DNA from: Agathobaculum sp. NTUH-O15-33
Lineage (GTDB): Bacteria; Bacillota; Clostridia; Oscillospirales; Butyricicoccaceae
Length of the DNA stretch: 64,000 nt
Direction of reading: 5' to 3'
Assembly: GCF_033193315.1 (NCBI RefSeq)
Contig: NZ_CP136187.1
Coordinates: 3,107,501 to 3,171,500 of the forward strand
Shown: positions 1-64,000 of the stretch, in pieces
Layout: each line of letters opens with the position of its first letter
Numbering within the stretch: position 1 is the first letter of the stretch
Position numbers and translations under genes: made by a program
Notes under the pieces: generated by a model
What the model was told of the DNA's origin: nothing
Database searches by the model: none
The model's input: only the letters and a program-made list of their open reading frames with translations

Positions 1-2346
1 GTCGCGCAGGCGGGCGACGTTGGCGATCAGCAGCTCCGGATAGTAGGCGACGACCGGGCAGTTATAGCAGTTGGTCGCGCGGCCTTCGTCCAAGTTATAG
101 GTCATGCAGGGGTAGAAGATCGCGTCCACGCCCTTGTCGAGCAGGTTTTCGATATGGCCGTGGATGAGCTTGGCCGGGTAGCACACCGTGTCCGACGGGA
201 TTGAGTGCTGGCCCTTTTGGTACATATCGCGGGTGGAAACATCGCTTAATACGACCGAGAAGCCCAACTTCCGCAGGAACGTGGCCCAAAACGGCAGCAG
301 CTCGTAGAAATTCAGGCCGAACGGGATGCCGATGCGGCCGAGTTCGCCCGGCGCTTCGGTAACGGGCGCGTAGGTCTTTAGTTTTTCAAACTTCCACTTA
401 TATAGGTTGGGCAGCTCCTGCGCGGTTTCCCTGCCGAGCGGACGCTCGCAGCGGTTGCCCGAAATAAAGCGGCGGCCGCCGCCAAAGTCGTTGATGGTCA
501 GGCTGCAATGGTTTTCACAAAGGCCGCAGCGGACGGATTTGACCGCGTGCGAGAAGCCCGCGAGCACCGTTTCGCCGATCAGCCCGGTTTGCTCCGGTCG
601 GTTGTCCTTTGCGTGCAGCGCCGCGCCGTACGCGCCCATCAGGCCCGCAATGGCCGGACGGGTGACGTTGCGGCCGATCTCCTGCTCGAACGAGCGGAGA
701 ATCGCGTCATTCAAGAACGTGCCGCCCTGCACAACGATGTTCTGCCCCAGATCGTCCGGCGAATGCGCGCGGATGACCTTATACAGCGCGTTTTTGACAA
801 CCGACACCGAAAGGCCGGAAGAGATCGCATCGATCCCCGCGCCGTCCTTCTGGGCCTGCTTGACCGAGGAGTTCATAAACACCGTGCAACGCGAGCCCAG
901 ATCGATCGGGTGCTCGGCAAACAAGCCGAGCTTGCAGAACTCTTCGATGGAATAGCCCATCGACCGGGCGAAGGTCTCGATAAACGAGCCGCAGCCGGAC
1001 GAGCAGGCTTCGTTCAGTGAAATATTGTCGATGCAGTGGTTGCGGATCTTGAAGCACTTGATATCCTGCCCGCCGATATCAATGATAAAATCAACCTCCG
1101 GGCAGAAATGGCGCGCCGCGCGGAAGTGCGCGACCGTTTCGACCAAGCCGTGATCGACGCCGAAGGCGTTCTGGATCAGCGCTTCGCCGTAACCCGTGAC
1201 CGCCGAGGATACGATATGCACCCGGTCGCCGCACAGCTCGTAAAGCTTTGTCAGCTGCTCGCGGATGACATCCGCCGGGTTGCCCTTGTTCGACTGGTAG
1301 TGGTGGAATAGGATCTGGTTCTCCTCGCCAATGAGGACGAGCTTGGTCGTGGTCGACCCGCAATCGATGCCGAGGTACGCGTCGCCCTCGTACACGGTGA
1401 CGTTTTGCGTCAGCACATCGTGCACCGAATGGCGGCGGCGGAACTCGTCGTAATCCGCCTGACTTTCAAAAAGCGGCGGCAGGTACTGGGCGATCACCGG
1501 CGCATCCGCCGCTTTTTCCAGCGCGGCGAGCAGGCTTTCGACCGTATAGGTGGGCTTTGTGCCCCCCGCGTACTCGGCGGCGCCCGCCGCGATCGCGTAC
1601 GGGGCAAGGGCCGGGAAATGCGCGTGCGCGTCGTCCAGCCCAAGCGTTTGCTGAAACTGCTTTTGCAGGCCCTTGAAGAAGAAGAGCGGGCCGCCCAAAA
1701 ACAGTACGTCGCCCTTTATTTCGCGGCCCTGCGCCAAACCGGTCAGCGTTTGGCCGACGACCGCCTGAAAGATCGACGCGGCGATGTCCTCTCGCCTCGC
1801 GCCTTCGTTCATCAGCGGCTGGATGTCCGACTTGGCGAACACGCCGCAGCGCGAGGCGATGGTATAGATGCGCTCCGCGTCGAGGGACAGCGTGTCAAGC
1901 TCCGCCGGGGTCACGTCGAGCAGCACGGCCATCTGGTCGATAAACGCGCCGGTGCCGCCCGCGCACGAACCGTTCATGCGCTCTTCGAGCTGGCCGGTGA
2001 GGAAAACGATCTTTGCGTCCTCACCGCCCAGCTCGATCACAACATCTGCGTTCGGTACGTGCACGCCGACCGCCTTGCGGGTGGCGAACACCTCTTGCAC
2101 GAAGTCGATCCCGGCGGCCTTGGCCATGCCGAGACCGGCCGAACCGGTCACCGCGCAGTGGATCACGGCGCTTTCGCCGATCTCGCGCCGCGCGTCGCGC
2201 ACCAGCTCGACCGCCTTCTCGCGCACCTTGGAAAAATGGCGCTCATAGCGCTTGTGGATGATCTCACCGTTACGGACGGCGACGATCTTGACCGTCGTCG
2301 ACCCGATATCGATGCCTAAATTTACTTTGCTCGTTTGTATGTCCAT
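1..2346 (-). CDS. 2-hydroxyacyl-CoA dehydratase activase, large fusion form (3' end cut by window edge)
   Basis: The first 782 codons are present and the gene runs off the left edge. Two ASKHA-type ATPase domains (BcrA/BadF/HgdC family) lie in tandem. The first opens with LGIDIGSTTVKIV and has a CAGGTGAFIDQ loop; the second opens with LGIDCGSTTTKLVL and carries ACSSGCGSF, the cysteine loop that holds the bridging [4Fe-4S] cluster in activases. A third, cysteine-containing region follows (CGLCENHCSLTI), typical of the DUF2229-bearing giant activases of about 1,400 residues. Known role of the family: ATP-driven one-electron reduction of (R)-2-hydroxyacyl-CoA dehydratases in amino-acid fermentation. 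No dehydratase subunits are visible here, so the partner is unknown. The ATG at 2346 follows a GGCGGAG-type site. It is divergent from metK. Confidence 0.88.
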   Translation of the reverse strand, partial: MDIQTSKVNLGIDIGSTTVKIVAVRNGEIIHKRYERHFSKVREKAVELVRDARREIGESAVIHCAVTGSAGLGMAKAAGIDFVQEVFATRKAVGVHVPNADVVIELGGEDAKIVFLTGQLEERMNGSCAGGTGAFIDQMAVLLDVTPAELDTLSLDAERIYTIASRCGVFAKSDIQPLMNEGARREDIAASIFQAVVGQTLTGLAQGREIKGDVLFLGGPLFFFKGLQKQFQQTLGLDDAHAHFPALAPYAIAAGAAEYAGGTKPTYTVESLLAALEKAADAPVIAQYLPPLFESQADYDEFRRRHSVHDVLTQNVTVYEGDAYLGIDCGSTTTKLVLIGEENQILFHHYQSNKGNPADVIREQLTKLYELCGDRVHIVSSAVTGYGEALIQNAFGVDHGLVETVAHFRAARHFCPEVDFIIDIGGQDIKCFKIRNHCIDNISLNEACSSGCGSFIETFARSMGYSIEEFCKLGLFAEHPIDLGSRCTVFMNSSVKQAQKDGAGIDAISSGLSVSVVKNALYKVIRAHSPDDLGQNIVVQGGTFLNDAILRSFEQEIGRNVTRPAIAGLMGAYGAALHAKDNRPEQTGLIGETVLAGFSHAVKSVRCGLCENHCSLTINDFGGGRRFISGNRCERPLGRETAQELPNLYKWKFEKLKTYAPVTEAPGELGRIGIPFGLNFYELLPFWATFLRKLGFSVVLSDVSTRDMYQKGQHSIPSDTVCYPAKLIHGHIENLLDKGVDAIFYPCMTYNLDEGRATNCYNCPVVAYYPELLIANVARLRD

Positions 2347-2484
2347 ACTTATCTTTAATCTCCGCCTAAACTGAATATGTTTAAAGTTTGTTCTCTCTCA
2401 TACATAGCTTTACATAATAAATATATACGTATTCCGTGCAAAAGTCAAATGACAAGGTATGTCGCTATTTGCCGAAATTGCCTC

Positions 2485-2514
2485 TTGACAACCCCCTCTA
2501 TTTTTAGTTAGAAT
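2485..2514 (+). promoter_or_regulatory. Promoter for the SAM riboswitch/metK transcript
   Basis: TTGACA (2485-2490) and TAGAAT (2509-2514) are separated by 18 bp and sit just upstream of the S-box leader. Seen in sequence; use is inferred. Confidence 0.6.
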
Positions 2515-2568
2515 ATAGCGGTAGCAGGCTAGAAGCCAACGCTTTGCGCCCGCCCGTACAATTAAATA

Positions 2569-2685
2569 CCTTATCCAGAGCGGTGGAGGGAACGGCCCGA
2601 TGAAACCCGGCAACCTACGTGTATCTATCAGTGCGCGCAAGGTGCCAAATCCGGCGTTGTAGAATTACGAAAGATGAGGGAGCAA
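2569..2685 (+). ncRNA. SAM-I (S-box) riboswitch aptamer
   Basis: The leader carries the S-box core: CAGAGCGGTGGAGGGA, then CCCGATGAAACCCGGCAACC, GGTGCCAAATCC, and AAGATGAGGGAGC at the 3' side of P1. GGGAGC at 2678-2683 can pair with the GCTCCC arm of the downstream terminator, which gives the expected antiterminator/terminator switch. High S-adenosylmethionine should stop transcription before metK, the enzyme that makes it. Confidence 0.95.
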
Positions 2686-2697
2686 ACTTAAATGACC

Positions 2698-2719
2698 GCT
2701 CCCGAAAGGGAGCTTTTTT
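2698..2719 (+). terminator. Riboswitch-controlled terminator
   Basis: GCTCCC-GAAA-GGGAGC followed by six T residues, between the S-box aptamer and metK. It is the expression platform of the riboswitch. Confidence 0.9.
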
Positions 2720-2762
2720 CATGCCCCCGACGGACAAACAAGAAAGGAACAGGAAACACTTT

Positions 2763-3950
<1,188 letters not shown>

Positions 3951-3955
3951 ATAAA

Positions 3956-3995
3956 AAGGACGGACTTAGCGAAAAAAGCTAAGTCCGTCCTTTTT
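3956..3995 (+). terminator. Terminator after metK
   Basis: A perfect stem AAAGGACGGACTTAGC / GCTAAGTCCGTCCTTT with loop GAAAAA and a T tract. It also separates metK from the convergent SLH gene and could work in both directions. Confidence 0.92.
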
Positions 3996-4015
3996 GATTG
4001 GCCGTTATCAGGCGC

Positions 4016-7000
4016 TCACGCTGCTTTGCAGAAGCGCATCAGCATCGCCGCGACCTCGGCGCGGGTGGCGCTGCCCTTGGGATCGAGCCGATCCGCGCTC
4101 CTGCCGGTCAGGATGCCCTTATCCGCCGCCCAAGCGACCGCGTCCCTTGCCCAGCCGGAAACCATGTCCGCGTCCGCGAAGGAAAGCGTTCCCGCCTCCG
4201 CCGCGCCGCCCGCGTAGCGGTACAGCATAACGGCAAGCTGCTCGCGGGTGATCGGGCCGTTTAGACGCGCGCCGTCCGAGATGCCCTTGGCCTTTGCCCA
4301 ATCGACCGCGGCGGCATACCAAGTTTCGCCCGCCGCGCCGTTCTGTTCGCCGTCGTAGCGGTACAAAACGGTCGCCAGCATGGCGCGCGTCATCGGCGCG
4401 TGCGGGCTGAATGTATTTTCAGACACGCCGTTGAACAGCTCGCGCGAGGTGGCGAACGCCACGCTTTCCGCGTACCATTTATCCGCCGGCACATCGGCAA
4501 AAGCCTTGCTGTTGTCCACGATTTTGAGCGTACAGCCGCCCGTCACGGGAACGCGCAGCTCGCCGTTTTCCACGTATGAAGCCTTCACGACCGCCTCTGC
4601 GCCGTCCGGCTTTACCAGCACGGCCACCGTGCCCGGCGAGGCCGATTCAAGCGGAATGGCGACTATCGCGCTTGTTTTGCCCGCAGGCAGGTTCACCTGC
4701 GCGGTCACGCCGCCGTTTTTCGGCGTGAGCACCGTGGTTTTCACGCCGTCCGCGCTTTCGATCGTCTGCGTGACCGCACCGGTCTTTGTATCGGTCACCG
4801 TGGTCACTTTAGCGCCGTCCGATGTCGCGCCGGTCGTTGTCGTCACAGACGGTTTGGACGGCCTGCCGCCCGAAGAGCCCGAGGACGAACCGCCGCCGGT
4901 CCGCAAGCCGTCAACCGCGGCTTGCAGCGCGTCTTTCGCGCCGTCCACCTCGGCCTGCGTGGCGGCTTCGTTGTCCAGCACGGCTTTCGCCGCTGCCAGC
5001 GCTTGTTGGAACACGGTCCAGCTTTGCGCGGTGTAACCGCCCTGTGTCTTATCCCTGTTTGCGGTGTACAGGCTTTGCAGCGCGGTCTTATCCGCGGTTA
5101 CGGTCGTTTCAGGGAGCAGCTCGCCCGCTGTGTTGATCAGATCGCCGTAAATCTCCTTGCCTGCCGCCGTGCCCAGCATGAATTCCGTTACCTTTACGCC
5201 GGAGGCGGGACCGTTCAGGTTCACCCGCGCCAAAACTTCGGGCGATTCCGTGTAAGCAAGGGTGAGATACAGCACGCCTTCCCGCACCTCCTGCCGCAGG
5301 ATCGTGCCTCTGGTATCGACGGCTTTGACGCTTTGTCCGTTTAGATTCATCACGATATCCGCCGCGCGGATGGCGTTGCCGTTCTGCACGCCCGAAAGCT
5401 TCAGCTCCACCGCATCCACATTGGTGCCCGTGGTGGCGGTGACGGCCTCGACCGTCCGTCCCTTTGCCGCCAGCTCCTCCTGATTCAGACCGGCCTGTTC
5501 CAAAAGCGCCGCCGAGCCGTCCATGGAGGCCGGGACGTCGGCGCGCAGCGCGGTCAGCGCGATCACGGACGGATCATGGTTGGTGCCGCCCTCGAGCCGC
5601 TTGCCGCCGTCGATGGTCTGTCCGCCAAGGGCCAGCTGCACATCATATTCCGCCTGCGTCGTGCCGCCATGGCTCGTGCCGTTTCCGCCGTGATCGGAAT
5701 TGACAATCACCAGCGTATCCTCCACCGCGTCCTTCTGCGCGAGCGCATCCATGATGGACTGGAAATAAGCGTCGTATTTCTTTAACTGCGCGTAGTAATT
5801 ATCATTATAGAAGCCGCTGCCGTGCCCCACGCCGTCCATATAATCGGACTGGAAATATAGCAGGGCCGTGTTGTCGAACGCATCGGACAAAATGTAATCC
5901 GCGACGTCGGCAAAGCCCGCGGACTGGCCGCTGATATTGCGCACCGCATACGTATCGACGCCCGCGTCCGGCTCGATGATGCCGTTGACGATCTGGTTCC
6001 ACTCCGCAAAGGCCGCGTTGCCCCGGTTCGGCTGCGCCGCTTGGAGCGCCTTGAATACGGACGGATAAACAGGCTCGGCCTTGCCGAAGTCCGGATAATA
6101 GTAGGCGCCGGTTTTGGTGTTGTCGATCTTATACTCGCTTTGCGCGGTGGCATATTCCTTGCCGTGCAGGATGGCGGTATAGTTTTGCGCGGAGATGGTC
6201 GGGGTTTCGCTTTTCGCGGTGTAACTGGTGGCAAAGGTTTCGTTAAACAGCCGCATCGCGTAATCGTTTACGCGCTTAGAGAGGATAGCGGCGTCGCTTG
6301 TCAGCGACGGGACCGTGCTGCTCCGCGCGGCATAATACATCTGATCCGGGCGGAAGCAAACGCCGCCGCCATCCATGGTAATGGCCAGAACATGCTTGTA
6401 CGGATAGATCGCCGCGGCCGCCGCAATGGCCTTTGCCTCTTCCGTTGAACCGGCCATCGCCACGTCGCCCGCGCCGATCACACCGTCGCCGTTCTTGTCC
6501 AGCGCGTTTTGAGACAGGATGGTGATGGTCTTGTCCTCTCCCGTGACACCCACGGCTTCGGAGACCGCCTGCCCTCCATTTTGCACTGTGATGTTGGCAA
6601 AGGTAAGCGCGGTCACGCCCGCTTTAGCGGCGTCCTTCACGCGGAAGCTCAGCTTGACCAGCCGGGTCGCCGCATAATTGCTGAATGGTTCTGTGGAAAT
6701 GCCGGTGTTCTTCTGGTCAATGGTGAGCGTGCCGCCGCCATCGTCCGTCACCGGATCGGCGGTCTGCCAATGCTGGTCGCGAACGTATTCCAGAACCGCG
6801 GGGTCATAGTGCAGTTCAAATCGAACATGATCCGCCGCCGCGTCCGCGTCGCGGCGCGCGTGAACGTTGACGTTGTACGAAGCGCCCGCCGCCATCGTGT
6901 CCGCGGTTACCAGACCGAGCGATACCTTGGCGGACGCATCGGCCACGCACGCGCGGACAATCGTCTTGGTCTGCGTCTTGCCCTGCGCGGACAGCGTATA

Positions 7001-9934
7001 AGTAAAGGTGTAATCCCCCAATCGCGCGGGCGTGATCTCACCGCGCTGCGCGTCATACTCCGCCGCCATGACCGATTCGCCGTTCACCGTGATATCCGTC
7101 AGGCGCGCGGTTTGTCCGTTGCTGGCCCCGACCTGCGCGACCGCCGCCGCCTTGCCCTGCTCCATGCGGCCGGTCTCTCCGCTCACGGTCAGCACGGGCG
7201 GGTCAAGCCGCTCGTAAAGCGCCTTTACCTGCTGCTCGGTCAAGCCCTTGGAATACAGACGCGCGAGGGACACGCTGCCCTTGGCAAAGAACTCCGCGCC
7301 GCCGGAGGAGGAGCTGTCTCCCCCGATCACAAAGCTTTTCGCGTTCGCGCTAGTGGTCCAGTGAATGGTCGGGCCGGTTGCGTCCTCTTCAGCGACCAGC
7401 TCGCCGTTTAGATAAAGCTTTACCTTGGCTCCGTCGAACACGCCGACCGCGTGGTACCATATACCGGCCTCGATCGCCGCCGAGGACTGCACATAGCCGT
7501 TGCCGCCCGCCGTTCTGTTCAGGTTGCAGTAAAACTGCAACCTGCTGTTTTCCAGCCCAAGCCCCATGCCTCCGCTCTGCTGGTTGGAAAATATGTCGTA
7601 TTCGCCGGAAGCGGGCACCTCGTCGTAGCAAAAAACGCTTTCGATTGTTGCGGTGTTCATTTTACCGTACTTTTCATCGTCAAAGGCGTACAAATAAGCA
7701 TCGTATTCGCCGTTGAAAGAAGCCACCTTTTTGCCCATTTCCGCGTCCTCCTGAATGACCGGAGAGCCCGCGGCCCGGACGGTATTCCCGGTCTCCGACC
7801 GGTCGCTCGCCGTGCCGTCTGCGAAGTCCACGTGCAGCATATCGGCGGCGGGCGTTTCGCTTTCGGTATCGCCGCCGGCATTCTTGGTCACGGCCTCATA
7901 GGTTTTCTGCACATCGGCGGCGTTCATCGCGCCGGTGTACAGACGCGCAAGGGCGATATCGCACGCGATCGGGTTTTGCACCGTGCCGTCCCCTCTGGTA
8001 TCCGCGCCGACGTAGAAATATTTGGCCCCGTCCGCGGGCACGGCCATCGTGCCCGCGCCCTCCACGGCGGCTTTCAGCGCGCCGTTGATGTACAGCTTGG
8101 TCTGCTTGCCGTCAAACGTGGCGACCGCATGAATCCAATCGTTTTTGAGCGCGGCAATATTGCTGGTCGGCTTCTTGTAACTGCCGCCGACACGGTTCCA
8201 GAACTCCAGCGTTTTGCCGTCGCTGTTCAGCTCGAACCCGCAGCCCGCGCTTTCCTGATTGGAGAAGGGGTTGCCTTTTATGCCGTCCAGCTTCATATAG
8301 CATTCCATGGTGTAGCCGCTTTTGAATTTGTTGTAATCCGCCGCGGTCATGGCGTAGCGCAGGCCGTCGTCCGTTCCGTCAAAGCGGTAAAATGTGCCGA
8401 TCTTGTCGTCCTGCGCCTTGACCGGCGCGCCCTTCACGGCCAGCGTGTGGCCGTTCGCGTCCGCGGTGCTGTCGGTGCGGAAATCGATGTTCAGGATATC
8501 CGGCTTCGGCGTTTCATACGCCGCGGCAGGCGCGGTGGTCACCGTGCCGGTGATCGCATCGCTGCTCATGCCGAAGGAGGTTTTTGCCGTTACGGAAACG
8601 TCGTATGTCGTATCCGCGTCCAAACCGGTGATTTTGACGCTCCACTCGCTTTTCGCGGTCTCTTCGTAATAATCCGCGAACACGCTGCGCGTGACCGTGC
8701 CGCCGCTCCCCCGCGGGGTCAGCTTGAGCGTATAGGTGTGGATCATATCGTTGTTGGCGCGCGAACCCGCCGTCGCCGCCGGGAACCGCACGATCGCCGT
8801 GCCGTCCGTTACCTCGCCCGCCGTCACGGCTGCTTCCTCCGCAAAGGCAGGCGCGGTTTCGCTTTCGCGGGTTCCATCGTAGGGGCGGTCCGTGTGATCC
8901 GCGACGTCGAACGCCCACGGCTCGCCGCCAAAAATGTATTCGCCCGTGGTCAGGTTGAGGCGATATATCGCAACGCCGCCATCCTCCAGCACGTCGATGC
9001 GCAGCGCCTGCGAGGCGATCTCGCTGTTCGACGGGCGGGTGGCGCCGGCGCCGCTGTCCGGGTCTACCTTGCCTTTTTCGTTTTCAAAATACGCGCCGAT
9101 CGTGCCGTCCTGAATCGCGGTATAGCCCTGATTCTGATAGATCGACCGCGCATCTTCCAGCGTGGCGTGGGAGTGGCCGGAGATATGGATGGCTTGCGGA
9201 TACTGCTCCAGCAGCGCGACCATGTCCCGGTCCGTTCCCTTGCCGTAATTGCCATACCACTCATTCGTGACATAGGCCGTGTTCTGAATGCCGTGGTGCC
9301 CCATGACAATGACCGGCGCGCTTTCATTTTTCTCTTGGGAGGTCTCCAGCGCGGTTTTCAGCAGGTCGTAGTTGCCGGTGTAATCTCCGCCGTAATTACT
9401 GGCGCTCAGCTTAACGACCGTGGCGACCAAATTTTCATCCGCCGTTGGGGAAGCGGTGACCGCGCCGAACGCGCTGCTGTAATAAAGCACTTCGCTAGCG
9501 GCCTGCCCGAGCTGGCTTTCAAACCGGGATACCGCCGTAGCGGCGGACGAGTTAAACTCGTGATTGCCCATGGTAAGCAAGACCTTGTTCGCTTGCCCCA
9601 GCGCGCTGCCTTTGATGATATTCGTCAGCGAGGTATACTCGCTCGCCGCGCCGTTGTTCGTCACATCGCCGACGAGCAGCACGCCGTCCGTATCGGGATC
9701 GATCCGATAGCATACGTCCAGCGCGTTTTTCAGCTTGTTCGACGCGGCGCTGTCGCGGCCGATATGCGTATCGCTGCCCACGAAAAAGCGGGCCGCCACG
9801 CCCTCGCGCGACGCGGTGGCCCAGCCTTCCGCTTCCGGCGCGCTCCATGCCGCGAACACGGCGGGCGGCGCCGCCCCCAGCAGCATGGCCCCGGCGAGCA
9901 GCGCGGACAATTTGCGTTTCCAGTGCAAATGCAT
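4016..9934 (-). CDS. Giant secreted SLH-anchored protein with metallophosphatase and alkaline-phosphatase-superfamily domains
   Basis: 1,972 residues. ATG 9934 follows AAAAGGAGAG and gives a classic signal peptide (MHLHWKRKLSALLAG..., cleavage near AVFA-A). Rough order: calcineurin-like metallophosphatase about 45-330 (GSDTHIG, GDVTNNG, GNHEF, GHHG, GHSH metal ligands); fibronectin III-like about 365-465; two LamG/concanavalin-like domains about 480-685 and 700-905; a short Ig-like segment; cohesin-like about 990-1125; dockerin-like DKNGDGVIGAGD near 1145; an alkaline-phosphatase-superfamily hydrolase about 1175-1440 (ITMDGGG nucleophile region, NSDHGG); a FIVAR-type helical segment about 1610-1675; a Gly/Ser linker; three SLH repeats to the end. 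It is probably held on the cell wall and cleaves extracellular phosphoesters; the substrate is unknown. The start is taken 69 codons inside a longer open frame. Confidence 0.9.
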   Translation of the reverse strand: MHLHWKRKLSALLAGAMLLGAAPPAVFAAWSAPEAEGWATASREGVAARFFVGSDTHIGRDSAASNKLKNALDVCYRIDPDTDGVLLVGDVTNNGAASEYTSLTNIIKGSALGQANKVLLTMGNHEFNSSAATAVSRFESQLGQAASEVLYYSSAFGAVTASPTADENLVATVVKLSASNYGGDYTGNYDLLKTALETSQEKNESAPVIVMGHHGIQNTAYVTNEWYGNYGKGTDRDMVALLEQYPQAIHISGHSHATLEDARSIYQNQGYTAIQDGTIGAYFENEKGKVDPDSGAGATRPSNSEIASQALRIDVLEDGGVAIYRLNLTTGEYIFGGEPWAFDVADHTDRPYDGTRESETAPAFAEEAAVTAGEVTDGTAIVRFPAATAGSRANNDMIHTYTLKLTPRGSGGTVTRSVFADYYEETAKSEWSVKITGLDADTTYDVSVTAKTSFGMSSDAITGTVTTAPAAAYETPKPDILNIDFRTDSTADANGHTLAVKGAPVKAQDDKIGTFYRFDGTDDGLRYAMTAADYNKFKSGYTMECYMKLDGIKGNPFSNQESAGCGFELNSDGKTLEFWNRVGGSYKKPTSNIAALKNDWIHAVATFDGKQTKLYINGALKAAVEGAGTMAVPADGAKYFYVGADTRGDGTVQNPIACDIALARLYTGAMNAADVQKTYEAVTKNAGGDTESETPAADMLHVDFADGTASDRSETGNTVRAAGSPVIQEDAEMGKKVASFNGEYDAYLYAFDDEKYGKMNTATIESVFCYDEVPASGEYDIFSNQQSGGMGLGLENSRLQFYCNLNRTAGGNGYVQSSAAIEAGIWYHAVGVFDGAKVKLYLNGELVAEEDATGPTIHWTTSANAKSFVIGGDSSSSGGAEFFAKGSVSLARLYSKGLTEQQVKALYERLDPPVLTVSGETGRMEQGKAAAVAQVGASNGQTARLTDITVNGESVMAAEYDAQRGEITPARLGDYTFTYTLSAQGKTQTKTIVRACVADASAKVSLGLVTADTMAAGASYNVNVHARRDADAAADHVRFELHYDPAVLEYVRDQHWQTADPVTDDGGGTLTIDQKNTGISTEPFSNYAATRLVKLSFRVKDAAKAGVTALTFANITVQNGGQAVSEAVGVTGEDKTITILSQNALDKNGDGVIGAGDVAMAGSTEEAKAIAAAAAIYPYKHVLAITMDGGGVCFRPDQMYYAARSSTVPSLTSDAAILSKRVNDYAMRLFNETFATSYTAKSETPTISAQNYTAILHGKEYATAQSEYKIDNTKTGAYYYPDFGKAEPVYPSVFKALQAAQPNRGNAAFAEWNQIVNGIIEPDAGVDTYAVRNISGQSAGFADVADYILSDAFDNTALLYFQSDYMDGVGHGSGFYNDNYYAQLKKYDAYFQSIMDALAQKDAVEDTLVIVNSDHGGNGTSHGGTTQAEYDVQLALGGQTIDGGKRLEGGTNHDPSVIALTALRADVPASMDGSAALLEQAGLNQEELAAKGRTVEAVTATTGTNVDAVELKLSGVQNGNAIRAADIVMNLNGQSVKAVDTRGTILRQEVREGVLYLTLAYTESPEVLARVNLNGPASGVKVTEFMLGTAAGKEIYGDLINTAGELLPETTVTADKTALQSLYTANRDKTQGGYTAQSWTVFQQALAAAKAVLDNEAATQAEVDGAKDALQAAVDGLRTGGGSSSGSSGGRPSKPSVTTTTGATSDGAKVTTVTDTKTGAVTQTIESADGVKTTVLTPKNGGVTAQVNLPAGKTSAIVAIPLESASPGTVAVLVKPDGAEAVVKASYVENGELRVPVTGGCTLKIVDNSKAFADVPADKWYAESVAFATSRELFNGVSENTFSPHAPMTRAMLATVLYRYDGEQNGAAGETWYAAAVDWAKAKGISDGARLNGPITREQLAVMLYRYAGGAAEAGTLSFADADMVSGWARDAVAWAADKGILTGRSADRLDPKGSATRAEVAAMLMRFCKAA

Positions 9935-10120
9935 GATTTCATTCTCTCCTTTTTGGTAGCACCATTTTTTCTTCCCGACCGCCGGCCACGCGACGGCCTT
10001 TGTGCATAAAAAATCTAACAAATTCCCTTTCCCATTACAACGCGCAAACCATAAAACCTTTGTAAGAACAGCGTAAAACCGGACCTGCCGAATCCGCAGT
10101 GCATAAAAACGCAAAAAAAA

Positions 10121-10147
10121 GCCCACGGGAATCGTTCCCATGGACTT
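10121..10147 (-). terminator. Terminator of the 12309-10204 operon
   Basis: On the minus strand GTCCATGGGAA-CGA-TTCCCGTGGGC is followed by eight T residues. It lies just past the last gene of the operon. Confidence 0.85.
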
Positions 10148-10203
10148 TCAGTTTGGCGAAAAAGTCTTTACGCCGCAGCGCGCGCAAAAATGAAAAAGGG
10201 CGG

Positions 10204-10689
10204 CTATTTTGCGGGATAAAATTCGCGGAACAAACGCAAATAGTCGGGCAGTTTTTCCACCGCCGGCTGTTCAAATTCAAACGTTGTGCCGTTGCACTTT
10301 TCGATATTCAAGCCGTCGATCACATAATCCTTGCGGAATTTACAGTGATCCCCTTTGCAGTGCTTGCAATTCCCATAATCCCCGGTGAAAACAGTTTTGA
10401 TATAGGCGGGCGCCGCGCTGATGAAGGAGGCGTGTTTGGTGACATTGTTGAAAAACATCCGCAAAACGATGGCATCCTCCCTTATGTAAATTCTGGCCAC
10501 CACATTTTTCGATTTTACATTGGCTTTTCTGAAGATAAGCATATATTTGCCCCAGCAAAAGCCGCTGCCGATCGTATCATCGTATGTATAGCCCAGCTCT
10601 TCCATCGCTTGCGTGAATGCGATGATAAAGCCTTTATCCTTTTGGGTGATGCAAGCAAACCGCTCTTCCTTCATTTGTTGCTGTATCAA
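10204..10689 (-). CDS. Conserved Cys-cluster protein of unknown function
   Basis: 161 residues, no signal peptide or membrane segment. The notable part is a cysteine cluster near residues 105-120 (GNCKHCKGDHCKFRKDY), which looks like a metal or cluster site, followed by a conserved-looking IEKCNGTTFEFEQP tail. The start is a TTG at 10689, chosen because AAGGAGGACAAAA places a perfect ribosome site 6-7 nt upstream; the next ATG (10674) is too far from it. Third gene of a minus-strand operon after a YoaP-like acetyltransferase and a polyferredoxin. I do not recognise a characterised family, and function is not assigned. Confidence 0.8.
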   Translation of the reverse strand: MIQQQMKEERFACITQKDKGFIIAFTQAMEELGYTYDDTIGSGFCWGKYMLIFRKANVKSKNVVARIYIREDAIVLRMFFNNVTKHASFISAAPAYIKTVFTGDYGNCKHCKGDHCKFRKDYVIDGLNIEKCNGTTFEFEQPAVEKLPDYLRLFREFYPAK

Positions 10690-10726
10690 TTTTGTCCTCC
10701 TTCATCCGTTGCGTATCATGACATCG

Positions 10727-11551
10727 TTACAGGTGCAGCGCGCCCCGCGGGCATTCCTCCACGCACCGAAAGCATAAAATGCAGTCCGTTCCATTGGCCC
10801 GCTTTCGCGTGGGGTCCGTCATATCCACATCCATAGGACATACCTTTTTGCATTTCCCACAGGATACGCACTTTGCCGTGTCGGTCTTCACACGAACCAG
10901 CGCAAAGTAGCTGGCCGGTTTGAGGAACACAGTAATCGGACAAATATACTTGCAAAACGCCCGGTTATCCTTTAGTGCCAGCGCCAGCCCGATCCCCACG
11001 GCATAGTAAAGCGCGTTGCCGATGAGAAAGCTCCAAAACAAAATGGTTTCCATGCCGGGCACGCGCAGCAGAAAGAGCGAGCCGACAAAAAGAAGCGAGC
11101 CCGCGAACACGAAATACCGGATAAAGCCGATCCTTTTCCGCGGCCGCCGGGGCGTTTGATAGGGCAGCAGATCGAGCACCATGGCCGTCCAGCACGCATA
11201 GCCGCACCAGCCGCGGCCAAAGAACAGCGGGCCGAGGATTTTGGCGATCACATAGTGGATGACGGCGGCTTCAAACACGCCGAGGAACAGATAATACCAG
11301 AACCCCTCGATCTGCATATTTTCCCTTGAAAGTATGCCGAGATAAACCAGCATGTATAGGCCGACCGCGAATTGGACCGCGGTCCGGGCGTATTTTAACT
11401 TTTTGATATACAGCGCGACGCCGACGGCAAGACATGTGCCGATATAGAGAAAATTAAAGAAATAAAAGGGGTTGTCCAGCGTCAGCCACAGCGTGACGGC
11501 GATGCATGCAAACAGCAGCCACAGACCGACCGGAAACAGGTATTTCTTCAT
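10727..11551 (-). CDS. Membrane-bound 4Fe-4S polyferredoxin (NapH/NosR-like)
   Basis: 274 residues with about six hydrophobic segments. After the fourth comes GRGWCGYACW, then FCKYICPIT, the paired CxxxC-type motifs of NapH/NosR/RdxA-like electron-transfer membrane proteins. The C-terminus holds two classical [4Fe-4S] motifs, CVSCGKCKKVCP and CILCFRCVEECP. It probably passes electrons across or along the membrane; donor and acceptor are unknown. The ATG at 11551 overlaps the upstream stop by 4 bp (ATGA), so translation is coupled to the acetyltransferase gene. Confidence 0.87.
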   Translation of the reverse strand: MKKYLFPVGLWLLFACIAVTLWLTLDNPFYFFNFLYIGTCLAVGVALYIKKLKYARTAVQFAVGLYMLVYLGILSRENMQIEGFWYYLFLGVFEAAVIHYVIAKILGPLFFGRGWCGYACWTAMVLDLLPYQTPRRPRKRIGFIRYFVFAGSLLFVGSLFLLRVPGMETILFWSFLIGNALYYAVGIGLALALKDNRAFCKYICPITVFLKPASYFALVRVKTDTAKCVSCGKCKKVCPMDVDMTDPTRKRANGTDCILCFRCVEECPRGALHL

Positions 11552-12309
11552 TGCAGTTTTTCTCCGATCAGCTTTTCCAATTTCTTTTCTGAAAGAATCT
11601 CATGCGTGACAAACGCGCCGTTATAAAACAGGCTGAAGGTGGTGAAGGGCGACGGCGCGTTTTGCGCCTGCTCCGTGGTCTGCATATGGATGGACCGCCA
11701 CGGCGCGCCCATTTGCTCCGCGACGCGCTCCATGAGCGGCACATATTTTGCCGTAAACGGGCACTGACTGGTGTAATACAGGCAAAAGCCGTTTTGCGGC
11801 ACACGGCGTTCCTCTTCCCGGACGCAGGACTTAAAGCGCGGCGCTGCCGCGTTTTCTTCAAACGGAAGGAACATCAGTTCAAAATACGGCGACGCGGTAT
11901 CCGCTGTTTGAAAGCCCTTGTACCGCAGGTATTTGGGGTCGGACAGATAGCCGAGCTTCTTTTTGGCGGACAACACCACAAGGCCCGTTTTCCCCTTTTC
12001 CTTGGAATCGCGGATGCATTCCTCCAAAAGCAGGTTTGAATAGCCCTGTCCCTTGAACTGGCCGGATACCCACAGGCAATCGATCATCATATATCCCGCG
12101 GCTTCGATTGGCGCCCACGCATATTCCGCGGGGATATATTCGATGAAGCATTTCCCGCGCACATTGCCCTTTAAAAAAACAAGGCCTTCGTCCAGCCGAT
12201 CCCGCAGCCACGCCTTTTTCGACAGTACCTGACAATCTTGATTATTGGAGATGGCGCAGCAGATATGCTCCGTTTCCAAATTATCCTGCGTTACCCTGAT
12301 CAGTTCCAT
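11548..12309 (-). CDS. GNAT acetyltransferase with YoaP-like C-terminal domain
   Basis: 253 residues. The first 150 or so form a GNAT fold (MMIDCLWVSGQFKGQGYSNLLLEE is the acetyl-CoA loop region). The C-terminal 100 residues resemble the YoaP/thioredoxin-like extension (GFCLYYTSQCPFTAKYVPLME, with a cysteine in a thioredoxin-like position). Start ATG 12309 (MELIRVTQ) follows AAGAGGAAAG; the open frame extends 20 codons further but without a ribosome site. First gene of a three-gene operon. Substrate unknown. Confidence 0.85.
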   Translation of the reverse strand: MELIRVTQDNLETEHICCAISNNQDCQVLSKKAWLRDRLDEGLVFLKGNVRGKCFIEYIPAEYAWAPIEAAGYMMIDCLWVSGQFKGQGYSNLLLEECIRDSKEKGKTGLVVLSAKKKLGYLSDPKYLRYKGFQTADTASPYFELMFLPFEENAAAPRFKSCVREEERRVPQNGFCLYYTSQCPFTAKYVPLMERVAEQMGAPWRSIHMQTTEQAQNAPSPFTTFSLFYNGAFVTHEILSEKKLEKLIGEKLQ

Positions 12310-12410
12310 ATACTTTCCTCTTTTCACGCGTTTATTATCCAGTATACCATAGCGGCATGCGGGTTCCAAGCCATAGCGCGCGAACGCACGAATAAAACGC
12401 GCTTTTCCGG

Positions 12411-12439
12411 TTGACTTTGCCCCGCAAACGAGCTATGCT
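12411..12439 (+). promoter_or_regulatory. Promoter for the epimerase-like gene
   Basis: TTGACT (12411-12416), 17 bp, TATGCT (12434-12439), about 35 bp before the ATG at 12476. Confidence 0.6.
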
Positions 12440-12475
12440 GAACTTATCAAACGTAACAGCAAGGAGGACGAAGCG

Positions 12476-13357
12476 ATGCAGGTATTGGAAAACGAATTAT
12501 TCCACGTAGAGATCGACGAGTTCGGCGCGGAGCTCTGCTCCATGAAGAGCAAAAAGGACGGCACCGAGTACGTCTGGCAGGCGGACCCCGCGGTTTGGAA
12601 GCGGCACGCGCCCGTGCTGTTTCCCATCGTCGGTCGGCTGAAGGACAAGAAATACACCGTTGGCGGCACGGCGTACGAGATCACCCAGCACGGCTTTGCG
12701 CGCGACCTGCCGTTTGAACCCGTGCGGGTAAGCGACAGCGTGGTTGATTTTGTCCTGCGGCAAAACGACTACACGAAAAAAATGTATCCGTTCGATTTTA
12801 CCTTTACCATTCGGTACACGCTTTCCGGCGCGACGCTGAAAAAAGAACACATCACCCTGAACACGGGCGACACCGACCTGTACTACGAGGTGGGCGGCCA
12901 CGACGCTTACGCCCTGTGCCTTAAGCCGAATGAGACGATAAGCGACTATTATATCGAGTTCGAGGGCGTGGAGGCCCTTCACCCCATCTTGACTGACGAG
13001 AACGTTTCGCTCTCGCGCGACCACGGCGAGATCGCACTGCAAAACGGCTGCCTGCCGATCACCCGCGAGACCTTCAAGGACGACGCGATCATTCTAGACG
13101 ACCTGCCGGTCCGCCGCGTCACGATCGCGTGCACGAAAAACGACAAGCGCGTGACCATGGACTTTTCCGACCTGCCCTATTTCGCGCTGTGGAGCGCGTA
13201 CAAGGATTTCGACGTGCCCTACGTTTGTCTGGAGCCGTGGAGCACGCTGCCGGACGGCGGCTACCTCGATTACGCGCTCGAAAACAAGGTGGGCGTGCGC
13301 CTGCTGAACCCGGGCCAGAGTGAGACGCTTTCGTATACCGTGACCGTAAAAGATTAA
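12476..13357 (+). CDS. Aldose 1-epimerase (galactose mutarotase-like, LacX-type)
   Basis: 293 residues. The N-terminus (ENELFHVEIDEFGAELCSMKSK) and PVLFPIVGRLKD are typical of the LacX/YihR-like branch of mutarotase-like proteins. The central GGHDAY contributes the catalytic histidine, and LEPWSTLPDG near the end matches the family's sugar-binding region. Predicted to interconvert alpha and beta anomers of an aldose; the sugar is not identifiable. Start ATG 12476 after AAGGAGGACGAAGCG. It stands alone with its own promoter. A GC-rich stem (13374-13397) follows but lacks a T tract. Confidence 0.9.
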   Translation: MQVLENELFHVEIDEFGAELCSMKSKKDGTEYVWQADPAVWKRHAPVLFPIVGRLKDKKYTVGGTAYEITQHGFARDLPFEPVRVSDSVVDFVLRQNDYTKKMYPFDFTFTIRYTLSGATLKKEHITLNTGDTDLYYEVGGHDAYALCLKPNETISDYYIEFEGVEALHPILTDENVSLSRDHGEIALQNGCLPITRETFKDDAIILDDLPVRRVTIACTKNDKRVTMDFSDLPYFALWSAYKDFDVPYVCLEPWSTLPDGGYLDYALENKVGVRLLNPGQSETLSYTVTVKD

Positions 13358-13373
13358 AATAGCTTGTCGATCG

Positions 13374-13720
13374 AGCCCGGCCAAATCGGCCGGGCTCTCA
13401 GACTGTCAAAAAACAAGTTTTGACAGTCTGTCGATCGAAACAAAGCCCCATTTCGATCGAGAATTCCGGCTTCTGCGCGCGCCCTTTGGCCGCACTTCGC
13501 CGCCGGTTTGTTCAGCCCATAGGCCTCTATCCATTTTCCGCCGCCGTGCGGCGATTGGAATGAGAGCAAACCGAGATACGCGCTCCCGGTTTTTGGTCAA
13601 ATTGAAGCAAAGCTTCAATTTTCAATTTTATTACACGCTGCGGCGCGAGGGGCTTCTTTGACAAGCTGTGGCCGTGTTGCATGGATCTTGCAACGCGGCC
13701 ATTTTGCATATTCTGTTTCT
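13374..13720. repeat. Mobile-looking hairpin repeat, copy 1 (inverted)
   Basis: This 466-bp gap has no gene. It holds several hairpins: GAGCCCGGCC/GGCCGGGCTC at its left end, then a stem around ACTGTCAAAA/TTTTGACAGT, and a block of roughly 60 bp (GTCGATCGAAACAAAGCCCC ... CCGGCTTCTGCGCGCG) that recurs in inverted orientation at about 47880-47940. The far end, CGCTGCGGCGCGAGGGGCTTC, matches the other side of the same second copy (about 47715-47740). The two copies share outer parts and differ in the middle. Confidence 0.7.
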
Positions 13721-13736
13721 TTGATACGAACACTAC

Positions 13737-13798
13737 TTGACAAACCCCATGCTTCGAGCTATACTGATCTCAAAAAGACACCCCCTCCCCCGGAGGGG
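13737..13798 (+). promoter_or_regulatory. Copper operon promoter with candidate CsoR operator
   Basis: TTGACA (13737-13742), 17 bp, TATACT (13760-13765). Just downstream is a G/C-tract dyad, CCCCTCC-CCC-GGAGGGG (13782-13798), of the kind bound by CsoR-family repressors. The csoR gene is third-party evidence in the same operon. Operator assignment is inference. Confidence 0.65.
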
Positions 13799-13823
13799 CT
13801 AGGGTTAAGATAGGAGCGATACC

Positions 13824-16403
13824 ATGAAGAAACAGTTCACCGTCGGCGGAATGAGCTGCGCCTCGTGCTCCTCCCATGTGGAGAAGAGCGTTGGCGCGCT
13901 GCCCGGCGTGTCGAAGGCGCAGGTCAACCTTTTGGCCGGTACCATGAATGTCGAATACGATGAAAACGCCGTCGGCGTGGAGGGCATCGTTGCCGCCGTG
14001 GAGCACGCGGGCTACACCGCCGCCCCGCGCGACGAGCAAAACAGCGCCCCCGTCGCCACCGCCCCGCAGGCGGACGACGAACTGAAGGAAATGAAGACCC
14101 GCATTATTGTTTCCTTCATCTTCCTTGCGGTTTTGATGGTGTTTTCCATGGGGCCGATGGTCGGCTTGCCGCTGCCCGCCTTTGTCGCGGGACCGGAAAA
14201 CGCGTTCGCGCTCGCTCTTGTTCAGCTTTTGCTGACGCTGCCGATCGTATTCGTCAACCGCAAGTACTACACGAACGGTTTTAAAACGCTGTTTCGCGGC
14301 GCGCCGACGATGGACGCGCTGATCGCGGTCGGTTCGGGCGCGGCGCTGGTTTACGGCGTTTACGTGCTGTTCCAGATCGGCTACGCCACCGCCGCGGGCG
14401 ACACGCACGCGCTGCATACCTACGCGCACGATCTGTACTTTGAATCCGCGGGCATGATCCTCGCCCTTGTCACGCTGGGCAAGTTTTTTGAAGCGCGCGC
14501 CAAGCGCAAAACCGGCGAGGCCATCGCCGCCTTGATGGACCTGCGCCCGCAGACCGCGCAGGTACTGCGCGGCGGCGAGGAAGTCACCGTGCCGGTGGAC
14601 GACGTGCGCGTGGGCGATTTGATCGTCGTGCGCGGCGGCCAGTCCGTGCCGGTGGACGGCGAAATCACCGAGGGCCGCGCCGCCGTGGACGAGAGCGCCA
14701 TCACGGGCGAGAGCATCCCGGTGGATAAAACAGTGGGCGACAGCATCATCGGCGCGACCGTGAGCAAAAGCGGCTACTTTGTGATGAGGGCCGCCCGCGT
14801 GGGCGACGATACCACGCTTTCGCAGATCATCCGGCTGGTCGAGGAAGCGGGCGCGAGCAAAGCGCCGATCGCCAAGCTGGCCGACAAGGTCGCGGGCATT
14901 TTTGTTCCGGTCGTTTTAGTCATCGCGGCGATTACGGCAGGTGTTTGGCTGATCGCGGGCGAAAGCGGCGCGTTCGCGCTGACCCGCGCCATTGCCGTAC
15001 TCGTCATTTCGTGCCCCTGCGCGCTCGGGCTGGCAACGCCGGTGGCCGTTATGGTCGGCACGGGCGTGGGCGCGAAGAACGGCGTGCTGTTCCAGTCCGC
15101 CGAGGCGCTGGAAAACCTGCACCGGATAGACAGCGTGATTTTGGATAAGACCGGCACCGTGACCGAGGGCCGCCCGGTCGTGACCGACGTAGTGCCCCTT
15201 GGCGTGGACCCGGACGATTTGGCCTCCCTCGCCCTTTCGCTGGAAGAAAAATCCGAACATCCGCTGGCGGACGCGATCGTGCGCTATACCCGCAGTCAGG
15301 GCGCGCGCGTTCGCGAAGCCACCGATTTTTCAGCCGCCGAGGGCCAAGGCGTTTCCGCCATGGTATCGGGCGTTCGCTGCATGGCGGGCAACCGGCGCAT
15401 GCTGCTGAAAAACGGTCTGGCGCTTTCGCCCAAGGCCAAACAGGCAGGCGACAGGTTCGCGGCGGAAGGCAAGACCCCGCTGTTTTTCGCCGCCAACCGG
15501 CAGGTAGTGGGCATCTTCGCGGTGGCCGACGTGGTCAAGCCCACCTCGCAGGACGCGGTAAAGGCGCTGTCCTCGCTCGGCCTTGAGGTCACGCTGCTGA
15601 CCGGCGACAATCAGGTCACCGCCGGGGCGATCGCCTCCCAGCTCGGCATCAAAAACGTGGTGGCCGAGGTGCTGCCGCAGGACAAGGAACGCATCGTCCG
15701 CGAAAAGCAGGCGGAGGGCAAGCGCGTCGCCATGGTGGGCGACGGCATCAACGACGCTCCCGCCCTCGCCCGCGCGGACGTGGGCGTCGCCATCGGCGCG
15801 GGCACCGACGTGGCCATCTCCTCGGCCGACGTGGTGCTGATGAAATCCGATCTGATGGACGCAGTGGATGCGGTGCGTCTGTCCCGCCAAACGATGCGCA
15901 ACATCCGCCAAAACCTATTTTGGGCGTTTTTCTATAACGTGATCGGCATCCCGCTCGCGGCGGGTGTTTTATGGGTGCCGCTGCGGCTGGGACTGAACCC
16001 GATGTTCGCGGCCGCCGCCATGAGCCTGAGCTCGGTTTGCGTGGTATCCAACGCTCTGCGCCTGAAATTTTTCAAAGCCACGCCGCGCGTCGCGCGCAAA
16101 GCCGTTGTGGCCGCCGTGGCCGACGCCGGTCCCGTTTCCGGGGAGATCGCTCCCCGCGATTTTGCCGTAGACGCACCCACTGTGAAGGAGGAAACGAAAA
16201 TGACGAAAACCATCCGCATCGAAGGTATGATGTGCGCCCACTGTTCGGGCCATGTCAAGCAGGAGCTTGAGGCTATCCCCGGCGTATCCGCCGTAGTCAG
16301 CCACGAAACGGGCGAAGCCATCGTGCAGGGCGCCGTGCCCGACGAAGCCACCCTGACGGCCGCCGTTGAAAAAGCCGGCTATAAGGTGGTCGGATTTGCA
16401 TGA
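13824..16403 (+). CDS. copA: Copper-exporting P1B-type ATPase with heavy-metal domains at both ends
   Basis: 859 residues. N-terminal heavy-metal-associated domain (GMSCASCSSHVEKS), eight membrane segments, the CPC metal motif (SCPCALGLATP, near residue 396), DKTGT phosphorylation site near 441, SEHPLADA, and GDGINDAPAL near 638. It exports Cu(I) at the cost of ATP. Unusually a second heavy-metal domain follows the last membrane helices (IEGMMCAHCSGHVKQ), joined by a Pro/Glu-rich linker. That C-terminal domain has its own ribosome site and ATG (see separate entry). csoR overlaps its stop by 4 bp. Start ATG 13824 follows GATAGGAGCGATACC. Confidence 0.95.
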   Translation: MKKQFTVGGMSCASCSSHVEKSVGALPGVSKAQVNLLAGTMNVEYDENAVGVEGIVAAVEHAGYTAAPRDEQNSAPVATAPQADDELKEMKTRIIVSFIFLAVLMVFSMGPMVGLPLPAFVAGPENAFALALVQLLLTLPIVFVNRKYYTNGFKTLFRGAPTMDALIAVGSGAALVYGVYVLFQIGYATAAGDTHALHTYAHDLYFESAGMILALVTLGKFFEARAKRKTGEAIAALMDLRPQTAQVLRGGEEVTVPVDDVRVGDLIVVRGGQSVPVDGEITEGRAAVDESAITGESIPVDKTVGDSIIGATVSKSGYFVMRAARVGDDTTLSQIIRLVEEAGASKAPIAKLADKVAGIFVPVVLVIAAITAGVWLIAGESGAFALTRAIAVLVISCPCALGLATPVAVMVGTGVGAKNGVLFQSAEALENLHRIDSVILDKTGTVTEGRPVVTDVVPLGVDPDDLASLALSLEEKSEHPLADAIVRYTRSQGARVREATDFSAAEGQGVSAMVSGVRCMAGNRRMLLKNGLALSPKAKQAGDRFAAEGKTPLFFAANRQVVGIFAVADVVKPTSQDAVKALSSLGLEVTLLTGDNQVTAGAIASQLGIKNVVAEVLPQDKERIVREKQAEGKRVAMVGDGINDAPALARADVGVAIGAGTDVAISSADVVLMKSDLMDAVDAVRLSRQTMRNIRQNLFWAFFYNVIGIPLAAGVLWVPLRLGLNPMFAAAAMSLSSVCVVSNALRLKFFKATPRVARKAVVAAVADAGPVSGEIAPRDFAVDAPTVKEETKMTKTIRIEGMMCAHCSGHVKQELEAIPGVSAVVSHETGEAIVQGAVPDEATLTAAVEKAGYKVVGFA
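16200..16403 (+). CDS. Candidate internal CopZ-like copper chaperone made from the 3' end of copA
   Basis: Inside copA and in the same frame, GAAGGAGGAAACGAAA (16184-16199) is an excellent ribosome site, 7-8 nt before ATG 16200. Translation from there gives 67 residues, MTKTIRIEGMMCAHCSGHV..., the length and fold of a free CopZ chaperone with an MxCxxC copper site. Most likely an ancestral copA-copZ pair fused by loss of the intervening stop while CopZ kept its start signals. Whether the short product is made is inference. Confidence 0.55.
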   Translation: MTKTIRIEGMMCAHCSGHVKQELEAIPGVSAVVSHETGEAIVQGAVPDEATLTAAVEKAGYKVVGFA

Positions 16404-16666
16404 AGGCTGACAAAAACAAGGTCGAGCCGCTGCTGCGCACCGCGCGCGGCCAGCTCGACGGCGTGCTGAAAATGATCGACGAGGACCGCTACTGCATGGA
16501 TATCGCCATGCAGCTTTCGGCGGTCGAATCGCTGGTGCACAAGGCCCAGCGCGAGGTGCTGCGCGCGCACCTCGCGGGCTGCGTGCAGGAAGCGTTTGAA
16601 TCGGGCGACGGGCAGGCAAGGGATCGGAAGATTGACGAGATCATCCGCCTGCTCGAAAAGCAATGA
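16400..16666 (+). CDS. csoR: CsoR-family copper-sensing repressor
   Basis: 88 residues, all-helical CsoR/RcnR-type fold. The Cu(I) ligands C-H-C are present: Cys in DRYCMDIAMQL, then His and Cys in VLRAHLAGCVQEA. Apo-CsoR binds a G/C-tract operator and releases it on Cu(I) binding; the dyad at 13782-13798 is the likely target, giving feedback on its own operon. ATG overlaps the copA stop (ATGA). Confidence 0.92.
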   Translation: MKADKNKVEPLLRTARGQLDGVLKMIDEDRYCMDIAMQLSAVESLVHKAQREVLRAHLAGCVQEAFESGDGQARDRKIDEIIRLLEKQ

Positions 16667-17307
16667 CCGCGCGCCTGCCGGCGCGGCTGGAGCCGGCGCC
16701 GGACGCGCCCGCGCTGCTCGCCGCCGCCGAAGCGGAGGAACGCACGGCCGAGGGGCTGTACATCCGCGATATCGACCTTTCCGGCACCCGCCTGTTCGGC
16801 CTGCGTTTGCGCGGGGTCTTGTTTGAGAACTGCCGCCTTTCCGGCTGCCGCTGGCAGCGCGCGGACTGCGTGGACGTGGTTTTTCGCCACTGCGACCTTT
16901 CCAACAGCGACTGGCGCGACGGCTATTTTGAGCGCACCGCATTTGAAAGCTGCAAGGCCGTGGGCGCGGCCTTTCCGGAAACCGGCTGGCGCGACGCCAT
17001 TTGGCAGGGTTCCGCGATGGGCTACGCCAGCTTTGACCGCGCATCGCTGCGCGAGACGGCGTTTGCGGACTGCGACCTGTCCTCCGCCATTCTGGCGGAT
17101 TGCGCGTGGAAGCGGCTTGCGTTTGCAAACTGCCGCATGGAGAACGTCAGCTTTCTGCACACCGCGCTTGGCGGGCTCGATCTGACCAGCTGCAATATCG
17201 GCGGCCTTACGGTCTCCGAATCCTCGGTAGAATTGCGCGGCGCCATCGTTTCGCCCGAGCAGGCCGTCGGCCTTGCCAAGCGACTCGGCGTGGTGGTCAA
17301 GGAATAA
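16663..17307 (+). CDS. Pentapeptide-repeat protein
   Basis: 214 residues. From about residue 35 onward A(D/N)LxX-like five-residue repeats form a right-handed quadrilateral beta-helix (LSGTRLFGLRLRGVLFENC..., CDLSNSDWRDG, FADCDLSSAILADC). Cysteines recur at the fifth position (ENC, RHC, ESC, ADC, ANC, TSC). Such proteins act by protein mimicry or scaffolding; DNA gyrase protection is known for some but cannot be claimed here. The ATG overlaps the csoR stop by 4 bp, so it belongs to the copper operon, which is an unusual partner. A strong terminator follows. Confidence 0.85.
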   Translation: MTARLPARLEPAPDAPALLAAAEAEERTAEGLYIRDIDLSGTRLFGLRLRGVLFENCRLSGCRWQRADCVDVVFRHCDLSNSDWRDGYFERTAFESCKAVGAAFPETGWRDAIWQGSAMGYASFDRASLRETAFADCDLSSAILADCAWKRLAFANCRMENVSFLHTALGGLDLTSCNIGGLTVSESSVELRGAIVSPEQAVGLAKRLGVVVKE

Positions 17308-17317
17308 GAAAACAAAA

Positions 17318-17352
17318 ATGCCCGGCGGCTCGCGCTTGCCGGGCATTTTTTT
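17318..17352 (+). terminator. Terminator of the copper operon
   Basis: ATGCCCGGC / GCCGGGCAT stem around GGCTCGCGCTT, with seven T residues after it. Confidence 0.9.
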
Positions 17353-17412
17353 GAAAAAGTCTGTCACACGCCGCCTTTTATTCTGTCTAATCAAGCAGGA
17401 GGTGTCAAAACC

Positions 17413-18271
17413 ATGACATTTAAACCAGACCAAACCGCGCGGCTGATCGAACAGGCGCTGAACGGCGACCGGCAAGCGCTCGAAACACTTTTGGAAAGCG
17501 TGACCGATCAGGTGTTTCACCTGTCGCTTCGCATGCTGGGCGCGATCCCGGACGCAGAGGACGCGACGCAGGAGATCCTCATCAAGGTGATGACCGGCAT
17601 TTCGTCCTTTGAACAGCGCTCAGCGTTTTCCACGTGGGTGTTCCGCATCGCGGTCAACCACCTGCGCAGCTACCGCAAGGGCATGTTTTCCCAGCATCCG
17701 CTGAGCTTTGAATTTTACGGCGCGGACATCGCAAGCGGCCGCGAAAAGGACGTGCCCGATCTGTCGCGCGGCGTGGACGGCGCGCTGCTGGAGCGCGAGC
17801 TGGAAGCTATCCTGCTCCAACGTGATGCTGCAATGCTTTGACGCGGAGACGCGGCTGATTTTTATCCTCGGCACGATGTTCAAAGTGGACAGCCGCGTGG
17901 CCGGGGATATCCTCGGCCTTTCGCCCGAGGCGTACCGCCAGCGCCTGTCCCGCGCGCGCAAAACCATGGCCGCGTTCATGGACGAATACTGCGGCCTTGG
18001 CGGACGCGGCCTTTGCCGCTGCCAGCGCCGGACGAATTACGCGATCGCGACCCACCGCCTAGACCCGGAAAACCTCGCATACTCCGCTTTGGAGGAAGCG
18101 GACGGCGCGCTCCATTCGTTTACCGACGAGATGGAGCAAATTGACGGACTTTCGCTCGTCTTTTCCTCACTGCCCGCCTACCGCGCCACGCCGAACGCGC
18201 GCCGGTTTTTCAGCGATCTGCTGGAAAGCGGCAGGTTTTCTTTTCTGTCCCGCGACGAGGGAGGCATATGA
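17413..18271 (+). pseudogene. ECF-type RNA polymerase sigma factor, frameshifted
   Basis: Region 2 is clear in the first frame (AEDATQEILIKVMTGISSFEQRSAFSTWVFRIAVNHLRS). That frame stops at 17841. Region 4 continues in another frame (KLSCSNVMLQCFDAETRLIFILG..., SPEAYRQRLSRARKTM) to 18271, with a family-typical Cys-rich tail (EYCGLGGRGLCRCQRR). Removing one G from GG at 17802-17803 restores an uninterrupted protein reading ERELKLSCSNVMLQC. The single-base insertion may be real or an assembly error. RBS GGAGG at 17399. If intact it would direct RNA polymerase to an unknown regulon; no anti-sigma gene is adjacent. A DUF2461 gene follows within 2 bp. Confidence 0.8.
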
Positions 18272-18272
18272 G

Positions 18273-18962
18273 ATGACGGAAAACATCATGCTGCCCTTTC
18301 TTACCGAACTGCGCGATAACAACACGCTCGACTGGATGCACGCCCACAAGGACCGGTACCAGCAGGCCTTGCAGCAGTTTACCGAGGTGCTGGAGCGGCT
18401 GATCGCCCTGCTTGGCGAGGATGAGCCCGCGCTGCTGCTGCTCGACGCCAAGCGCCTGATTTCCCGCTTAAACCGCGATACCCGGTTCAGCCACGACAAA
18501 TCGCCCTACACCGCCGCGTTCCGCGGGCATATTTCCACCGCCGGCAAGCTGCCCATCCCCGGCGGCTATTACCTGCACCTTGCGCCGGGCGGCAGCTTTC
18601 TCGGCGGCGGGGTACCCGCCGCGCCGTTTGCGGACGCGGTATCCATGGTGCGGGACTACATCTGCGCGCACGGCTCTGAGTGGGACGAAATCACCGGCGC
18701 GCCCGCGTTTCAGCCCCATTTTACGATGGTGGGCGAAAAGCTCAAAAACGTGCCGCGCGGCTATGACCCGGCCTTTCCCCAAGCCGAAGCGCTCAAGTAT
18801 AAAAGCTGGATCATCGAATGCCCGATCGCGGATGAAGCGCTTGCTGATCCCGAAGCCTTTTGCCAATCAGCGGCGGATATCTTCCGGCTGATGCGGCCGT
18901 TTAACGCATACCTCAACACCGCCCTGCGGGATTTTCAAATGCCCCAAAGACCGAAAAAGTAA
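18273..18962 (+). CDS. DUF2461 family protein
   Basis: 229 residues. DUF2461 (TIGR02453) signature: MLPFLTELRDNNTLDWMHAHKDRY at the N-terminus, DAKRLISRLNRDTRFSHDKSPY, and GYYLHLAPGGSFLGGGV. Biochemical role unknown. Start ATG 18273 follows GAGGGAGG and lies 1 bp after the sigma-factor stop, so the two are co-transcribed. A terminator follows. Confidence 0.9.
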   Translation: MTENIMLPFLTELRDNNTLDWMHAHKDRYQQALQQFTEVLERLIALLGEDEPALLLLDAKRLISRLNRDTRFSHDKSPYTAAFRGHISTAGKLPIPGGYYLHLAPGGSFLGGGVPAAPFADAVSMVRDYICAHGSEWDEITGAPAFQPHFTMVGEKLKNVPRGYDPAFPQAEALKYKSWIIECPIADEALADPEAFCQSAADIFRLMRPFNAYLNTALRDFQMPQRPKK

Positions 18963-18971
18963 AGACAGCAA

Positions 18972-19001
18972 AGCCCTCCGTCTGAAACGGAGGGCTTTTT
19001 T
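18972..19001. terminator. Bidirectional terminator between DUF2461 and EIIA genes
   Basis: AGCCCTCCGT / ACGGAGGGCT stem with a seven-T tract on the plus strand; it sits between two convergent genes. Confidence 0.88.
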
Positions 19002-19490
19002 TCAGGCTTCCATCAGCGCTGTAAAGCGGGCGGCGAGCGCGGCGGCGCTCGCCGCCCCGAGCAGGCTGTTTACCGCCCCTTCTGTTTGGAACAGGTCCAT
19101 CAGCCGCCCCAGAACGTCAATCTGCATACTGGGATCGCTAATGGCCAGCATGACCAACAGGCGCACCGCGCCCTGCCGGTCGGGCTCGCCCATGAGGCAA
19201 AACGGGACCGGTTCGCGCAGCCGGCCGATGGCAATGGCCGACTGCTTGACATGCACGGCGTCCGTATGCGGAATGGCCACGAAGCAGTCATACAATTCCA
19301 GACCGGTCGAAAAGACCTGCTCCCGCTGGCAGACCGCGTTCGGATAGCTGGGATGGACGTAGCCCGCGTCAAGCAACGGTTTGGCGGTGGCAAGAATCGC
19401 CTGCCGCCGGTCCGCCGCGTCGATCCCGACGGTCACCAGCCCCGGCTCAAATATGATTTGATTCATCAGCAGCTTTGCTTCGGTTCCCAT
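19002..19490 (-). CDS. PTS EIIA component, galactitol/fructose type
   Basis: 162 residues. PTS_EIIA_2 family: YVHPSYPNAVCQREQVFSTGLELYD followed by AIPHTDAVHV, whose histidine takes phosphate from HPr. It should pass phosphate to the EIIB at 20705. It is encoded divergently from the deoR-EIIB-EIIC operon with a shared 330-bp AT-rich intergenic region. ATG 19490 follows AAGAGGGAAGC. Confidence 0.9.
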   Translation of the reverse strand: MGTEAKLLMNQIIFEPGLVTVGIDAADRRQAILATAKPLLDAGYVHPSYPNAVCQREQVFSTGLELYDCFVAIPHTDAVHVKQSAIAIGRLREPVPFCLMGEPDRQGAVRLLVMLAISDPSMQIDVLGRLMDLFQTEGAVNSLLGAASAAALAARFTALMEA

Positions 19491-19742
19491 ATGCTTCCCT
19501 CTTTCTTACGGCAAAACCGGGCGGATCTTTTATTTTCTTCACTATAGCACGCAGCCAGAACAAAGTAAAGAAAAACCAAAAATCAAAAGTAATAAAAATA
19601 GAAAACAAAAATGAACGTATATACCAAAGCAACTAGCAAGTATTATAAATAACCTCGTTTTTCTTGTCAAATATGCACGAATAATTGCGGTTTTCAACAA
19701 ATTTTTGCCCGTTTTTTCCACACCAAGCATTGCCTTACCTGC

Positions 19743-19771
19743 TTGACACCGATTTGCATCGGCCGTATAAT
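19743..19771 (+). promoter_or_regulatory. PTS operon promoter with palindromic operator in the spacer
   Basis: TTGACA (19743-19748), 17 bp, TATAAT (19766-19771). The spacer contains the dyad CCGAT-TTGC-ATCGG (19749-19762), placed to let a repressor block RNA polymerase. The DeoR-type regulator encoded first in the operon is the likely ligand. The rest of 19491-19742 is AT-rich with no gene; it must also hold the EIIA promoter. Confidence 0.7.
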
Positions 19772-19820
19772 AGTCAAAAACCAAAACATAAAACAAATAT
19801 ATCAAAAGGAGGATGACAGC

Positions 19821-20606
19821 ATGGCGACGGAAAGAGAAGGCTATATCCTTCAAAAGATACAAGAAGAAAAGCGTGTGAAGGTCGCGGAGCTTGCGGAAGC
19901 GCTCGATGTAACGCCGGAGACCATTCGCAAGGATCTGACCGAGCTGGAGGAACGGCGCCTTTTGCAGCGCGTGCACGGCGGGGCGGTGGCCTTATCCTAT
20001 TTCAAATCCTCCGAACCGGCCTACGCGGACAGAAGCCAAGTGCAGATCGAAGCAAAACAGCGCATCGCCGCAGAGGTCGCGAAGGAGATTCTGCCCGGCG
20101 AAACGCTGCTGATCGACAATGGATCGACCGTTTACGAACTGGCCAAGCTGCTGCGCGATATCCCGCAGTTGACCGTGATCACCCCGTCGATCAAAATCGC
20201 CATGGAGTTTTTGAAAAACCCCTCCTCCAAGGTATTGCTGCTGGGCGGCTGGCTGCGCACGACCGAGCCCTCCACCGTGGGCGACGTGACGCTGAATCAG
20301 CTCAAGGGGCTGCACGTGAATAAGACGATCCTTTCGGTCGCCGGACTGTCGGCCGAACACGGCTTGACCGAGTATTTGGAGGAGGACGCGGCCATCAAGC
20401 GGCAGGCGCTGGCATGCGGTGAAAAAAACATCGTTCTGGCCGATCACACCAAGCTGGACGTTACGGCGCTTTTGACCGTCGCCCCCATCGACGAGATCGA
20501 CGAGGTGTATGTGGACGGCGAGCCGGACGATCCCAAGCTATTTGCAATACGGGACAAGGGCGTTCATGTAGTCTGCGTACCGGCGGCGGAACAGCAAAAA
20601 AAGTGA
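19821..20606 (+). CDS. DeoR-family sugar-phosphate-responsive repressor
   Basis: 261 residues. N-terminal DeoR helix-turn-helix (REGYILQKIQEEKRVKVAELAEALDVTPETIRKDLTELEERRLLQRVHGGAV). The C-terminal DeoR sensor domain binds phosphorylated sugars (LLIDNGSTVYELAKLL, VLLLGGWLRTTEPSTVG). Start ATG 19821 follows AAAAGGAGG. Expected to repress this operon until the imported phospho-sugar accumulates. Confidence 0.92.
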   Translation: MATEREGYILQKIQEEKRVKVAELAEALDVTPETIRKDLTELEERRLLQRVHGGAVALSYFKSSEPAYADRSQVQIEAKQRIAAEVAKEILPGETLLIDNGSTVYELAKLLRDIPQLTVITPSIKIAMEFLKNPSSKVLLLGGWLRTTEPSTVGDVTLNQLKGLHVNKTILSVAGLSAEHGLTEYLEEDAAIKRQALACGEKNIVLADHTKLDVTALLTVAPIDEIDEVYVDGEPDDPKLFAIRDKGVHVVCVPAAEQQKK

Positions 20607-20704
20607 AACAACCATTTCTCCGCGCGGGAGATCAACGATACGGATGGGAGGGATAACCGACAGGAACGGGTAACGACAAAACTGAAATAAAGGAGGTAGG
20701 TGTT

Positions 20705-21007
20705 ATGAAGCCAACGATTCTAGTGTGCTGTGCAAGCTCGATCGCGACATCGACCGTGATCGCCGTCAAGGTACGCGAAATCATGGAGGACAGAGGATTC
20801 GACGTAACGGTGGCGCAAAGCTCGTTCGCGGAAATGTCGTCCAAGGTCGAGATGGTGCATCCCTGTCTGATCATGGTCACCGGCGCGGTGACCGCGCCGG
20901 TGGGCATTCCGCTGCTGGTGGCAACGCCGTTTTTGACCGGTATTGGCAAGGACAAGGTGATCGAACAGATGTGTGAGATCGTTCAAAGCGCCTTGTCGGG
21001 CGGATAG
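20705..21007 (+). CDS. PTS EIIB component, galactitol type
   Basis: 100 residues. The LVCCASSIATSTVIAVKV loop near the N-terminus holds the phospho-accepting cysteine of lactose/galactitol-type EIIB domains. It takes phosphate from EIIA and gives it to the sugar during import by EIIC. RBS AAAGGAGGTAGG. EIIC starts 11 bp after the stop. Confidence 0.92.
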   Translation: MKPTILVCCASSIATSTVIAVKVREIMEDRGFDVTVAQSSFAEMSSKVEMVHPCLIMVTGAVTAPVGIPLLVATPFLTGIGKDKVIEQMCEIVQSALSGG

Positions 21008-21018
21008 GAGGAATTACG

Positions 21019-22311
21019 ATGGATCAATTCCTAGCATTCGTGAAAGGCATTTCACAAGCGCTGCTAAACCTGAACTCCTTTGTGCTGGTGCCGCTTTTTC
21101 TGCTGCTGATGGCGCTGATCATGGGTGCGAGATTCAGCAAGGCCCTGCGCGCGGCGCTTACGGTGGGCGTGGGGTTTGTCGGCGTGGCAACGCTGACCGA
21201 CCTATTTTTTACCGTGCTGGCCCCGGTGACGCAATCGATGGTGGAAAAATGGCAGCTATCGCTCAACGTGATCGACGTAGGCTGGGGGCCGTTTATGAGC
21301 GCGATCTGGGCGCTGCCCATGTCGCTGCTCATGCTGCCGCTGTTCGTCGTGCTCAACGTGGTACTGCTTCTGATCCATTTTACCGATACGCTGGATATCG
21401 ACCTATGGAACTACGCGCTTTGTTTTTACGCGGGTATGTTCACCTATGTATCGACCGACCATAACATGGTGCTTGCCATATTGGCGTTTGCGGTGTGCGT
21501 TTGCATCATTCTCAAGCTGGCCGACCTGATCGCCCCGCGCACCGAGGAATTTTTCGGCCTGCCCGGCATCTCGTTCCCGCAGCTTGTATCCATCGCCTTT
21601 ATGCCGATCGGCTGGGCGCTGGCCAAGCTGCTGGATAAGATACCCGCGTTTCGCAAGCTGGACGGCGATCCGGAATCGCTGCGCAAACGGTTTGGCATTT
21701 TCGGCGAGCCGATCTTCATGGGCTTTGTGATTGGATTGGCGATCTCGCTGCTCGCGGGTCAAGGCGTCGGCGCCTCGCTGGGCGTTGGCATGACGATGGC
21801 GGGCGTCATGGTGCTGCTGCCGCGCATGGTCTCCGTGCTGGTCGAGGGCCTGAGTCCGCTCAGCGAAACCATACGCGAACGCTTTGAGAAATGGATGCCC
21901 GGCAGAAAGATCCGCATCGGCTTGGATACCGCGGTCATCATCGGCAATCCGTCCACGCTGGCGGCCAGTATCATGCTGGTGCCGGTGGCCCTGCTGCTGG
22001 CGGCGGTGCTGCCGTATAACCGGGTCATTCCGTTCGCAGATCTGGCGAGTATCGCGTTCGCGATCTGCCTGATTACGCCGTTTGTCAAGGGCAACGTGAT
22101 CAAGCTGTTCATTATCGGCGCGCTGATCATCGCGTTCGTCATGCTGCCCATTTCCACCTTGGTCGCGCCCGAGATAACCGCGATCGTGCAGGAGGCGAAC
22201 ATGTTCAGCCTGCCGGAGGGCTTCGGCACCGCGAGCATGGTCACCTCGTTCGTGGACGGCGCCAACCCCATCAGCTTTGTTGTGTACCACATTTTCTCGC
22301 TATTTGCTTAA
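21019..22311 (+). CDS. PTS EIIC component, galactitol type
   Basis: 430 residues, about nine to ten membrane segments, GatC family. It forms the sugar channel of the PTS. A conserved GxP region lies near the end (EGFGTASMVTSFVDGANPISFVVYHIF). The sugar is not identifiable from sequence; the neighbouring aminotransferase hints at an amino or keto sugar derivative (inference). RBS GGAGGAATTACG. Confidence 0.92.
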   Translation: MDQFLAFVKGISQALLNLNSFVLVPLFLLLMALIMGARFSKALRAALTVGVGFVGVATLTDLFFTVLAPVTQSMVEKWQLSLNVIDVGWGPFMSAIWALPMSLLMLPLFVVLNVVLLLIHFTDTLDIDLWNYALCFYAGMFTYVSTDHNMVLAILAFAVCVCIILKLADLIAPRTEEFFGLPGISFPQLVSIAFMPIGWALAKLLDKIPAFRKLDGDPESLRKRFGIFGEPIFMGFVIGLAISLLAGQGVGASLGVGMTMAGVMVLLPRMVSVLVEGLSPLSETIRERFEKWMPGRKIRIGLDTAVIIGNPSTLAASIMLVPVALLLAAVLPYNRVIPFADLASIAFAICLITPFVKGNVIKLFIIGALIIAFVMLPISTLVAPEITAIVQEANMFSLPEGFGTASMVTSFVDGANPISFVVYHIFSLFA

Positions 22312-22326
22312 AACAGGAGGTGCAAG

Positions 22327-23657
22327 ATGCAAAATTACCCCAATAGCTTTGATACGGCCACGGAGCAGGCGCTCAAAGAGCATGTGATGTTCGGCGGACC
22401 GTGGCGCGGGCCGCTGATCGTGCGCGGCGAAGGCGTTTACTGCTACGACCGGGACGGCAAGGCGTATTTGGATTTTGAATCGCAGGCATGGTCGCTGGCG
22501 CTGGGCTTTGGCAACAAGGAAGTGATGAACGCGGCGTTCGAGCAAGCGCAGTTTCTCTACCACATGAAGGGCGGCCTAAACACCTTCCCCCGCCTCAAGC
22601 TGGTCGATAAGATATTGAGTCTCGTGCCGGACGGCTTCGATCGCGTTTCGTTTGAGCCCAGCGGCTCGATCGCCAACGAAGCGGCCATGAAGATCGCCAT
22701 GATCAACCAGCCGGACGCGCGGTATTTTATCAGCCTATACCATGCTTTCCACGGCAACACGCTGGCAACCTCGGCGGCGGGCTGGCACGCGACCAAGGCC
22801 AAGGGCACCTACGGCGGCGGTAAAAAGTACATTGGCTTTATGCAGAATTTCGTGCGCGTTCCAAACCCGTACTGCTATCGCTGCCCCTACGGCAAAGAGT
22901 GCGGCAGCTGCGATTACTTATGTGCGCGGGAACTGCGCAACACCATACAATACGGCGTATCCGGCCCGGTGGCGGCGGTCATTTTGGAGCCGGTGCAGGG
23001 CAGCGGCGGGCAGATTCCCTGTCCCCCCGGTTACCTCGCGCGCGTGCGGGAGATCTGCGACGAGTTTGGCACCCTGCTGATCTTCGACGAAATGCAAACC
23101 GGATTTGGCCGCTGCGGTACGATGTTCGCCATGGATCACTTCGGCGTTGTGCCCGATATTTTTACCATCGGCAAGGCGATGGGCAACGGCTTCCCGATCG
23201 CCGGCACAGTGATCAACAAAAAACTAAAGGGCTTTCAGGACGGAACGGACGATAATTTCACCTTCTGCAACAACCCGATGGCGCAAGCCGCCGCGCTCAA
23301 GACGATCGAGATCATGCTGCGCGACAAAGTGCCGGAGAACGCGAGGGCAATGGGCGAGGTGCTGACGAAGGGCCTGACCGAGCTGCAACAAAAATACCCG
23401 GTACTCGGCGATATACGCGGCCCGGGCCTACATATCGGCGTGGAGATCGTCAAGGACCCGGAAACCAAGGAGCCGGACGCGGCGCTGGCGGCGGCCATTT
23501 ATGAAAATGGTCTGGCAAACGGCGTGATCATGGGCCTTGCGGGTTCCTCCCCCATGTGATCAAGATCAAGCCTCCGCTGATCATTACGGCACAGCAATGC
23601 GCATCCTTTTTGGAACGCTTTGAGCGATCGCTTCAGCAGGCGACGCAGAAATCATAA
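22327..23657 (+). pseudogene. Class III aminotransferase (PLP), frameshifted near the C-terminus
   Basis: The first frame (22327-23559, 410 codons) carries the fold-type I aminotransferase core: FEPSGSIANEAAMKIA, LIFDEMQTGFGRCGTMFA (PLP Asp region), TIGKAMGNGFPIAGTVI with the PLP-binding Lys, and a Cys-rich insert CYRCPYGKECGSCDYLC seen in some 4-aminobutyrate aminotransferase-like enzymes. It stops at SSPM, but the expected C-terminus continues in another frame (HVIKIKPPLIITAQQ... to 23657). One C missing from the C5 run at 23549-23553 explains it. The stop removes only about 35 residues, so a truncated enzyme cannot be excluded. Substrate unknown. Confidence 0.85.
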
Positions 23658-23814
23658 GGAGAGATTTGAAGATGCAGAGGAACGGAAAATCAAAAAACAC
23701 AGGTTGCTGTGTGCAGATTTCCTCCGTGGTGTGTGGCAATACCCAAAGTTCATCTGTATCAACAATCTGTGTTTGTTTCAGTATAGCATGAAGTCGCAAG
23801 GCTTACAACAAAAA

Positions 23815-23861
23815 AAGATGGTCACGCCGCGACTTCTTCCGCGGCGTGCCCATCTTTTTTG
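23815..23861. terminator. Bidirectional terminator after the PTS operon
   Basis: AAAAAAGATGGTCACGCCGCG / CGCGGCGTGCCCATCTTTTTT, almost perfect stem with A and T tracts on either side, so it can serve both converging transcripts. The stretch 23658-23814 shows no gene. Confidence 0.9.
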
Positions 23862-23907
23862 TTGTTATTCCTACGTTAGGCTATGGCTTATTCAGGTGAA
23901 CAGGAAC

Positions 23908-24510
23908 TTATTTCGGCATGTGTTTATTGGCCACGCACAGCAGCGCCAGCACCACGGCCAAGCCGCCCAGTATCCAGAACAAAAGCGGGGAAAAAAGCTC
24001 CGGCATGGTAACGTACACATTACGCGCCCCTGCCACCAGCACCGGCACCAGCGCGGGCAGACAGATCTGCAAGGGCGAAGCGTAGAAACCGCCCCAGCGG
24101 CGGCGGGATCTCTTTGCCGATTCTTCAGACATGCGCACCTGCTCGTAATCGATGCCGACCGAAGCGCCTGCAAGGAACTGCGACGCAATACACACCGCGC
24201 TGATCACGGCCAGCAAGCCGATATAGAGATGCGCCGCACGATCCAGCCCAAACAGCAGCAGCATAAAGGCCACCAGCGGACACAGCAGGTACCAAATGCG
24301 CAGGCCGACCACATACCGCTGCACCTTTTTTGCGGGCTCCGCCGGTTTGGATGTGACGGCAACCTCGGTTTTCATTCGCGCGAGCGTTTCGCGGCAATCC
24401 GGGCAGTTTTGTAAATGCTCCTCTACCAGCGCCGCCGTTTCCGGGCTGACAAGGTCTTCCGCGTAGAGCGAAAGCAGATCGCCCGTTACCTTACAATTCA
24501 GCTGACTCAT
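23908..24510 (-). CDS. Zinc-finger anti-sigma factor, membrane-bound
   Basis: 200 residues. The N-terminal zf-HC2-type motif (LVEEHLQNCPDCRETL, with Cys in LNCKVTGDLLSLYAEDL) binds the sigma factor. Four or so hydrophobic segments follow (YLLCPLVAFMLLLFGL, LYIGLLAVISAVCIASQFL, ICLPALVPVLVAG, LLFWILGGLAVVLALLCVA). ATG 24510 overlaps the stop of the sigma gene (ATGA), so the pair is made together. It should hold the sigma factor at the membrane until an envelope signal appears. Confidence 0.88.
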   Translation of the reverse strand: MSQLNCKVTGDLLSLYAEDLVSPETAALVEEHLQNCPDCRETLARMKTEVAVTSKPAEPAKKVQRYVVGLRIWYLLCPLVAFMLLLFGLDRAAHLYIGLLAVISAVCIASQFLAGASVGIDYEQVRMSEESAKRSRRRWGGFYASPLQICLPALVPVLVAGARNVYVTMPELFSPLLFWILGGLAVVLALLCVANKHMPK

Positions 24511-24995
24511 ATGAAACCCTCCAATCGTTTCAGTAGTTCGTTTTTCTGGCGCATAAAGGTCACGCGGCACCATGTTTCGCTTTTGCCCAGCACCTCGCCG
24601 ATCTCGGCGAACGATTTTTCGCCGACCAGACGCAGGGCGAGTAAGCTTCGCTTTGGTTCGTCTAAGGATTCTATGAAACGCATCACCTCGCGCGCCGCTT
24701 CGCGGTCGCACACCGTTTGCTCGATATAAACGGTGCAGGCCGGGTCTTCGGCTTGCTCCGCCGTATACTGGCGCTTACCGATTAGCCGCAGGCATTCGTT
24801 CCGCGTGATGGTATACAGCCAAGTTTTCACCGAGCTGTCGCCCCGAAAGCCGTCCTCGGCGCGCAGCGCCCGCACGAAAGCGTTTTGCACGCCGTCCTCA
24901 GCTTCGGCGGAGCTGCCGCACAGCAGCAGCGCGTAGCGGTACAGCGGTTGGTAATACAACCGGTACAGCGCTTCAAAGTCCAATCTTCCCCGCAA
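24507..24995 (-). CDS. ECF sigma factor
   Basis: 162 residues. Region 2: FEALYRLYYQPLYRYALLLCGSSAEAEDGVQNAFVRAL; region 4: LLALRLVGEKSFAEIGEVLGKSETWCRVTFMRQKNELL. A TTG start at 24995 is chosen because AAAAGGAGGTG lies 7-8 nt upstream; the open frame extends 14 more codons without a ribosome site. Partner anti-sigma is the overlapping downstream gene. Confidence 0.87.
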   Translation of the reverse strand: MRGRLDFEALYRLYYQPLYRYALLLCGSSAEAEDGVQNAFVRALRAEDGFRGDSSVKTWLYTITRNECLRLIGKRQYTAEQAEDPACTVYIEQTVCDREAAREVMRFIESLDEPKRSLLALRLVGEKSFAEIGEVLGKSETWCRVTFMRQKNELLKRLEGFI

Positions 24996-25055
24996 GGCGG
25001 CCACCTCCTTTTCTCTTTTGCTTATTAGACCCGGCAAAACCCGGGCGCGTTACAA

Positions 25056-25083
25056 AAAAAAGAGGCCGGATGGCCTCTTTTTA
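25056..25083 (-). terminator. Terminator of the pilin-like gene
   Basis: Stem AAAAGAGGCC / GGCCTCTTTT with loop GGAT; on the minus strand it follows the pilin stop and ends in a T tract. Confidence 0.8.
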
Positions 25084-25833
25084 TTTATCCCACTTAATTG
25101 CTTTATCGTCCACTTTTATCTGCGGATAGCTCTTTCCATCTACACTAGCATTCTGCACAGTTCCTTTTCCTTGACCGGTTTTAGCAATTTCCCATTTTTT
25201 ATGGGCGTTTTGCTGAAGCTCATATGCAATAATATTCTTCGTTTGATTTTCATCTTTCGAATCAATCTTATTAAACACATAAATGTTCATTGTAGAACTC
25301 TTATCTGGCCAAGAAACACGAAAATCAAAATCATCATCCGTCAGACCTAGCGCCTTTTGAATTTCCTTGCGCACATCTGGTCCAAAGTTGGGCCCAGTCG
25401 AATCTAATTGCACTCTATTGCTTTTCCTAGTGCCATTTTCATTGTAGAAATAGCCTTTTACCGTGTCTAATTCCATAATTTTTTCAGGTTCCCGATTGAT
25501 CAAGGAAACACTGTTTGCTCCATGGATGGGGCAGCTTACCACGCCGCTTGTCGGATTATATCCATATATCCCGCCTGACGGACATAGCTTTTCCAGCTCA
25601 CCCACCGTAGCTGCAATGATAGCCAACCCAGCTTCTTCACTTTCCACTTTGGTGCCCATTAATTTTTCATAGGTGATAGCATGCTGCGCCGAAGTCTGGT
25701 TTGCCAGACAGGTGGCCGCTCTCGCCTTTTCCAACGACGAAGTAAATACCGGGATGGCGATCGCGACCAATACGCCAATGATCGCCACAACGATCAACAG
25801 CTCGGCCAGTGTGAAGCCTTTGCGTTTGCGCAT
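25081..25833 (-). CDS. Type IV prepilin-like protein
   Basis: 250 residues. The start KRKGFTLAELLIVVAIIGVLVAIAIP is a class III signal: prepilin peptidase would cut after the Gly, leaving N-methyl-Phe and the hydrophobic assembly helix. The globular part has four cysteines (ATCLANQ, EKLCPSGG, VVSCPIHG). Base composition is clearly more AT-rich than its neighbours, which suggests transfer. No pilus ATPase, platform protein or peptidase is nearby, so it probably uses machinery encoded elsewhere. Confidence 0.82.
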   Translation of the reverse strand: MRKRKGFTLAELLIVVAIIGVLVAIAIPVFTSSLEKARAATCLANQTSAQHAITYEKLMGTKVESEEAGLAIIAATVGELEKLCPSGGIYGYNPTSGVVSCPIHGANSVSLINREPEKIMELDTVKGYFYNENGTRKSNRVQLDSTGPNFGPDVRKEIQKALGLTDDDFDFRVSWPDKSSTMNIYVFNKIDSKDENQTKNIIAYELQQNAHKKWEIAKTGQGKGTVQNASVDGKSYPQIKVDDKAIKWDK

Positions 25834-26003
25834 CGCTATCCCCCCTTACTTATGATACGAATGGTATATATAATTATTATAGCAAAGCCCTGCGGTAACC
25901 GCAAGCGCATGCGCGTTTTTTCACCCCCCGCCCCGCCGCGGCATAGCATGGGTTAGCCGTGCACCCTTTTGTGTTCGGCAATCTACAAGCGAGGGCTGAA
26001 TCC

Positions 26004-26252
26004 ATGATGAATGAATCTTATTACTCGCTGCCCGAACTGCCCGAGGGCGGGCAGGCACGGGTGCGCGCTTTGCATTTAACGGGCGGCATGCGCCGCCGCC
26101 TGCAAGACCTTGGTCTGGTGGCGGGCACGCCGGTCACCTGTTTACAGCGCGCGGCCTCCGGCGACCCAACGGCGTATCTGATCCGCGGCGCGGTGATCGC
26201 CCTGCGGCAAACAGATGCTGAACAGGTCGAAATGGGGGTGGAGGACGCTTGA
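26004..26252 (+). CDS. feoA: FeoA, ferrous iron transport accessory protein
   Basis: 82 residues, SH3-like FeoA fold: ARVRALHLTGGMRRRLQDLGLVAGTPVTCLQRA...DPTAYLIRGAVIALRQTDAEQVEM. It assists FeoB. ATG 26004 follows GCGAGGGCTGAATCC; the open frame begins upstream at 25959 without a ribosome site. feoB starts with a TTG that overlaps the feoA stop (TTGA). Confidence 0.9.
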   Translation: MMNESYYSLPELPEGGQARVRALHLTGGMRRRLQDLGLVAGTPVTCLQRAASGDPTAYLIRGAVIALRQTDAEQVEMGVEDA

Positions 26253-27369
26253 ACGCCTCTACCAAAACGCCCGTGATCGCGCTGGCCGGTAACCCGAACG
26301 TTGGTAAGTCGACCGTTTTTAATTCATTGACCGGAAGTCACCAACACACGGGGAATTGGGCTGGCAAGACGGTGGTAAACGCGCACGGCTCGATGCGGTG
26401 CGGCGGCGAACGGCTTACCTTAGTCGATCTGCCCGGTACTTATTCCCTACGCGCCCGCTCGGAAGAGGAACGCGCCGCGCGCGATTTTCTTGTCAGCGGC
26501 GAACCGGACTGCACCGTGCTCGTGGCGGACGCCACCTGTCTGGAGCGCAACCTTATCCTTGTTTTGCAAGTGCTGGAAGTGACGCAAAACGTCGTTCTGT
26601 GCCTGAACCTAATGGATGAAGCGCGAAAAAAAGGCATCCAAATAGACGTACACGCGCTTCGGAACGAACTTGGCATACCCGTTATCCCCTGCGCGGCGCG
26701 GCGTGGGCAGGGCTTGCCGCAGCTACAACGGGCGGTGTGCCGCGCGCTGAGCGAGGGTGCGCCGGAAACCGTCGCCAACATCCGTTATCCGCGCCTGTTG
26801 GAGCAGGCCGCCACGGCGACCGGCTTACCGCGCGGCGCGGCGTTTGAGCGCCTGCTGGAAGCTCCGCCGGAGGGCATGACTGCCACCGAGGTAGACGACA
26901 TGCTGACCGCCTCCGCCGCGCTGCGCGCGGAAGAGATCGCCATGACCTGCGTACGAATTTCGCCCGCCGCCTACGAGCGCGACCGCCGCATCGACCGCGT
27001 GCTGCTCAGCCGCCGTTTCGGCGTGCCGCTGATGCTGCTTTTGCTCGCCGTTGTATTTTATATTACGCTGTTTGGCGCAAACATTCCCTCCGCGTGGTTG
27101 GGCGACCATTTACTTGCCCTGACCGAGCCGATCGCCGGTGCGCTGGCGGCCATTGGTCTGCCGCCTTTTATCGTTTCGCTGCTGGCGGATGGCGCGTGGC
27201 GCGTACTCGCCACCGTGGTATCCGTCATGCTGCCGCCTATGGCGATCTTCTTCCCCCTGTTTACCCTGCTGGAAGATGCGGGTTATCTCCCCCGCGTAGC
27301 CTTTCAGCTTGACCACGCCTTTCGCCGCGCGCACGCCTGCGGCAAGCAAAGTCTATCCATGTGCATGGG
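26249..27369 (+). pseudogene. feoB: FeoB ferrous iron transporter, 5' part, interrupted by a 26.5 kb element
   Basis: About 373 FeoB codons remain. G domain motifs: ALAGNPNVGKSTVFN (G1), VDLPGTYSL (G3), NLMDEARKKGI (G4). The first membrane segments follow, up to GYLPRVAFQLDHAFRRAHACGKQSLSMCMG. At 27362-27369 the sequence leaves FeoB and enters the integrated element; the frame runs on to 27880 as meaningless sequence antisense to the AbrB-like gene. The remaining membrane core resumes at 53832. Joining the two at TGCATGGG gives an in-frame gene of 1,944 bp. While the element is inserted Fe(II) uptake by this transporter should be lost. TTG start after GGAGGACGC. Confidence 0.93.
27357..27369. 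other. attL, left attachment site
   Basis: CCATGTGCATGGG here and CCATCTGCATGGG at 53819-53831 agree in 12 of 13 bases; the shared run TGCATGGG (27362-27369) is the probable crossover core. It lies in the FeoB codons for MCMG. Confidence 0.8.
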
Positions 27370-27415
27370 GCGAATAAGTTTGCAATTATTGGCGCGGCAT
27401 TCATGCAGTATAGAA

Positions 27416-27451
27416 AAGGATCGTTGCTTTTGCTTGCAACGATCCTTTTTC
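27416..27451. terminator. Terminator at the left end of the element
   Basis: GGATCGTTGC / GCAACGATCC with loop TTTTGCTT, A tract before and T tract after, so it can work both ways. It ends transcripts from the AbrB-like gene and those arriving from the host feoAB promoter. Confidence 0.88.
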
Positions 27452-27487
27452 TATGTATCCGTATATTGCAGGTCATTTTTTGTTAAA

Positions 27488-27736
27488 TCAAGAGTCCTGC
27501 TGGGTAATTTCTTTCATACAGGCCCGACACAAGTTTTTATCATGAAACCGTACGACATTTTTGGCGTTACCACAAAAAATACAGGCAGGTTCGTATTTTT
27601 TCAAAATTATTTGACTGCCATCTACATAGATCTCAAGCGCGTCTTTCACTTCAATATCAAGTGTCCTGCGCAGCTCGATCGGCAAAACGATACGCCCAAG
27701 CTCGTCCACTTTCCGTACAATACCAGTAGCTTTCAT
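27488..27736 (-). CDS. AbrB/SpoVT-like transition-state regulator with zinc-type tail
   Basis: 82 residues from ATG 27736. N-terminal AbrB DNA-binding fold: ATGIVRKVDELGRIVLPIELRRTLDI. The C-terminus holds CIFCGN and LCRAC, a likely four-cysteine zinc site. Such proteins bind DNA as swapped dimers and repress many promoters. GTG 27748 is an alternative start but lies only 2-3 nt from AAAGGAA. It is divergent from two small HTH genes across an operator-rich gap. Phages and the host both encode such regulators. Confidence 0.85.
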   Translation of the reverse strand: MKATGIVRKVDELGRIVLPIELRRTLDIEVKDALEIYVDGSQIILKKYEPACIFCGNAKNVVRFHDKNLCRACMKEITQQDS

Positions 27737-27793
27737 AAGGGGGTACACTTCCTTTTACATATATTAGTTTTTTATGTCCTTTGCTGTCTTCGC

Positions 27794-27838
27794 ATGGCCA
27801 AATATCGGCCATATTCTATGGCTATTATAACAGCCATA
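27794..27838. promoter_or_regulatory. Two operator-like dyads between the AbrB-like and first HTH gene
   Basis: ATGGCC-N7-GGCCAT (27794-27812) and TATGGC-N10-GCCATA (27817-27838). A third relative lies before the second HTH gene (28087-28107). The shared half-site suggests one regulator. Confidence 0.6.
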
Positions 27839-27866
27839 ATAGGATATGTAAAGGGGGCACTACATT

Positions 27867-28076
27867 ATGATTCACTATAGTCCTTTATGGGAAACTATGT
27901 CTAAGCAAAAAGCAACAACCTACACATTAAGACAAGTACATAAAATAAGCCATTCCACGGTTCAGCGACTACAAAACAACATGCCCGTTTCTACTTATAC
28001 ACTTGACAGGTTATGTTCTATTTTTCATTGTCAGCTAAAAGAAGTCGCAGAATATATTTCAGAAAACCAAACATAA
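27867..28076 (+). CDS. Small Cro/C1-type HTH protein, copy 1
   Basis: 69 residues. MIHYSPLWETMSKQKATTYTLRQVHKISHSTVQRLQNNMPVSTYTLDRLCSIF fits the short YozG-like HTH family in which nearly the whole protein is the DNA-binding fold. It is about 70% identical by eye to the next gene, so the two are a tandem duplication. RBS AAAGGGGG. Likely regulates the element through the nearby dyads (inference). Confidence 0.82.
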   Translation: MIHYSPLWETMSKQKATTYTLRQVHKISHSTVQRLQNNMPVSTYTLDRLCSIFHCQLKEVAEYISENQT

Positions 28077-28086
28077 ACTAATATGC

Positions 28087-28107
28087 TATGGCCAAATAAT
28101 AGCCATA
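28087..28107. promoter_or_regulatory. Operator-like dyad before the second HTH gene
   Basis: TATGGC-N9-GCCATA, the same half-sites as at 27817-27838. Confidence 0.55.
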
Positions 28108-28160
28108 CCGCAATAACCTTTCTTACATCCATAATAATTGCGAAGGAAGGTTGCAAAATT

Positions 28161-28361
28161 ATGATTCGATACAATCCTTTGTGGGATACTATGTCAAAGC
28201 AAAAGGCAACAACTTATACTTTAAGAGTGAAACACGGTATGAGCCATGCAACCGTTCAAAGGCTGCAAGCCAATTTGCCGGTTTCTACACATACGCTGAA
28301 TAAGCTTTGCCAAATACTGAATTGCCGCTTAGAAGATGTTGCTGAATACGTGCCCGATTAA
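28161..28361 (+). CDS. Small Cro/C1-type HTH protein, copy 2
   Basis: 66 residues, paralogue of 27867-28076 (MIRYNPLWDTMSKQKATTYTLRVKHGMSHATVQRLQANLPVSTHTLNKLCQIL). Start ATG 28161 follows GAAGGAAGG; the open frame extends 26 codons upstream with no ribosome site. The recognition helix (SHATVQRLQ) is nearly identical in both copies, so they may bind the same sites. Confidence 0.82.
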   Translation: MIRYNPLWDTMSKQKATTYTLRVKHGMSHATVQRLQANLPVSTHTLNKLCQILNCRLEDVAEYVPD

Positions 28362-28583
28362 AAACGGCAGCTTAATGACGAAAGAACCAGTCACCCCGTG
28401 TTTGCCACCCACAATAAAACGGTTGCAACGGTCTTATATGGATTAGGCCTCTTCTGAAATATTGGGCCGGGTGCCGCGCCATCCTCCATAACATTCCATT
28501 ACATTTTTAGGAATTCGGTTATGAATGGCCTGTTTATTATTTTCTATCTGATATAATGGAAAATAATTGAGAGGATGGTAATT

Positions 28584-28934
28584 ATGCCGAACACCATTGC
28601 AGACCGAAATACTGGACATACTTTTAAAGACTACTTAAAACGCGCAGTCAATCCTATGCTCATTCTGCTTTTTTTATCTCAGCGCCCCATGTATGCTTAC
28701 GAATTGGAGCATAAATTAGCCGCATATAACTATTCTGGATCTATTCCATATCAGGTTTTAGAGCGTTTAGAAAAGCAAGGATACGTGGTTAGAACTACAC
28801 GCACTCGTTCCAAAGAAAACCGAGTGCGGCAATACTATTCCATCACCCCCAGCGGCCTTGAGCATCTGCACTACCTTGAGCAAGAATATGACCGTTTGAT
28901 CGCTGCAATCAACTTGATCTTAGCAAGCAAGTAA
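28584..28934 (+). CDS. PadR-family transcriptional regulator
   Basis: 116 residues. The winged-helix core is typical: LILLFLSQRPMYAYELEHKLAAYNYSGSIPYQVLERLEKQGYVVRTTR, then RQYYSITPSGLEHL. ATG 28584 is preferred over 28575 because GAGAGG at 28569-28574 then has normal spacing. It lies alone at the edge of the element; ligand and targets unknown. Confidence 0.85.
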   Translation: MPNTIADRNTGHTFKDYLKRAVNPMLILLFLSQRPMYAYELEHKLAAYNYSGSIPYQVLERLEKQGYVVRTTRTRSKENRVRQYYSITPSGLEHLHYLEQEYDRLIAAINLILASK

Positions 28935-29008
28935 CAAAGGGCACACTGGAAGACGGCGGTACGGTTAACGTGTCCCCTTGTCTTTCTATTTCTTATCGTA
29001 TCGCTTTT

Positions 29009-29170
29009 TTATTTCACGCAAGAGTCGCCTTGTTTTTCCAGTTCCTCTTCTGTTACCTCCATTCTGGAATTTTGGATCCCTTGCGACTCGAGATATCGTT
29101 TCAAGTCTGCTTTCATTTTTTCCGAAAATCCTTTTTTCTTTTCGGTCAAGCCTTGTTTTTTGCCTTTCAT
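29009..29170 (-). CDS. Small charged phage protein
   Basis: 53 residues, MKGKKQGLTEKKKGFSEK..., Lys/Glu-rich, probably helical. The frame is picked by the ribosome site CGAAGGAGAGATAA right before ATG 29170. A longer overlapping frame on the same strand (28986-29243) lacks such a site. Function unknown. Confidence 0.55.
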   Translation of the reverse strand: MKGKKQGLTEKKKGFSEKMKADLKRYLESQGIQNSRMEVTEEELEKQGDSCVK

Positions 29171-29288
29171 TTATCTCTCCTTCGTTTATTCGATTATAGT
29201 CCGTCCCTATAGCCCTGTCAACGAACGCTGAAATTGCATTCAACCCCAGCGACCCATCTGCCCGTCCCGCTTTGGGGGACGGGCTTTG

Positions 29289-29417
29289 TTATGCCTTGCT
29301 TTGCGCGCTGCGCGCCAGCGCCAGCGCGCCTGCGGCGGGATTGCCCACATATTGCATCTGTGATTTTAAAAGCGCATCCCGTTTCTTTTTTTCTTCATGC
29401 TCTCGTCTGCTTGCCAT
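29289..29417 (-). CDS. Small phage protein
   Basis: 42 residues, MASRREHEEKKKRDALLKSQ..., basic then Ala/Gly-rich. AAGGGAGGAAGCA lies just before ATG 29417. A GC stem with the sequence GCCCGTCCC/GGGACGGGC follows the stop. Function unknown. Confidence 0.5.
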   Translation of the reverse strand: MASRREHEEKKKRDALLKSQMQYVGNPAAGALALARSAQSKA

Positions 29418-29504
29418 TGCTTCCTCCCTTCTAAAAAAGGGGGCGGAAACGCCCCAATGTTATTAAGATAAGGGAAACGCATAGTAAAAAACAAGGAATT
29501 CACC

Positions 29505-29575
29505 GAGCTAGTAGGGCGCGAGAAAGTGAATTGGCCGAAGGCCAAGAGAAGCTGGTCTGGACCACGCCCTACTTT
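29505..29575. repeat. Hairpin repeat fragment
   Basis: GTAGGGCG / CGCCCTAC close a 65-nt region that contains GTGAATTGGCCGAAGGCCAAG. The inner part recurs at about 47795-47820 (GTGAATTGGCCGTAGGCCAAG). A T tract follows on the plus strand. No gene is seen in 29418-29653. Confidence 0.6.
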
Positions 29576-29653
29576 TTCTGTGTTTGCGTTACCTTTTTGT
29601 CTTGCCTGACCTTATCTGAATGACATTGGGAAACGCCCGCCCCTTTTTATCCT

Positions 29654-30760
29654 TTAGTAATAATTGCCGTTATAGGTACCTTGTCCATAGACGGAGCCGA
29701 CCGGGATGCCGAGCATCTGCGCGATCTCCGGCGTGGCGCCGCGCGTGCCCATGCCCTGCCACAGATTCATGTAGTAGCTTTTCATCGCCATTTGCTGGTC
29801 GTAATCCATGGCCTGCTGGCTTTGATCGAACTGCTTGTCGCGGTAGACGTTATCGCTTTGGTACTGCTGGTAGCCGAGCGTCGGCACGCCGCCCATGCTG
29901 CCGGTCAGGCTGCCGTAATTGAGCAGATAATTCTTCTGCGAATCAAGCGCCGCCTGCTGCTGCGCCAGATAGGCCTGCGCCGCCTGCGCCTGCTGCAAGG
30001 CGATATTCGCCGCGCTGTCCGCGTATTTAAGATCGGCGGTCAGGCGTACATTTTGCTGCGCATCCTGATTGGCCGCGAGCGCTTTTTGACGCGCCAATTC
30101 GGTATTTGACAGCGTGTTCTGATAGGCGTTTTGCTGCTGGGCCATGGTGGATTCCGCCGCGCCCTGCCCGCTCACGCCGACCGCCGACAACTGGCCCGGC
30201 AGCTGCTTCTGCGCCTGCATATAATTGATATAGGCTTGCCGCGCGGCTTCATCGTAATTCTGGTTGATACCGGGGATCTGCTGCTGCAAGGACGAGACCC
30301 CGCTATTGATCGCGGCGTCCCGCGCGGCCTGCGCGCGGGCCGCGGCCTCGTCGTAGCCGCTGCCGACGGATTCGGCAAAGCTTTTGTCATACGGCTGTTC
30401 CACCGTATAGCCGCCCGACCAAGTGCCGGTATGGTCATCATAGCTTTTGCCAAGCTTGGTGTTTGCCTCCACCGCTACCTGATGCCAGTATTCCTTTCTG
30501 GCCGGGTCGCTTTCCAGTTTCCAGTTGTTCGCGGCGTTTTGCGCCGTCTGCGCATAGCGGTTGTAATCTGCCTGCGAGATCGTGCCGTCGCCCGCGTTCG
30601 TCACATTGCCGTAGCTATGAGAACCGCCGGAGGACGAACCCTTGTTCCCGCCCGTGCTCTGCGAACTGCCGGAGGACGGCTTTTTCTTCTTGATCGTATT
30701 AGCGGCGGCCGAAGCCGCCGCGTTCAGCATGGTGCCAAAGGCCGCGCCGAAAGCACTCAT
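29654..30760 (-). CDS. Phage virion protein, Gln/Ala-rich coiled coil (possible ejection protein)
   Basis: 368 residues. Short hydrophobic N-terminus (MSAFGAAFGTMLNAAASAAANTI), Gly/Ser linker, then long Gln/Ala-rich helices (AARAQAARDAAINSGV, AANIALQQAQAAQAYLAQQQAALD) and a Gly/Tyr-rich tail (GQGTYNGNYY). This resembles internal virion or DNA-ejection proteins of podoviruses, but I see no diagnostic motif. Last gene of the late operon; its ATG overlaps the amidase stop by 4 bp. Confidence 0.65.
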   Translation of the reverse strand: MSAFGAAFGTMLNAAASAAANTIKKKKPSSGSSQSTGGNKGSSSGGSHSYGNVTNAGDGTISQADYNRYAQTAQNAANNWKLESDPARKEYWHQVAVEANTKLGKSYDDHTGTWSGGYTVEQPYDKSFAESVGSGYDEAAARAQAARDAAINSGVSSLQQQIPGINQNYDEAARQAYINYMQAQKQLPGQLSAVGVSGQGAAESTMAQQQNAYQNTLSNTELARQKALAANQDAQQNVRLTADLKYADSAANIALQQAQAAQAYLAQQQAALDSQKNYLLNYGSLTGSMGGVPTLGYQQYQSDNVYRDKQFDQSQQAMDYDQQMAMKSYYMNLWQGMGTRGATPEIAQMLGIPVGSVYGQGTYNGNYY

Positions 30761-31431
30761 TTTGCGTCATCCCCCTCCGCCTTATCCAACAGGCCAAGGC
30801 GGTCGAGCACGACCGCGCCCATTTCCCGCGTCATCGGCGCGCGGGGCGCCATGCCGTCCATCACGCTCGTGCGCTTGACCTTATCCCACGCGGAGCGCGC
30901 CCACGTGCTCGGCTGGTCGCCGCTGCCCGCGATATAATCCGCCAGTGCCTCTTCGATCATCCGGCGTACTTCTTGCTTTGTCATTTGATCCTCCTCCCAA
31001 AACGCTTTTACTTCCGCCCAAGGAAACCGGTCGCCCGGACAATCGGTCTCGCTGACGTCGCGGTGGCGCAACAGCTTTAGCCTGCCGTAGCGCCCTTCTA
31101 ACTCGCGCAGCAGGGCTTTCAGGCTGTCGAGCTGCGCCCGTGGCATGGTCTCGATCATGTACGCGCCTTCGCAACACACGCCGATCGACCAGTCATTTGC
31201 CCCGATGGCGTGCGCGCCCAGCGACCATTCCGGCCTGCCGCGATAAACGCCGCCGTCCTTGCGGATGTAATAATGATAGCCGATGCCGTTCCAGCCCCGG
31301 CCCAAATGCCATTCGTTCACCTCGGTTACCGATGCGCGCGAGGCCTCCGCGTGATGCAAAATGATCGCTTCGGTCTTGCTGCGCGCGGTAAACGCGCCCC
31401 GGTGCGGCAGATCGCTTTCTATAATCTTCAT
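30757..31431 (-). CDS. N-acetylmuramoyl-L-alanine amidase (endolysin)
   Basis: 224 residues. Amidase_2/PGRP-like fold with zinc ligands in AIILHHAEAS, and LLRHRDVSETDCPGDRFPW (the H...C ligand pair). It cuts the amide between muramic acid and the stem peptide. The C-terminus (STWARSAWDKVKRTSVMDGMAPRAPMTREMGAVVLDRL) resembles a single SLH-type wall-binding repeat. Overlaps the holin gene by 4 bp, forming a lysis cassette. Confidence 0.92.
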   Translation of the reverse strand: MKIIESDLPHRGAFTARSKTEAIILHHAEASRASVTEVNEWHLGRGWNGIGYHYYIRKDGGVYRGRPEWSLGAHAIGANDWSIGVCCEGAYMIETMPRAQLDSLKALLRELEGRYGRLKLLRHRDVSETDCPGDRFPWAEVKAFWEEDQMTKQEVRRMIEEALADYIAGSGDQPSTWARSAWDKVKRTSVMDGMAPRAPMTREMGAVVLDRLGLLDKAEGDDAK

Positions 31432-31877
31432 GCCTCGCCGTCGCCCCCCTTATCGCCTTTCTGTTGCATAGCTTCCAGCGCGCGGCGCAAGGCTTCGGGA
31501 TAGCGCACCCCCATCAGCCCCAGATTTTCCAGCAGCGAAAGCCCTTCGTTGCCCACAAAAAACAGGACCACCATGGTGCGGAACACGCCCGCGCCCGTCG
31601 CGCGGTCGAGCATGACGCCCAGCCAAACCAGCAGCAGCACCATGCACTTTCTGCAAATGCCTTTAAAGCACGCGCGGGAATCCAGCGCGCCGTTTTCCGA
31701 CTTGCCGGAGCGCTGCCAAACCGCAGCCACCAGCAGGCCCGTGATATAGTCCGCGGCCATCAGGCCGACCAGCACTTGCAGCGCCGTGTCCCACCCGCCA
31801 AAGCACTTTGCCATTACGCCGCCAACCACCGCCAACGCGCCCAACACCGCGTGCTTCATGCGAATCATCGTTTCCAT
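31428..31877 (-). CDS. Phage holin
   Basis: 149 residues with three to four membrane segments (AVLGALAVVGGVMAKCF, LQVLVGLMAADYITGLLVAAVW, KCMVLLLVWLGVMLD, TMVVLFFVGNEGLSLLENLG). The pattern ADYITG and NEGLSLLEN is that of the toxin-secretion/phage-lysis holin family (Phage_holin_4). It opens the membrane for the amidase. ATG 31877 after AAAGGAAGAG. Confidence 0.92.
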   Translation of the reverse strand: METMIRMKHAVLGALAVVGGVMAKCFGGWDTALQVLVGLMAADYITGLLVAAVWQRSGKSENGALDSRACFKGICRKCMVLLLVWLGVMLDRATGAGVFRTMVVLFFVGNEGLSLLENLGLMGVRYPEALRRALEAMQQKGDKGGDGEA

Positions 31878-31894
31878 TTTTCTCTTCCTTTCTT

Positions 31895-32215
31895 TTACTC
31901 CACCGGACGGAATCCGCCCGCGTGGTCGATTATGTAAACCTCGGTCAGGCCGTCGGTGATCATGCCCTCCATCGGGATGATGCGTTCAAACTCGGGCGCT
32001 ACCGTCACCGGTTCGGAAAACTGCCAAATGGCGGGCGTGTTTTTGCACACCATGACATGGTAGGAATCATCCTGCCAAAGCTTCCAAGTGAGAAAGCCGT
32101 CCTCCAGCGTCACATAATAAAACAGGTGAAAATAGTCCACCAGCGTTCCGCCGATGTCCACCCGGACCAGCTCCGGTTCGTTTGCAAGGCCGAGCGGAAA
32201 ATTGCCGATTATCAT
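31895..32215 (-). CDS. Phage protein of unknown function
   Basis: 106 residues, beta-rich and acidic (MIIGNFPLGLANEPELVRVDIGGTLVDYFHLFYYV...). Lies between the fibre gene and the holin gene with short gaps. Perhaps a fibre accessory protein; no motif supports this. Confidence 0.65.
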   Translation of the reverse strand: MIIGNFPLGLANEPELVRVDIGGTLVDYFHLFYYVTLEDGFLTWKLWQDDSYHVMVCKNTPAIWQFSEPVTVAPEFERIIPMEGMITDGLTEVYIIDHAGGFRPVE

Positions 32216-32228
32216 CTATCCTCTCACC

Positions 32229-34332
32229 TCATTTCAGCAGCGTCACGGCGATGGGCAGATCGACCGGAGGCTTGACTCCGTCCGCCGTGAGCGTGAGCGA
32301 GCCCGCCGCCTGATTGGTTAAATAAAGCGCCGCGCGCCGGGCCGCGTTGCGCTGGGCAAAGGTCGCGTTTGGGGATACGCCCGCCAGACCGTTGCCCTGA
32401 TCGGTCAGCCCCGGCACAGCGACAGACTGTGCAAACGGCCCGTTGCCGATCCAGCCATCGGCCCGCAACGTCACCGTAACCGATTCAATGGTAACGCCCG
32501 GCCCCATCGGCCCTTGCGGGCCGGCATCGCCCTTTTCGCCTTTTTCACCCGTCCGGCCGCGCGGGATAGAGAAATCCAGCACGGCCTCCGCCGCGCTGCC
32601 ACTGTTGAACACGGTGGCGTCCGCGCCCGGCTCGCCCGTCGCCACCGTGCCGACGTGCACGCTGGCCGCGCTGCCCGCCGGTCCCTGAATGCCCTGTATG
32701 CCTTGCGGCCCGGCCTCGCCGCGCGGGCCTGTATCTCCCTTGGGGCCTTTTGGCCCGGTTTCGCCCGGGTCGCCCTTGGGGCCGGCGTCGCCCGTATCGC
32801 CCTTTGGCCCCGCCGGGCCTTTGGGGCCGGTTTCGCCTTTTGGGCCCTGCGGGCCAGTGGGCCCAGCCGCGCCGGTCGGGCCGGGGTCGCCCTTTTCGCC
32901 TTTTTTCGCCCTGCGGCCCGGCGGGGCCGGTCAGCCCTTGCTCGCCCTGCGGCCCTTCCGCGCCCGGCTCGCCCTGCGGGCCGGGTTCGCCCTGTCCGCC
33001 TTGCATGCCCTGTACGCCCTGCGGCCCGCGCGGCCCTTCCGGGCCTTGCAGCGCGCCGATCGACTGCCACGCAAGGTTGGCGTCGCTCCAAATATATAAT
33101 TCGCCGCCCGCCGAGACCTGATAAGCACCGCCCGCGCCGTTTGGAAACGCCGCTTGTAACGCAGCCAGCGTGGGGTACACATCCTTGATTTCAAAGGAGC
33201 GTCCATCCAGCCCCCGGTCGCCCTTGGCGCCCTGCATGCCCTGCGGCCCCTGTGGGCCCGCGGGTCCTGTTGCGCCCTGCGTACCGCGCGGCCCTTGCAT
33301 ACCGGCCGGACCTTGCGGCCCGGCTTCTCCTGCGGGACCGGGCACGCCGGGATCGCCCTTTTCCCCCTTGGGACCTTCCGGCCCGATGGGGCCGAGCGGA
33401 CCCTGAATGCCCTGCGGACCGGCCGGGCCGACCGGGCCTTCCGCACCCGTTAACCCGCGCGGCCCGGCTTCGCCGGGGTCGCCCTTGGCGCCTTTGGCGC
33501 CGGTCGGGCCTTGCGGGCCGATCTCACCCGAGGGCCCGGTCTCGCCGCGCGGCCCCTCCACGCCCTGCGGGCCGCGCGGGCCTGACGGGCCTTGATCGCC
33601 CGCTACGCCGCGCGGGCCGGGGTCGCCCTTGGGGCCCGCCACGCCCTGCGCGCCTTGCGGTCCCGCAGGGCCCGCCGTGCCCTGTACTCCCTGCGGGCCT
33701 TGCGGCCCGCGCACATAGACCGGCGCGGGCACAGCGCCGCTTTCTCCTGTGGAAAAGCTCATCAGCCCCGTGTCCTGATCGACATGCGGGATGATCGCGC
33801 TGCCGGTATCGCCTTTTTCGCCCTTTTCGCCGCGCACGCCTTGTATGCCCTCCGGCCCCCGCTTGCCTTGGTCGCCCTTGATGCCATGCACGACCGTTGT
33901 GCTCAGTTCGGGCCAATCCTCCAACTCGCAGTCCTTAAACTGCAGCCAAGTCCGCTGGGGCATGCCTTTTAGGTTCGCATCCAAGATCGCATGGCCGGAA
34001 GAGCCCGTGGCCTGCCACGTCGCCCCGTCGCTCGACGTTTCCAGCCGGTTGCCTAGGCCGATGCGCAAATAATTGACGCCGACGCCGTGGGCCTTGACGC
34101 GTTGATCCAGCGCCTGCTGTACGCTTTTCCCCTCCGCCGTGCCGATCTGCTGCGCGCCCGCGTTGCCCGCCAGATCGTCGATCGCGCCGTTCATCTGCGC
34201 CGCGAGCAGCGTCGGCAGGCGGTCGAATTTCTGTTTGTTTGCCTGCGCGGAATCGCGCATCGTGTCCGGGCAGGCCGCCACCGCGTTTTGCCGCAGCTGT
34301 TCCTCTGTGATCTTGCGGTCTGTCAAACTCAT
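32229..34332 (-). pseudogene. Collagen-like tail fibre, frameshifted
   Basis: The N-terminal 190 residues (MSLTDRKITEEQLRQNAVAACPD...) probably attach to the virion. Then come long runs of Gly-X-Y triplets ([18 protein letters not shown]) forming a collagen-type triple helix, interrupted once by a small globular part. At 32901-32906 an A6 run (T6 on the plus strand) shifts the frame and the triplets become R/K-rich nonsense ending at 32545. One A fewer restores Gly-X-Y through to a C-terminal globular head ([20 protein letters not shown] ... [11 protein letters not shown]) that stops at 32229. It is probably the receptor-binding fibre. Confidence 0.82.
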
Positions 34333-34347
34333 GCCGCATATGCCTCC

Positions 34348-36199
34348 TTACTTATTGTAATTTCCCACCGTGTACCGCTTGATGATACCGTAAATACCAA
34401 ACCCTTCGCTTACGCCGTCGTTTTCAATCAGCAACTGCATGGTCAGATACTTTTTGCGCTTTACGTTAAAAGGGATGACCTGCGGCGCGTCGTTTCCGTT
34501 AAAGGTGATGCGCTCAAAGTCGATATCCTCCCAGCTGAACAGATCCATCGTGCCCGAACGGATCACACGGCCCACGTCGCGGTCGGTGCGCGCGTATATC
34601 TTCGCGCCCGATCGCGCGTACGGCTTGATCATTACGCCCGAACCGCGCTTAACCATGGTCTTTTTGCGCATGAAATCACCGTCGTCGTCCGATTTGGTCG
34701 CCCAGCGCGCCACGATGGCCGCGCCGTCGTCCGCATAGCGCGCGGTATCCTCGCGGTCGGTGTAAAAGCGGCATATCCTGCCGTTTGCCGTGCCGAAATA
34801 CAGGCTGCCGTTCACCTCCAAAAAGCAAACGGCGGGTACGCCCTCCCAGTAATAGCACTCGTACACAAAATCGCCGTAGGATTGGGGCTTGTAGGTCTTG
34901 TTCTGCCGCCCATCCAGCACATAACAGCGCGAATCGACACACAGGATGTAATAGCCGTTCCATACCGCGCACACCGCGTTTTGCAGGTCATGCTCCCGCG
35001 TCAGCCGTGCGTCTACATAGTAGGAGCGGTTCTGCACCTGCCGCATGGCCGTGATGTTCGAGGCGGTCAGCGCGTACACGCCGGTGCGCGACAGAAAGAG
35101 AGGCTCGTCCACCAGATAGCCAAACGATCCCACCGCTACCGCGCCCACACCGGCCACGCCCGCGCGCACCGGAAACAGCACGCCCGTGTCGGTCATGGTA
35201 TAGCCGCGCAGATAGATCGTCGCGTCCTGCCGGTTGTCCTCCTTGACGATCGCCAGATCGTCCCCCATCCGGCAGTAGCCCATAATGCGCGTGCCGTCCG
35301 CCCCGATGCGGCTGTAGGACAGGTCGGGGAAATAGGTCGGATCGCCGGTCTCGCAGTGCCAGTCCGTCGAAGGATGATCCGGGTTGCCGCTTAAAAACAC
35401 GCGGTCGCTCCCGCCCCCGCCGTAAACGACCGAAAGCGTGCATTTATTGATGCGGTCGGCGTAGCCGTCCACCGGCTTGCGGAAGGTGATCTCCACATTG
35501 GGCACGCCGGTCACGGGCGGGGCGGGCGGGGCCTCGTTAAAATTCACGCGCCCCGCGTTCCCGTCCAGCGAATACCGGTCCGCGCCCCATACGCCGCCGT
35601 TCACCTTGATCTCTTCCACGGCCTGCACGCCGGTCGCGTCTAGCTGAAAGGCCTTGGCCGCGCCGTCCCCTAAAAAGGTATTGCGCCGCTTGGGGCTTAG
35701 CAGGTTGACCGCGTCGTAGCTCTGCCCGCCGCCCGCGGGCTTTGCCGCTATGGTGGTGGTCGGCACATAGGCGTCCGCGTCCACGCGGCGCACGGCGCTG
35801 CCGTCGTAACAAAGGTATTCGCCGCCGGTCAGCACCCACAGCTTGTCGTTCATCACAAAGCTGCTGCCGCGTTTGTTCGCCAGCCCGTCGCAAAGCTGCG
35901 TCAGGCCGCTGTCCGTCCACTGGTAAAGCTTGGTGCCGCCGTGACACAGGAATACCTCCCGCCCCTTTAAAACGCCGCGGTACAGGCCGTTCACCGGCGC
36001 TTCACAGGTAAGGACGGTGCGCCAGCCCGGCCTTTTTCTCCGGGTTGCCGCCCGCGTCCGATATCAGATTGACCGTACCGTCCGCCCCGCGTTTTTCATC
36101 GATTTGCGTCGGATCGGTCGATAGGTCCACGCCCTTGAAGCCCGCATAGACTCTTGTGTACTTTTTCGGGCTGTCCGGCGCCCCAAATGTTGCCGCCAT
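34348..36199 (-). pseudogene. Phage tail/structural protein, beta-propeller-like, frameshifted
   Basis: Two frames belong together. The first 65 codons (MAATFGAPDSPKKYTRVYAGFKGVDLSTDP...) end prematurely; the rest runs from about 36000 to 34348 with repeated beta-strand blocks (YLCYDGSAVRRVDAD, VFLSGNPDHPSTDWHCETGDPTYF, YYILCVDSRCYVLDGRQ). Removing one A from the A5 run (T5 at 36033-36037) yields PEKRPGWRTVLTC... and a single product of about 616 residues. Probably a tail hub or stopper protein of a podovirus-like virion; the exact role is not resolved. Confidence 0.78.
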
Positions 36200-36219
36200 A
36201 TGTTCCCCTCTCCTTTATA

Positions 36220-36831
36220 TCAGCTCCAGCCGGTCCGCGTCGCAAATCCGCCGCCCGTGCCGCGCGGCATGCCGCGCGCGGCAAGCTCGCTTCGCCGCAC
36301 ATGGTACTGGTTTAAATAGTGCGTTGCCAGCGAAATGTCCTCCTCCCCGTAAATACGGGATGCCATGTAGACCGGCACCAGATCGAGCGCCTCCGGCGCA
36401 AGAGAAAAAATCTGTCCTTCGGGCGTGTCCGCGCGCACCTCTTCCGGGTAGGCCTCATACGAAAGCAGATACGCGCCGCTTTCCCGGCCTGGCAGCACGA
36501 TCACCGCGCCGCCCTCCAGCCGGTACTCATCCACGCTTTCATAGCGGTCCCCGTCTTCAAAGGCGAGCCGGTCGTCGATCAGGCGCATAAAATCAGGCGC
36601 CTGATCGCGCAGGTCGTATTTTTTAAGCCCCGCGCCCTGCTGCGCAAGGCGCAGCACCCGCACGATCGGCACGACCGTGGCCAGATCGCGCAGCGCGTAG
36701 TTCGCGGCGTCGATCATTTCGTTTGCAAAATCGGCCACATCCTCGCTCGTCAGCGCAACCACCGCCCCGCCGTCCGTTCGCGAAAACATCAGCCCCAGCG
36801 CCTCAAGCTTGATGTCCTTCCATGTTTTCAC
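36220..36831 (-). CDS. Phage head-tail connector-like protein
   Basis: 203 residues. Position between capsid and tail genes and the helical N-terminus (MKTWKDIKLEALGLMF...DVADFANEMIDAANYALRDLATVVP) fit an adaptor that joins portal and tail. Assignment rests mainly on gene order. Confidence 0.65.
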   Translation of the reverse strand: MKTWKDIKLEALGLMFSRTDGGAVVALTSEDVADFANEMIDAANYALRDLATVVPIVRVLRLAQQGAGLKKYDLRDQAPDFMRLIDDRLAFEDGDRYESVDEYRLEGGAVIVLPGRESGAYLLSYEAYPEEVRADTPEGQIFSLAPEALDLVPVYMASRIYGEEDISLATHYLNQYHVRRSELAARGMPRGTGGGFATRTGWS

Positions 36832-36849
36832 TCTACAAAACCCCTTTTC

Positions 36850-36957
36850 AATTAGTAATTAGGAATTAGGAGTTAGGAATTATGGAAGCCGCCATAGGCG
36901 GCCATTTTAATTTTCTGCACCCCGTTCTTTCAATTACTAATTACTCATTCCTAATTA
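36850..36957. repeat. TAATTAG-type hairpin repeat, copy 1
   Basis: Degenerate arms of ATTAGTAATTAGGAATTAGG and its reverse-complement style end (CTAATTACTCATTCCTAATTA) enclose GCCGCCATAGGCGGC. The right end carries the stop codon of the capsid gene. Three relatives: 39267, 42642 and 60142. Confidence 0.75.
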
Positions 36958-37950
36958 AACAAGCTCTGTTCCGCCGGTCACGCCGCCCATGGCGATCTGC
37001 CGCCAGTCGTTAAAGCCCACGCCGAAGCGCGCCCTGCCGTTCCAAACCGCGTTGTCGTTGTTGTGATCGACCCAAGGGGTGACTTCCAGCGGCGTGCGCT
37101 CGTACCACACGTTGCCGGAAACGTCGCGGTTGTATGCGGAATCCATCAGCATCCACGCCTTTTCGCCGATCAAACCGTTGAAATAGGGGTTGATAATCAC
37201 ATTCCAGCGACCGTACTGGTAGTTAAAGCCGTTGTTCGAGGTATCCGGATCCTTGTCCGCGCCGATGGCCTCAAACACCGCCTTTTTCATTGCGGCGCTA
37301 TTGGCGATGACGATGGTATCCGGCGCCATGGCGAGCGGGTTGCCGTTGTCATCCGTCAGGTTTTGCATAGCGGTCTCGGCCAGACCGAGCGCGTCCGCCG
37401 AAAACTCGTTGGCAAACAGGTTGGACTGGTTAAACTTGGCGTTTACCTTGCTCTTATGTTCTTTGCAGAAGAGCGGCATGCCGTCCTGTGCGGTCGTGTC
37501 GAACGGCATGCCGCGAAATGTAATGGAAGCGCCCGTGCCGCCCGCCAGCATAGCCGCGCCGAACATTTCGCAGGTGCGATGGTAGCCCGTGATAAACGCC
37601 GCGGGCTTTTTGCGAAGGTCCATCAGCTTTGCGTCCTCAATCATTTCGCGCGTGATGGTGAATTTATCCTTCCACGTCACGTGCTCGATGAACTTGGAAA
37701 AGCCCTCTTGCAGCTCGTCGTCCGGATACGCGCCTCCTTCGCCGGTGGGCTGGAAGCCCTCCATCGCGGTCATGGATACTGTCTTTTCGCCAAAGCTTTT
37801 GCTGCGCTCCTTGGCGAACAGCTTTTTGACCAGACTGGATTCCTCAAACGCCTCCGCCCGTTTCTCGAGCAGCATGCGGATTGGCTCCGCCGATTTGCCG
37901 AATACGCTGTCGTTCAGGCCGGACAGCTTGGAAAATACGATTCCTGCCAT
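36955..37950 (-). CDS. Major capsid protein
   Basis: 331 residues. HK97-like features: SVFGKSAEPIRMLLEKRAEAFEESSLVKKLF, then ITREMIEDAKLMDLRKKPAAFITGYHRTCEMFGAAML, TIVIANSAAMKKAVFEAIG, and a C-terminal WNGRARFGVGFNDWRQIAMGG. Next to scaffold and decoration genes. ATG 37950 after AGGAGGAATAA. The stop lies within a hairpin repeat. Confidence 0.9.
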   Translation of the reverse strand: MAGIVFSKLSGLNDSVFGKSAEPIRMLLEKRAEAFEESSLVKKLFAKERSKSFGEKTVSMTAMEGFQPTGEGGAYPDDELQEGFSKFIEHVTWKDKFTITREMIEDAKLMDLRKKPAAFITGYHRTCEMFGAAMLAGGTGASITFRGMPFDTTAQDGMPLFCKEHKSKVNAKFNQSNLFANEFSADALGLAETAMQNLTDDNGNPLAMAPDTIVIANSAAMKKAVFEAIGADKDPDTSNNGFNYQYGRWNVIINPYFNGLIGEKAWMLMDSAYNRDVSGNVWYERTPLEVTPWVDHNNDNAVWNGRARFGVGFNDWRQIAMGGVTGGTELV

Positions 37951-37972
37951 ATTTTTATTCCTCCTTTATTCC

Positions 37973-38344
37973 TTAAAACCGCACCTTTACCGTGCTGCCC
38001 ACGGAGGTGCCGTCAATTTGTACGATCTCGGCCACGCCTGCCGCGGTGGCGGCGGTCACGCCGAGGCCGTCCGCCGAAAGCGTTACCTTATCGCCCACCT
38101 TAAGCGCTGTGCCGACCGCCGTCAGCGGCGCCTGAAACACCATATCGTGGTGCACGCGGATACACGGAACCGTGCCGCCCGCCGCCGGGCCCTGCGCGAT
38201 GTACAGGGGCGCGCCCGTGGCCGTAGCGGCTGCGCCGTCCGTCACCGTCAGCGCCTGCCCCGGCGCATACGCAGCGCCCACCGCCGCCGGTACCCGCTCG
38301 ACCGGCGCCGTGGTAAAGGTATCGCGTTTATAAAGTTTCAACAT
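37973..38344 (-). CDS. Capsid decoration/stabilisation-like protein
   Basis: 123 residues, Ala/Gly/Thr/Val-rich, beta-type (LTVTDGAAATATGAPLYIAQGPA, LKVGDKVTLSADGLGVTAA). Typical in size and composition of small head-decoration proteins encoded beside the capsid. Inferred from position and composition. Confidence 0.65.
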   Translation of the reverse strand: MLKLYKRDTFTTAPVERVPAAVGAAYAPGQALTVTDGAAATATGAPLYIAQGPAAGGTVPCIRVHHDMVFQAPLTAVGTALKVGDKVTLSADGLGVTAATAAGVAEIVQIDGTSVGSTVKVRF

Positions 38345-38345
38345 G

Positions 38346-39086
38346 TTATCCTTCCTCTCTCTGTTTGGCGTAAAACGCCATGATCTCGCGGTCGCTCGCC
38401 TCCGGATTCAGCGCGCGGAACAGCTCTAGCTCGGCGGCGGGGATGGTCACATCGCGTCCGCTGCCGCCGCGCGTCGGGCCCATGTGGCTTTTGCCCGCAA
38501 GGCTGTTGATCGCCGCCTGCCGCGCGGCGGCGGCCTTTTGCCCGGTCAGCCGGTCAAAATTCGCCAGCCGGTACGCTTCGGCCAGCCCATAACCCTTCTG
38601 TACGTAGCCGTGAAACGCCTCGGCGTTCGGCTGCTCCATCAGGTCGCGCACCGAACGGATGGACGGATCAAGCGATCCGATTTCGGAAACCGCGCGCTGC
38701 AGCGCCTGCTCGCCCTCCTGCCGGCTCAGGCGCTCGGTCAGCTCGCGCGCCTGCCGCACCGCCGGATCATTCGCGATCAGCTCGCTTAAAACGTCCGGCT
38801 CCAGCCCGGCCTGCCGCAGCTGATCCGCCCGCAGGGCCTGCCGGTACTCGTCCAGATCACGCCGGCTCTGAATCGGCATGCCGGTATAGGGGTTTATCTG
38901 TCCCGCGTAGGTATCGCGCACGGCGCGGTCGGCCTCCTCGGCCAGCCTAGCCTGTAAATCCGCCTCCGCGCGGCGGTGTTCCTCCTCCGGTTCGGGTGCT
39001 TCGGCCTCGGGCGCGCCGGAAAATTCCTCCGGTTCGTCCGTCTCCTCAAACGCTTCTTCCAGCGCCCTTGTCTCTTCCTCTTCCAT
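38346..39086 (-). CDS. Capsid scaffolding protein
   Basis: 246 residues. Very acidic N-terminus (MEEEETRALEEAFEETDEPEEFSG), long helical middle (RAEADLQARLAEEADRAVRDTY, LTERLSRQEGEQALQRAV) and short basic end: the usual build of a scaffold. ATG 39086 is preferred because AAGGAAGGAG precedes it; two upstream in-frame starts (39107, 39116) lack good sites. Confidence 0.78.
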   Translation of the reverse strand: MEEEETRALEEAFEETDEPEEFSGAPEAEAPEPEEEHRRAEADLQARLAEEADRAVRDTYAGQINPYTGMPIQSRRDLDEYRQALRADQLRQAGLEPDVLSELIANDPAVRQARELTERLSRQEGEQALQRAVSEIGSLDPSIRSVRDLMEQPNAEAFHGYVQKGYGLAEAYRLANFDRLTGQKAAAARQAAINSLAGKSHMGPTRGGSGRDVTIPAAELELFRALNPEASDREIMAFYAKQREEG

Positions 39087-39117
39087 TGCTTCTCCTTCCT
39101 TCTTCATGATCCGCATC

Positions 39118-39249
39118 TTACTTGCCCGTTCTCAGGTCGCCGCCCTTTTTGACCGACGGCTTTTTGCCCGCGCCCTGTGCGAGCGGCGCTTTCACTTCTT
39201 GCGCGCCCTTGTTCGCAATCTTGCCGATATAGCTGCCCTTCTTCTCCAT
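39118..39249 (-). CDS. Small basic phage protein
   Basis: 43 residues, 13 or so Lys/Arg (MEKKGSYIGKIANKGAQEVKA...GKKPSVKKGGDLRTGK). AAAGGGGGTGAG precedes ATG 39249. It lies just upstream of the scaffold gene. Possibly binds nucleic acid; unknown. Confidence 0.55.
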   Translation of the reverse strand: MEKKGSYIGKIANKGAQEVKAPLAQGAGKKPSVKKGGDLRTGK

Positions 39250-39266
39250 GCTCTCACCCCCTTTCA

Positions 39267-39370
39267 ATCAGGTAGGAGTTAGGAGGTAGGAAGTAGAAGT
39301 TTTACGGCCAAAGGCCGCATTGGAATAACACGCTTTGCGCGTCTCCTTCACTCCTACCTCCTCACTCCTC
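39267..39370. repeat. TAGGAG-type hairpin repeat, copy 2
   Basis: AGGTAGGAGTTAGGAGGTAGGAAG and ACTCCTACCTCCTCACTCCTC form the arms; GCGGCC-like dyad ACGGCCAAAGGCCGC is inside. Same design as the copy at 36850. Confidence 0.65.
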
Positions 39371-39410
39371 CAGACTTGTTTCTTTAAGTAATTCGTGGTA
39401 TACTTGATAT

Positions 39411-39515
39411 TAGGGTAGGACTTATTTCGTAGGTACGTTGTGGATATTCTCCGCAACTGCCTGGTATGTTGCGGATATTCTCCGGGGCTGCCGTAGATTT
39501 GTCCTACTCTTTTTA
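39411..39515 (+). ncRNA. Small structured RNA candidate, family 1 unit A
   Basis: Promoter TTGTTT (39377-39382), 16 bp, TATACT (39399-39404). The predicted RNA is closed by GTAGGAC (39415-39421) with GTCCTAC (39501-39507), then TCTTTTTATTTATT. Inside are two hairpins: GTTGTGGA-TATTC-TCCGCAAC (39437-39457) and CGGA-TATTC-TCCG (39472-39484). No open reading frame with a ribosome site. Confidence 0.7.
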
Positions 39516-39585
39516 TTTATTCAAATTCACCAAGTTTCCATAGAGCTGGCTTGCTTTTTTTAACGGCTCGTGGTATACCCTATAT

Positions 39586-39691
39586 TAGGGTAGGCTCATC
39601 TCATAGGTATTCTGTGGATATTCTCCGCAGTTGCCGTGGTATGTTGCGGATATTCTTCGCGATTGCCGTAGATCTGTCCTACTCTTTTTTA
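39586..39691 (+). ncRNA. Small structured RNA candidate, family 1 unit B
   Basis: Promoter TTGCTT (39551-39556), 17 bp, TATACC (39574-39579). Closing stem GTAGG (39590-39594) with CCTAC (39678-39682), then TCTTTTTT. Hairpin 1 reads CTGTGGA-TATTC-TCCGCAG (39612-39630); relative to unit A a T-A pair has become C-G, a compensatory change. Hairpin 2 is GCGGA-TATTC-TTCGC. Confidence 0.7.
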
Positions 39692-39764
39692 TCGTCTTTC
39701 CTAAAACTACCATTCCCGTATCATTAGCTTGACGATATCCATGATCCTGCGTTATACTCTATCT

Positions 39765-39855
39765 AAGCAAAGCTGTCGGCGGACGGGTTGATTTGGTCGG
39801 TGTCATACGTGGTATGCTGCACCGGCGCCCGGTTACCGGTGGCTTTGCTTTTTTG
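39765..39855 (+). ncRNA. Small structured RNA candidate, family 2
   Basis: Promoter TTGACG (39729-39734), 18 bp, TATACT (39753-39758). Ends are joined by AGCAAAGC (39766-39773) with GCTTTGCT (39842-39849), followed by five or more T. Inside: hairpin CATAC-GTG-GTATG and a second stem CACCGG / CCGGTG. Sequence unrelated to family 1. Confidence 0.68.
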
Positions 39856-39937
39856 TGATCATATTCACATCCCCCATTTCAATGACTTTAGTACAAAATT
39901 AGTTGCTATTTTTAGCGCTAGCGTATATACTATAAGC

Positions 39938-40014
39938 AACAAGAGTATCGTCAGCGATCGCTTCAGGCAATTGGAGCCTGATTGAAAGAAGCTGGCTGAT
40001 GCTCTTGTTTTTTC
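39938..40014 (+). ncRNA. Small structured RNA candidate, family 3
   Basis: Promoter TTGCTA (39903-39908), 17 bp, TATACT (39926-39931). Closing stem ACAAGAG (39939-39945) with CTCTTGT (40002-40008), extended by several more pairs, then TTTTTT. Inside is the hairpin TCAGGC-AATTGGA-GCCTGA. The terminal TTGTTT (40005-40010) doubles as the -35 box of the next unit. Confidence 0.68.
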
Positions 40015-40039
40015 AAACGGCTCGTGGTATACTTCGTAT

Positions 40040-40149
40040 TAGGGTAGGACTTATTTCGTAGGTATGTTGTGGATATTCTCCGCAACTGTCTGGTATGTTG
40101 CGGATATTCTCCGCGATTGCCGTAGATTTGTCCTACTCTATTTTTATTT
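40040..40149 (+). ncRNA. Small structured RNA candidate, family 1 unit C
   Basis: Promoter TTGTTT (40005-40010), 17 bp, TATACT (40028-40033). Closing stem GTAGGAC (40044-40050) with GTCCTAC (40130-40136), then TCTATTTTTATTT. Contains hairpins GTTGTGGA-TATTC-TCCGCAAC and TTGCGGA-TATTC-TCCGCGA. About 90% identical to unit A. Confidence 0.7.
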
Positions 40150-40212
40150 ATCCAAAGCCAGTTCCCATCGATCTGGGTTGCTTTTTCAAACGGTTCATAG
40201 TATACTTGATAT

Positions 40213-40292
40213 TAGGGTAGGGCTCATCTCTTAGGTATGTTTCGGATATTCTCCGCAGCTGCCGTAGATCTGTCCTACTCTATTTTTATTTT
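40213..40292 (+). ncRNA. Small structured RNA candidate, family 1 unit D (one hairpin lost)
   Basis: Promoter TTGCTT (40178-40183), 17 bp, TATACT (40201-40206). Closing stem GTAGG (40217-40221) with CCTAC (40274-40278) and a T-rich tail. Only one inner hairpin remains, CGGA-TATTC-TCCG (40243-40255), as if the two were fused by deletion. Its 3' end overlaps the end of the opposite-strand polyvalent gene. Confidence 0.62.
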
Positions 40293-42624
40293 ATCTAATG
40301 CGTGGTAATAGTATCGATCTCCCTGCGGAACATTTTTGATGCTCAGTCTAACCGAATAGTGTCTGCCATCGACTGAAAAAGCACTGGTATAATAGGAGAA
40401 TGGATTTACCCGGCCTTTTACATTTTCGCTTTTTCCTGTAGGCTTCATATTCTCAATGATTTTATTGAGCAGCAACGCGCTTTCCGCATTGTCCTTGTTT
40501 TTAACGCCTGCGCCTCGAATCTTTTTTGCAAAATCATTGATGCCTGTTTGTGTAATGATAATTTGTTCATTGGTAGCCTTTACAGCAACAGGTTTTGCTT
40601 CCGTAACGGTAATCGTGTCCAGTGCGTACTTGGTATTCAGATTCAGTTCAGCAAAAGCCTTGATAAAGTCCCGGAAATCTTGCGGATCGACGCGCTCCAT
40701 GACCGGTATACCCATCAACACGCGTCCTTCATCGTTCACTGTATATTCTATTTCCGCCTGTAACGGAACTTCATAAAGTCGCTGCTGATCCTCCGATTGC
40801 AAATACATTTTGCCGTCCTCCATGTAGGTTCTTTCCTTCCATGAGGTTTTCACCGCAGCGGGATCAACGTCATACGCCGGCTCCTCCAGACTTGCTTTGA
40901 TCTTATCTTTCACCGTTGCGGCTTTTTCAATAAAGCCCGGCAGGAGTTCGTTTACCCTGTGCGCACCGTGATGCAGCGCCGTGCCGATCGCCGCGCCGCC
41001 AGCGGCGGACAGCATCCCGCCGAACGCAGATAATGCAACATCCTGCCACGACAGCTTCGCTTCCGGGTCGTTCGCCATCACATCCGCCGCATGGTTCAGA
41101 ACGGTAGAGGCCGCCTCCTCGGTTGCCTCCACGCCCATCTGCGTCAGAATATTCTTGATATAGCCCTTGCCGCCGGTCTTGACGATGTTCCACATCGTTT
41201 CGACCGGCATTTTTTCTGTCAGCACCTCGGTACCGCCCGCCAGCATCCCCCGCAGGGCCGCCTCTCCCGGTGCAAAGCCACGCCCGTTCAGCTCGTTTGT
41301 CTTTTGCGCCGCGGCCTTTGTGCCCATTGCGGCGAGCGGCAAAGCCGGATTGACCGCCGCCAGCGGCAGCGTTAACGTATTGTCGGCCAGTCCGATCGCC
41401 GTGCCGCCGAGAAAACGCTCCGCCCCGGATAGCCCCATCAAAGCGTTTTCCCGCTGCTGGGCCGCAAGGTTCATTTTCCGCGCGCCCCACGCATCTGGTG
41501 AAACCGGCGTTGTAACGGCCATTTCGCGGCGCTGTGCCTCGGCCTCCTGCAGGCGTTTGCGTTTTGTGTCGTATTCATGCACTGTTAACGGTATGCCGGT
41601 GGGAAGCGTGCCGGTTTGCTGATAGCGCTTCCACTGCTCGCCCGTCATACCGCCGTTTACATAGTAGTCCTCCGGCGAGTTTGCCGCCGCCGCACGAAGA
41701 TAGTCGTTGAGCGCGGCAATCTCGTTCTCCAACGTGCCATATGCGGGGTTTTTTCGGCTTTGCGCTGTGTTATCCGCCTGCTGCTGCGCCGTTTCGACTA
41801 ACACCGGCAGCGCGGCGACCGTCTCGTTATAAATGCTCCGCGCCGCGTTTCCAAATCGTCCGGACATGTCCGCCAACTGAGTGTCCAGCGGATTAACCCG
41901 CTGCCCAAGCGCTTGCTGATTTTTCACATAAGTACGAAACACCCCGGACGCTCTTTGCTGCTCTGCCCGCTCGTTTTGCGTCCACACCTCGTAGGGACGG
42001 CTGTACAGGTCGATCAGAACGGCACGCGCCGCGTCAGCCTCTGCATCCGTCACTCGTCCAAACGCTACCTCCCGAACGTTTCGGGGCGTATGCGCTTCAT
42101 TATACCGCGACAATGCATTTGCCGCGTTTTGCTGCCGCTCATATTCATCCAATGTCAGCCCCTGTACACCGGCGAACAGCATATGCATTTGCTGCGCCGG
42201 TTTTGGGGCTGTCATGAACTCCGAACCAGTTGCATGAAAGCGCTTGTCCAACGGCAATGGGCCTTGCGGCAAAAACGGTAAGCTCACCTGTGCGGTACGC
42301 GGTGTCTGCACCCGCGCGGGACGCGTCAAAGCCAGCCCCTGCCCCGCCGCATACGTCGCGGCCGGCGCGGCGGTAGGCCCGCCCGACGCATAACGAGATA
42401 CTGGCGCGTTTACCGTTCTCCCCCTCCCCGCCATAGGGGCGGGCTTTCCTTTTTGCGCGGGCTGCGCCTTTGGCAGCACAAGCGTCTTTACCATGGTCGC
42501 CGCAGGCGATACCCCGTTTTTTATATCCGCGCTGATCTGCGCCTGCACTGCCGCCAGCGCCCTTTTTTTTCTGTTCATCGTCCCGCAGCGCCGCCGTGGA
42601 AACGTAGCCGTTTTTGTTTGCCAA
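40275..42624 (-). pseudogene. Large polyvalent-type phage protein, frameshifted near the N-terminus
   Basis: ATG 42624 (MANKNGYVSTAALRDDEQ...) follows AAAGGGGTG, but the frame is lost at an A8 run (T8, 42563-42570). With one A fewer it reads DEQKKRALAAVQAQISADIKNGV and joins a 767-codon frame that ends at 40275. The body has long helical parts, a hydrophobic glycine-zipper stretch (LSAFGGMLSAAGGAAIGTALHHGA) and a C-terminal domain (SYYTSAFSVDGRHYSVRLSIKNVPQGDRYYYHAL) like the polyvalent-protein-associated domains of phages and conjugative elements. It sits between portal and scaffold, where podoviruses encode internal or minor head proteins. It may enter the host with DNA (inference). Confidence 0.72.
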
Positions 42625-42641
42625 TCTTACACCCCTTTCAT

Positions 42642-42721
42642 TTAATTACCAATTAGTAGTTAGTAATTAGTAATTTCGGTCTCAGGCCGATTACCTTATT
42701 TTAATTACTAATTCCTAATTA
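42642..42721. repeat. TAATTAG-type hairpin repeat, copy 3
   Basis: TTAATTACCAATTAGTAGTTAG ... TTAATTACTAATTCCTAATTA arms flank a short dyad CGGTCTCAGGCCG. Its right end supplies the stop codon of the small zinc-ribbon gene, as copy 1 does for the capsid gene. Confidence 0.7.
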
Positions 42722-42832
42722 TTTCTCCACCGTCTTCCCATAAAGCGGACACTGCGGGTTGCGGCAGACCTGCACCGTCTTGCCGTCCCGTGTTTCCGCT
42801 CTGGTGTCGATCTCACAATGGGGACAAAGCAT
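42719..42832 (-). CDS. Tiny zinc-ribbon phage protein
   Basis: 37 residues with CPHC and CRNPQC, a four-cysteine zinc ribbon (MLCPHCEIDTRAETR...). GGAGGAAAC precedes ATG 42832. It overlaps the end of the portal gene by 20 bp. Similar micro-ribbons occur next to portal genes in Firmicutes prophages; role unknown. Confidence 0.65.
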   Translation of the reverse strand: MLCPHCEIDTRAETRDGKTVQVCRNPQCPLYGKTVEK

Positions 42833-44729
42833 GTCCGTTTCCTCCTTCCATGCCGCCCAGCGGCGTGTTCTGCTGGGGCGGGGCGGCCTGCGCCTTGCGC
42901 TGCTCCAGCTGCGTCAGCGTTTCCTTTGCGCCCGGGTAGTGCAGCAGGTCCATCTTCTGCCAGAACAGGATCAGCGTGTCCAGCTCCTGTGGGTTACCGA
43001 AGCAGCCCTCCTTCAGGTTCATGCGCGTTTCCTGCCACATGCCTTCGCGGTTGCCCGCGAGCGGCGCGGTCTGATCGACTGAGAATAGAAATTCATCGTT
43101 CCAGTACGGCTCGCCCGCCTCGTCGACTTCGAGGAAATCCCACCGGTCAAACACCGTGTAATCCGCGCCGCCGTCCGCCGCACGGGTCACCACCGGCCGG
43201 GGCTCGTCCGCATAAGCGAGCATAAATTTGAACATTACGTGAAACAACTCGGCATAGGCCGCGTTTTTCATCGTCCGCTTGCTCTCCAGCCGCCCCGCGG
43301 CCTGCGCCGCCGCGAACTCCTTGGCCTTGCCGCTCGTCGCCGTCGTGTCGCGGCGGCCCTGAAAAGAATCGGTCACGCCTATCAGGTTGCGCGCCGCCTG
43401 ATAGGTGCTTTCCTGATAGGCCATATCCTTGGAGATATCGCCCTGCAAGGTCAGCACATCGACCAGCGCCTTTTCCGCCGGGTCCTTGATTTCCAGTACC
43501 TTAAACTCCTCGTCCGTGCGGCGGATGTGCTTGCCCTGCGGCAGCGTGACGACCGAGCCGCCCATCATCAGCTTTTCGCTGATCTTGGTGCCGATCTTGT
43601 TGATCTCGTTTTGCTGGTCGGCAATCTTGTCCACGTCGGAATCGCCCAGAAACTGCCCAAACACGCTTACATTGCGCCGCATCACGATCGGGTAAACGCC
43701 GGGCTTGTAGTACGGCACGACCGTGCGCACCGCTTCGCTCTCGCGAAGCGCGTTGCCCTGATCGTCCAGCGTCACCTGCTCCTGCATACGCAGGGCGGGC
43801 AGCACGCCCTCGCCGAGGGGCAAGTCCTGTTCCAGCGTCTGCCCCTCATCCACCGTCTCGTCATATTTGCGGCCGCCGCAATAGGCGCAGGTATCGCCCA
43901 TCGGCTGGCCGCATTTTACACACCGCTTGACGCGCCGCGCCTGATAATCCTCCATGTATTCGAGCAGCACGTCGTTCACCCAGCTCACCCGGCCGATACC
44001 GCCCGACGGCCCCCGGAAATAGGCGATATTCTGCGTTACCACATCGTCCACGGTCTCCGCGTCGAACGCGCGGCTCTCGGGCCGCTCCTCGCCCTCCCCC
44101 GCCACATCCGCGCCGTATTTCGCGCGGATATACGCCTTGGTTTGCGCCAGCTGCAAAAAGCAGTAGTCCATATCGCGAATCTCGCTCACGCCCGGCTGCG
44201 GAATGAACTGCTTGGGATGGATGAGCGTGACCGACAGCCCGCCCGCCGTTGTGTGCGTATGCGCACCGCTGTCCCACTCGACCAAGAACAGATCGCCGCC
44301 CTGAATGGGCGTGGTGCGCTCATCCTGATCGTTTAAAGTCTCAAACGGCAGGCGGTCTATTTCGCCGCGCAGCATGTTTTCGATCAGCGCGGCCCGCGCT
44401 TCGTCCCGCCTGTATCGCGGCGCGACCTTGGGGCTGGGGATATCGCTCGATACCTGCGCCTCGATGATCTCGGCCACGATATTGCGCGTCACGCCCGCTT
44501 TCTTCACCCGGCCCGCAAACGCGCTGTTCGCGCCACGGTCGATCTCGCGGCTGCCGCGGTACATCGCGTCGCGCCGGTCCATGCGCGCCAGCACGCTTTC
44601 ATACGCCGTCTTGGCTTTATCCAGCCGCGCCTGCCAAAGCGCCAGCAGCGCCCGATCCCCTAGGCTGCTCCGTCTTTCCTTATCCTTTTTCAAAAAACCG
44701 CCTCCGTTTCTTTCTTTTCTCCTGCTCAC
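42813..44729 (-). CDS. Phage portal protein
   Basis: 638 residues from GTG 44729, which overlaps the terminase stop by 4 bp (GTGA); ATG 44747 is an alternative. Features: ...NIVAEIIEAQVSSDIPSPKVAPRYR, IDRLPFETLNDQDERTTPIQGGDLFLVEWD, HPKQFIPQPGV, a four-cysteine insert (CVKCGQPMGDTCAYCGG), and KIADQQNEINKIGTKISEKLMMGG. The ring of portals forms the DNA gate of the head. Position directly after the large terminase supports the call. Confidence 0.87.
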   Translation of the reverse strand: MSRRKERNGGGFLKKDKERRSSLGDRALLALWQARLDKAKTAYESVLARMDRRDAMYRGSREIDRGANSAFAGRVKKAGVTRNIVAEIIEAQVSSDIPSPKVAPRYRRDEARAALIENMLRGEIDRLPFETLNDQDERTTPIQGGDLFLVEWDSGAHTHTTAGGLSVTLIHPKQFIPQPGVSEIRDMDYCFLQLAQTKAYIRAKYGADVAGEGEERPESRAFDAETVDDVVTQNIAYFRGPSGGIGRVSWVNDVLLEYMEDYQARRVKRCVKCGQPMGDTCAYCGGRKYDETVDEGQTLEQDLPLGEGVLPALRMQEQVTLDDQGNALRESEAVRTVVPYYKPGVYPIVMRRNVSVFGQFLGDSDVDKIADQQNEINKIGTKISEKLMMGGSVVTLPQGKHIRRTDEEFKVLEIKDPAEKALVDVLTLQGDISKDMAYQESTYQAARNLIGVTDSFQGRRDTTATSGKAKEFAAAQAAGRLESKRTMKNAAYAELFHVMFKFMLAYADEPRPVVTRAADGGADYTVFDRWDFLEVDEAGEPYWNDEFLFSVDQTAPLAGNREGMWQETRMNLKEGCFGNPQELDTLILFWQKMDLLHYPGAKETLTQLEQRKAQAAPPQQNTPLGGMEGGNGHALSPL

Positions 44730-46204
44730 CAAACCGGCTCGCCCCATTTGCGGATTAAATACGCGCGGCCCGCCTCGCCGGCGTTTTCATAGTCGTCGTA
44801 CTGGTCGCGCGTCCATGTTACGCCCGCGGCGCGCGGAGCTTCCGCCGGGTGCGTCCAGTACACGCAAAAGCAGCGCAGGCTGTCCACATCGTGCGTCAGG
44901 GCGTGCGGTTCCTTGGCATACACATTGGGCCGCGCCTTGTCGCGCTGTATGCGCGATAGGCAGCGGAACAGGTTTTCAGCCGCGCCTTCGCAAAGCGTCA
45001 GGCCGCCGTCCCGCAGCCATTCCTTGATCGCCGCGCACCCGGCGGGCAGGTCGTTCGATGTTTTCGTCAGCACCGCCCCGTGCTCGGCAAAAATCGCGGC
45101 CCGGCTTTTGCCCGATTCCTGCGAGCGGCTCCATAGGTCGGGCGGCGCGAGCATTTGCTCAATCCTTTCACCCGCGGACAACTCGCGCAGCTTTGCCGCC
45201 GCCTCGCCGATGGTCAGGTCCGGCGCGTCAAACTCTCGGTACACCGCCGCCCGGTTTTCGGGCGAGACCGCCACCCAATGCGCCGAAAACATATCCAGCC
45301 CGTAATCGATACACACATACCGCCGCCAGCCCTCCATATCAGGCGCGGCGCGCACATGCGTGTGCCGTTTTACCTCCGGGAAGAACGCGCCGCCGGGTAT
45401 GGTGAGCGCTTCCTCCGGCGTGGCCGGGTACTCCTGCATAATCAGGTCGCCCAAATCCCGCCGCGTCTGCTCGTACCATGCCGCGTCCCGCCGGGGGTCG
45501 GCGTACCACGGGATGAACAGCTTGTGAAACCCGTTGTCCTCCGTGTACAGCTCCTCGAACAGCGTGCCGCGTTCGATGGTGGACAGCCCCAGCACCCGGC
45601 CGCCCGTGGGCCGGTTGATCGTCGGGTAAGCGGAAAGCCAGATTTCGCGCGCGTTCTCCTGAAAGGCCCATTCGTCCAGCAACAGCAGATTAGCCGTGAA
45701 CGACCGCCCCGCGCCGCCCGCCGAAGCAAAGGCGCGGAAAGCAGATTTTTGCCCGCTCGGAAACGTGATCGTTACCGATAGCACGGTATGCGAATAGGTC
45801 GGCCCGCCCCAGTTCGCCGCGCCGTCCTCCCGCACCAGCTCAGGCATGTTTTTCAGTTCCACCGCCCACAGCCGCCGCACCAGTTCCTTGGCCTCTTCCT
45901 CGGTGCGGGACAGCGCGATACAGGTGTGCCCCTCGCAAAACAACAGCTCGTGCAGCGCCGCCGAAAGCGCCAGCCATGTAATGCCGAGCTGCCGCGCCTT
46001 TAGGATGATCGTCAGCCGGTTCGATAGTATTTCCGATAGCGCCTCGCGCTGCATGGGCCACAGCCGGAACGGCTGAATGATCTCGGCGGCGTCCTTATCC
46101 TCGATGTGACAGTATGTCTCGATAAAGTAATGCGCGTTCGCGCGGCAGTGCGCCCATTCGCCCTCTCTCACGCGGTGCAGGGCGTCGCGTTCAGCCGTGT
46201 CCAC
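44726..46204 (-). CDS. Terminase large subunit
   Basis: 492 residues from GTG 46204, overlapping the small terminase end by 14 bp. ATPase: a degenerate Walker A region, LKARQLGITWLALSAALHEL, and LLLLDEWAFQ as Walker B. Nuclease-like C-terminal half: VCIDYGLDMFSAHWVAV. It pumps DNA into the head and cuts concatemers. The start is chosen because the frame upstream is R/C-rich noise antisense to real signal and the site GGAAGAGC precedes GTG. Confidence 0.93.
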   Translation of the reverse strand: MDTAERDALHRVREGEWAHCRANAHYFIETYCHIEDKDAAEIIQPFRLWPMQREALSEILSNRLTIILKARQLGITWLALSAALHELLFCEGHTCIALSRTEEEAKELVRRLWAVELKNMPELVREDGAANWGGPTYSHTVLSVTITFPSGQKSAFRAFASAGGAGRSFTANLLLLDEWAFQENAREIWLSAYPTINRPTGGRVLGLSTIERGTLFEELYTEDNGFHKLFIPWYADPRRDAAWYEQTRRDLGDLIMQEYPATPEEALTIPGGAFFPEVKRHTHVRAAPDMEGWRRYVCIDYGLDMFSAHWVAVSPENRAAVYREFDAPDLTIGEAAAKLRELSAGERIEQMLAPPDLWSRSQESGKSRAAIFAEHGAVLTKTSNDLPAGCAAIKEWLRDGGLTLCEGAAENLFRCLSRIQRDKARPNVYAKEPHALTHDVDSLRCFCVYWTHPAEAPRAAGVTWTRDQYDDYENAGEAGRAYLIRKWGEPVW

Positions 46205-46433
46205 CGCGCTCTTCCGCGCCGGATACGCCGAGCCGCCGCGCGACCTTGTGCAGCAGCGCACGGTCGGCCTCGGAAAGCGCGCCCTCGGTCGGCTGTGTCT
46301 CCCGCGCTGCCTTGGCCCACAATTCGGACGCCCGGATGCGGTCGGCCGTCTTTTCATCCTCACTGCGGACAATGCGCATCCAAAAGTCGCTGACCTCGCG
46401 CATATCCGCCGTTTTATCCTGCAAATTCCCCAT
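46191..46433 (-). CDS. Terminase small subunit-like protein
   Basis: 80 residues from ATG 46433 (MGNLQDKTADMREVSDFWMRIVRSEDEKTADRIRASELWAKAARE...), after AAGGAAGAGG. The helical RIRASELWAKA segment is typical of short terminase small subunits, which recognise phage DNA. It directly precedes the large subunit. Confidence 0.78.
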   Translation of the reverse strand: MGNLQDKTADMREVSDFWMRIVRSEDEKTADRIRASELWAKAARETQPTEGALSEADRALLHKVARRLGVSGAEERGGHG

Positions 46434-46449
46434 TTTATCCTCTTCCTTT

Positions 46450-46599
46450 TTACGTAGTTTCCGTATTTTCTTTGCCGCAAACCAGTTCCTCCAGTACGCG
46501 CCGCACGGTATCCGGCAGCGTGCGCTTCTCCATATACGCTGCAAGATCGTCGCATACACGCCCATCCGCCATCACGTTTACGATTACCGGCTCGTCCAT
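46450..46599 (-). CDS. Small phage protein before the terminase genes
   Basis: 49 residues (MDEPVIVNVMADGRVCDDLAAYMEKRT...). Strong site GGGAGGTGG before ATG 46599. First gene of the packaging/late operon. No known domain. Confidence 0.6.
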   Translation of the reverse strand: MDEPVIVNVMADGRVCDDLAAYMEKRTLPDTVRRVLEELVCGKENTETT

Positions 46600-46734
46600 T
46601 CGCGCCACCTCCCGCACATTCTATGCCGCGGCGGCTCGTCCTCTTGCCAAGTCCGGTTTATCGTACAGGTAATGCGGTATGATAGTGCTGTAACCAAAAA
46701 CCACCCCAATCTTTTCGGTTTCCCTTGACAAGTA

Positions 46735-46865
46735 CGTTATCGAGTATTACCATAAGAGTGTCATCAGTGTTAATACTCGGCTGAGTACTTTTCTCATTCT
46801 CATAATAGTACTGCGCCAAGTATAAGTCAACGTAAATTTACTCTATCAAGAAATTTTAGTATACT
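46735..46865. promoter_or_regulatory. Phage genetic switch: divergent promoters and operators
   Basis: Rightward repressor promoter TTTACT (46837-46842), 17 bp, TATACT (46860-46865). Leftward promoter (minus strand) TTGACT (46830-46825), 17 bp, TATTAT (46807-46802), reading toward the terminase genes. A perfect 9-bp dyad CGAGTATTA / TAATACTCG (46741-46779) and further GAGTACT half-sites lie downstream of the leftward promoter. Another TTGACA is at 46735. Fits a lysogeny switch run by the adjacent repressor. Confidence 0.65.
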
Positions 46866-46888
46866 TGTACAACAAAGGACGGGGTATT

Positions 46889-47278
46889 ATGAGCACTTTG
46901 TATGAAACAATCGAGCATCTTTGCCTGTCTCAAGGCATTAACGCGACCAAGCTGTGCAAAAGCATCGGCATCAGCCGCGGCATCCTCACCGATCTGAAAA
47001 TGGGCCGCAAAAAGACGCTGGCAGTCGATACGCTTTCCAAGATCGCTTATTATTTCGGCGTGTCCGTAGAATATTTGCTCAGCGGTGGGCAAACAGAAAA
47101 ACCGGGCGCTGAAAGCGGCCCGGCGATTGGGATGGACGATTTTACCTATGCGATGCATCACGAATCCAAAAAGCTGACCGACGCGGATAAGGAGCTTTTG
47201 CTCCGCATGGCGCGCCAGCTCAACGACGCAAGGCAAGCGAGGCGAAAAAACAATGGAGGAACTGACAAAACTGTATAG
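46889..47278 (+). CDS. Phage repressor, Cro/C1-type HTH
   Basis: 129 residues. HTH: LCLSQGINATKLCKSIGISRGILTDLKMGRKKTLAVDTLSKIAYYFGVSVEYLLSG. The C-terminal part is short and charged with no LexA-type protease, so inactivation by the ImmA-like peptidase encoded next is likely. ATG 46889 after AGGACGGGG. Overlaps the ImmA gene by 26 bp. Confidence 0.9.
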   Translation: MSTLYETIEHLCLSQGINATKLCKSIGISRGILTDLKMGRKKTLAVDTLSKIAYYFGVSVEYLLSGGQTEKPGAESGPAIGMDDFTYAMHHESKKLTDADKELLLRMARQLNDARQARRKNNGGTDKTV

Positions 47279-47690
47279 ACGCCTGTACGACGGCGGACAT
47301 TTCCTGTTTGACGGCGCATTCGCCTTTTCGGACGAGAGCGTCAAATCCTCGGTGGTAGAGGTAGGCGGGGACTATGGCGTGTTTCTGGATTCCGGCCGCG
47401 TGGACGGCGCGGCCGAGGAAGCCGAGCTCATCGCGCACGAGTGCGGCCATATTGAAACCGGCACCACGCACGCGGTGTACAGCCCCTTTGAACTGGTCGC
47501 CCAGCACGAAAACCGGGCCAACAAATGGGCCGTGCACGAACTTTTACCGCGCGAGGAATTGCAGCGCGCGATCCGCGCGGGCTGCACCGAACCGTGGGAG
47601 CTGGCCGAGTTTTTGGGCCGCACCGAGCAGTTCATCCGCTTGGCGGTACAAATCTACGAAAAAGAAAAAACGCCCGAAGCAGTAAACTGA
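47253..47690 (+). CDS. ImmA/IrrE-family metallopeptidase
   Basis: 145 residues. Zinc motif HECGH (AEEAELIAHECGHIETG) with a downstream ENRANKWA segment, typical of ImmA/DUF955. In ICEBs1 and related elements ImmA cuts the paired ImmR repressor after a host signal; the overlap with the repressor gene supports the same pairing. The last codons double as the left arm of the terminator hairpin. Confidence 0.9.
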   Translation: MEELTKLYRRLYDGGHFLFDGAFAFSDESVKSSVVEVGGDYGVFLDSGRVDGAAEEAELIAHECGHIETGTTHAVYSPFELVAQHENRANKWAVHELLPREELQRAIRAGCTEPWELAEFLGRTEQFIRLAVQIYEKEKTPEAVN

Positions 47691-47998
47691 ACTGCTTCGG
47701 GCGTTTAGCTTATCAAAGAACCCCTCGCGCCGCAGCGCGCATGAAATAGAATTTTGCCGTTTACGGCAAAATTCACAAAAACCGGGAGCAGAAGGTGAAT
47801 TGGCCGTAGGCCAAGAGAGGCCGGCCTGGGCCGTGTATCTCGGTTTTTTTACAAACCGACTTCAAGTGTGCCAGTAAGGCGCGCGCAGAAGCCGGAATTC
47901 TCGATCGAAATGGGGCTTTGTTTCGATCGACAGGCTGTCAAAACTTGTTTTTTGACAGCCTGCGCCCGAAGCAGTAAACTGAACTGCTTCGGGCGTTT
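47671..47998. repeat. Hairpin repeat, copy 2, with duplicated terminator at both ends
   Basis: The 36-bp terminator CGCCCGAAGCAGTAAACTGA... (stem ACGCCCGAAGCAG/CTGCTTCGGGCGT) occurs at 47671-47706 and again at 47963-47998. Between them is a 256-bp block with several hairpins, including GAATTTTGCCGT/ACGGCAAAATTC, GGCCGTAGGCC, and the GATCGAAA..TTTCGATC and TGTCAAAA..TTTTGACA stems shared with the copy at 13374-13720. No gene. Confidence 0.75.
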
Positions 47999-48000
47999 TT

Positions 48001-48285
48001 TCATTGGTTGTGGTGCGGGCCGCCTTCTGTAGCCGCCCATTTTTTGCATTGCTCGATCCGTTTGCCGTCGTCGCCCTGCGCCTTATCGTACGCAAACTGC
48101 GTCAGCAGGCCGCAGGGAAAATCGGCGCATACGCCGCAGTGTTCCAGCGCCCTGTCCTCGCAGCACGCCTTGACCGGGCAGAGGTCCCCCCAAAAGGGTT
48201 TTTCTATGTATACGCAGCCCTTGCAATGCATCTGTTCCCGGTATTCGCATGCTCCGCACAAAATACCGCATCTCGATTCCGCCAT
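48001..48285 (-). CDS. DUF3795 cysteine-rich protein
   Basis: 94 residues. CGILCGACEYREQMHCKGCVY ... CPVKACCEDRALEHCGVCADFPC: the eight-plus cysteines of DUF3795, which probably binds zinc or an iron-sulfur cluster. Function unknown. Convergent with the ImmA gene; cargo-like position within the element. ATG 48285, with AGGAGGTACTACC upstream. Confidence 0.88.
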   Translation of the reverse strand: MAESRCGILCGACEYREQMHCKGCVYIEKPFWGDLCPVKACCEDRALEHCGVCADFPCGLLTQFAYDKAQGDDGKRIEQCKKWAATEGGPHHNQ

Positions 48286-48348
48286 AGGTAGTACCTCCTG
48301 TTTCTATTGTTTCCAGCATAACACGCCGAACCGGACGCCGTGCTGTCC

Positions 48349-49254
48349 TTATTCCTCATAATTTTCAAGCGCCGCGATCAGGCGCGCTTTCAGCAGCGGC
48401 CGCATTTCCTTGGGCTCGATCAACCGCGCCCGTTCGCCAAAGCTCAGAACCCATTGCAGCAGGTATTCCGCGCCCGTGAAGGGAAAGGAAAAAAGCAGCG
48501 TACCTTCCGCCTCTTCGATAAAGCTGTCCGGCCCGTATTCCTCGATCAGGCGAAACTTTTCGCTGCCCGCAAAACGGATCACGGCGTGCAGCTCGTCGGT
48601 AAAGCACCGGTCAAAATCCCGCTTATCCGCCGGTATCTCGGTGGGGATAAAGTGCCGGTCCGTCTGCGTCAGCTCGCTCATACGGTTGAGCTTGAACAGC
48701 CGAAACTCCCCGTTTTCCCGTTCCCGGCCAAACGCATACCAGCTCGACCACCGGAACACCACCAGATAAGGCTCCAGTTCGATCAGCCGCTCCCCGTTTT
48801 TGTTAAAATACCGAAAGGCAACGCACCCATGCGCCTCTATCCCGGCCTGTAACGCTTCGATCTTAGGCGCAAGGGCGCTTTTATAAAAGGAAGCCAGATC
48901 GATCACCATATGGTTATTGCCGACCAGCTTATCCCCCTTCACCATGAACTTGTCCCGGATTCTTTGATACTTCGGCCCGTACGATACGCTTTCCAGTGAA
49001 GCAAGCCCTGTCAAGATCGCGTCGCGGTCCGCTTTGGTCAAAAGCGCCTTGTCAATCTTGTAGCTTTCCATAATGGAAATGCCGCCGTTCGCGCCCTGCA
49101 CGGTCGCGATGGGAATGCCCGCCTTGCTTAGCGTTTCGATATCGCGCCCAATGGTCCTGCGCGATACCTCGAACCGTTCGGCCAGCGCGGGGGCCGTCAT
49201 CTTTTCATTTTGCAGCAGCAATACGAGAATGCCGATCAACCTATCAATTTTCAT
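48349..49254 (-). CDS. WYL-domain transcriptional regulator (YafY-like)
   Basis: 301 residues. N-terminal HTH_11 (IDRLIGILVLLLQNEKMTAPALAERFEVSRRTIGRDIETLSKAGIPI), then a WYL ligand-binding domain (VFRWSSWYAFGRERENGEFRLFKLNRMSEL). Such regulators often respond to nucleic acids or nucleotides and occur near defence genes. No obvious target gene adjoins it other than DUF3795 and the CatB-like gene. Confidence 0.9.
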   Translation of the reverse strand: MKIDRLIGILVLLLQNEKMTAPALAERFEVSRRTIGRDIETLSKAGIPIATVQGANGGISIMESYKIDKALLTKADRDAILTGLASLESVSYGPKYQRIRDKFMVKGDKLVGNNHMVIDLASFYKSALAPKIEALQAGIEAHGCVAFRYFNKNGERLIELEPYLVVFRWSSWYAFGRERENGEFRLFKLNRMSELTQTDRHFIPTEIPADKRDFDRCFTDELHAVIRFAGSEKFRLIEEYGPDSFIEEAEGTLLFSFPFTGAEYLLQWVLSFGERARLIEPKEMRPLLKARLIAALENYEE

Positions 49255-49373
49255 ACCGCTCTCCCGCTTTTATTTTTTCACGTTATGCGAAGCGCTCCAT
49301 CCGGCATATCCTTTAAAATACAGCGCGTTTCCATTCTATCACCGCGAACCGGACAGCAGCCCGCCCTGTTCCT

Positions 49374-49407
49374 CAAAAAAACGGCGCGGCGTTTTACCGC
49401 CGCGCCG
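49374..49407 (-). terminator. Terminator of the CatB-like gene
   Basis: On the minus strand CGGCGCGGCG / CGCCGCGCCG with loop GTAAAA and seven T residues, right after the stop at 49417. Confidence 0.88.
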
Positions 49408-49416
49408 TGCCTGTGT

Positions 49417-50064
49417 TTATACCTGTCCGCAGGCGCGCGCCAAAGCCCGCGCGTCGCCCCTTTTGATCAGGGGCAAAAGTTTTTTGATCTGCTCGTGCGG
49501 CAGATCCCACCACCGGAGCGCTTGGAGGCGTTCTATGGTATCCTCGTCAAAGCGTTTGCGGATCGGCTTTGCCGGTACGCCGCCCACGATCGTGTAGGGC
49601 GCTACGTCCTTTGTCACAACCGCCCTTGTGCCGATGATCGCGCCGTTTCCAATGCGCACGCCGGAAAGAACGACCGCCTCGTAACCGATCCAAACATCGT
49701 TGCCGATCTCTATATCGCCCTTGTTGTCCCACGCAGTCGCGACCTCGGCGACCGGCGTGTCCCATTCCTCAAAAAACAGAGGAAACGGATAGGTGGAAAG
49801 CGAACGCATCGTGTGGTTGGCGCTGGTAAAAATGAATTTTGCGCCGCACGCGATGGAGCAAAACTTTCCGATTTTCAGGCGATCCCTGTTGATCGGATAG
49901 TGATAAAGCACGTTGTTTTTCTCAAATAGGGTGGGATCGTTTACAAAATCGTTGTACATTGTATACGCGCCGATCGAGATATTGGGATTTTGGACCACCG
50001 CGTCCAGATAAACGGTCTGCTTATCGTTTGAACGCGGATATATTTTTTCTGCCGGAATAGACAT
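49417..50064 (-). CDS. CatB-related O-acetyltransferase (xenobiotic acetyltransferase, left-handed beta-helix)
   Basis: 215 residues. Hexapeptide repeats form a left-handed beta-helix (IEIGNDVWIGYEAVVLSGVRIGNGAIIGTRAVVTKDVAPYTIVGGVPAKPIRKRF). FIFTSANHTMRSLSTYPF holds the catalytic His of the CatB/Vat group. Relatives acetylate chloramphenicol or streptogramin A, but many have unknown substrates, so resistance is only a possibility. Own terminator; cargo between the lysogeny module and the recombinase. Confidence 0.85.
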   Translation of the reverse strand: MSIPAEKIYPRSNDKQTVYLDAVVQNPNISIGAYTMYNDFVNDPTLFEKNNVLYHYPINRDRLKIGKFCSIACGAKFIFTSANHTMRSLSTYPFPLFFEEWDTPVAEVATAWDNKGDIEIGNDVWIGYEAVVLSGVRIGNGAIIGTRAVVTKDVAPYTIVGGVPAKPIRKRFDEDTIERLQALRWWDLPHEQIKKLLPLIKRGDARALARACGQV

Positions 50065-50209
50065 CGTGAAGCCTCCTGAATTATGATTTTATGGTGCTAT
50101 TCCGGCTACTGCAATGCACCGTTTCACTTTCATTCACCAGCTTTCCTCCCTAGTGTAATCCCCCGCCGAGAGATTGTCAATTTTTAAAAAAAGGAAGGGG
50201 CGCTTTCCC

Positions 50210-51589
50210 ATGCCGGACAGTGTGATCCAGACCGTGTGCGGCTATGTGCGCGTTTCCACCGAAAACCAGCTTGAAAACTACAGTATCGACGAGCAAGCGC
50301 GCCGCATTGAAAGCTTTTGCCGCGCCAAGGGCTGGCGCTTGCAGCAGATTTTTACGGACGGCGGCTATTCCGGCGGCACGACGGACCGGCCCGCCTTGCA
50401 CGCTCTGCTGCGGCAGGTGCGGCGCGGCGGTGTGGACGCGGTCGTTGTTTACAAGCTCGATCGCCTGAGCCGCAGTCAAAAGGACACGCTGCTGCTGATC
50501 GAGGACGAATTTCTGGCTCATCACACGGATTTTGTCTCCATCAACGAGAATTTTGATACCTCCTCCCCCTTTGGGCGGGCGATGATCGGCATGCTGTCCG
50601 TCTTTGCCCAGCTTGAAAAGGATCAGATCACAGAGCGGTTCACCATGGGACGCATCGGCCGCAGCAAGGCCGGATATTTTCACGGCGGCGGCAGCATACC
50701 CTTTGGCTACCGGTACGAAAACGGCCTGCTGCTGGCGGACGGAATCCGCGCCATGCTGGTGCGCGATATTTTCGCCCGTTTCCTCGCGGGTCAAAGCCTT
50801 GGCGCGATCGCGCGCGATATGGCCGCGTCCGGCGGCGACGCGTGGACGGCGCGCAAGGTGCGCGCCATTCTTTCAAACACCGTGTATATCGGCAAGGTGA
50901 AATTTGCGGGCGCCGTGTACGACGGCGTGCACGAGGCGCTAATCTCTTCGGCTGATTTTGCCGCCGCAAACCGCCTGCTTGCCGCTTCTCCGCCGGTAGA
51001 ACAGGCGAAAGCGCCGATGAAAACGCCGTTTCGCGCGGAAACGCTGCTTTCCGGCCTTGTCCGCTGCGGGCGGTGCGGCGCGCGGTACGCGGGCGCGCAC
51101 GGCTTTTACAAATGCTATTCGCGCTCTAAAACCGCCAAAAAGCAGGTGCGCGACCCGGCCTGTAAAAACGATAACTGGCCCATCGAGACGCTTGACCGCG
51201 TCGTATCCGCCGCGCTCACCGCGCTTTTGAGCGCACCCGGCGTGCTGGAAAACGTTTTATCACACGTTCAGCCCCATGGCGAGGACCCCGCCGCTTTGCG
51301 CCGCCTGCTGCAAGAAAACCGCGCCGAGACCGCGCGCCTGCTCGATCTAGCCCAGCACGGCGCGGCCGGACTCGCCCCACTGGCCGAACGCCTGACCGCC
51401 CGTGAAAGCGAGCGCGTCGCGCTTGAGGCGCGCCTTGCCAAAGCCGACGCGCCGCCCGCTGTCCCGCCTCAGACCTTTGCCGAAGCCTATGCCCGCGCGC
51501 CCCTTGCGGCCCGCCGCCTGCTGCTCAGCACGCTCATCTCCCGTATCACGCTGGACGGCGCCCGCGTGGAGATCCAGTGGCGCATATAA
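50210..51589 (+). CDS. Large serine recombinase (integrase of the element)
   Basis: 459 residues from ATG 50210, after AAGGAAGGGG. Resolvase domain with the catalytic Ser in CGYVRVSTENQLENYSIDEQ and the Arg pair in YKLDRLSRSQKDT; the recombinase domain (GGGSIPFGYRYENG..., WTARKVRAILSNTVYIGKV) follows; then a zinc ribbon (LVRCGRCGARYAG ... CKNDNW) and a helical coiled-coil end. It should recombine attP with the feoB attB without homology. Excision normally also needs a small directionality factor, which I cannot identify. BlaI/BlaR1 lie between it and attR. Confidence 0.93.
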   Translation: MPDSVIQTVCGYVRVSTENQLENYSIDEQARRIESFCRAKGWRLQQIFTDGGYSGGTTDRPALHALLRQVRRGGVDAVVVYKLDRLSRSQKDTLLLIEDEFLAHHTDFVSINENFDTSSPFGRAMIGMLSVFAQLEKDQITERFTMGRIGRSKAGYFHGGGSIPFGYRYENGLLLADGIRAMLVRDIFARFLAGQSLGAIARDMAASGGDAWTARKVRAILSNTVYIGKVKFAGAVYDGVHEALISSADFAAANRLLAASPPVEQAKAPMKTPFRAETLLSGLVRCGRCGARYAGAHGFYKCYSRSKTAKKQVRDPACKNDNWPIETLDRVVSAALTALLSAPGVLENVLSHVQPHGEDPAALRRLLQENRAETARLLDLAQHGAAGLAPLAERLTARESERVALEARLAKADAPPAVPPQTFAEAYARAPLAARRLLLSTLISRITLDGARVEIQWRI

Positions 51590-51610
51590 ACCGATCACGC
51601 ACAAAGCGCA

Positions 51611-51639
51611 AAAGGCGGCGCATAAATGGCGCCGCCTTT
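51611..51639. terminator. Bidirectional terminator between recombinase and BlaR1-like gene
   Basis: AAAGGCGGCGC / GCGCCGCCTTT with loop ATAAATG, between two convergent genes. Confidence 0.8.
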
Positions 51640-51656
51640 CTAACGTTAACACGTTA

Positions 51657-53312
51657 TCATTCTTCCCGATATTTTTTCTCCAGCCGATCAACAATATCTT
51701 GCTCGTAATCATTTGCCTTGGACCAGTATTCCTGCGCTTTTTCATCGGATATGCTTTCGATACCCGTGATCTCACCCACTCCATCTCGGATTGCCGCTAG
51801 ATTCACGGTTCCGGCCGCATCCGTCCATAGCGTTCCAAACCAGCCGTCTTCGAGCTGGTCAACAAACGATTTCACCCGCTGCCCATTGTAGTACAGCGCC
51901 TCATCCGCTTCAGAATAGGTGACGCCGAACGGCTGATATTGCTCGTATTTATTCGGGCCAACCGTGACGTTTTCTTGAACTGTTACACGGTCTTGCACAT
52001 TTGCAAAGCGTTCATCCGCAAAGAAAGCATCTTGATAGGCCTGCGCCTTTTGCGCGGAAATGCTCTGAATCCCCGTGATCTGACCGGCGCCATTCCTAAC
52101 GGCCGACAAATTTGCATGCCCGGCTTCATTTAAATAGAAAGCCTCGGCATCCGATCCATCGTCTGCAAACAGCCGCACAGGCTGCCCGTCATACAGCAGT
52201 TTTGTGCCATCCTCCGAGATCGTGATCCCGAAAGCGGCGTATGCGGCATAAACATCGGGATTTGGCAGAAAGGAAACAGCGGTCGAAGGGGCAAATGCCG
52301 TACTTTGATTTTTGCCCGCCGGTGGGATCTGCGTTTTCGCATTTGTAGCAAACGCACCCCCTGTTCCCAGCGTGAGTACCAGCGCGCCGCAGAGGACCGC
52401 AAGGCCAGATTTCTTTTTGCTCATATCCATAATGGAAAAGATTCTTTGTTTCATACCCTTCTTGCCTCCATAAAAATGCGTGGATAAAGCGGTTTTTCGC
52501 TTCGATCGGTATCGAACCACGCTGATAATCGTTTCGCTGTAATATTGGCGGGTTTCCGCGTCCGTGCCGCGCACAACTTCCTCGTCGCAGGACGCTTCGC
52601 ATTGAACGCCGATCGCATTTGTCATCAGGTAAACAATGGGATTAAACCAGTGAATCGCGGTCGCGAGCAGAATCAGGCATTTATACCAAAGGTCTTTCCG
52701 CTTGTCATGCACTAGCTCGTGCTTTAGGATCAAGCGGAGTTCCTCCTTTGCAAAGTCTGCTTTCGGCAACAGGATCCGGGGTCTGATAAACCCTATCATC
52801 ATAGGGCCGCCGATGCTGTCACAAATCTGCAAGCGGAGATCGCGGGATACCCCCATTTCCTTTTTTAAATTTTGAAACAGCGCCAGTGTCTGTTCATCTG
52901 TTACGTTTACGCTCCAACGCGCCGCCAGCTTGGAAAAGCGCACATGCTTGATCGCATGATAAACAAGAAATACGAGCATACCTGCGAGCCATATCGCCGC
53001 CGCGGCCTGCCACCATGCGAGATGCGAAAAAGTAGAAGAAAGCGCGGGTTCCGCGGGTACGGCAACCGGCGCCCTGTTGCCGATTTGTATCGTAGTCGCA
53101 GCCGCCTGACCCGGCATATTAACTTTGACAACGGCATTGTGGAAACGCGGCCGAAAAGGGATCACCAGCCCCGCCACCAGAACCAGCCATGCGTAATACC
53201 GGCCCGTTGCGGAATAACGCTTTGCAAGCAGCGGCGTGAGCGCCATATAAAACAGCGCAAGCGCCGACATGGTGACGGAGCATACCAAAAGCATAATCAT
53301 CAAGCTCCGCAA
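51657..53312 (-). CDS. BlaR1-like M56 metallopeptidase sensor without a penicillin-binding domain
   Basis: 551 residues from a TTG (53312) two bases after the BlaI stop, with AAGGGGGG 7 nt upstream. Four membrane segments enclose the zinc peptidase motif HELVHDKRKDLWYK and a downstream CEASCDEEVV. BlaR1 proteins cut BlaI on sensing a beta-lactam through a C-terminal transpeptidase-like domain; here that domain is absent. Instead there are two related repeats of about 70 residues (FGITISEDGTKLLYDGQPVRLF... and FGVTYSEADEALYYNGQRVKSF..., each ending ITGI-SIS-KAQ). The signal is therefore probably something else. Confidence 0.87.
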   Translation of the reverse strand: MRSLMIMLLVCSVTMSALALFYMALTPLLAKRYSATGRYYAWLVLVAGLVIPFRPRFHNAVVKVNMPGQAAATTIQIGNRAPVAVPAEPALSSTFSHLAWWQAAAAIWLAGMLVFLVYHAIKHVRFSKLAARWSVNVTDEQTLALFQNLKKEMGVSRDLRLQICDSIGGPMMIGFIRPRILLPKADFAKEELRLILKHELVHDKRKDLWYKCLILLATAIHWFNPIVYLMTNAIGVQCEASCDEEVVRGTDAETRQYYSETIISVVRYRSKRKTALSTHFYGGKKGMKQRIFSIMDMSKKKSGLAVLCGALVLTLGTGGAFATNAKTQIPPAGKNQSTAFAPSTAVSFLPNPDVYAAYAAFGITISEDGTKLLYDGQPVRLFADDGSDAEAFYLNEAGHANLSAVRNGAGQITGIQSISAQKAQAYQDAFFADERFANVQDRVTVQENVTVGPNKYEQYQPFGVTYSEADEALYYNGQRVKSFVDQLEDGWFGTLWTDAAGTVNLAAIRDGVGEITGIESISDEKAQEYWSKANDYEQDIVDRLEKKYREE

Positions 53313-53313
53313 G

Positions 53314-53694
53314 CTAATCCCCCCTTCGCTCTTTCGCCCACTGTAACAATTCGTCGATATCCCGGTCCGACAGCGCTTCATCGTCGTACAAGGTATTGAT
53401 CAAATTGAAAAGCGAGCTGTCGTGATACTGCTTCATAAAGTTCCCGGTTTCAAATTTTAGGTATTCCTCCTTGCTCACCAACGGGTAGTAGGAGCGTTCC
53501 TTTCCGTGTTTTTCGGAACGCAGAAAACCGCGCTCGACAAGCCGCAGCATTAAGGAAACGACCGTTTGTATTTTCCACTCTTTTTCTTTCCCTAATTGCT
53601 CCATGATGATCGACGTGGTCAAAGGCGGTTCATTTGCCCATACCACTTTCATGATGTCAAATTCCGCGTCCGGCAGCTTTTTTATCCGTTCCAT
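53314..53694 (-). CDS. BlaI/MecI/CopY-family repressor
   Basis: 126 residues. Winged helix: LPDAEFDIMKVVWANEPPLTTSIIMEQLGKEKEWKIQTVVSLMLRLVERGFLRSEKHGKERSYYPLVSKEEYL. Expected to be cleaved by the co-encoded BlaR1-like peptidase. The operator dyad overlaps its own promoter, so the pair is autoregulated. No beta-lactamase gene is nearby. Confidence 0.92.
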   Translation of the reverse strand: MERIKKLPDAEFDIMKVVWANEPPLTTSIIMEQLGKEKEWKIQTVVSLMLRLVERGFLRSEKHGKERSYYPLVSKEEYLKFETGNFMKQYHDSSLFNLINTLYDDEALSDRDIDELLQWAKERRGD

Positions 53695-53706
53695 TCTATC
53701 ACCTCA

Positions 53707-53759
53707 ATTTAAGACATCCGCCTTATTTATATAATACATCTGTCTTAAATGAATGTCAA
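53707..53759 (-). promoter_or_regulatory. BlaI/BlaR1 operon promoter with operator dyad
   Basis: Minus strand: TTGACA (53759-53754), 17 bp, TATTAT (53736-53731). A perfect 10-bp dyad ATTTAAGACA (53707-53716) / TGTCTTAAAT (53741-53750) brackets the -10 box. Confidence 0.75.
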
Positions 53760-53818
53760 GCAGTAAAATCAGTTGGGCGGCAGCTTTCTGTTTGCACCAT
53801 ATTGCAAACTCGTTCCCC

Positions 53819-53831
53819 CCATCTGCATGGG
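53819..53831. other. attR, right attachment site
   Basis: CCATCTGCATGGG, matching attL at 27357-27369 in 12 of 13 bases. FeoB coding sequence resumes at once (FGCNACGVVGC). Confidence 0.8.
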
Positions 53832-54654
53832 CTTCGGCTGCAACGCTTGCGGCGTGGTGGGTTGCAGAATCATCGATTCTCCGCGCGAACGCATGATCGC
53901 CATGCTGACCAACGCCTTCGCGCCGTGCAACGGACGCTTTCCTTTGCTGATTTTCCTGTGTTCCGTTTTCTTTGCGGGCAACGCGCTCACCGGCTCGCTG
54001 CTGCTTACCGGGGTTTTGGTGTTCAGCGTGGTGCTGACGCTCGCCGCGTCCCGCCTGCTCTCCGCCACGGTTTTAAAGGGCCTTCCCTCTTCCTTCGCGC
54101 TTGAGCTGCCGCCCTACCGCGCGCCGCAGCTCGGCAAGGTGATCGTCCGCTCTATTTTCGACCGCACGCTGTTCGTGCTTGCGCGCGCCGTCGCGGTCGC
54201 CGCGCCGGCCGGCCTCATCATCTTTCTGCTAGCAAATATCACCGTGGGCGATACCTCGATCCTAAACCATATCGCCGCGGCGCTCGACCCCTTTGGGCAG
54301 CTGCTCGGCATGGACGGTGTGATCCTGCTTGCTTTTATCCTCGGCTTTCCCGCAAACGAGCTGGTCATGCCGCTGATCGTGATGGGCTACCTTGCCACCG
54401 GCACGATAGCCGACGTGGCCGATCTGGGCGCGTTTCGCGATCTGCTGCTCGCCAACGGCTGGACGATCACGACCGCGCTGTGCACGCTCGTTTTCGCCGT
54501 CGCGCACTGGCCGTGTTCCACCACCTGCCTTACCATTTACCGAGAAAGCCGCAGCGTCAAATGGACGCTTGCCTCTATCGCGCTGCCCACCCTGTTCGGT
54601 TTTGTGCTATGCTTCGCCATCAACCTTGCCTGTCACGCCCTCGGCGTCGGGTAA
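53832..54654 (+). pseudogene. feoB: FeoB ferrous iron transporter, 3' part
   Basis: About 274 codons of the FeoB membrane core: FGCNACGVVGCRIIDSPRERMIAMLTNAFAPCNGRFPLL, later GFPANELVMPLIVMGYL and HWPCSTTCLTIYRES. These continue exactly where the 5' part stops at 27369. The frame is open back to a TTG at 53773 but there is no ribosome site, so the fragment is probably not translated while the element is in place. A terminator follows. Confidence 0.92.
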
Positions 54655-54659
54655 GGAAA

Positions 54660-54945
54660 AAGGCCGGTTTCCGTTTGGAAACCGGCCTTCCAGACTGTAG
54701 CCAAAGGTCTCTCGCCGCAGCGCGCAAAGAAAGGAAAATGGAGCGAAGCGACGTAAAATCCGTTTTTTCGGGGGCGTGTACCTCGAAAAAACACCTCGAC
54801 CCGCGCCACCGGGCGCGTAACCCGGGGTATCGAGACCGGTTTCTCCGGAACCGGTCGAGTATCTAGGGGGCACGGGGTGCCCCCTAGACAGCGTGTCGAC
54901 TTTGTCGACACGCTGAAGGCCGGTTTCCGTTTGGAAACCGGCCTT
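54660..54945. repeat. Hairpin repeat, copy 3, with duplicated terminator at both ends
   Basis: The 30-bp hairpin AAGGCCGGTTTCCGT/TTGGAAACCGGCCTT appears at 54660-54689 (feoB terminator) and again at 54916-54945. Between lie further stems: CGGTTTCTCCGGAACCG, CTAGGGGGCAC-G-GGGTGCCCCCTAG, and CAGCGTGTCGAC/GTCGACACGCTG. TCTCGCCGCAGCGCGC resembles the end of the copies at 13374 and 47671. No gene in 54655-54986. Confidence 0.75.
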
Positions 54946-54986
54946 CAGGCTATCAAAATAGCCGCTGCGCGGCAACGCCATATCAC

Positions 54987-55433
54987 CTATGAAGCGCCGT
55001 TTTGTTCCGCGGCGCCTCGGGTAAAGCCTAAGTACCGCGTACCCTGAAACTTCAGCATGCCCTCATCCTGTTCAACCAACATGCCGTATTCCCGCCCGCT
55101 GACGCTAAACTCCATCCGGTCCCCGCTTGTGACCTCGAAGGTGACGTAATAATCGGTCGAGCTGGTCGTGTGATCCATCCCCATATTGTCCGCGTCGTGA
55201 TGGTGGCGAATGTTCACATCCGTCCGCCGGGAAACCACCTTTGCTCGTACCTCTAAGATGGGCGATTGGTTGTTCTCATGCCATTGCTTGGCCCCGCGCA
55301 CCGCCGCGACCACGAAAATGCCAATCACCACGACGAATGTCAGGATCACTATGGTCGGCACAATCGAAAACATGCCCCGTTCCATCGAGCTCATGCCGAA
55401 GCCGTTTAAGTCAAAATCATTCCCTACATACAT
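54987..55433 (-). CDS. DUF2500 membrane protein, last gene of the retron-like operon
   Basis: 148 residues. One N-terminal membrane helix (MFSIVPTIVILTFVVVIGIFVVAAV) and a DUF2500 beta domain (VRAKVVSRRTDVN ... YYVTFEVTSGDRMEFSVSGREYGMLVEQDEGMLKFQGTRYLGF). DUF2500 proteins are common and uncharacterised. ATG 55433 is 4 bp after the reverse transcriptase stop, with AAAAGGGGGG overlapping that stop, so they are co-translated. Membrane proteins serve as effectors in some retrons; that role here is inference. Confidence 0.87.
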   Translation of the reverse strand: MYVGNDFDLNGFGMSSMERGMFSIVPTIVILTFVVVIGIFVVAAVRGAKQWHENNQSPILEVRAKVVSRRTDVNIRHHHDADNMGMDHTTSSTDYYVTFEVTSGDRMEFSVSGREYGMLVEQDEGMLKFQGTRYLGFTRGAAEQNGAS

Positions 55434-55437
55434 TGCT

Positions 55438-56364
55438 TTACCCCCCTTTTGTCTGCTGACTAATCCATTCTTTGCAGTCTATCGCGTCCCGATTAGCAGG
55501 ATCGGCCAGAAGGATAAAATTCGCCTTGCCCGCAAGGCTTCGCAAATACGCTTCCACGGAAAGCGCGCTTTCCGTGCGCCTCAAATGCTCCTCCACGCCA
55601 AACCGGCGGCAGTAATACAGCTCTTGCCGCAGTGCGCGGCGATATGCGGCGGGCGTGCGCATTTTCTCATTCACGGTAAGGCCGGTCACGGCCTGCCGCT
55701 GCCCCGCGTTCATGCGTTTGGTTTTGGCTTCATTTAATAAAAAGCCGCGTTTCCGCAGCGCGGCGGCGGCAAATTCCCGCACCCCCTCAAGCGATCCATC
55801 GCCGGAAAAGGTCATGTCATCGCAGTAGCGCGTATAACGGATCGCCCGCTTTGCGCAGTACGCGCCCATTTCCTCGTCAAACTCGCGCAGGATCAGATTT
55901 GCGATCCATGGCGAAGTCGGCGCCCCCTGCGGCAGCGCGTCCCGGTAGTAGCAAAGCATGGCAAGCAGCACGCGCAGCGGTTCGGCATAGGTATCCGCCG
56001 GAAAGGCCGCGTCCTTCACCTGCCGGTACAGCACACTGTCGAAAAATCGACAAATATCGAGCTTTAGCACCGTCCGCCTGCCCACATGCGGGCGGGCGTT
56101 TTTGATGATACCGCCGCCAAACCGGTACGCCGTCGCATAGGGCGATATCGGCATGCGGCACAGCAGCGTCCCCGCGATACGGCGCTGCACGCATTTCAGC
56201 GTTTCATCCGGCAGGGCCAGCAGCCGTACGCCGCCATCCCGTTTGGGTATTTGTGCCATGCGGTAGTGCGCGTCCAATCGGTTGCTCACCGCGTACAGCG
56301 TTTGCAGCCGCAGCCCTAAATCACGCGAAAGGGTGGAAGCCTCACAGTAAATGATCCGATCCAA
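55438..56364 (-). CDS. Retron-type reverse transcriptase
   Basis: 308 residues from TTG 56364, preceded by AAAGGGGGG; this length suits retron enzymes. RT motifs in order: AQIPKRDGGVRLLALPDETLKCVQRRI, SPYATAYRFGGGI, LKLDICRFFDSV, LPQGAPTSPWIANLILREFD, and the catalytic RYCDDMTFSG. Near the C-terminus ...QAVTGLTVNEKM matches the VTG region that marks retron RTs. It would copy part of the upstream RNA into multicopy single-stranded DNA joined to RNA. The open frame extends further upstream through the RNA gene but with no support. Confidence 0.88.
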   Translation of the reverse strand: MDRIIYCEASTLSRDLGLRLQTLYAVSNRLDAHYRMAQIPKRDGGVRLLALPDETLKCVQRRIAGTLLCRMPISPYATAYRFGGGIIKNARPHVGRRTVLKLDICRFFDSVLYRQVKDAAFPADTYAEPLRVLLAMLCYYRDALPQGAPTSPWIANLILREFDEEMGAYCAKRAIRYTRYCDDMTFSGDGSLEGVREFAAAALRKRGFLLNEAKTKRMNAGQRQAVTGLTVNEKMRTPAAYRRALRQELYYCRRFGVEEHLRRTESALSVEAYLRSLAGKANFILLADPANRDAIDCKEWISQQTKGG

Positions 56365-56392
56365 AGCAAGGCCCCCCTTTCCCTTTCCCGGC

Positions 56393-56561
56393 GGAACAAA
56401 ACAAAGTGCATGGCGAAACGCGGCGCGGTATGGGATTGCACACAGCGTGTGCCGATATACCGTGGCGCGGCTTCGGCTGAGCGAAGCGAATACGGTTGTA
56501 TTTGCGAACCGGCGGCGACTCGCCGCCGGCGCCGGTAAAGCCGGACGATCGCTTTTGTTCC
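56393..56561 (-). ncRNA. Candidate retron msr-msd RNA
   Basis: On the minus strand GGAACAAAA (56561-56553) and TTTTGTTCC (56401-56393) are perfect 9-nt inverted repeats, the arrangement of retron a1 and a2. Right after a1 comes AGCGA, where branching guanosines usually lie. Inside are the GC-rich dyad CCGGCGGCGA/TCGCCGCCGG and, nearer a2, CGGTAT-atcg-GCACAC-gct-GTGTGC-aatccc-ATACCG (56462-56426), a plausible msd stem. RT starts about 29 nt downstream. Confidence 0.6.
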
Positions 56562-56603
56562 TCAAAGCCATTGTAACCGATGGCGCGCCGTCCTGCAACT
56601 CTT

Positions 56604-56831
56604 TTAGTCACGAAATTCCAGCAGCTTGTATGCCGGTATGTCGAGCGCTTCCGCGATATCGAAAAGCATGTCCATGGAAATACCGACAGAGGCCGTTTCG
56701 ATCTTGCCGATACTGTTTCGCGAAACGTTGATCTTCTCCGCTAAATTGTCCTGTGTAAAGCCGTTGTCCTTCCGATAATATGCAATATTTAAGCCCAGTT
56801 TCCGATATTTGTCTGAATGACGAAAATCCAT
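56604..56831 (-). CDS. Small XRE-family HTH protein upstream of the retron RNA
   Basis: 75 residues: LGLNIAYYRKDNGFTQDNLAEKINVSRNSIGKIETASVGISMDMLFDIAEALDIPAYKLLEF, a Cro/C1-type fold and little else. ATG 56831 after TTGAGGTGGT. It lies on the same strand and just ahead of the candidate msr-msd. HTH proteins are among reported retron partners; it may be a regulator or the effector. An AT-rich divergent promoter region follows. Confidence 0.85.
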   Translation of the reverse strand: MDFRHSDKYRKLGLNIAYYRKDNGFTQDNLAEKINVSRNSIGKIETASVGISMDMLFDIAEALDIPAYKLLEFRD

Positions 56832-56902
56832 TATACCACCTCAAGAATATTTTATCTTTGAAGCAATCATTTAAAAATTTCTTCAAAGGGATTATTTACT
56901 CC

Positions 56903-56931
56903 TTGTCAATGTGCAAATTAACATTTATAAT
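56903..56931 (+). promoter_or_regulatory. Plus-strand promoter divergent from the retron locus
   Basis: TTGTCA (56903-56908), 17 bp, TATAAT (56926-56931), about 63 bp before the ATG at 56994. Confidence 0.6.
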
Positions 56932-56993
56932 CATTATATGCAGTTTTGCAATAAACAAATCAAAAATATCAAATCGCAAATGAGGTGTAAAAA

Positions 56994-57266
56994 ATGTATC
57001 TGCCCCATTACAACGGCTTCTATCATTTCTGGAACGCCAACAAACCGCGCCGACTTCGCCAGTCCTACTTTCAGCTGCTCCAACTGGAAGATGCGGTATG
57101 CGCCGATATGCCGGAGGATAAAATGGATGCTTTCATTGTTTACGCCCTTGCGGCGGAGCGTTTATCCAATGAAAGCGCGCACCATTTTTACCGCTGTGGC
57201 AGGCAGCGCGGCCGCAGGCGCGCCCGCGTACGTACCCGATTTGCCGCTCGCTCCAAGCGTGGTTAA
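56994..57266 (+). CDS. Small hypothetical protein
   Basis: 90 residues. The first 65 look like a real helical protein (MYLPHYNGFYHFWNANKPRRLRQSYFQLLQLEDAVCADMPEDKMDAFIVYALAAERL); the last 25 are Arg/Gly-rich and may be read-through noise. ATG follows ATGAGGTG and a good promoter. No family recognised. Confidence 0.45.
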   Translation: MYLPHYNGFYHFWNANKPRRLRQSYFQLLQLEDAVCADMPEDKMDAFIVYALAAERLSNESAHHFYRCGRQRGRRRARVRTRFAARSKRG

Positions 57267-57360
57267 CGCCGCGGCGGTCCGCCCTTGCGCCGCCCGCTCT
57301 CCGGTGCTATACTGAGGGAAACCGCCGGAAATGATTTCCGCGCCGCAAGGAGGGCCCGCC

Positions 57361-58236
57361 ATGAAAAAGCACCGCCTGTTTGCCTTTTTGTCAATCGTCT
57401 GTTTGCTGTTGGCCGCGCTGCCGGTCTTCGCGCGGGCCGATATGGGCCCCAAGCCGCAGATCACCGTTCGCGTGGTCAATCCGCCGTCGGAGCCCTATTA
57501 TCTTGACCTGCTCATCCCTGTGGAGGAAGCGGGTGATTGTGATAACCTTACATGGAATGGTTTGAATGAACTTGACGGATCGCTTGTTGACGCGCTGCAC
57601 TCGCTTGAAAAAGGCACGTTTTCCCTCGCATTGCTCAGTGGCACCGTTGGTCCGCTAACCGGTTCTCTCATTCCAGAGAACAATATCAGTATATTCGGCT
57701 ATCACAGCGTACCCAAGTCTTTTTCAATCGCCGTAGCGTGTGCGGACGGTACAATTAAGCAAACACCGCTGGTTAAACGCACTGCTTTTCAGCAGGTATT
57801 TACATATGACTACTCAGCGAACACCGTGACAGCCCAAAGCGCTGTACGGGCCTACGTTCGGCAATTCGCCTATACCTGTAGTATGACGCTCTTTTTTGAG
57901 GGGGGCGTGTTGCTACTGTTCTTCGGTCTTTCAGCGGGCAGGCGCACATGGCTTATCTTTCTGCTAACCAATGTAGGCACACAAATTTTTCTTACCCTTA
58001 CATGGGGTCCAATGGTCATTTCCGGTGATTTCTCTCAGGTGGATGCCTTTCTGGCGCCTTGGCCGCTTCTTTTGCTTGAAGCGGCGATTTGGATTTTTGA
58101 AGCGCTTATCTACAAAAAATTCTTCCGTGTCGGCTCGGTACGGAGACGCGTCACCTACGCCATTATGGCCAACGCGGTCAGCCTTTTTGTCACAATCTTC
58201 AGCGTGTCTGATCTGATGCGTTTTGCGAATCGCTAG
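57361..58236 (+). CDS. Membrane protein of unknown function with signal peptide
   Basis: 291 residues. N-terminal signal (MKKHRLFAFLSIVCLLLAALPVFARA), an outside beta-type domain starting MGPKPQITVRVVNPPSEPYYLDLLIP, then four C-terminal membrane helices (TLFFEGGVLLLFFGLS, WLIFLLTNVGTQIFLTL, PLLLLEAAIWIFEALIY, VTYAIMANAVSLFVTIFSV). ATG 57361 after AAGGAGGGCC. It is co-directional with the next gene. Not a recognised family. Confidence 0.8.
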   Translation: MKKHRLFAFLSIVCLLLAALPVFARADMGPKPQITVRVVNPPSEPYYLDLLIPVEEAGDCDNLTWNGLNELDGSLVDALHSLEKGTFSLALLSGTVGPLTGSLIPENNISIFGYHSVPKSFSIAVACADGTIKQTPLVKRTAFQQVFTYDYSANTVTAQSAVRAYVRQFAYTCSMTLFFEGGVLLLFFGLSAGRRTWLIFLLTNVGTQIFLTLTWGPMVISGDFSQVDAFLAPWPLLLLEAAIWIFEALIYKKFFRVGSVRRRVTYAIMANAVSLFVTIFSVSDLMRFANR

Positions 58237-58252
58237 ATGTGAGGGAGCCCAA

Positions 58253-58714
58253 ATGAAACACTTAAAGCGCGTTCTTCTTCTTTTCGCCGTTCTGGTCATT
58301 GCAGTGCTGGCCGTTATCATCTGGCACACCGTCGGGGTCTATCGGGCCGTGCACGCCGAGATCCGCACCGTCCATATGGATCAGCTTGAACAGCAGCTTG
58401 GCGGTGAAAAATTGACGCGGCAAGAACTACGCAATGGCAAAGTAGTGGTGGACGGCGTTACCCTGCACCGCGCCGTCTATTACCCGCAGGCGGAAACGCT
58501 GGTCTGCTTTCTCGAAAACGAAGATCCCCACCGGGATATCTACCTTGAGGGCTTGCCGGATAAAAATGGCGGCGCCTTTCCCGAACGGCACGGCATCTCC
58601 TTTGTATATTTTGAAGCGGTCTCTCCCGCAGACCTCGACCGCGCCCTCATCGTCGACATGACCAACTGGGACTTTGATACATCGAACCCGGTTTCCCTCC
58701 CGCTTTTCGGCTGA
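58253..58714 (+). CDS. Membrane-anchored hypothetical protein
   Basis: 153 residues. One N-terminal membrane helix (KRVLLLFAVLVIAVLAVIIWHTVGVY), then an extracellular domain (LEQQLGGEKLTRQELRNGKVVVDGVTLHRAVYYPQAETLVCFL...). ATG 58253 after GAGGGAGCC. It starts 16 bp after the previous gene, so the two likely form an operon. Confidence 0.75.
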   Translation: MKHLKRVLLLFAVLVIAVLAVIIWHTVGVYRAVHAEIRTVHMDQLEQQLGGEKLTRQELRNGKVVVDGVTLHRAVYYPQAETLVCFLENEDPHRDIYLEGLPDKNGGAFPERHGISFVYFEAVSPADLDRALIVDMTNWDFDTSNPVSLPLFG

Positions 58715-58740
58715 CGGGCGGAAATTTTGTATTTTCCCCC

Positions 58741-58769
58741 TTGCAAAGCGCCGTAAAGTGTGCTTTAAT
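58741..58769 (+). promoter_or_regulatory. Promoter of the pheS T-box transcript
   Basis: TTGCAA (58741-58746), 17 bp, TTTAAT (58764-58769), about 25 bp before the T-box leader. Confidence 0.55.
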
Positions 58770-58792
58770 AGAAATGTTATATAGGAAAACTG

Positions 58793-59056
58793 CGATGAAC
58801 AGGGAAAGTAGCGTCTTTCCCCTCTTTTCAGAGAAGGCGGCCTTTGGCTGTGAACCGCCGAAAGAGATTTGACGCGAAGTTCCCCTGCGAGCACCGGCGC
58901 TGAACCATTTTCAGTAGGCGCAGGCGATTTGACGCCCCGTTATCGGCGTTCAATGAGGGCCCGGCCATGCCGGGAATCAGGGTGGTACCACGGAATGCGT
59001 ATGCTGCGCCTTTCGTCCCTATTTTTACGGGACGAAAGGCGTTTTTTTCATCCCGG
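58793..59056 (+). ncRNA. T-box riboswitch, probably tRNA-Phe
   Basis: The leader has GATGAACAGGGAAAGTAG (stem I base), a specifier region with GAAGTTCCCC (TTC, Phe), and the T-box AGGGTGGTACCACGG (58978-58992). A terminator stem CGCCTTTCGTCCC / GGGACGAAAGGCG with a seven-T tail ends it (59027-59054). Uncharged tRNA-Phe should favour read-through into pheS. Confidence 0.95.
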
Positions 59057-59084
59057 AACAAACTTTCACGAAGGAGAAATCACC

Positions 59085-60104
59085 ATGAAGGAAAAGCTGC
59101 AAGGTATTTTGCAGAGCGCCAAGGACGAGCTTGCAAAGGCGGCAGATCCCCGCGCGCTGGACGCCGCCCGCGTTAAGTTTCTGGGCAAAAAAGGCGAACT
59201 AACCGCCCTGCTCAAGGGCATGAAGGACGTTGCCGCGGAGGAGCGCCCGGTCGTCGGCCAGCTCATCAACGACGTGCGCGCCGAGATCGAGACCATCATC
59301 GAAAAGCAGAAGGACATGATTGAACAGGCCGCGCTGTCCCACAAGCTAAAAAACGAAACGATCGACGTGACCCTGCCCGGCGAGCCGGTCATCATCGGTA
59401 AAAAGCACCCGCTGAACATCGTGCTGGATGAATTTAAGGAGATCTTCCTCGGTCTTGGCTTCTCGATCGCAGAAGGGCCGGAGGTCGAGCTGGATCATTA
59501 TAACTTTGAAGCGCTCAACATCCCGAAGGACCACCCCGCGCGCGACACGCAGGATACCTTCTACATTTCGGACAACGTCGTGCTGCGCACGCAGACCTCG
59601 CCCATGCAGGTGCGCACCATGGAAAAGAAAAAGCCGCCGATCCGCATCATCGCGCCCGGCCGCGTTTACCGCTCGGACGCGGTGGACGCCACCCATTCCC
59701 CCCTGTTCCACCAGATCGAGGGCCTTGTGGTCGATAAGGGCATCCGCATGTCCGACCTCAAGGGCATTTTAGAGCTGTTCGCCAAAAAGCTTTACGGCGA
59801 CGATACCGTCGTCCGTTTCCGCCCGCACCACTTCCCCTTCACCGAGCCTTCCGCAGAGATGGATATCCAGTGCTACCGCTGCCACGGCGAGGGCTGCCCC
59901 CTCTGCAAGGGCGAGGGCTGGATCGAGATCCTCGGCTGCGGCATGGTGCACCCCAAGGTGCTGGAAATGAGCGGCATCGATCCCGAGGAATACTCCGGCT
60001 ACGCCTTCGGCATCGGTTTAGAGCGCATGGTCATGGGCCGCTTCAAGATCGACGATATCCGTCTGTTCTATGAGAACGACGTACGGTTCCTGCACCAGTT
60101 CTGA
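59085..60104 (+). CDS. pheS: Phenylalanine-tRNA ligase alpha subunit
   Basis: 339 residues, normal length. Class II synthetase motifs: [68 protein letters not shown], and [24 protein letters not shown]. With PheT it charges tRNA-Phe. ATG 59085 ([10 protein letters not shown]) follows CGAAGGAGAAATC. A T-box controls it, and an inserted hairpin repeat separates it from pheT. Confidence 0.97.
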
Positions 60105-60141
60105 GCCGAACGGCTGCCCGGTAGTGCAGCCCTGCAACGAA

Positions 60142-60298
60142 TGAGTAATTAGTAATGAGTAGTTAGTAATTGTGGACACCGCCAAAGGCGGTCATAAGAT
60201 GACGCGCTCCGTGCGGTGCCGCTACTAACTGTTCTGAAATCATCGCGCTGCGCGCGATTCCTTCCATTACTAATTCCTAATTCCTAATTACAAATTAA
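60142..60298. repeat. TAATTAG-type hairpin repeat, copy 4, between pheS and pheT
   Basis: GAGTAATTAGTAATGAGTAGTTAGTAATT and TTACTAATTCCTAATTCCTAATTAC form the arms; inner dyads are ACCGCCAAAGGCGGT and GCGCTGCGCGC. It lies inside an operon, which implies recent insertion that does not block transcription. Confidence 0.75.
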
Positions 60299-60313
60299 AA
60301 AGGGGTTCTTCAA

Positions 60314-62722
60314 ATGAAACTGCCGCTTTCTTGGCTTTCTGATTATACTGATATTTCCGGCGTCACCCCCAAGGAGTTCGACGCCAAAATGACCATGTCC
60401 GGTTCCAAGGTCGAAGAGGTCGTCTACCTTGGCGAGGAGATTGAAAACGTTGTCACCGGCAAGGTGCTCTCCGTTACCGATCACCCGGATTCCGACCATC
60501 TTAAAATTTGTCAGCTTGACGTTGGACAGGGCGAACCCGTCCAGATCGTCACCGGCGCGCCCAACGTAACGGAAGCCTCCGTGGGCGAGATCTGCCCGGT
60601 CGCGCTGCACAAATCGGCGCTGCCCGGCGGCGTCAAGATCACGAAGGGCAAGCTGCGCGGCGTGCCCTCGAACGGCATGATGTGCTCGTTCCAAGAGCTG
60701 GGGCTGACTCACGGCTGCGTGCCCTACGCCTGCGAAAACGGCATTCTGTTCCTGCCCGATGGCACCCCCGTGGGCGAGGATATCCGTAAAGTGGTCGGTC
60801 TGGACGACTATGTGGCCGATTTCGAGATCACCTCCAACCGGCCGGACTGCCTGTCCGTGATCGGTCTGGCGCGCGAGGCCGCCGCTACGTTCGACCGTCC
60901 GTTCAGCGTCAAAACGCCAGAGGTGAAGGGCGTGGGCGACGATATCGGCCACTATATGTCCGTCGAAGTGCGCGATCCTGACCTGTGCCCGCGCTACACC
61001 GCGCGTCTTGTCAAAAACATCAAGATCGAGCCCAGCCCCGCGTGGATTCGCGAGCGCCTGCACGCCGCCGGCGTGCGCCCGATCAACAACATCGTCGATA
61101 TTACGAACTACGTTATGCTGGAATACGGCCAGCCCATGCACGCGTTCGACTACGCCTGCCTGTCGGACGGCAAGATCGTCGTGCGCCGCGCGCAGAACGG
61201 CGAATCCATCCAAACGCTGGACGGCGTCGATCACGATCTGACCGATAAAATGCTCGCCATCTGCGATCATGATAAGCCGGTCGCCGTCGCGGGCGTTATG
61301 GGCGGCGCCAACTCCGAGATCGAGGACGATACAAAGACCGTCGTCTTTGAATCCGCCTGCTTCCACGGCGCGACCGTGCGCGTCACCGCCAAGGCGCTCG
61401 GCATGCGCACCGAGGCCTCCGGCCGCTTTGAAAAGGGGCTTGACCCCCGCATGACGCTGTCCGCCGTCGACCGCGCTTGCGAGCTGGTGGAAGAGCTCCA
61501 CGCCGGCGAGGTCGTAAACGGCGTGATTGATGTGGACAGCTCCGATCCCGCGCCGAAGCGCCTGCCGTTCGAGCCGGACAAGATGAACGCGCTGCTCGGT
61601 CTTGCGATCCCTGCGGACGAGCAAAAGCGCCTGCTGGAAAAGCTGGACTTCACGGTCGAGGGCGGCGAGGTTGTCGTCCCCTCCTTCCGCACCGATATTC
61701 TCCGCATGTGCGATCTGGCCGAAGAGGTCGCGCGCATGTACGGCTACGACCAGATCCCCACCACGCTCTACGCGGGCGAAATGGTGCAGGGCGAATACAC
61801 CCCCAAGCAGCAGGCCGAGCGCGAGGTCTCGCTCATCTGCCGCGAAGCCGGGTTTGACGAATCGATGAGCCATTCGTTCATCTCCCCCAAGTTCTATGAC
61901 ATGATCGGCTGGCCGGAAAACGATCCGCGCCGCGTGTCCACTACGATCCTGAACCCGCTCGGCGAGGATTTCAGCATCATGCGCACGACCATCCTGCCCT
62001 CCATGCTGGATTCGCTGGCCCATAACCACGCGCACCGCAACCCGTCGGCGTCCCTGTTTGAACTGGGCACCATCTACACGCCCACCGTAAGGGACGGCAA
62101 GGCCGATCAGACCATCCTCCCGCGCGAGGAAAAGATCCTCGCCCTCGGCTCGTACGGCAGCCGTTCGTTCTTCCAGTTCAAGGGTGTGATCGAAGCGGTT
62201 GCGCACGAACTGAACATCAAGGGCCTGTCCTTTGAGACCGAATCCGGAAACCCGTCGTACCATCCGGGCCGCTGCGCGCGCGTCATGGCGGGCGATCAGC
62301 TCCTCGGCGTATTCGGCACCGTGCACCCCACCGTGTGCAAAACCTACGGTCTGTCCGGCGAGGTGCTTGCCGCCGAGCTGCACATGGACGTGCTCTTCGC
62401 CGCCATGGACCCGACGCGTCTTTATCACGCGCTGCCCAAGTTCCCGGCTTCCACCCGCGACATTGCCGTCATCGTGGACGACGCGGTACCCGCGGCTTCC
62501 CTGCAAAAGGCGATCGAGCAAGCCGCCGGCTCTATTCTGGAGAGCGTCAGCCTGTTCGACGTATACAAGGGCGAAAACATTCCGGAAGGGAAAAAGTCCC
62601 TCGCCTACTCGATGAGCCTGCGCGCGCCCGACCGCACCCTGACCGACGAGGAATGCGACAAGGCCATGCGCGACGCCATCGCCGCGCTGGAAAAAGATTT
62701 TGGCGCGAAGCTTCGCGGATAA
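60314..62722 (+). CDS. pheT: Phenylalanine-tRNA ligase beta subunit
   Basis: 802 residues. Order: N-terminal tRNA-binding OB domain (GKVLSVTDHPDSDHLKICQLDVG), B3/B4 editing region, B5 (VDSSDPAPKRLPFEPDKMNALLG), catalytic-like core (RRVSTTILNPLGEDFSIMRTTILPSMLDSLAHNHAHRN), and the FDX-ACB anticodon domain at the end (PKFPASTRDIAVIVDDAVPAASL). ATG 60314 after AAAAAGGGG. Confidence 0.97.
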   Translation: MKLPLSWLSDYTDISGVTPKEFDAKMTMSGSKVEEVVYLGEEIENVVTGKVLSVTDHPDSDHLKICQLDVGQGEPVQIVTGAPNVTEASVGEICPVALHKSALPGGVKITKGKLRGVPSNGMMCSFQELGLTHGCVPYACENGILFLPDGTPVGEDIRKVVGLDDYVADFEITSNRPDCLSVIGLAREAAATFDRPFSVKTPEVKGVGDDIGHYMSVEVRDPDLCPRYTARLVKNIKIEPSPAWIRERLHAAGVRPINNIVDITNYVMLEYGQPMHAFDYACLSDGKIVVRRAQNGESIQTLDGVDHDLTDKMLAICDHDKPVAVAGVMGGANSEIEDDTKTVVFESACFHGATVRVTAKALGMRTEASGRFEKGLDPRMTLSAVDRACELVEELHAGEVVNGVIDVDSSDPAPKRLPFEPDKMNALLGLAIPADEQKRLLEKLDFTVEGGEVVVPSFRTDILRMCDLAEEVARMYGYDQIPTTLYAGEMVQGEYTPKQQAEREVSLICREAGFDESMSHSFISPKFYDMIGWPENDPRRVSTTILNPLGEDFSIMRTTILPSMLDSLAHNHAHRNPSASLFELGTIYTPTVRDGKADQTILPREEKILALGSYGSRSFFQFKGVIEAVAHELNIKGLSFETESGNPSYHPGRCARVMAGDQLLGVFGTVHPTVCKTYGLSGEVLAAELHMDVLFAAMDPTRLYHALPKFPASTRDIAVIVDDAVPAASLQKAIEQAAGSILESVSLFDVYKGENIPEGKKSLAYSMSLRAPDRTLTDEECDKAMRDAIAALEKDFGAKLRG

Positions 62723-62797
62723 GACTTTACTTTTTCCTCGTTTTGTATTATCCTATAGGTAGACGAAACGAAGGAACGACCCGGAAAGGAGACAGAC

Positions 62798-63043
62798 ATG
62801 CTTGACGGTACGAGAAAATTCAGCCTTGTAGATGAGAACAATAAAGAAATGAAGCGCACGCTCACCGCGGTATACGATGCGCTCAAGGAGAAGGGCTATA
62901 ACCCGATCAACCAAATCGTCGGTTACCTCCTCTCCGAGGATCCCACCTACATCACCAACCACAACAACGCCCGCAGCCTGATCTGCAAGATCGACCGCGA
63001 CGAGTTGATGCAGGAACTGGTGCAGTACTATCTCGATAACTGA
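62798..63043 (+). CDS. ireB: IreB family regulatory phosphoprotein
   Basis: 81 residues, DUF965 in full: [75 protein letters not shown]. In Enterococcus IreB is phosphorylated by the kinase IreK and limits cephalosporin resistance. Usually next to ruvX and a DUF1292 gene; here it follows pheT and ends with a terminator. RBS GAAAGGAGAC. Confidence 0.95.
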
Positions 63044-63055
63044 TGAAACAATAAA

Positions 63056-63093
63056 TAACCGTTTCCTTCAATCGGGAAACGGTTATTTTTTTG
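63056..63093 (+). terminator. Terminator after ireB
   Basis: ATAACCGTTTCC / GGAAACGGTTAT stem with loop TTCAATCG and seven T residues. Confidence 0.9.
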
Positions 63094-63105
63094 CAAAGGT
63101 GTAAA

Positions 63106-64000
63106 ATGAACGATTTTCTCCCCATTTCCAAAGAGGATATGACCGCGCGCGGCTGGTATTACTGCGATTTTCTGCTCGTTACCGGCGACGCTTATATCGA
63201 TCACCCCTCCTTCGGCACCGCGATCATCTCGCGTGTTCTCGAAGCGGAGGGGTATAAGGTCGCGATCCTGTCCCAGCCCGATTTCCGCAGCGAAAAGGAC
63301 TTTCTCGCGATCGGCCGCCCGCGCTACGCGGTGCTGGTCAACGGCGGCAATATCGATTCCATGGTCGCCCACTACACAGCCGCCAAAAAACGCCGTTCAG
63401 ACGATGCCTATACGCCCGGCGGCAAAGCGGGCGCCAGACCCGACCGCGCGGCCACCGTATACGCCATGCTGGCCCGCCGCGCCTTCCCCGAAACGCCGGT
63501 CTACCTCGGCGGGATCGAAGCCAGCCTGCGCCGTTTCGCCCATTACGACTATTGGGCGGACCGCGTGATGCCCTCGGTCCTTGTTTCCTCCGGCGCGGAC
63601 GGGCTGATGTACGGCATGAGCGAGCGCTCGGTACGCGAACTGGCCAACAACCTAAAGCACGGCAAGAAGGGCGCGGAAGCGCTTTTCGGCGTGCGCGGCA
63701 CGGCCTACCTGACCCATACGGCGGAAAACCTGCCGTTTCCCGCCGTCCAATGTCCCTCGTTGGAGGACGTTTGCGAAAGCAAGGCGGATTATGCCCGCTC
63801 GGTCAAAATGCAGTATGACGAACAGGATTTTGTCACCGGTAAAGCGCTGCTGCAGCGCCATGGCAAGCACCTTTTGGTGCAGAACCCGCCCGCCAAGCCG
63901 CTTACCACCGCCGAAATGGACGAGGTATACGCCCTGCCCTATCAGCGGGCCTATCACCCCTCCTATGACGCGGCGGGCGGCGTGCCCGCCATCCAAGAGG
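63106..64000 (+). CDS. YgiQ-family radical SAM protein, N-terminal part (cut by window edge)
   Basis: 298 codons are present. UPF0313/YgiQ N-terminal region: MNDFLPISKEDMTARGWYYCDFLLVTGDAYIDHPSFGTAIISRVLEAEGYKVAILSQPD, PRYAVLVNGGNIDSMVAHYTAAKKRRSDDAYTPGG, VYLGGIEASLRRFAHYDYW. The radical SAM CxxxCxxC motif lies beyond the window. ATG 63106 after AAAGGTGTAAA. The catalysed reaction is unknown. Confidence 0.93.
   Translation, partial: MNDFLPISKEDMTARGWYYCDFLLVTGDAYIDHPSFGTAIISRVLEAEGYKVAILSQPDFRSEKDFLAIGRPRYAVLVNGGNIDSMVAHYTAAKKRRSDDAYTPGGKAGARPDRAATVYAMLARRAFPETPVYLGGIEASLRRFAHYDYWADRVMPSVLVSSGADGLMYGMSERSVRELANNLKHGKKGAEALFGVRGTAYLTHTAENLPFPAVQCPSLEDVCESKADYARSVKMQYDEQDFVTGKALLQRHGKHLLVQNPPAKPLTTAEMDEVYALPYQRAYHPSYDAAGGVPAIQE

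Follow-up and report, generated by a model that had tools for sequence, protein, structure and literature searches.

The window analyzed here is a stretch of 64,000 nt from Agathobaculum sp. NTUH-O15-33 (GCF_033193315.1, contig NZ_CP136187.1, positions 3,107,501-3,171,500 of the forward strand). It contains six small structured RNA units in a row within a prophage, and the question is what such a row of RNAs is for. The evidence suggests that RNAs at the ends of predicted RNA-cutting toxin domains form an unrecognised class of RNA antidotes and that most of the row is left from toxin swaps.

Six structured RNA units in a prophage

The six units reported in a preliminary description of this DNA are present, all on the + strand between 39.38 and 40.29 kb. 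The units, their promoters and the neighboring reading frames are as follows.

39376-39404, + strand, candidate promoter of A, TTGTTT-17-TATACT
39412-39510, + strand, RNA unit A, two hairpins and a T-rich end, D (LPD3-type) family, probable orphan
39551-39579, + strand, weak candidate promoter of B (TTGCTT, TATACC), read from the sequence, no promoter found by the script
39586-39681, + strand, RNA unit B, two hairpins
39729-39758, + strand, candidate promoter of E, TTGACG-18-TATACT, conserved in genome G060
39765-39850, + strand, RNA unit E, adjacent to a PBECR3 toxin in G060, orphan in the window
39903-39931, + strand, candidate promoter of F, TTGCTA-17-TATACT
39939-40008, + strand, RNA unit F, MuF_C-type with an AATTGG loop, orphan in the window
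40005-40033, + strand, candidate promoter of C, TTGTTT-17-TATACT, overlaps the T tract of F
40040-40140, + strand, RNA unit C, two hairpins
40178-40206, + strand, candidate promoter of D, TTGCTT-17-TATACT
40213-40282, + strand, RNA unit D with a single hairpin and a T tract reaching ~40292, converges on and overlaps the end of the LPD3 gene
39268-39456, - strand, ORF of 62 aa with a TTG start, touches the array
39788-39985, + strand, ORF of 65 aa with a TTG start, crosses parts of E and F
40275-42578, - strand, polyvalent-type phage gene, 767 aa, ends in LPD3
40308-40598, - strand, LPD3 domain (PF18798), predicted toxin domain, from a profile match and a structure model

Sequence comparison confirms the earlier grouping of A, B, C and D into one family, and E and F are unlike it. 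The seven hairpin copies counted previously, two in each of A, B and C and one in D, are found as cores like GGATATTCTYCGC at 39442, 39473, 39616, 39648, 40071, 40102 and 40244. Allowing up to two mismatches, the core occurs 11 times in the window compared to 3.0 expected, and 11 was reached in 0 of 100 shuffles. All six units fold better than their dinucleotide shuffles, with z values of -6.7 (A), -4.3 (B), -3.6 (E), -4.8 (F), -8.1 (C) and -5.4 (D). A compensatory pair proposed between A and B is real (UA in two sequences, CG in one), although as 1 of 39 pairs in three sequences it is weak alone.

The only ORFs of at least 60 aa that touch the array are 39268-39456 and 39788-39985, which correspond to no unit, and the end of the 767-aa gene at 40275-42578. 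Phage head genes on the - strand flank the array, and its described orientation against the late operon is correct because the portal, terminase and capsid genes are on that strand. No Rfam release 15 family reaches its gathering threshold in the array, which supports the view of a dedicated RNA island outside the described RNA classes. The only Rfam matches in the window are a SAM riboswitch (2568-2680) and a T-box leader (58786-59023), both away from the array. Elsewhere in the window, a feoB-like gene is found in two parts on the same strand (26087-27370 and 53821-54627), and the prophage insertion appears to interrupt it. The inserted region includes a BlaR1-type M56 peptidase gene (51657-53381), and a reverse transcriptase (PF00078) with an adjacent small ORF, possibly a diversity-generating retroelement, is located outside the feoB interval at 54987-56598.

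The proposal of one promoter per unit holds in part. Boxes of the form TTGYTT-17-TATACT precede A, C and D, and TATACC precedes B; the -35 boxes of A-D are thus a poor match to TTGACA (3/6). On the strand of the array, a generic promoter scan finds only those of E and F; with 3 sites versus 2.4 expected it is not above chance, so the window alone is no proof of transcription. The support for these candidates as real promoters comes from relatives.

Unit D converges on a toxin-like domain

Unit D overlaps the 3' end of the LPD3 gene tail to tail. The LPD3 structure model (mean pLDDT 76.7) has helices in residues 103-135 followed by strands at 138-143, 153-162, 165-174 and 186-192. The best-ranking matches to this model are CDI and RelE-family toxins, and LPD3 is predicted to be RelE/CdiA-toxin-like at a modest Z. 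Through residues ~240-537, the 767-aa product is related to long MuF_C-bearing proteins in genomes G003, G007 and G022. A related LPD3 gene in another genus (G106) likewise ends at a D-like RNA (32.3 bits, E = 7.7e-5). Each of three unit types is associated with its own toxin-like domain, D being linked to LPD3, E to PBECR3 and F to MuF_C.

A natural swap in a genome of the same species

The prophage of the same-species genome G060 is 99.2% identical to the window over 42708-47706 and 97.9% identical over 40936-42101, and its polyvalent gene ends in PBECR3 (PF18812, E = 4.7e-9) in place of LPD3. Four units make up the G060 array: one A-like, a new one termed G, one D-like with no good promoter, and E. 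Unit E overlaps the end of the PBECR3 toxin gene there and is therefore toxin-adjacent in G060 and an orphan in the window. The two copies of E differ by three substitutions in the RNA, and their similarity fades past the terminator.

Several side observations concern these elements. PBECR3-type RNAs (L045 at 9393-9465, L022, L025, L091, L094 and L095) have a common CGTYTYGGACG-like hairpin by eye, and unit G looks like an orphan of a PBECR3-type RNA. A short MITE-like element with 18-nt inverted repeats (window 39260-39369; L045 11549-11656) has an 81% copy in the G060 polyvalent gene, where ~600 bases are missing.

Relatives of unit F are antisense within MuF_C genes

Unit F was found in 6 of the 60 related genomes searched, including the window's own. 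The F sequence in G003, G007 and G022 is antisense in ORFs of 2,140, 2,418 and 2,209 aa, respectively, just past MuF_C (PF18819). G003 has a second copy ahead of MuF_C, and the contexts in G027 and G031 are less clear. Seven sequences support a hairpin in which 8 of 26 pairs have both partners replaced in one or more sequences; the letters of this hairpin are also protein-coding in that setting. Homologues revealing degraded coding sequence had been named as a result that would speak against RNA genes. The relatives of F do have an open frame on the other strand, yet this is because the RNA genes lie antisense inside toxin genes.

Convergent RNA genes at toxin-domain ends

LPD3, MuF_C and some PBECR3 domains of phage polyvalent proteins are followed by a convergent short RNA gene on the opposite strand, with a promoter of its own, a T tract and an RNA of ~55-100 nt whose two ends pair to close it. 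Class genomes were scanned for such genes from -90 to +260 of domain ends by requiring a promoter score of at least 8 of 13, a closing stem and a T tract, with the promoter and stem thresholds chosen after the first loci were seen. The LPD3 set consisted of 26 places from 291 genomes, one of them the window; it included 6 rows below the curated cut-off and L069, L073 and L074 as copies in one genome. An antisense RNA gene was detected at 20/26 LPD3 ends and a sense one at 0/26, and shifted windows (24-26 places) gave 0-3 antisense and 0-2 sense. With two copies dropped, the LPD3 count is 18/24 versus 0.96 expected from dinucleotide shuffles. Among the misses, L050, L052, L057, L061 and L064 are positive-looking by eye and unscored, and L067 is negative. 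L064 has two tandem RNA structures behind one promoter at its LPD3 end that resemble the single RNAs of L071 and L072.

MuF_C ends (8 places from 196 genomes) have an RNA gene antisense in 7/8 and sense in 0/8, with 0.55 expected from shuffles and 0-1 antisense and 0-2 sense in shifted windows (5-8 places). One of the seven, L081, is a poor candidate, and the sole miss, L078, has an RNA by eye. The PBECR3 count of 4/28 (L091, L094, L095 and L104; 1.4 expected) is no higher than in upstream shifted windows (1-5/28) because most PBECR3 domains are stand-alone proteins without an RNA; in L022, a locus found in a separate search, PBECR3 is followed by two RNAs. ART-PolyVal ends gave 0/12 versus 0.31 expected, with 12 of 13 places scored (one domain came in two pieces, and a single piece was used), and PBECR4 gave 1 weak case among 11 places. 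Mixed RNA arrays are found in L058, L050 and L095, and many loci have strong promoters for the convergent RNA. An Rfam search at 32 related loci returned only rRNA and tRNA (20 loci) or no family (12 loci).

MuF_C-type RNAs recur and are exchanged with their domain

Elements of coliphage, Acinetobacter, Desulfobacterota and Verrucomicrobia origin also carry MuF_C-type RNAs. A tblastn search with the MuF_C domain returned 13 coliphage records, with an antisense RNA in 10/10 of those inspected; the script also scored an Acinetobacter plasmid as positive, and an Opitutaceae plasmid looks positive by eye. Most of the 24 assembled MuF_C-type RNAs consist of an outer stem and an inner hairpin around AAUUGG, often as a 7-nt loop, and the minimum-energy models of L095c, phi367 and TAV5 are without that inner hairpin. 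Over 20 rows, the inner hairpin has 8 double-change cells compared to 3.1 (0/500). The outer stems (31 non-redundant of 47 cases with full flanks) have a mean of 12.4 versus 8.0 with exchanged partners (0/200).

A search with the 19-nt RNA core alone located 48 places in 34 genome and 13 viral stretches, with record titles naming Clostridia and kin, Syntrophus, Smithella, Geotalea, Desulfobulbaceae and other delta-type groups, as well as beta- and gammaproteobacteria. In this RNA-first test, a MuF_C match ends on the other strand at 29/48 places. Of these matches, 23 are strong (E at most 5e-11, 13 viral) and 6 are weak (one domain E 4.9); the MuF_C profile includes the LQLP end, so the weak matches may rest on it.

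The toxin domain and its RNA differ together in the coliphages. In the pairs L135/L137 and L136/L137, identity is 0.35-0.62 over MuF_C and the RNA and ~0.95-1.0 on both near sides. For L135/L137, the stretch that covers domain and RNA runs from 503 before the MuF_C end to ~37 past it and is 0.37-0.58 identical, with immediate flanks at 0.97-1.0 (upstream) and 0.95-1.0 (downstream). The difference between L135 and L136 in this region is confined to the final 200 bases of MuF_C and the RNA (0.73-0.82), again with ~0.95-1.0 on both near sides. Of the 12 pairs in the outer stems of L135 and L136, 5 are changed on both sides and one is broken, by hand count. A separate difference is located ~1 kb upstream of the MuF_C and RNA stretch.

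Promoter DNA inside toxin frames

The constraint on promoter DNA that lies within toxin frames was assessed at 27 loci with a scored RNA, leaving out L060, L073, L074 and L081. The toxin frame is open to the -35 box in 25/27 loci, and 24/25 share one common phase. A perfect TTGACA is present in 20 loci, and the Val opposite the -35 box is encoded by GTC in 22/23 cases versus 141/1202 Val in the same ORFs. Because the scan requires some promoter match, this pattern is partly due to the choice of cases, but only 2 of 6 matches were needed in the -35 box. Many polyvalent ORFs (e.g., L071, L059 and L095) have a recurring peptide like I-x-Q-x(4)-V-K/N, which is what a TTGACA/TATAAT-type promoter encodes when read on its antisense strand.

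Proposed RNA antitoxins and alternative explanations

The array probably consists of RNA antitoxin genes, that is, RNA immunity genes, for phage-borne RNase-type domains, with one current RNA and the orphans of displaced domains. The convergent orientation, the separate promoters, an inner hairpin shared by one toxin family, the variable but paired outer stem, joint exchange and orphan rows fit an RNA acting on the toxin protein. The RNA would be made in the lysogen, where its inner hairpin would bind and block the cognate toxin domain in a type III-like manner, perhaps as a substrate mimic. Injection of the protein by a phage would harm cells that lack the RNA and spare RNA-making lysogens. 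When a new toxin domain replaces the old one, the old RNA gene would stay. D would then be the current LPD3 RNA, with C, F (MuF_C), E (PBECR3), B and A as orphans of former toxins that could protect against phages still carrying those toxins. The unit order away from the gene, D, C, F, E, B, A, would agree with successive swaps. The chances are evenly balanced for a broader form, a general RNA immunity not recognised before, in which predicted RNase domains of phages and related elements in several phyla are neutralised by cognate structured RNAs, convergent with the toxin gene or antisense within it, toxin and RNA are traded as a cassette, and leftover RNAs gather in tandem into a heritable record that immunises the lysogen against the toxins of other phages. 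In this form the toxin would recognise the inner hairpin, perhaps as a likeness of its RNA substrate.

Of the three functions guessed at in the preliminary description, a protein-binding decoy is nearest to this reading. Repeated identical hairpins of the CsrB/RsmZ style are no general principle: the hairpins of E, of F and of equivalently placed RNAs at other loci are different.

The main rival, itself unlikely, is cis-antisense control, in which base pairing of the convergent RNA to the 3' portion of the toxin mRNA, or a collision of transcription, would leave the toxin silent in the lysogen. The RNA is antisense at the toxin gene end, many loci have strong promoters, and PMC5848175 describes convergent 3' overlap in a prophage type I system, SR6/yonT. 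Against this, the RNAs fold and end after ~55-100 nt, have a conserved loop and covarying stems across distant elements, and are exchanged together with the domain, though any antisense would serve; orphans A, B, C, E and F have no target at that place. It is very improbable that the RNA, with no antidote role, accompanies the polyvalent protein as a cofactor or passenger, for instance by being packaged in the virion or by aiding folding. Orphan RNAs kept after domain loss are harder to explain this way, even though position and domain specificity suit any protein-RNA partnership and the protein is a likely virion-region product judging by the neighboring genes. Slightly less credible still are palindromic recombination sites, which would act as DNA in swapping and delimit the exchangeable toxin domains. 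The position at swap borders and the G003 elements ahead of and past MuF_C speak for such sites. Against them speak the promoter and T tract, which are asymmetric and confined to one strand, the GTC bias opposite the -35 box, the RNA inside the exchanged stretch, and stems that vary between loci, where a shared site sequence would be expected.

Relation to known systems

The toxin-like genes belong among the polyvalent proteins of phages and conjugative elements (PMC5512222). The accessible portion of that paper predicts MuF-C and PBECR to be RNases, ascribes the reshuffling of such domains to an unspecified conflict, names no RNA partner and uses "noncoding RNA" 0 times; an immunity protein for MuF toxins is proposed in PMC5576092. 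Among the open-licence matches listed, including PMC5576092, PMC5512222, PMC12197685 and PMC4104026, the portions available give no RNA antidote for MuF, PBECR or LPD3 toxins. MuF and polyvalent phage proteins carry fast-reshuffling predicted RNase domains; an RNA antidote at the toxin-domain end, if true, would explain both how the producer cell escapes harm and the reshuffling. Antisense transcripts inside large phage genes could then be RNA genes, toxin domains could be found by their RNA, the toxin-RNA pairs supplied here would be open to direct test, and orphan arrays would be a possible record of past phage conflicts.

CsrB and RsmZ are sponge RNAs with repeated hairpins. Units A-C likewise repeat a hairpin, but hairpin repetition is not general here. 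Most type I toxins are small hydrophobic peptides whose RNA pairs with the mRNA, and RatA/TxpA and RalA/RalR are prophage examples in which the antitoxin has a 3' overlap. The RNAs described here likewise converge over the 3' ends of prophage toxin genes, as does SR6 with yonT (PMC5848175). They are antisense to the toxin transcript at these ends, and window orphans A, B, C, E and F are not. Unlike type I antitoxins, they show covarying folds that are conserved, and some are orphans that lack a target; most of the RNA-linked domains are part of ORFs that are hundreds or thousands of residues long, which by size are not small hydrophobic toxins.

In type III systems, the RNA gene is upstream of the toxin on the same strand and the toxin has a ToxN/MazF-like fold. 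ToxIN, CptIN and TenpIN resemble the present loci in pairing an RNase-type toxin, a predicted one here, with a small structured RNA that is proposed to be toxin-binding, and in tandem RNA units; the likeness to ToxI is by description. In contrast, the RNA gene here has a promoter of its own and is downstream and convergent, frequently lying antisense within the toxin ORF, and the sense strand had 0/26 LPD3 and 0/8 MuF_C ends with such a gene. The immunity genes of polymorphic toxins (CDI, Rhs, MuF) leave leftovers in a row. They are like the present RNAs in placing an antidote gene directly past an exchangeable C-terminal toxin domain, but the candidate antidote here is an RNA on the opposite strand; the two short ORFs that touch the array correspond to no unit, and the units fold as RNAs rather than encoding a protein antidote. 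Adjacency, joint exchange and arrays are observed at these loci, with RNA as the candidate antidote.
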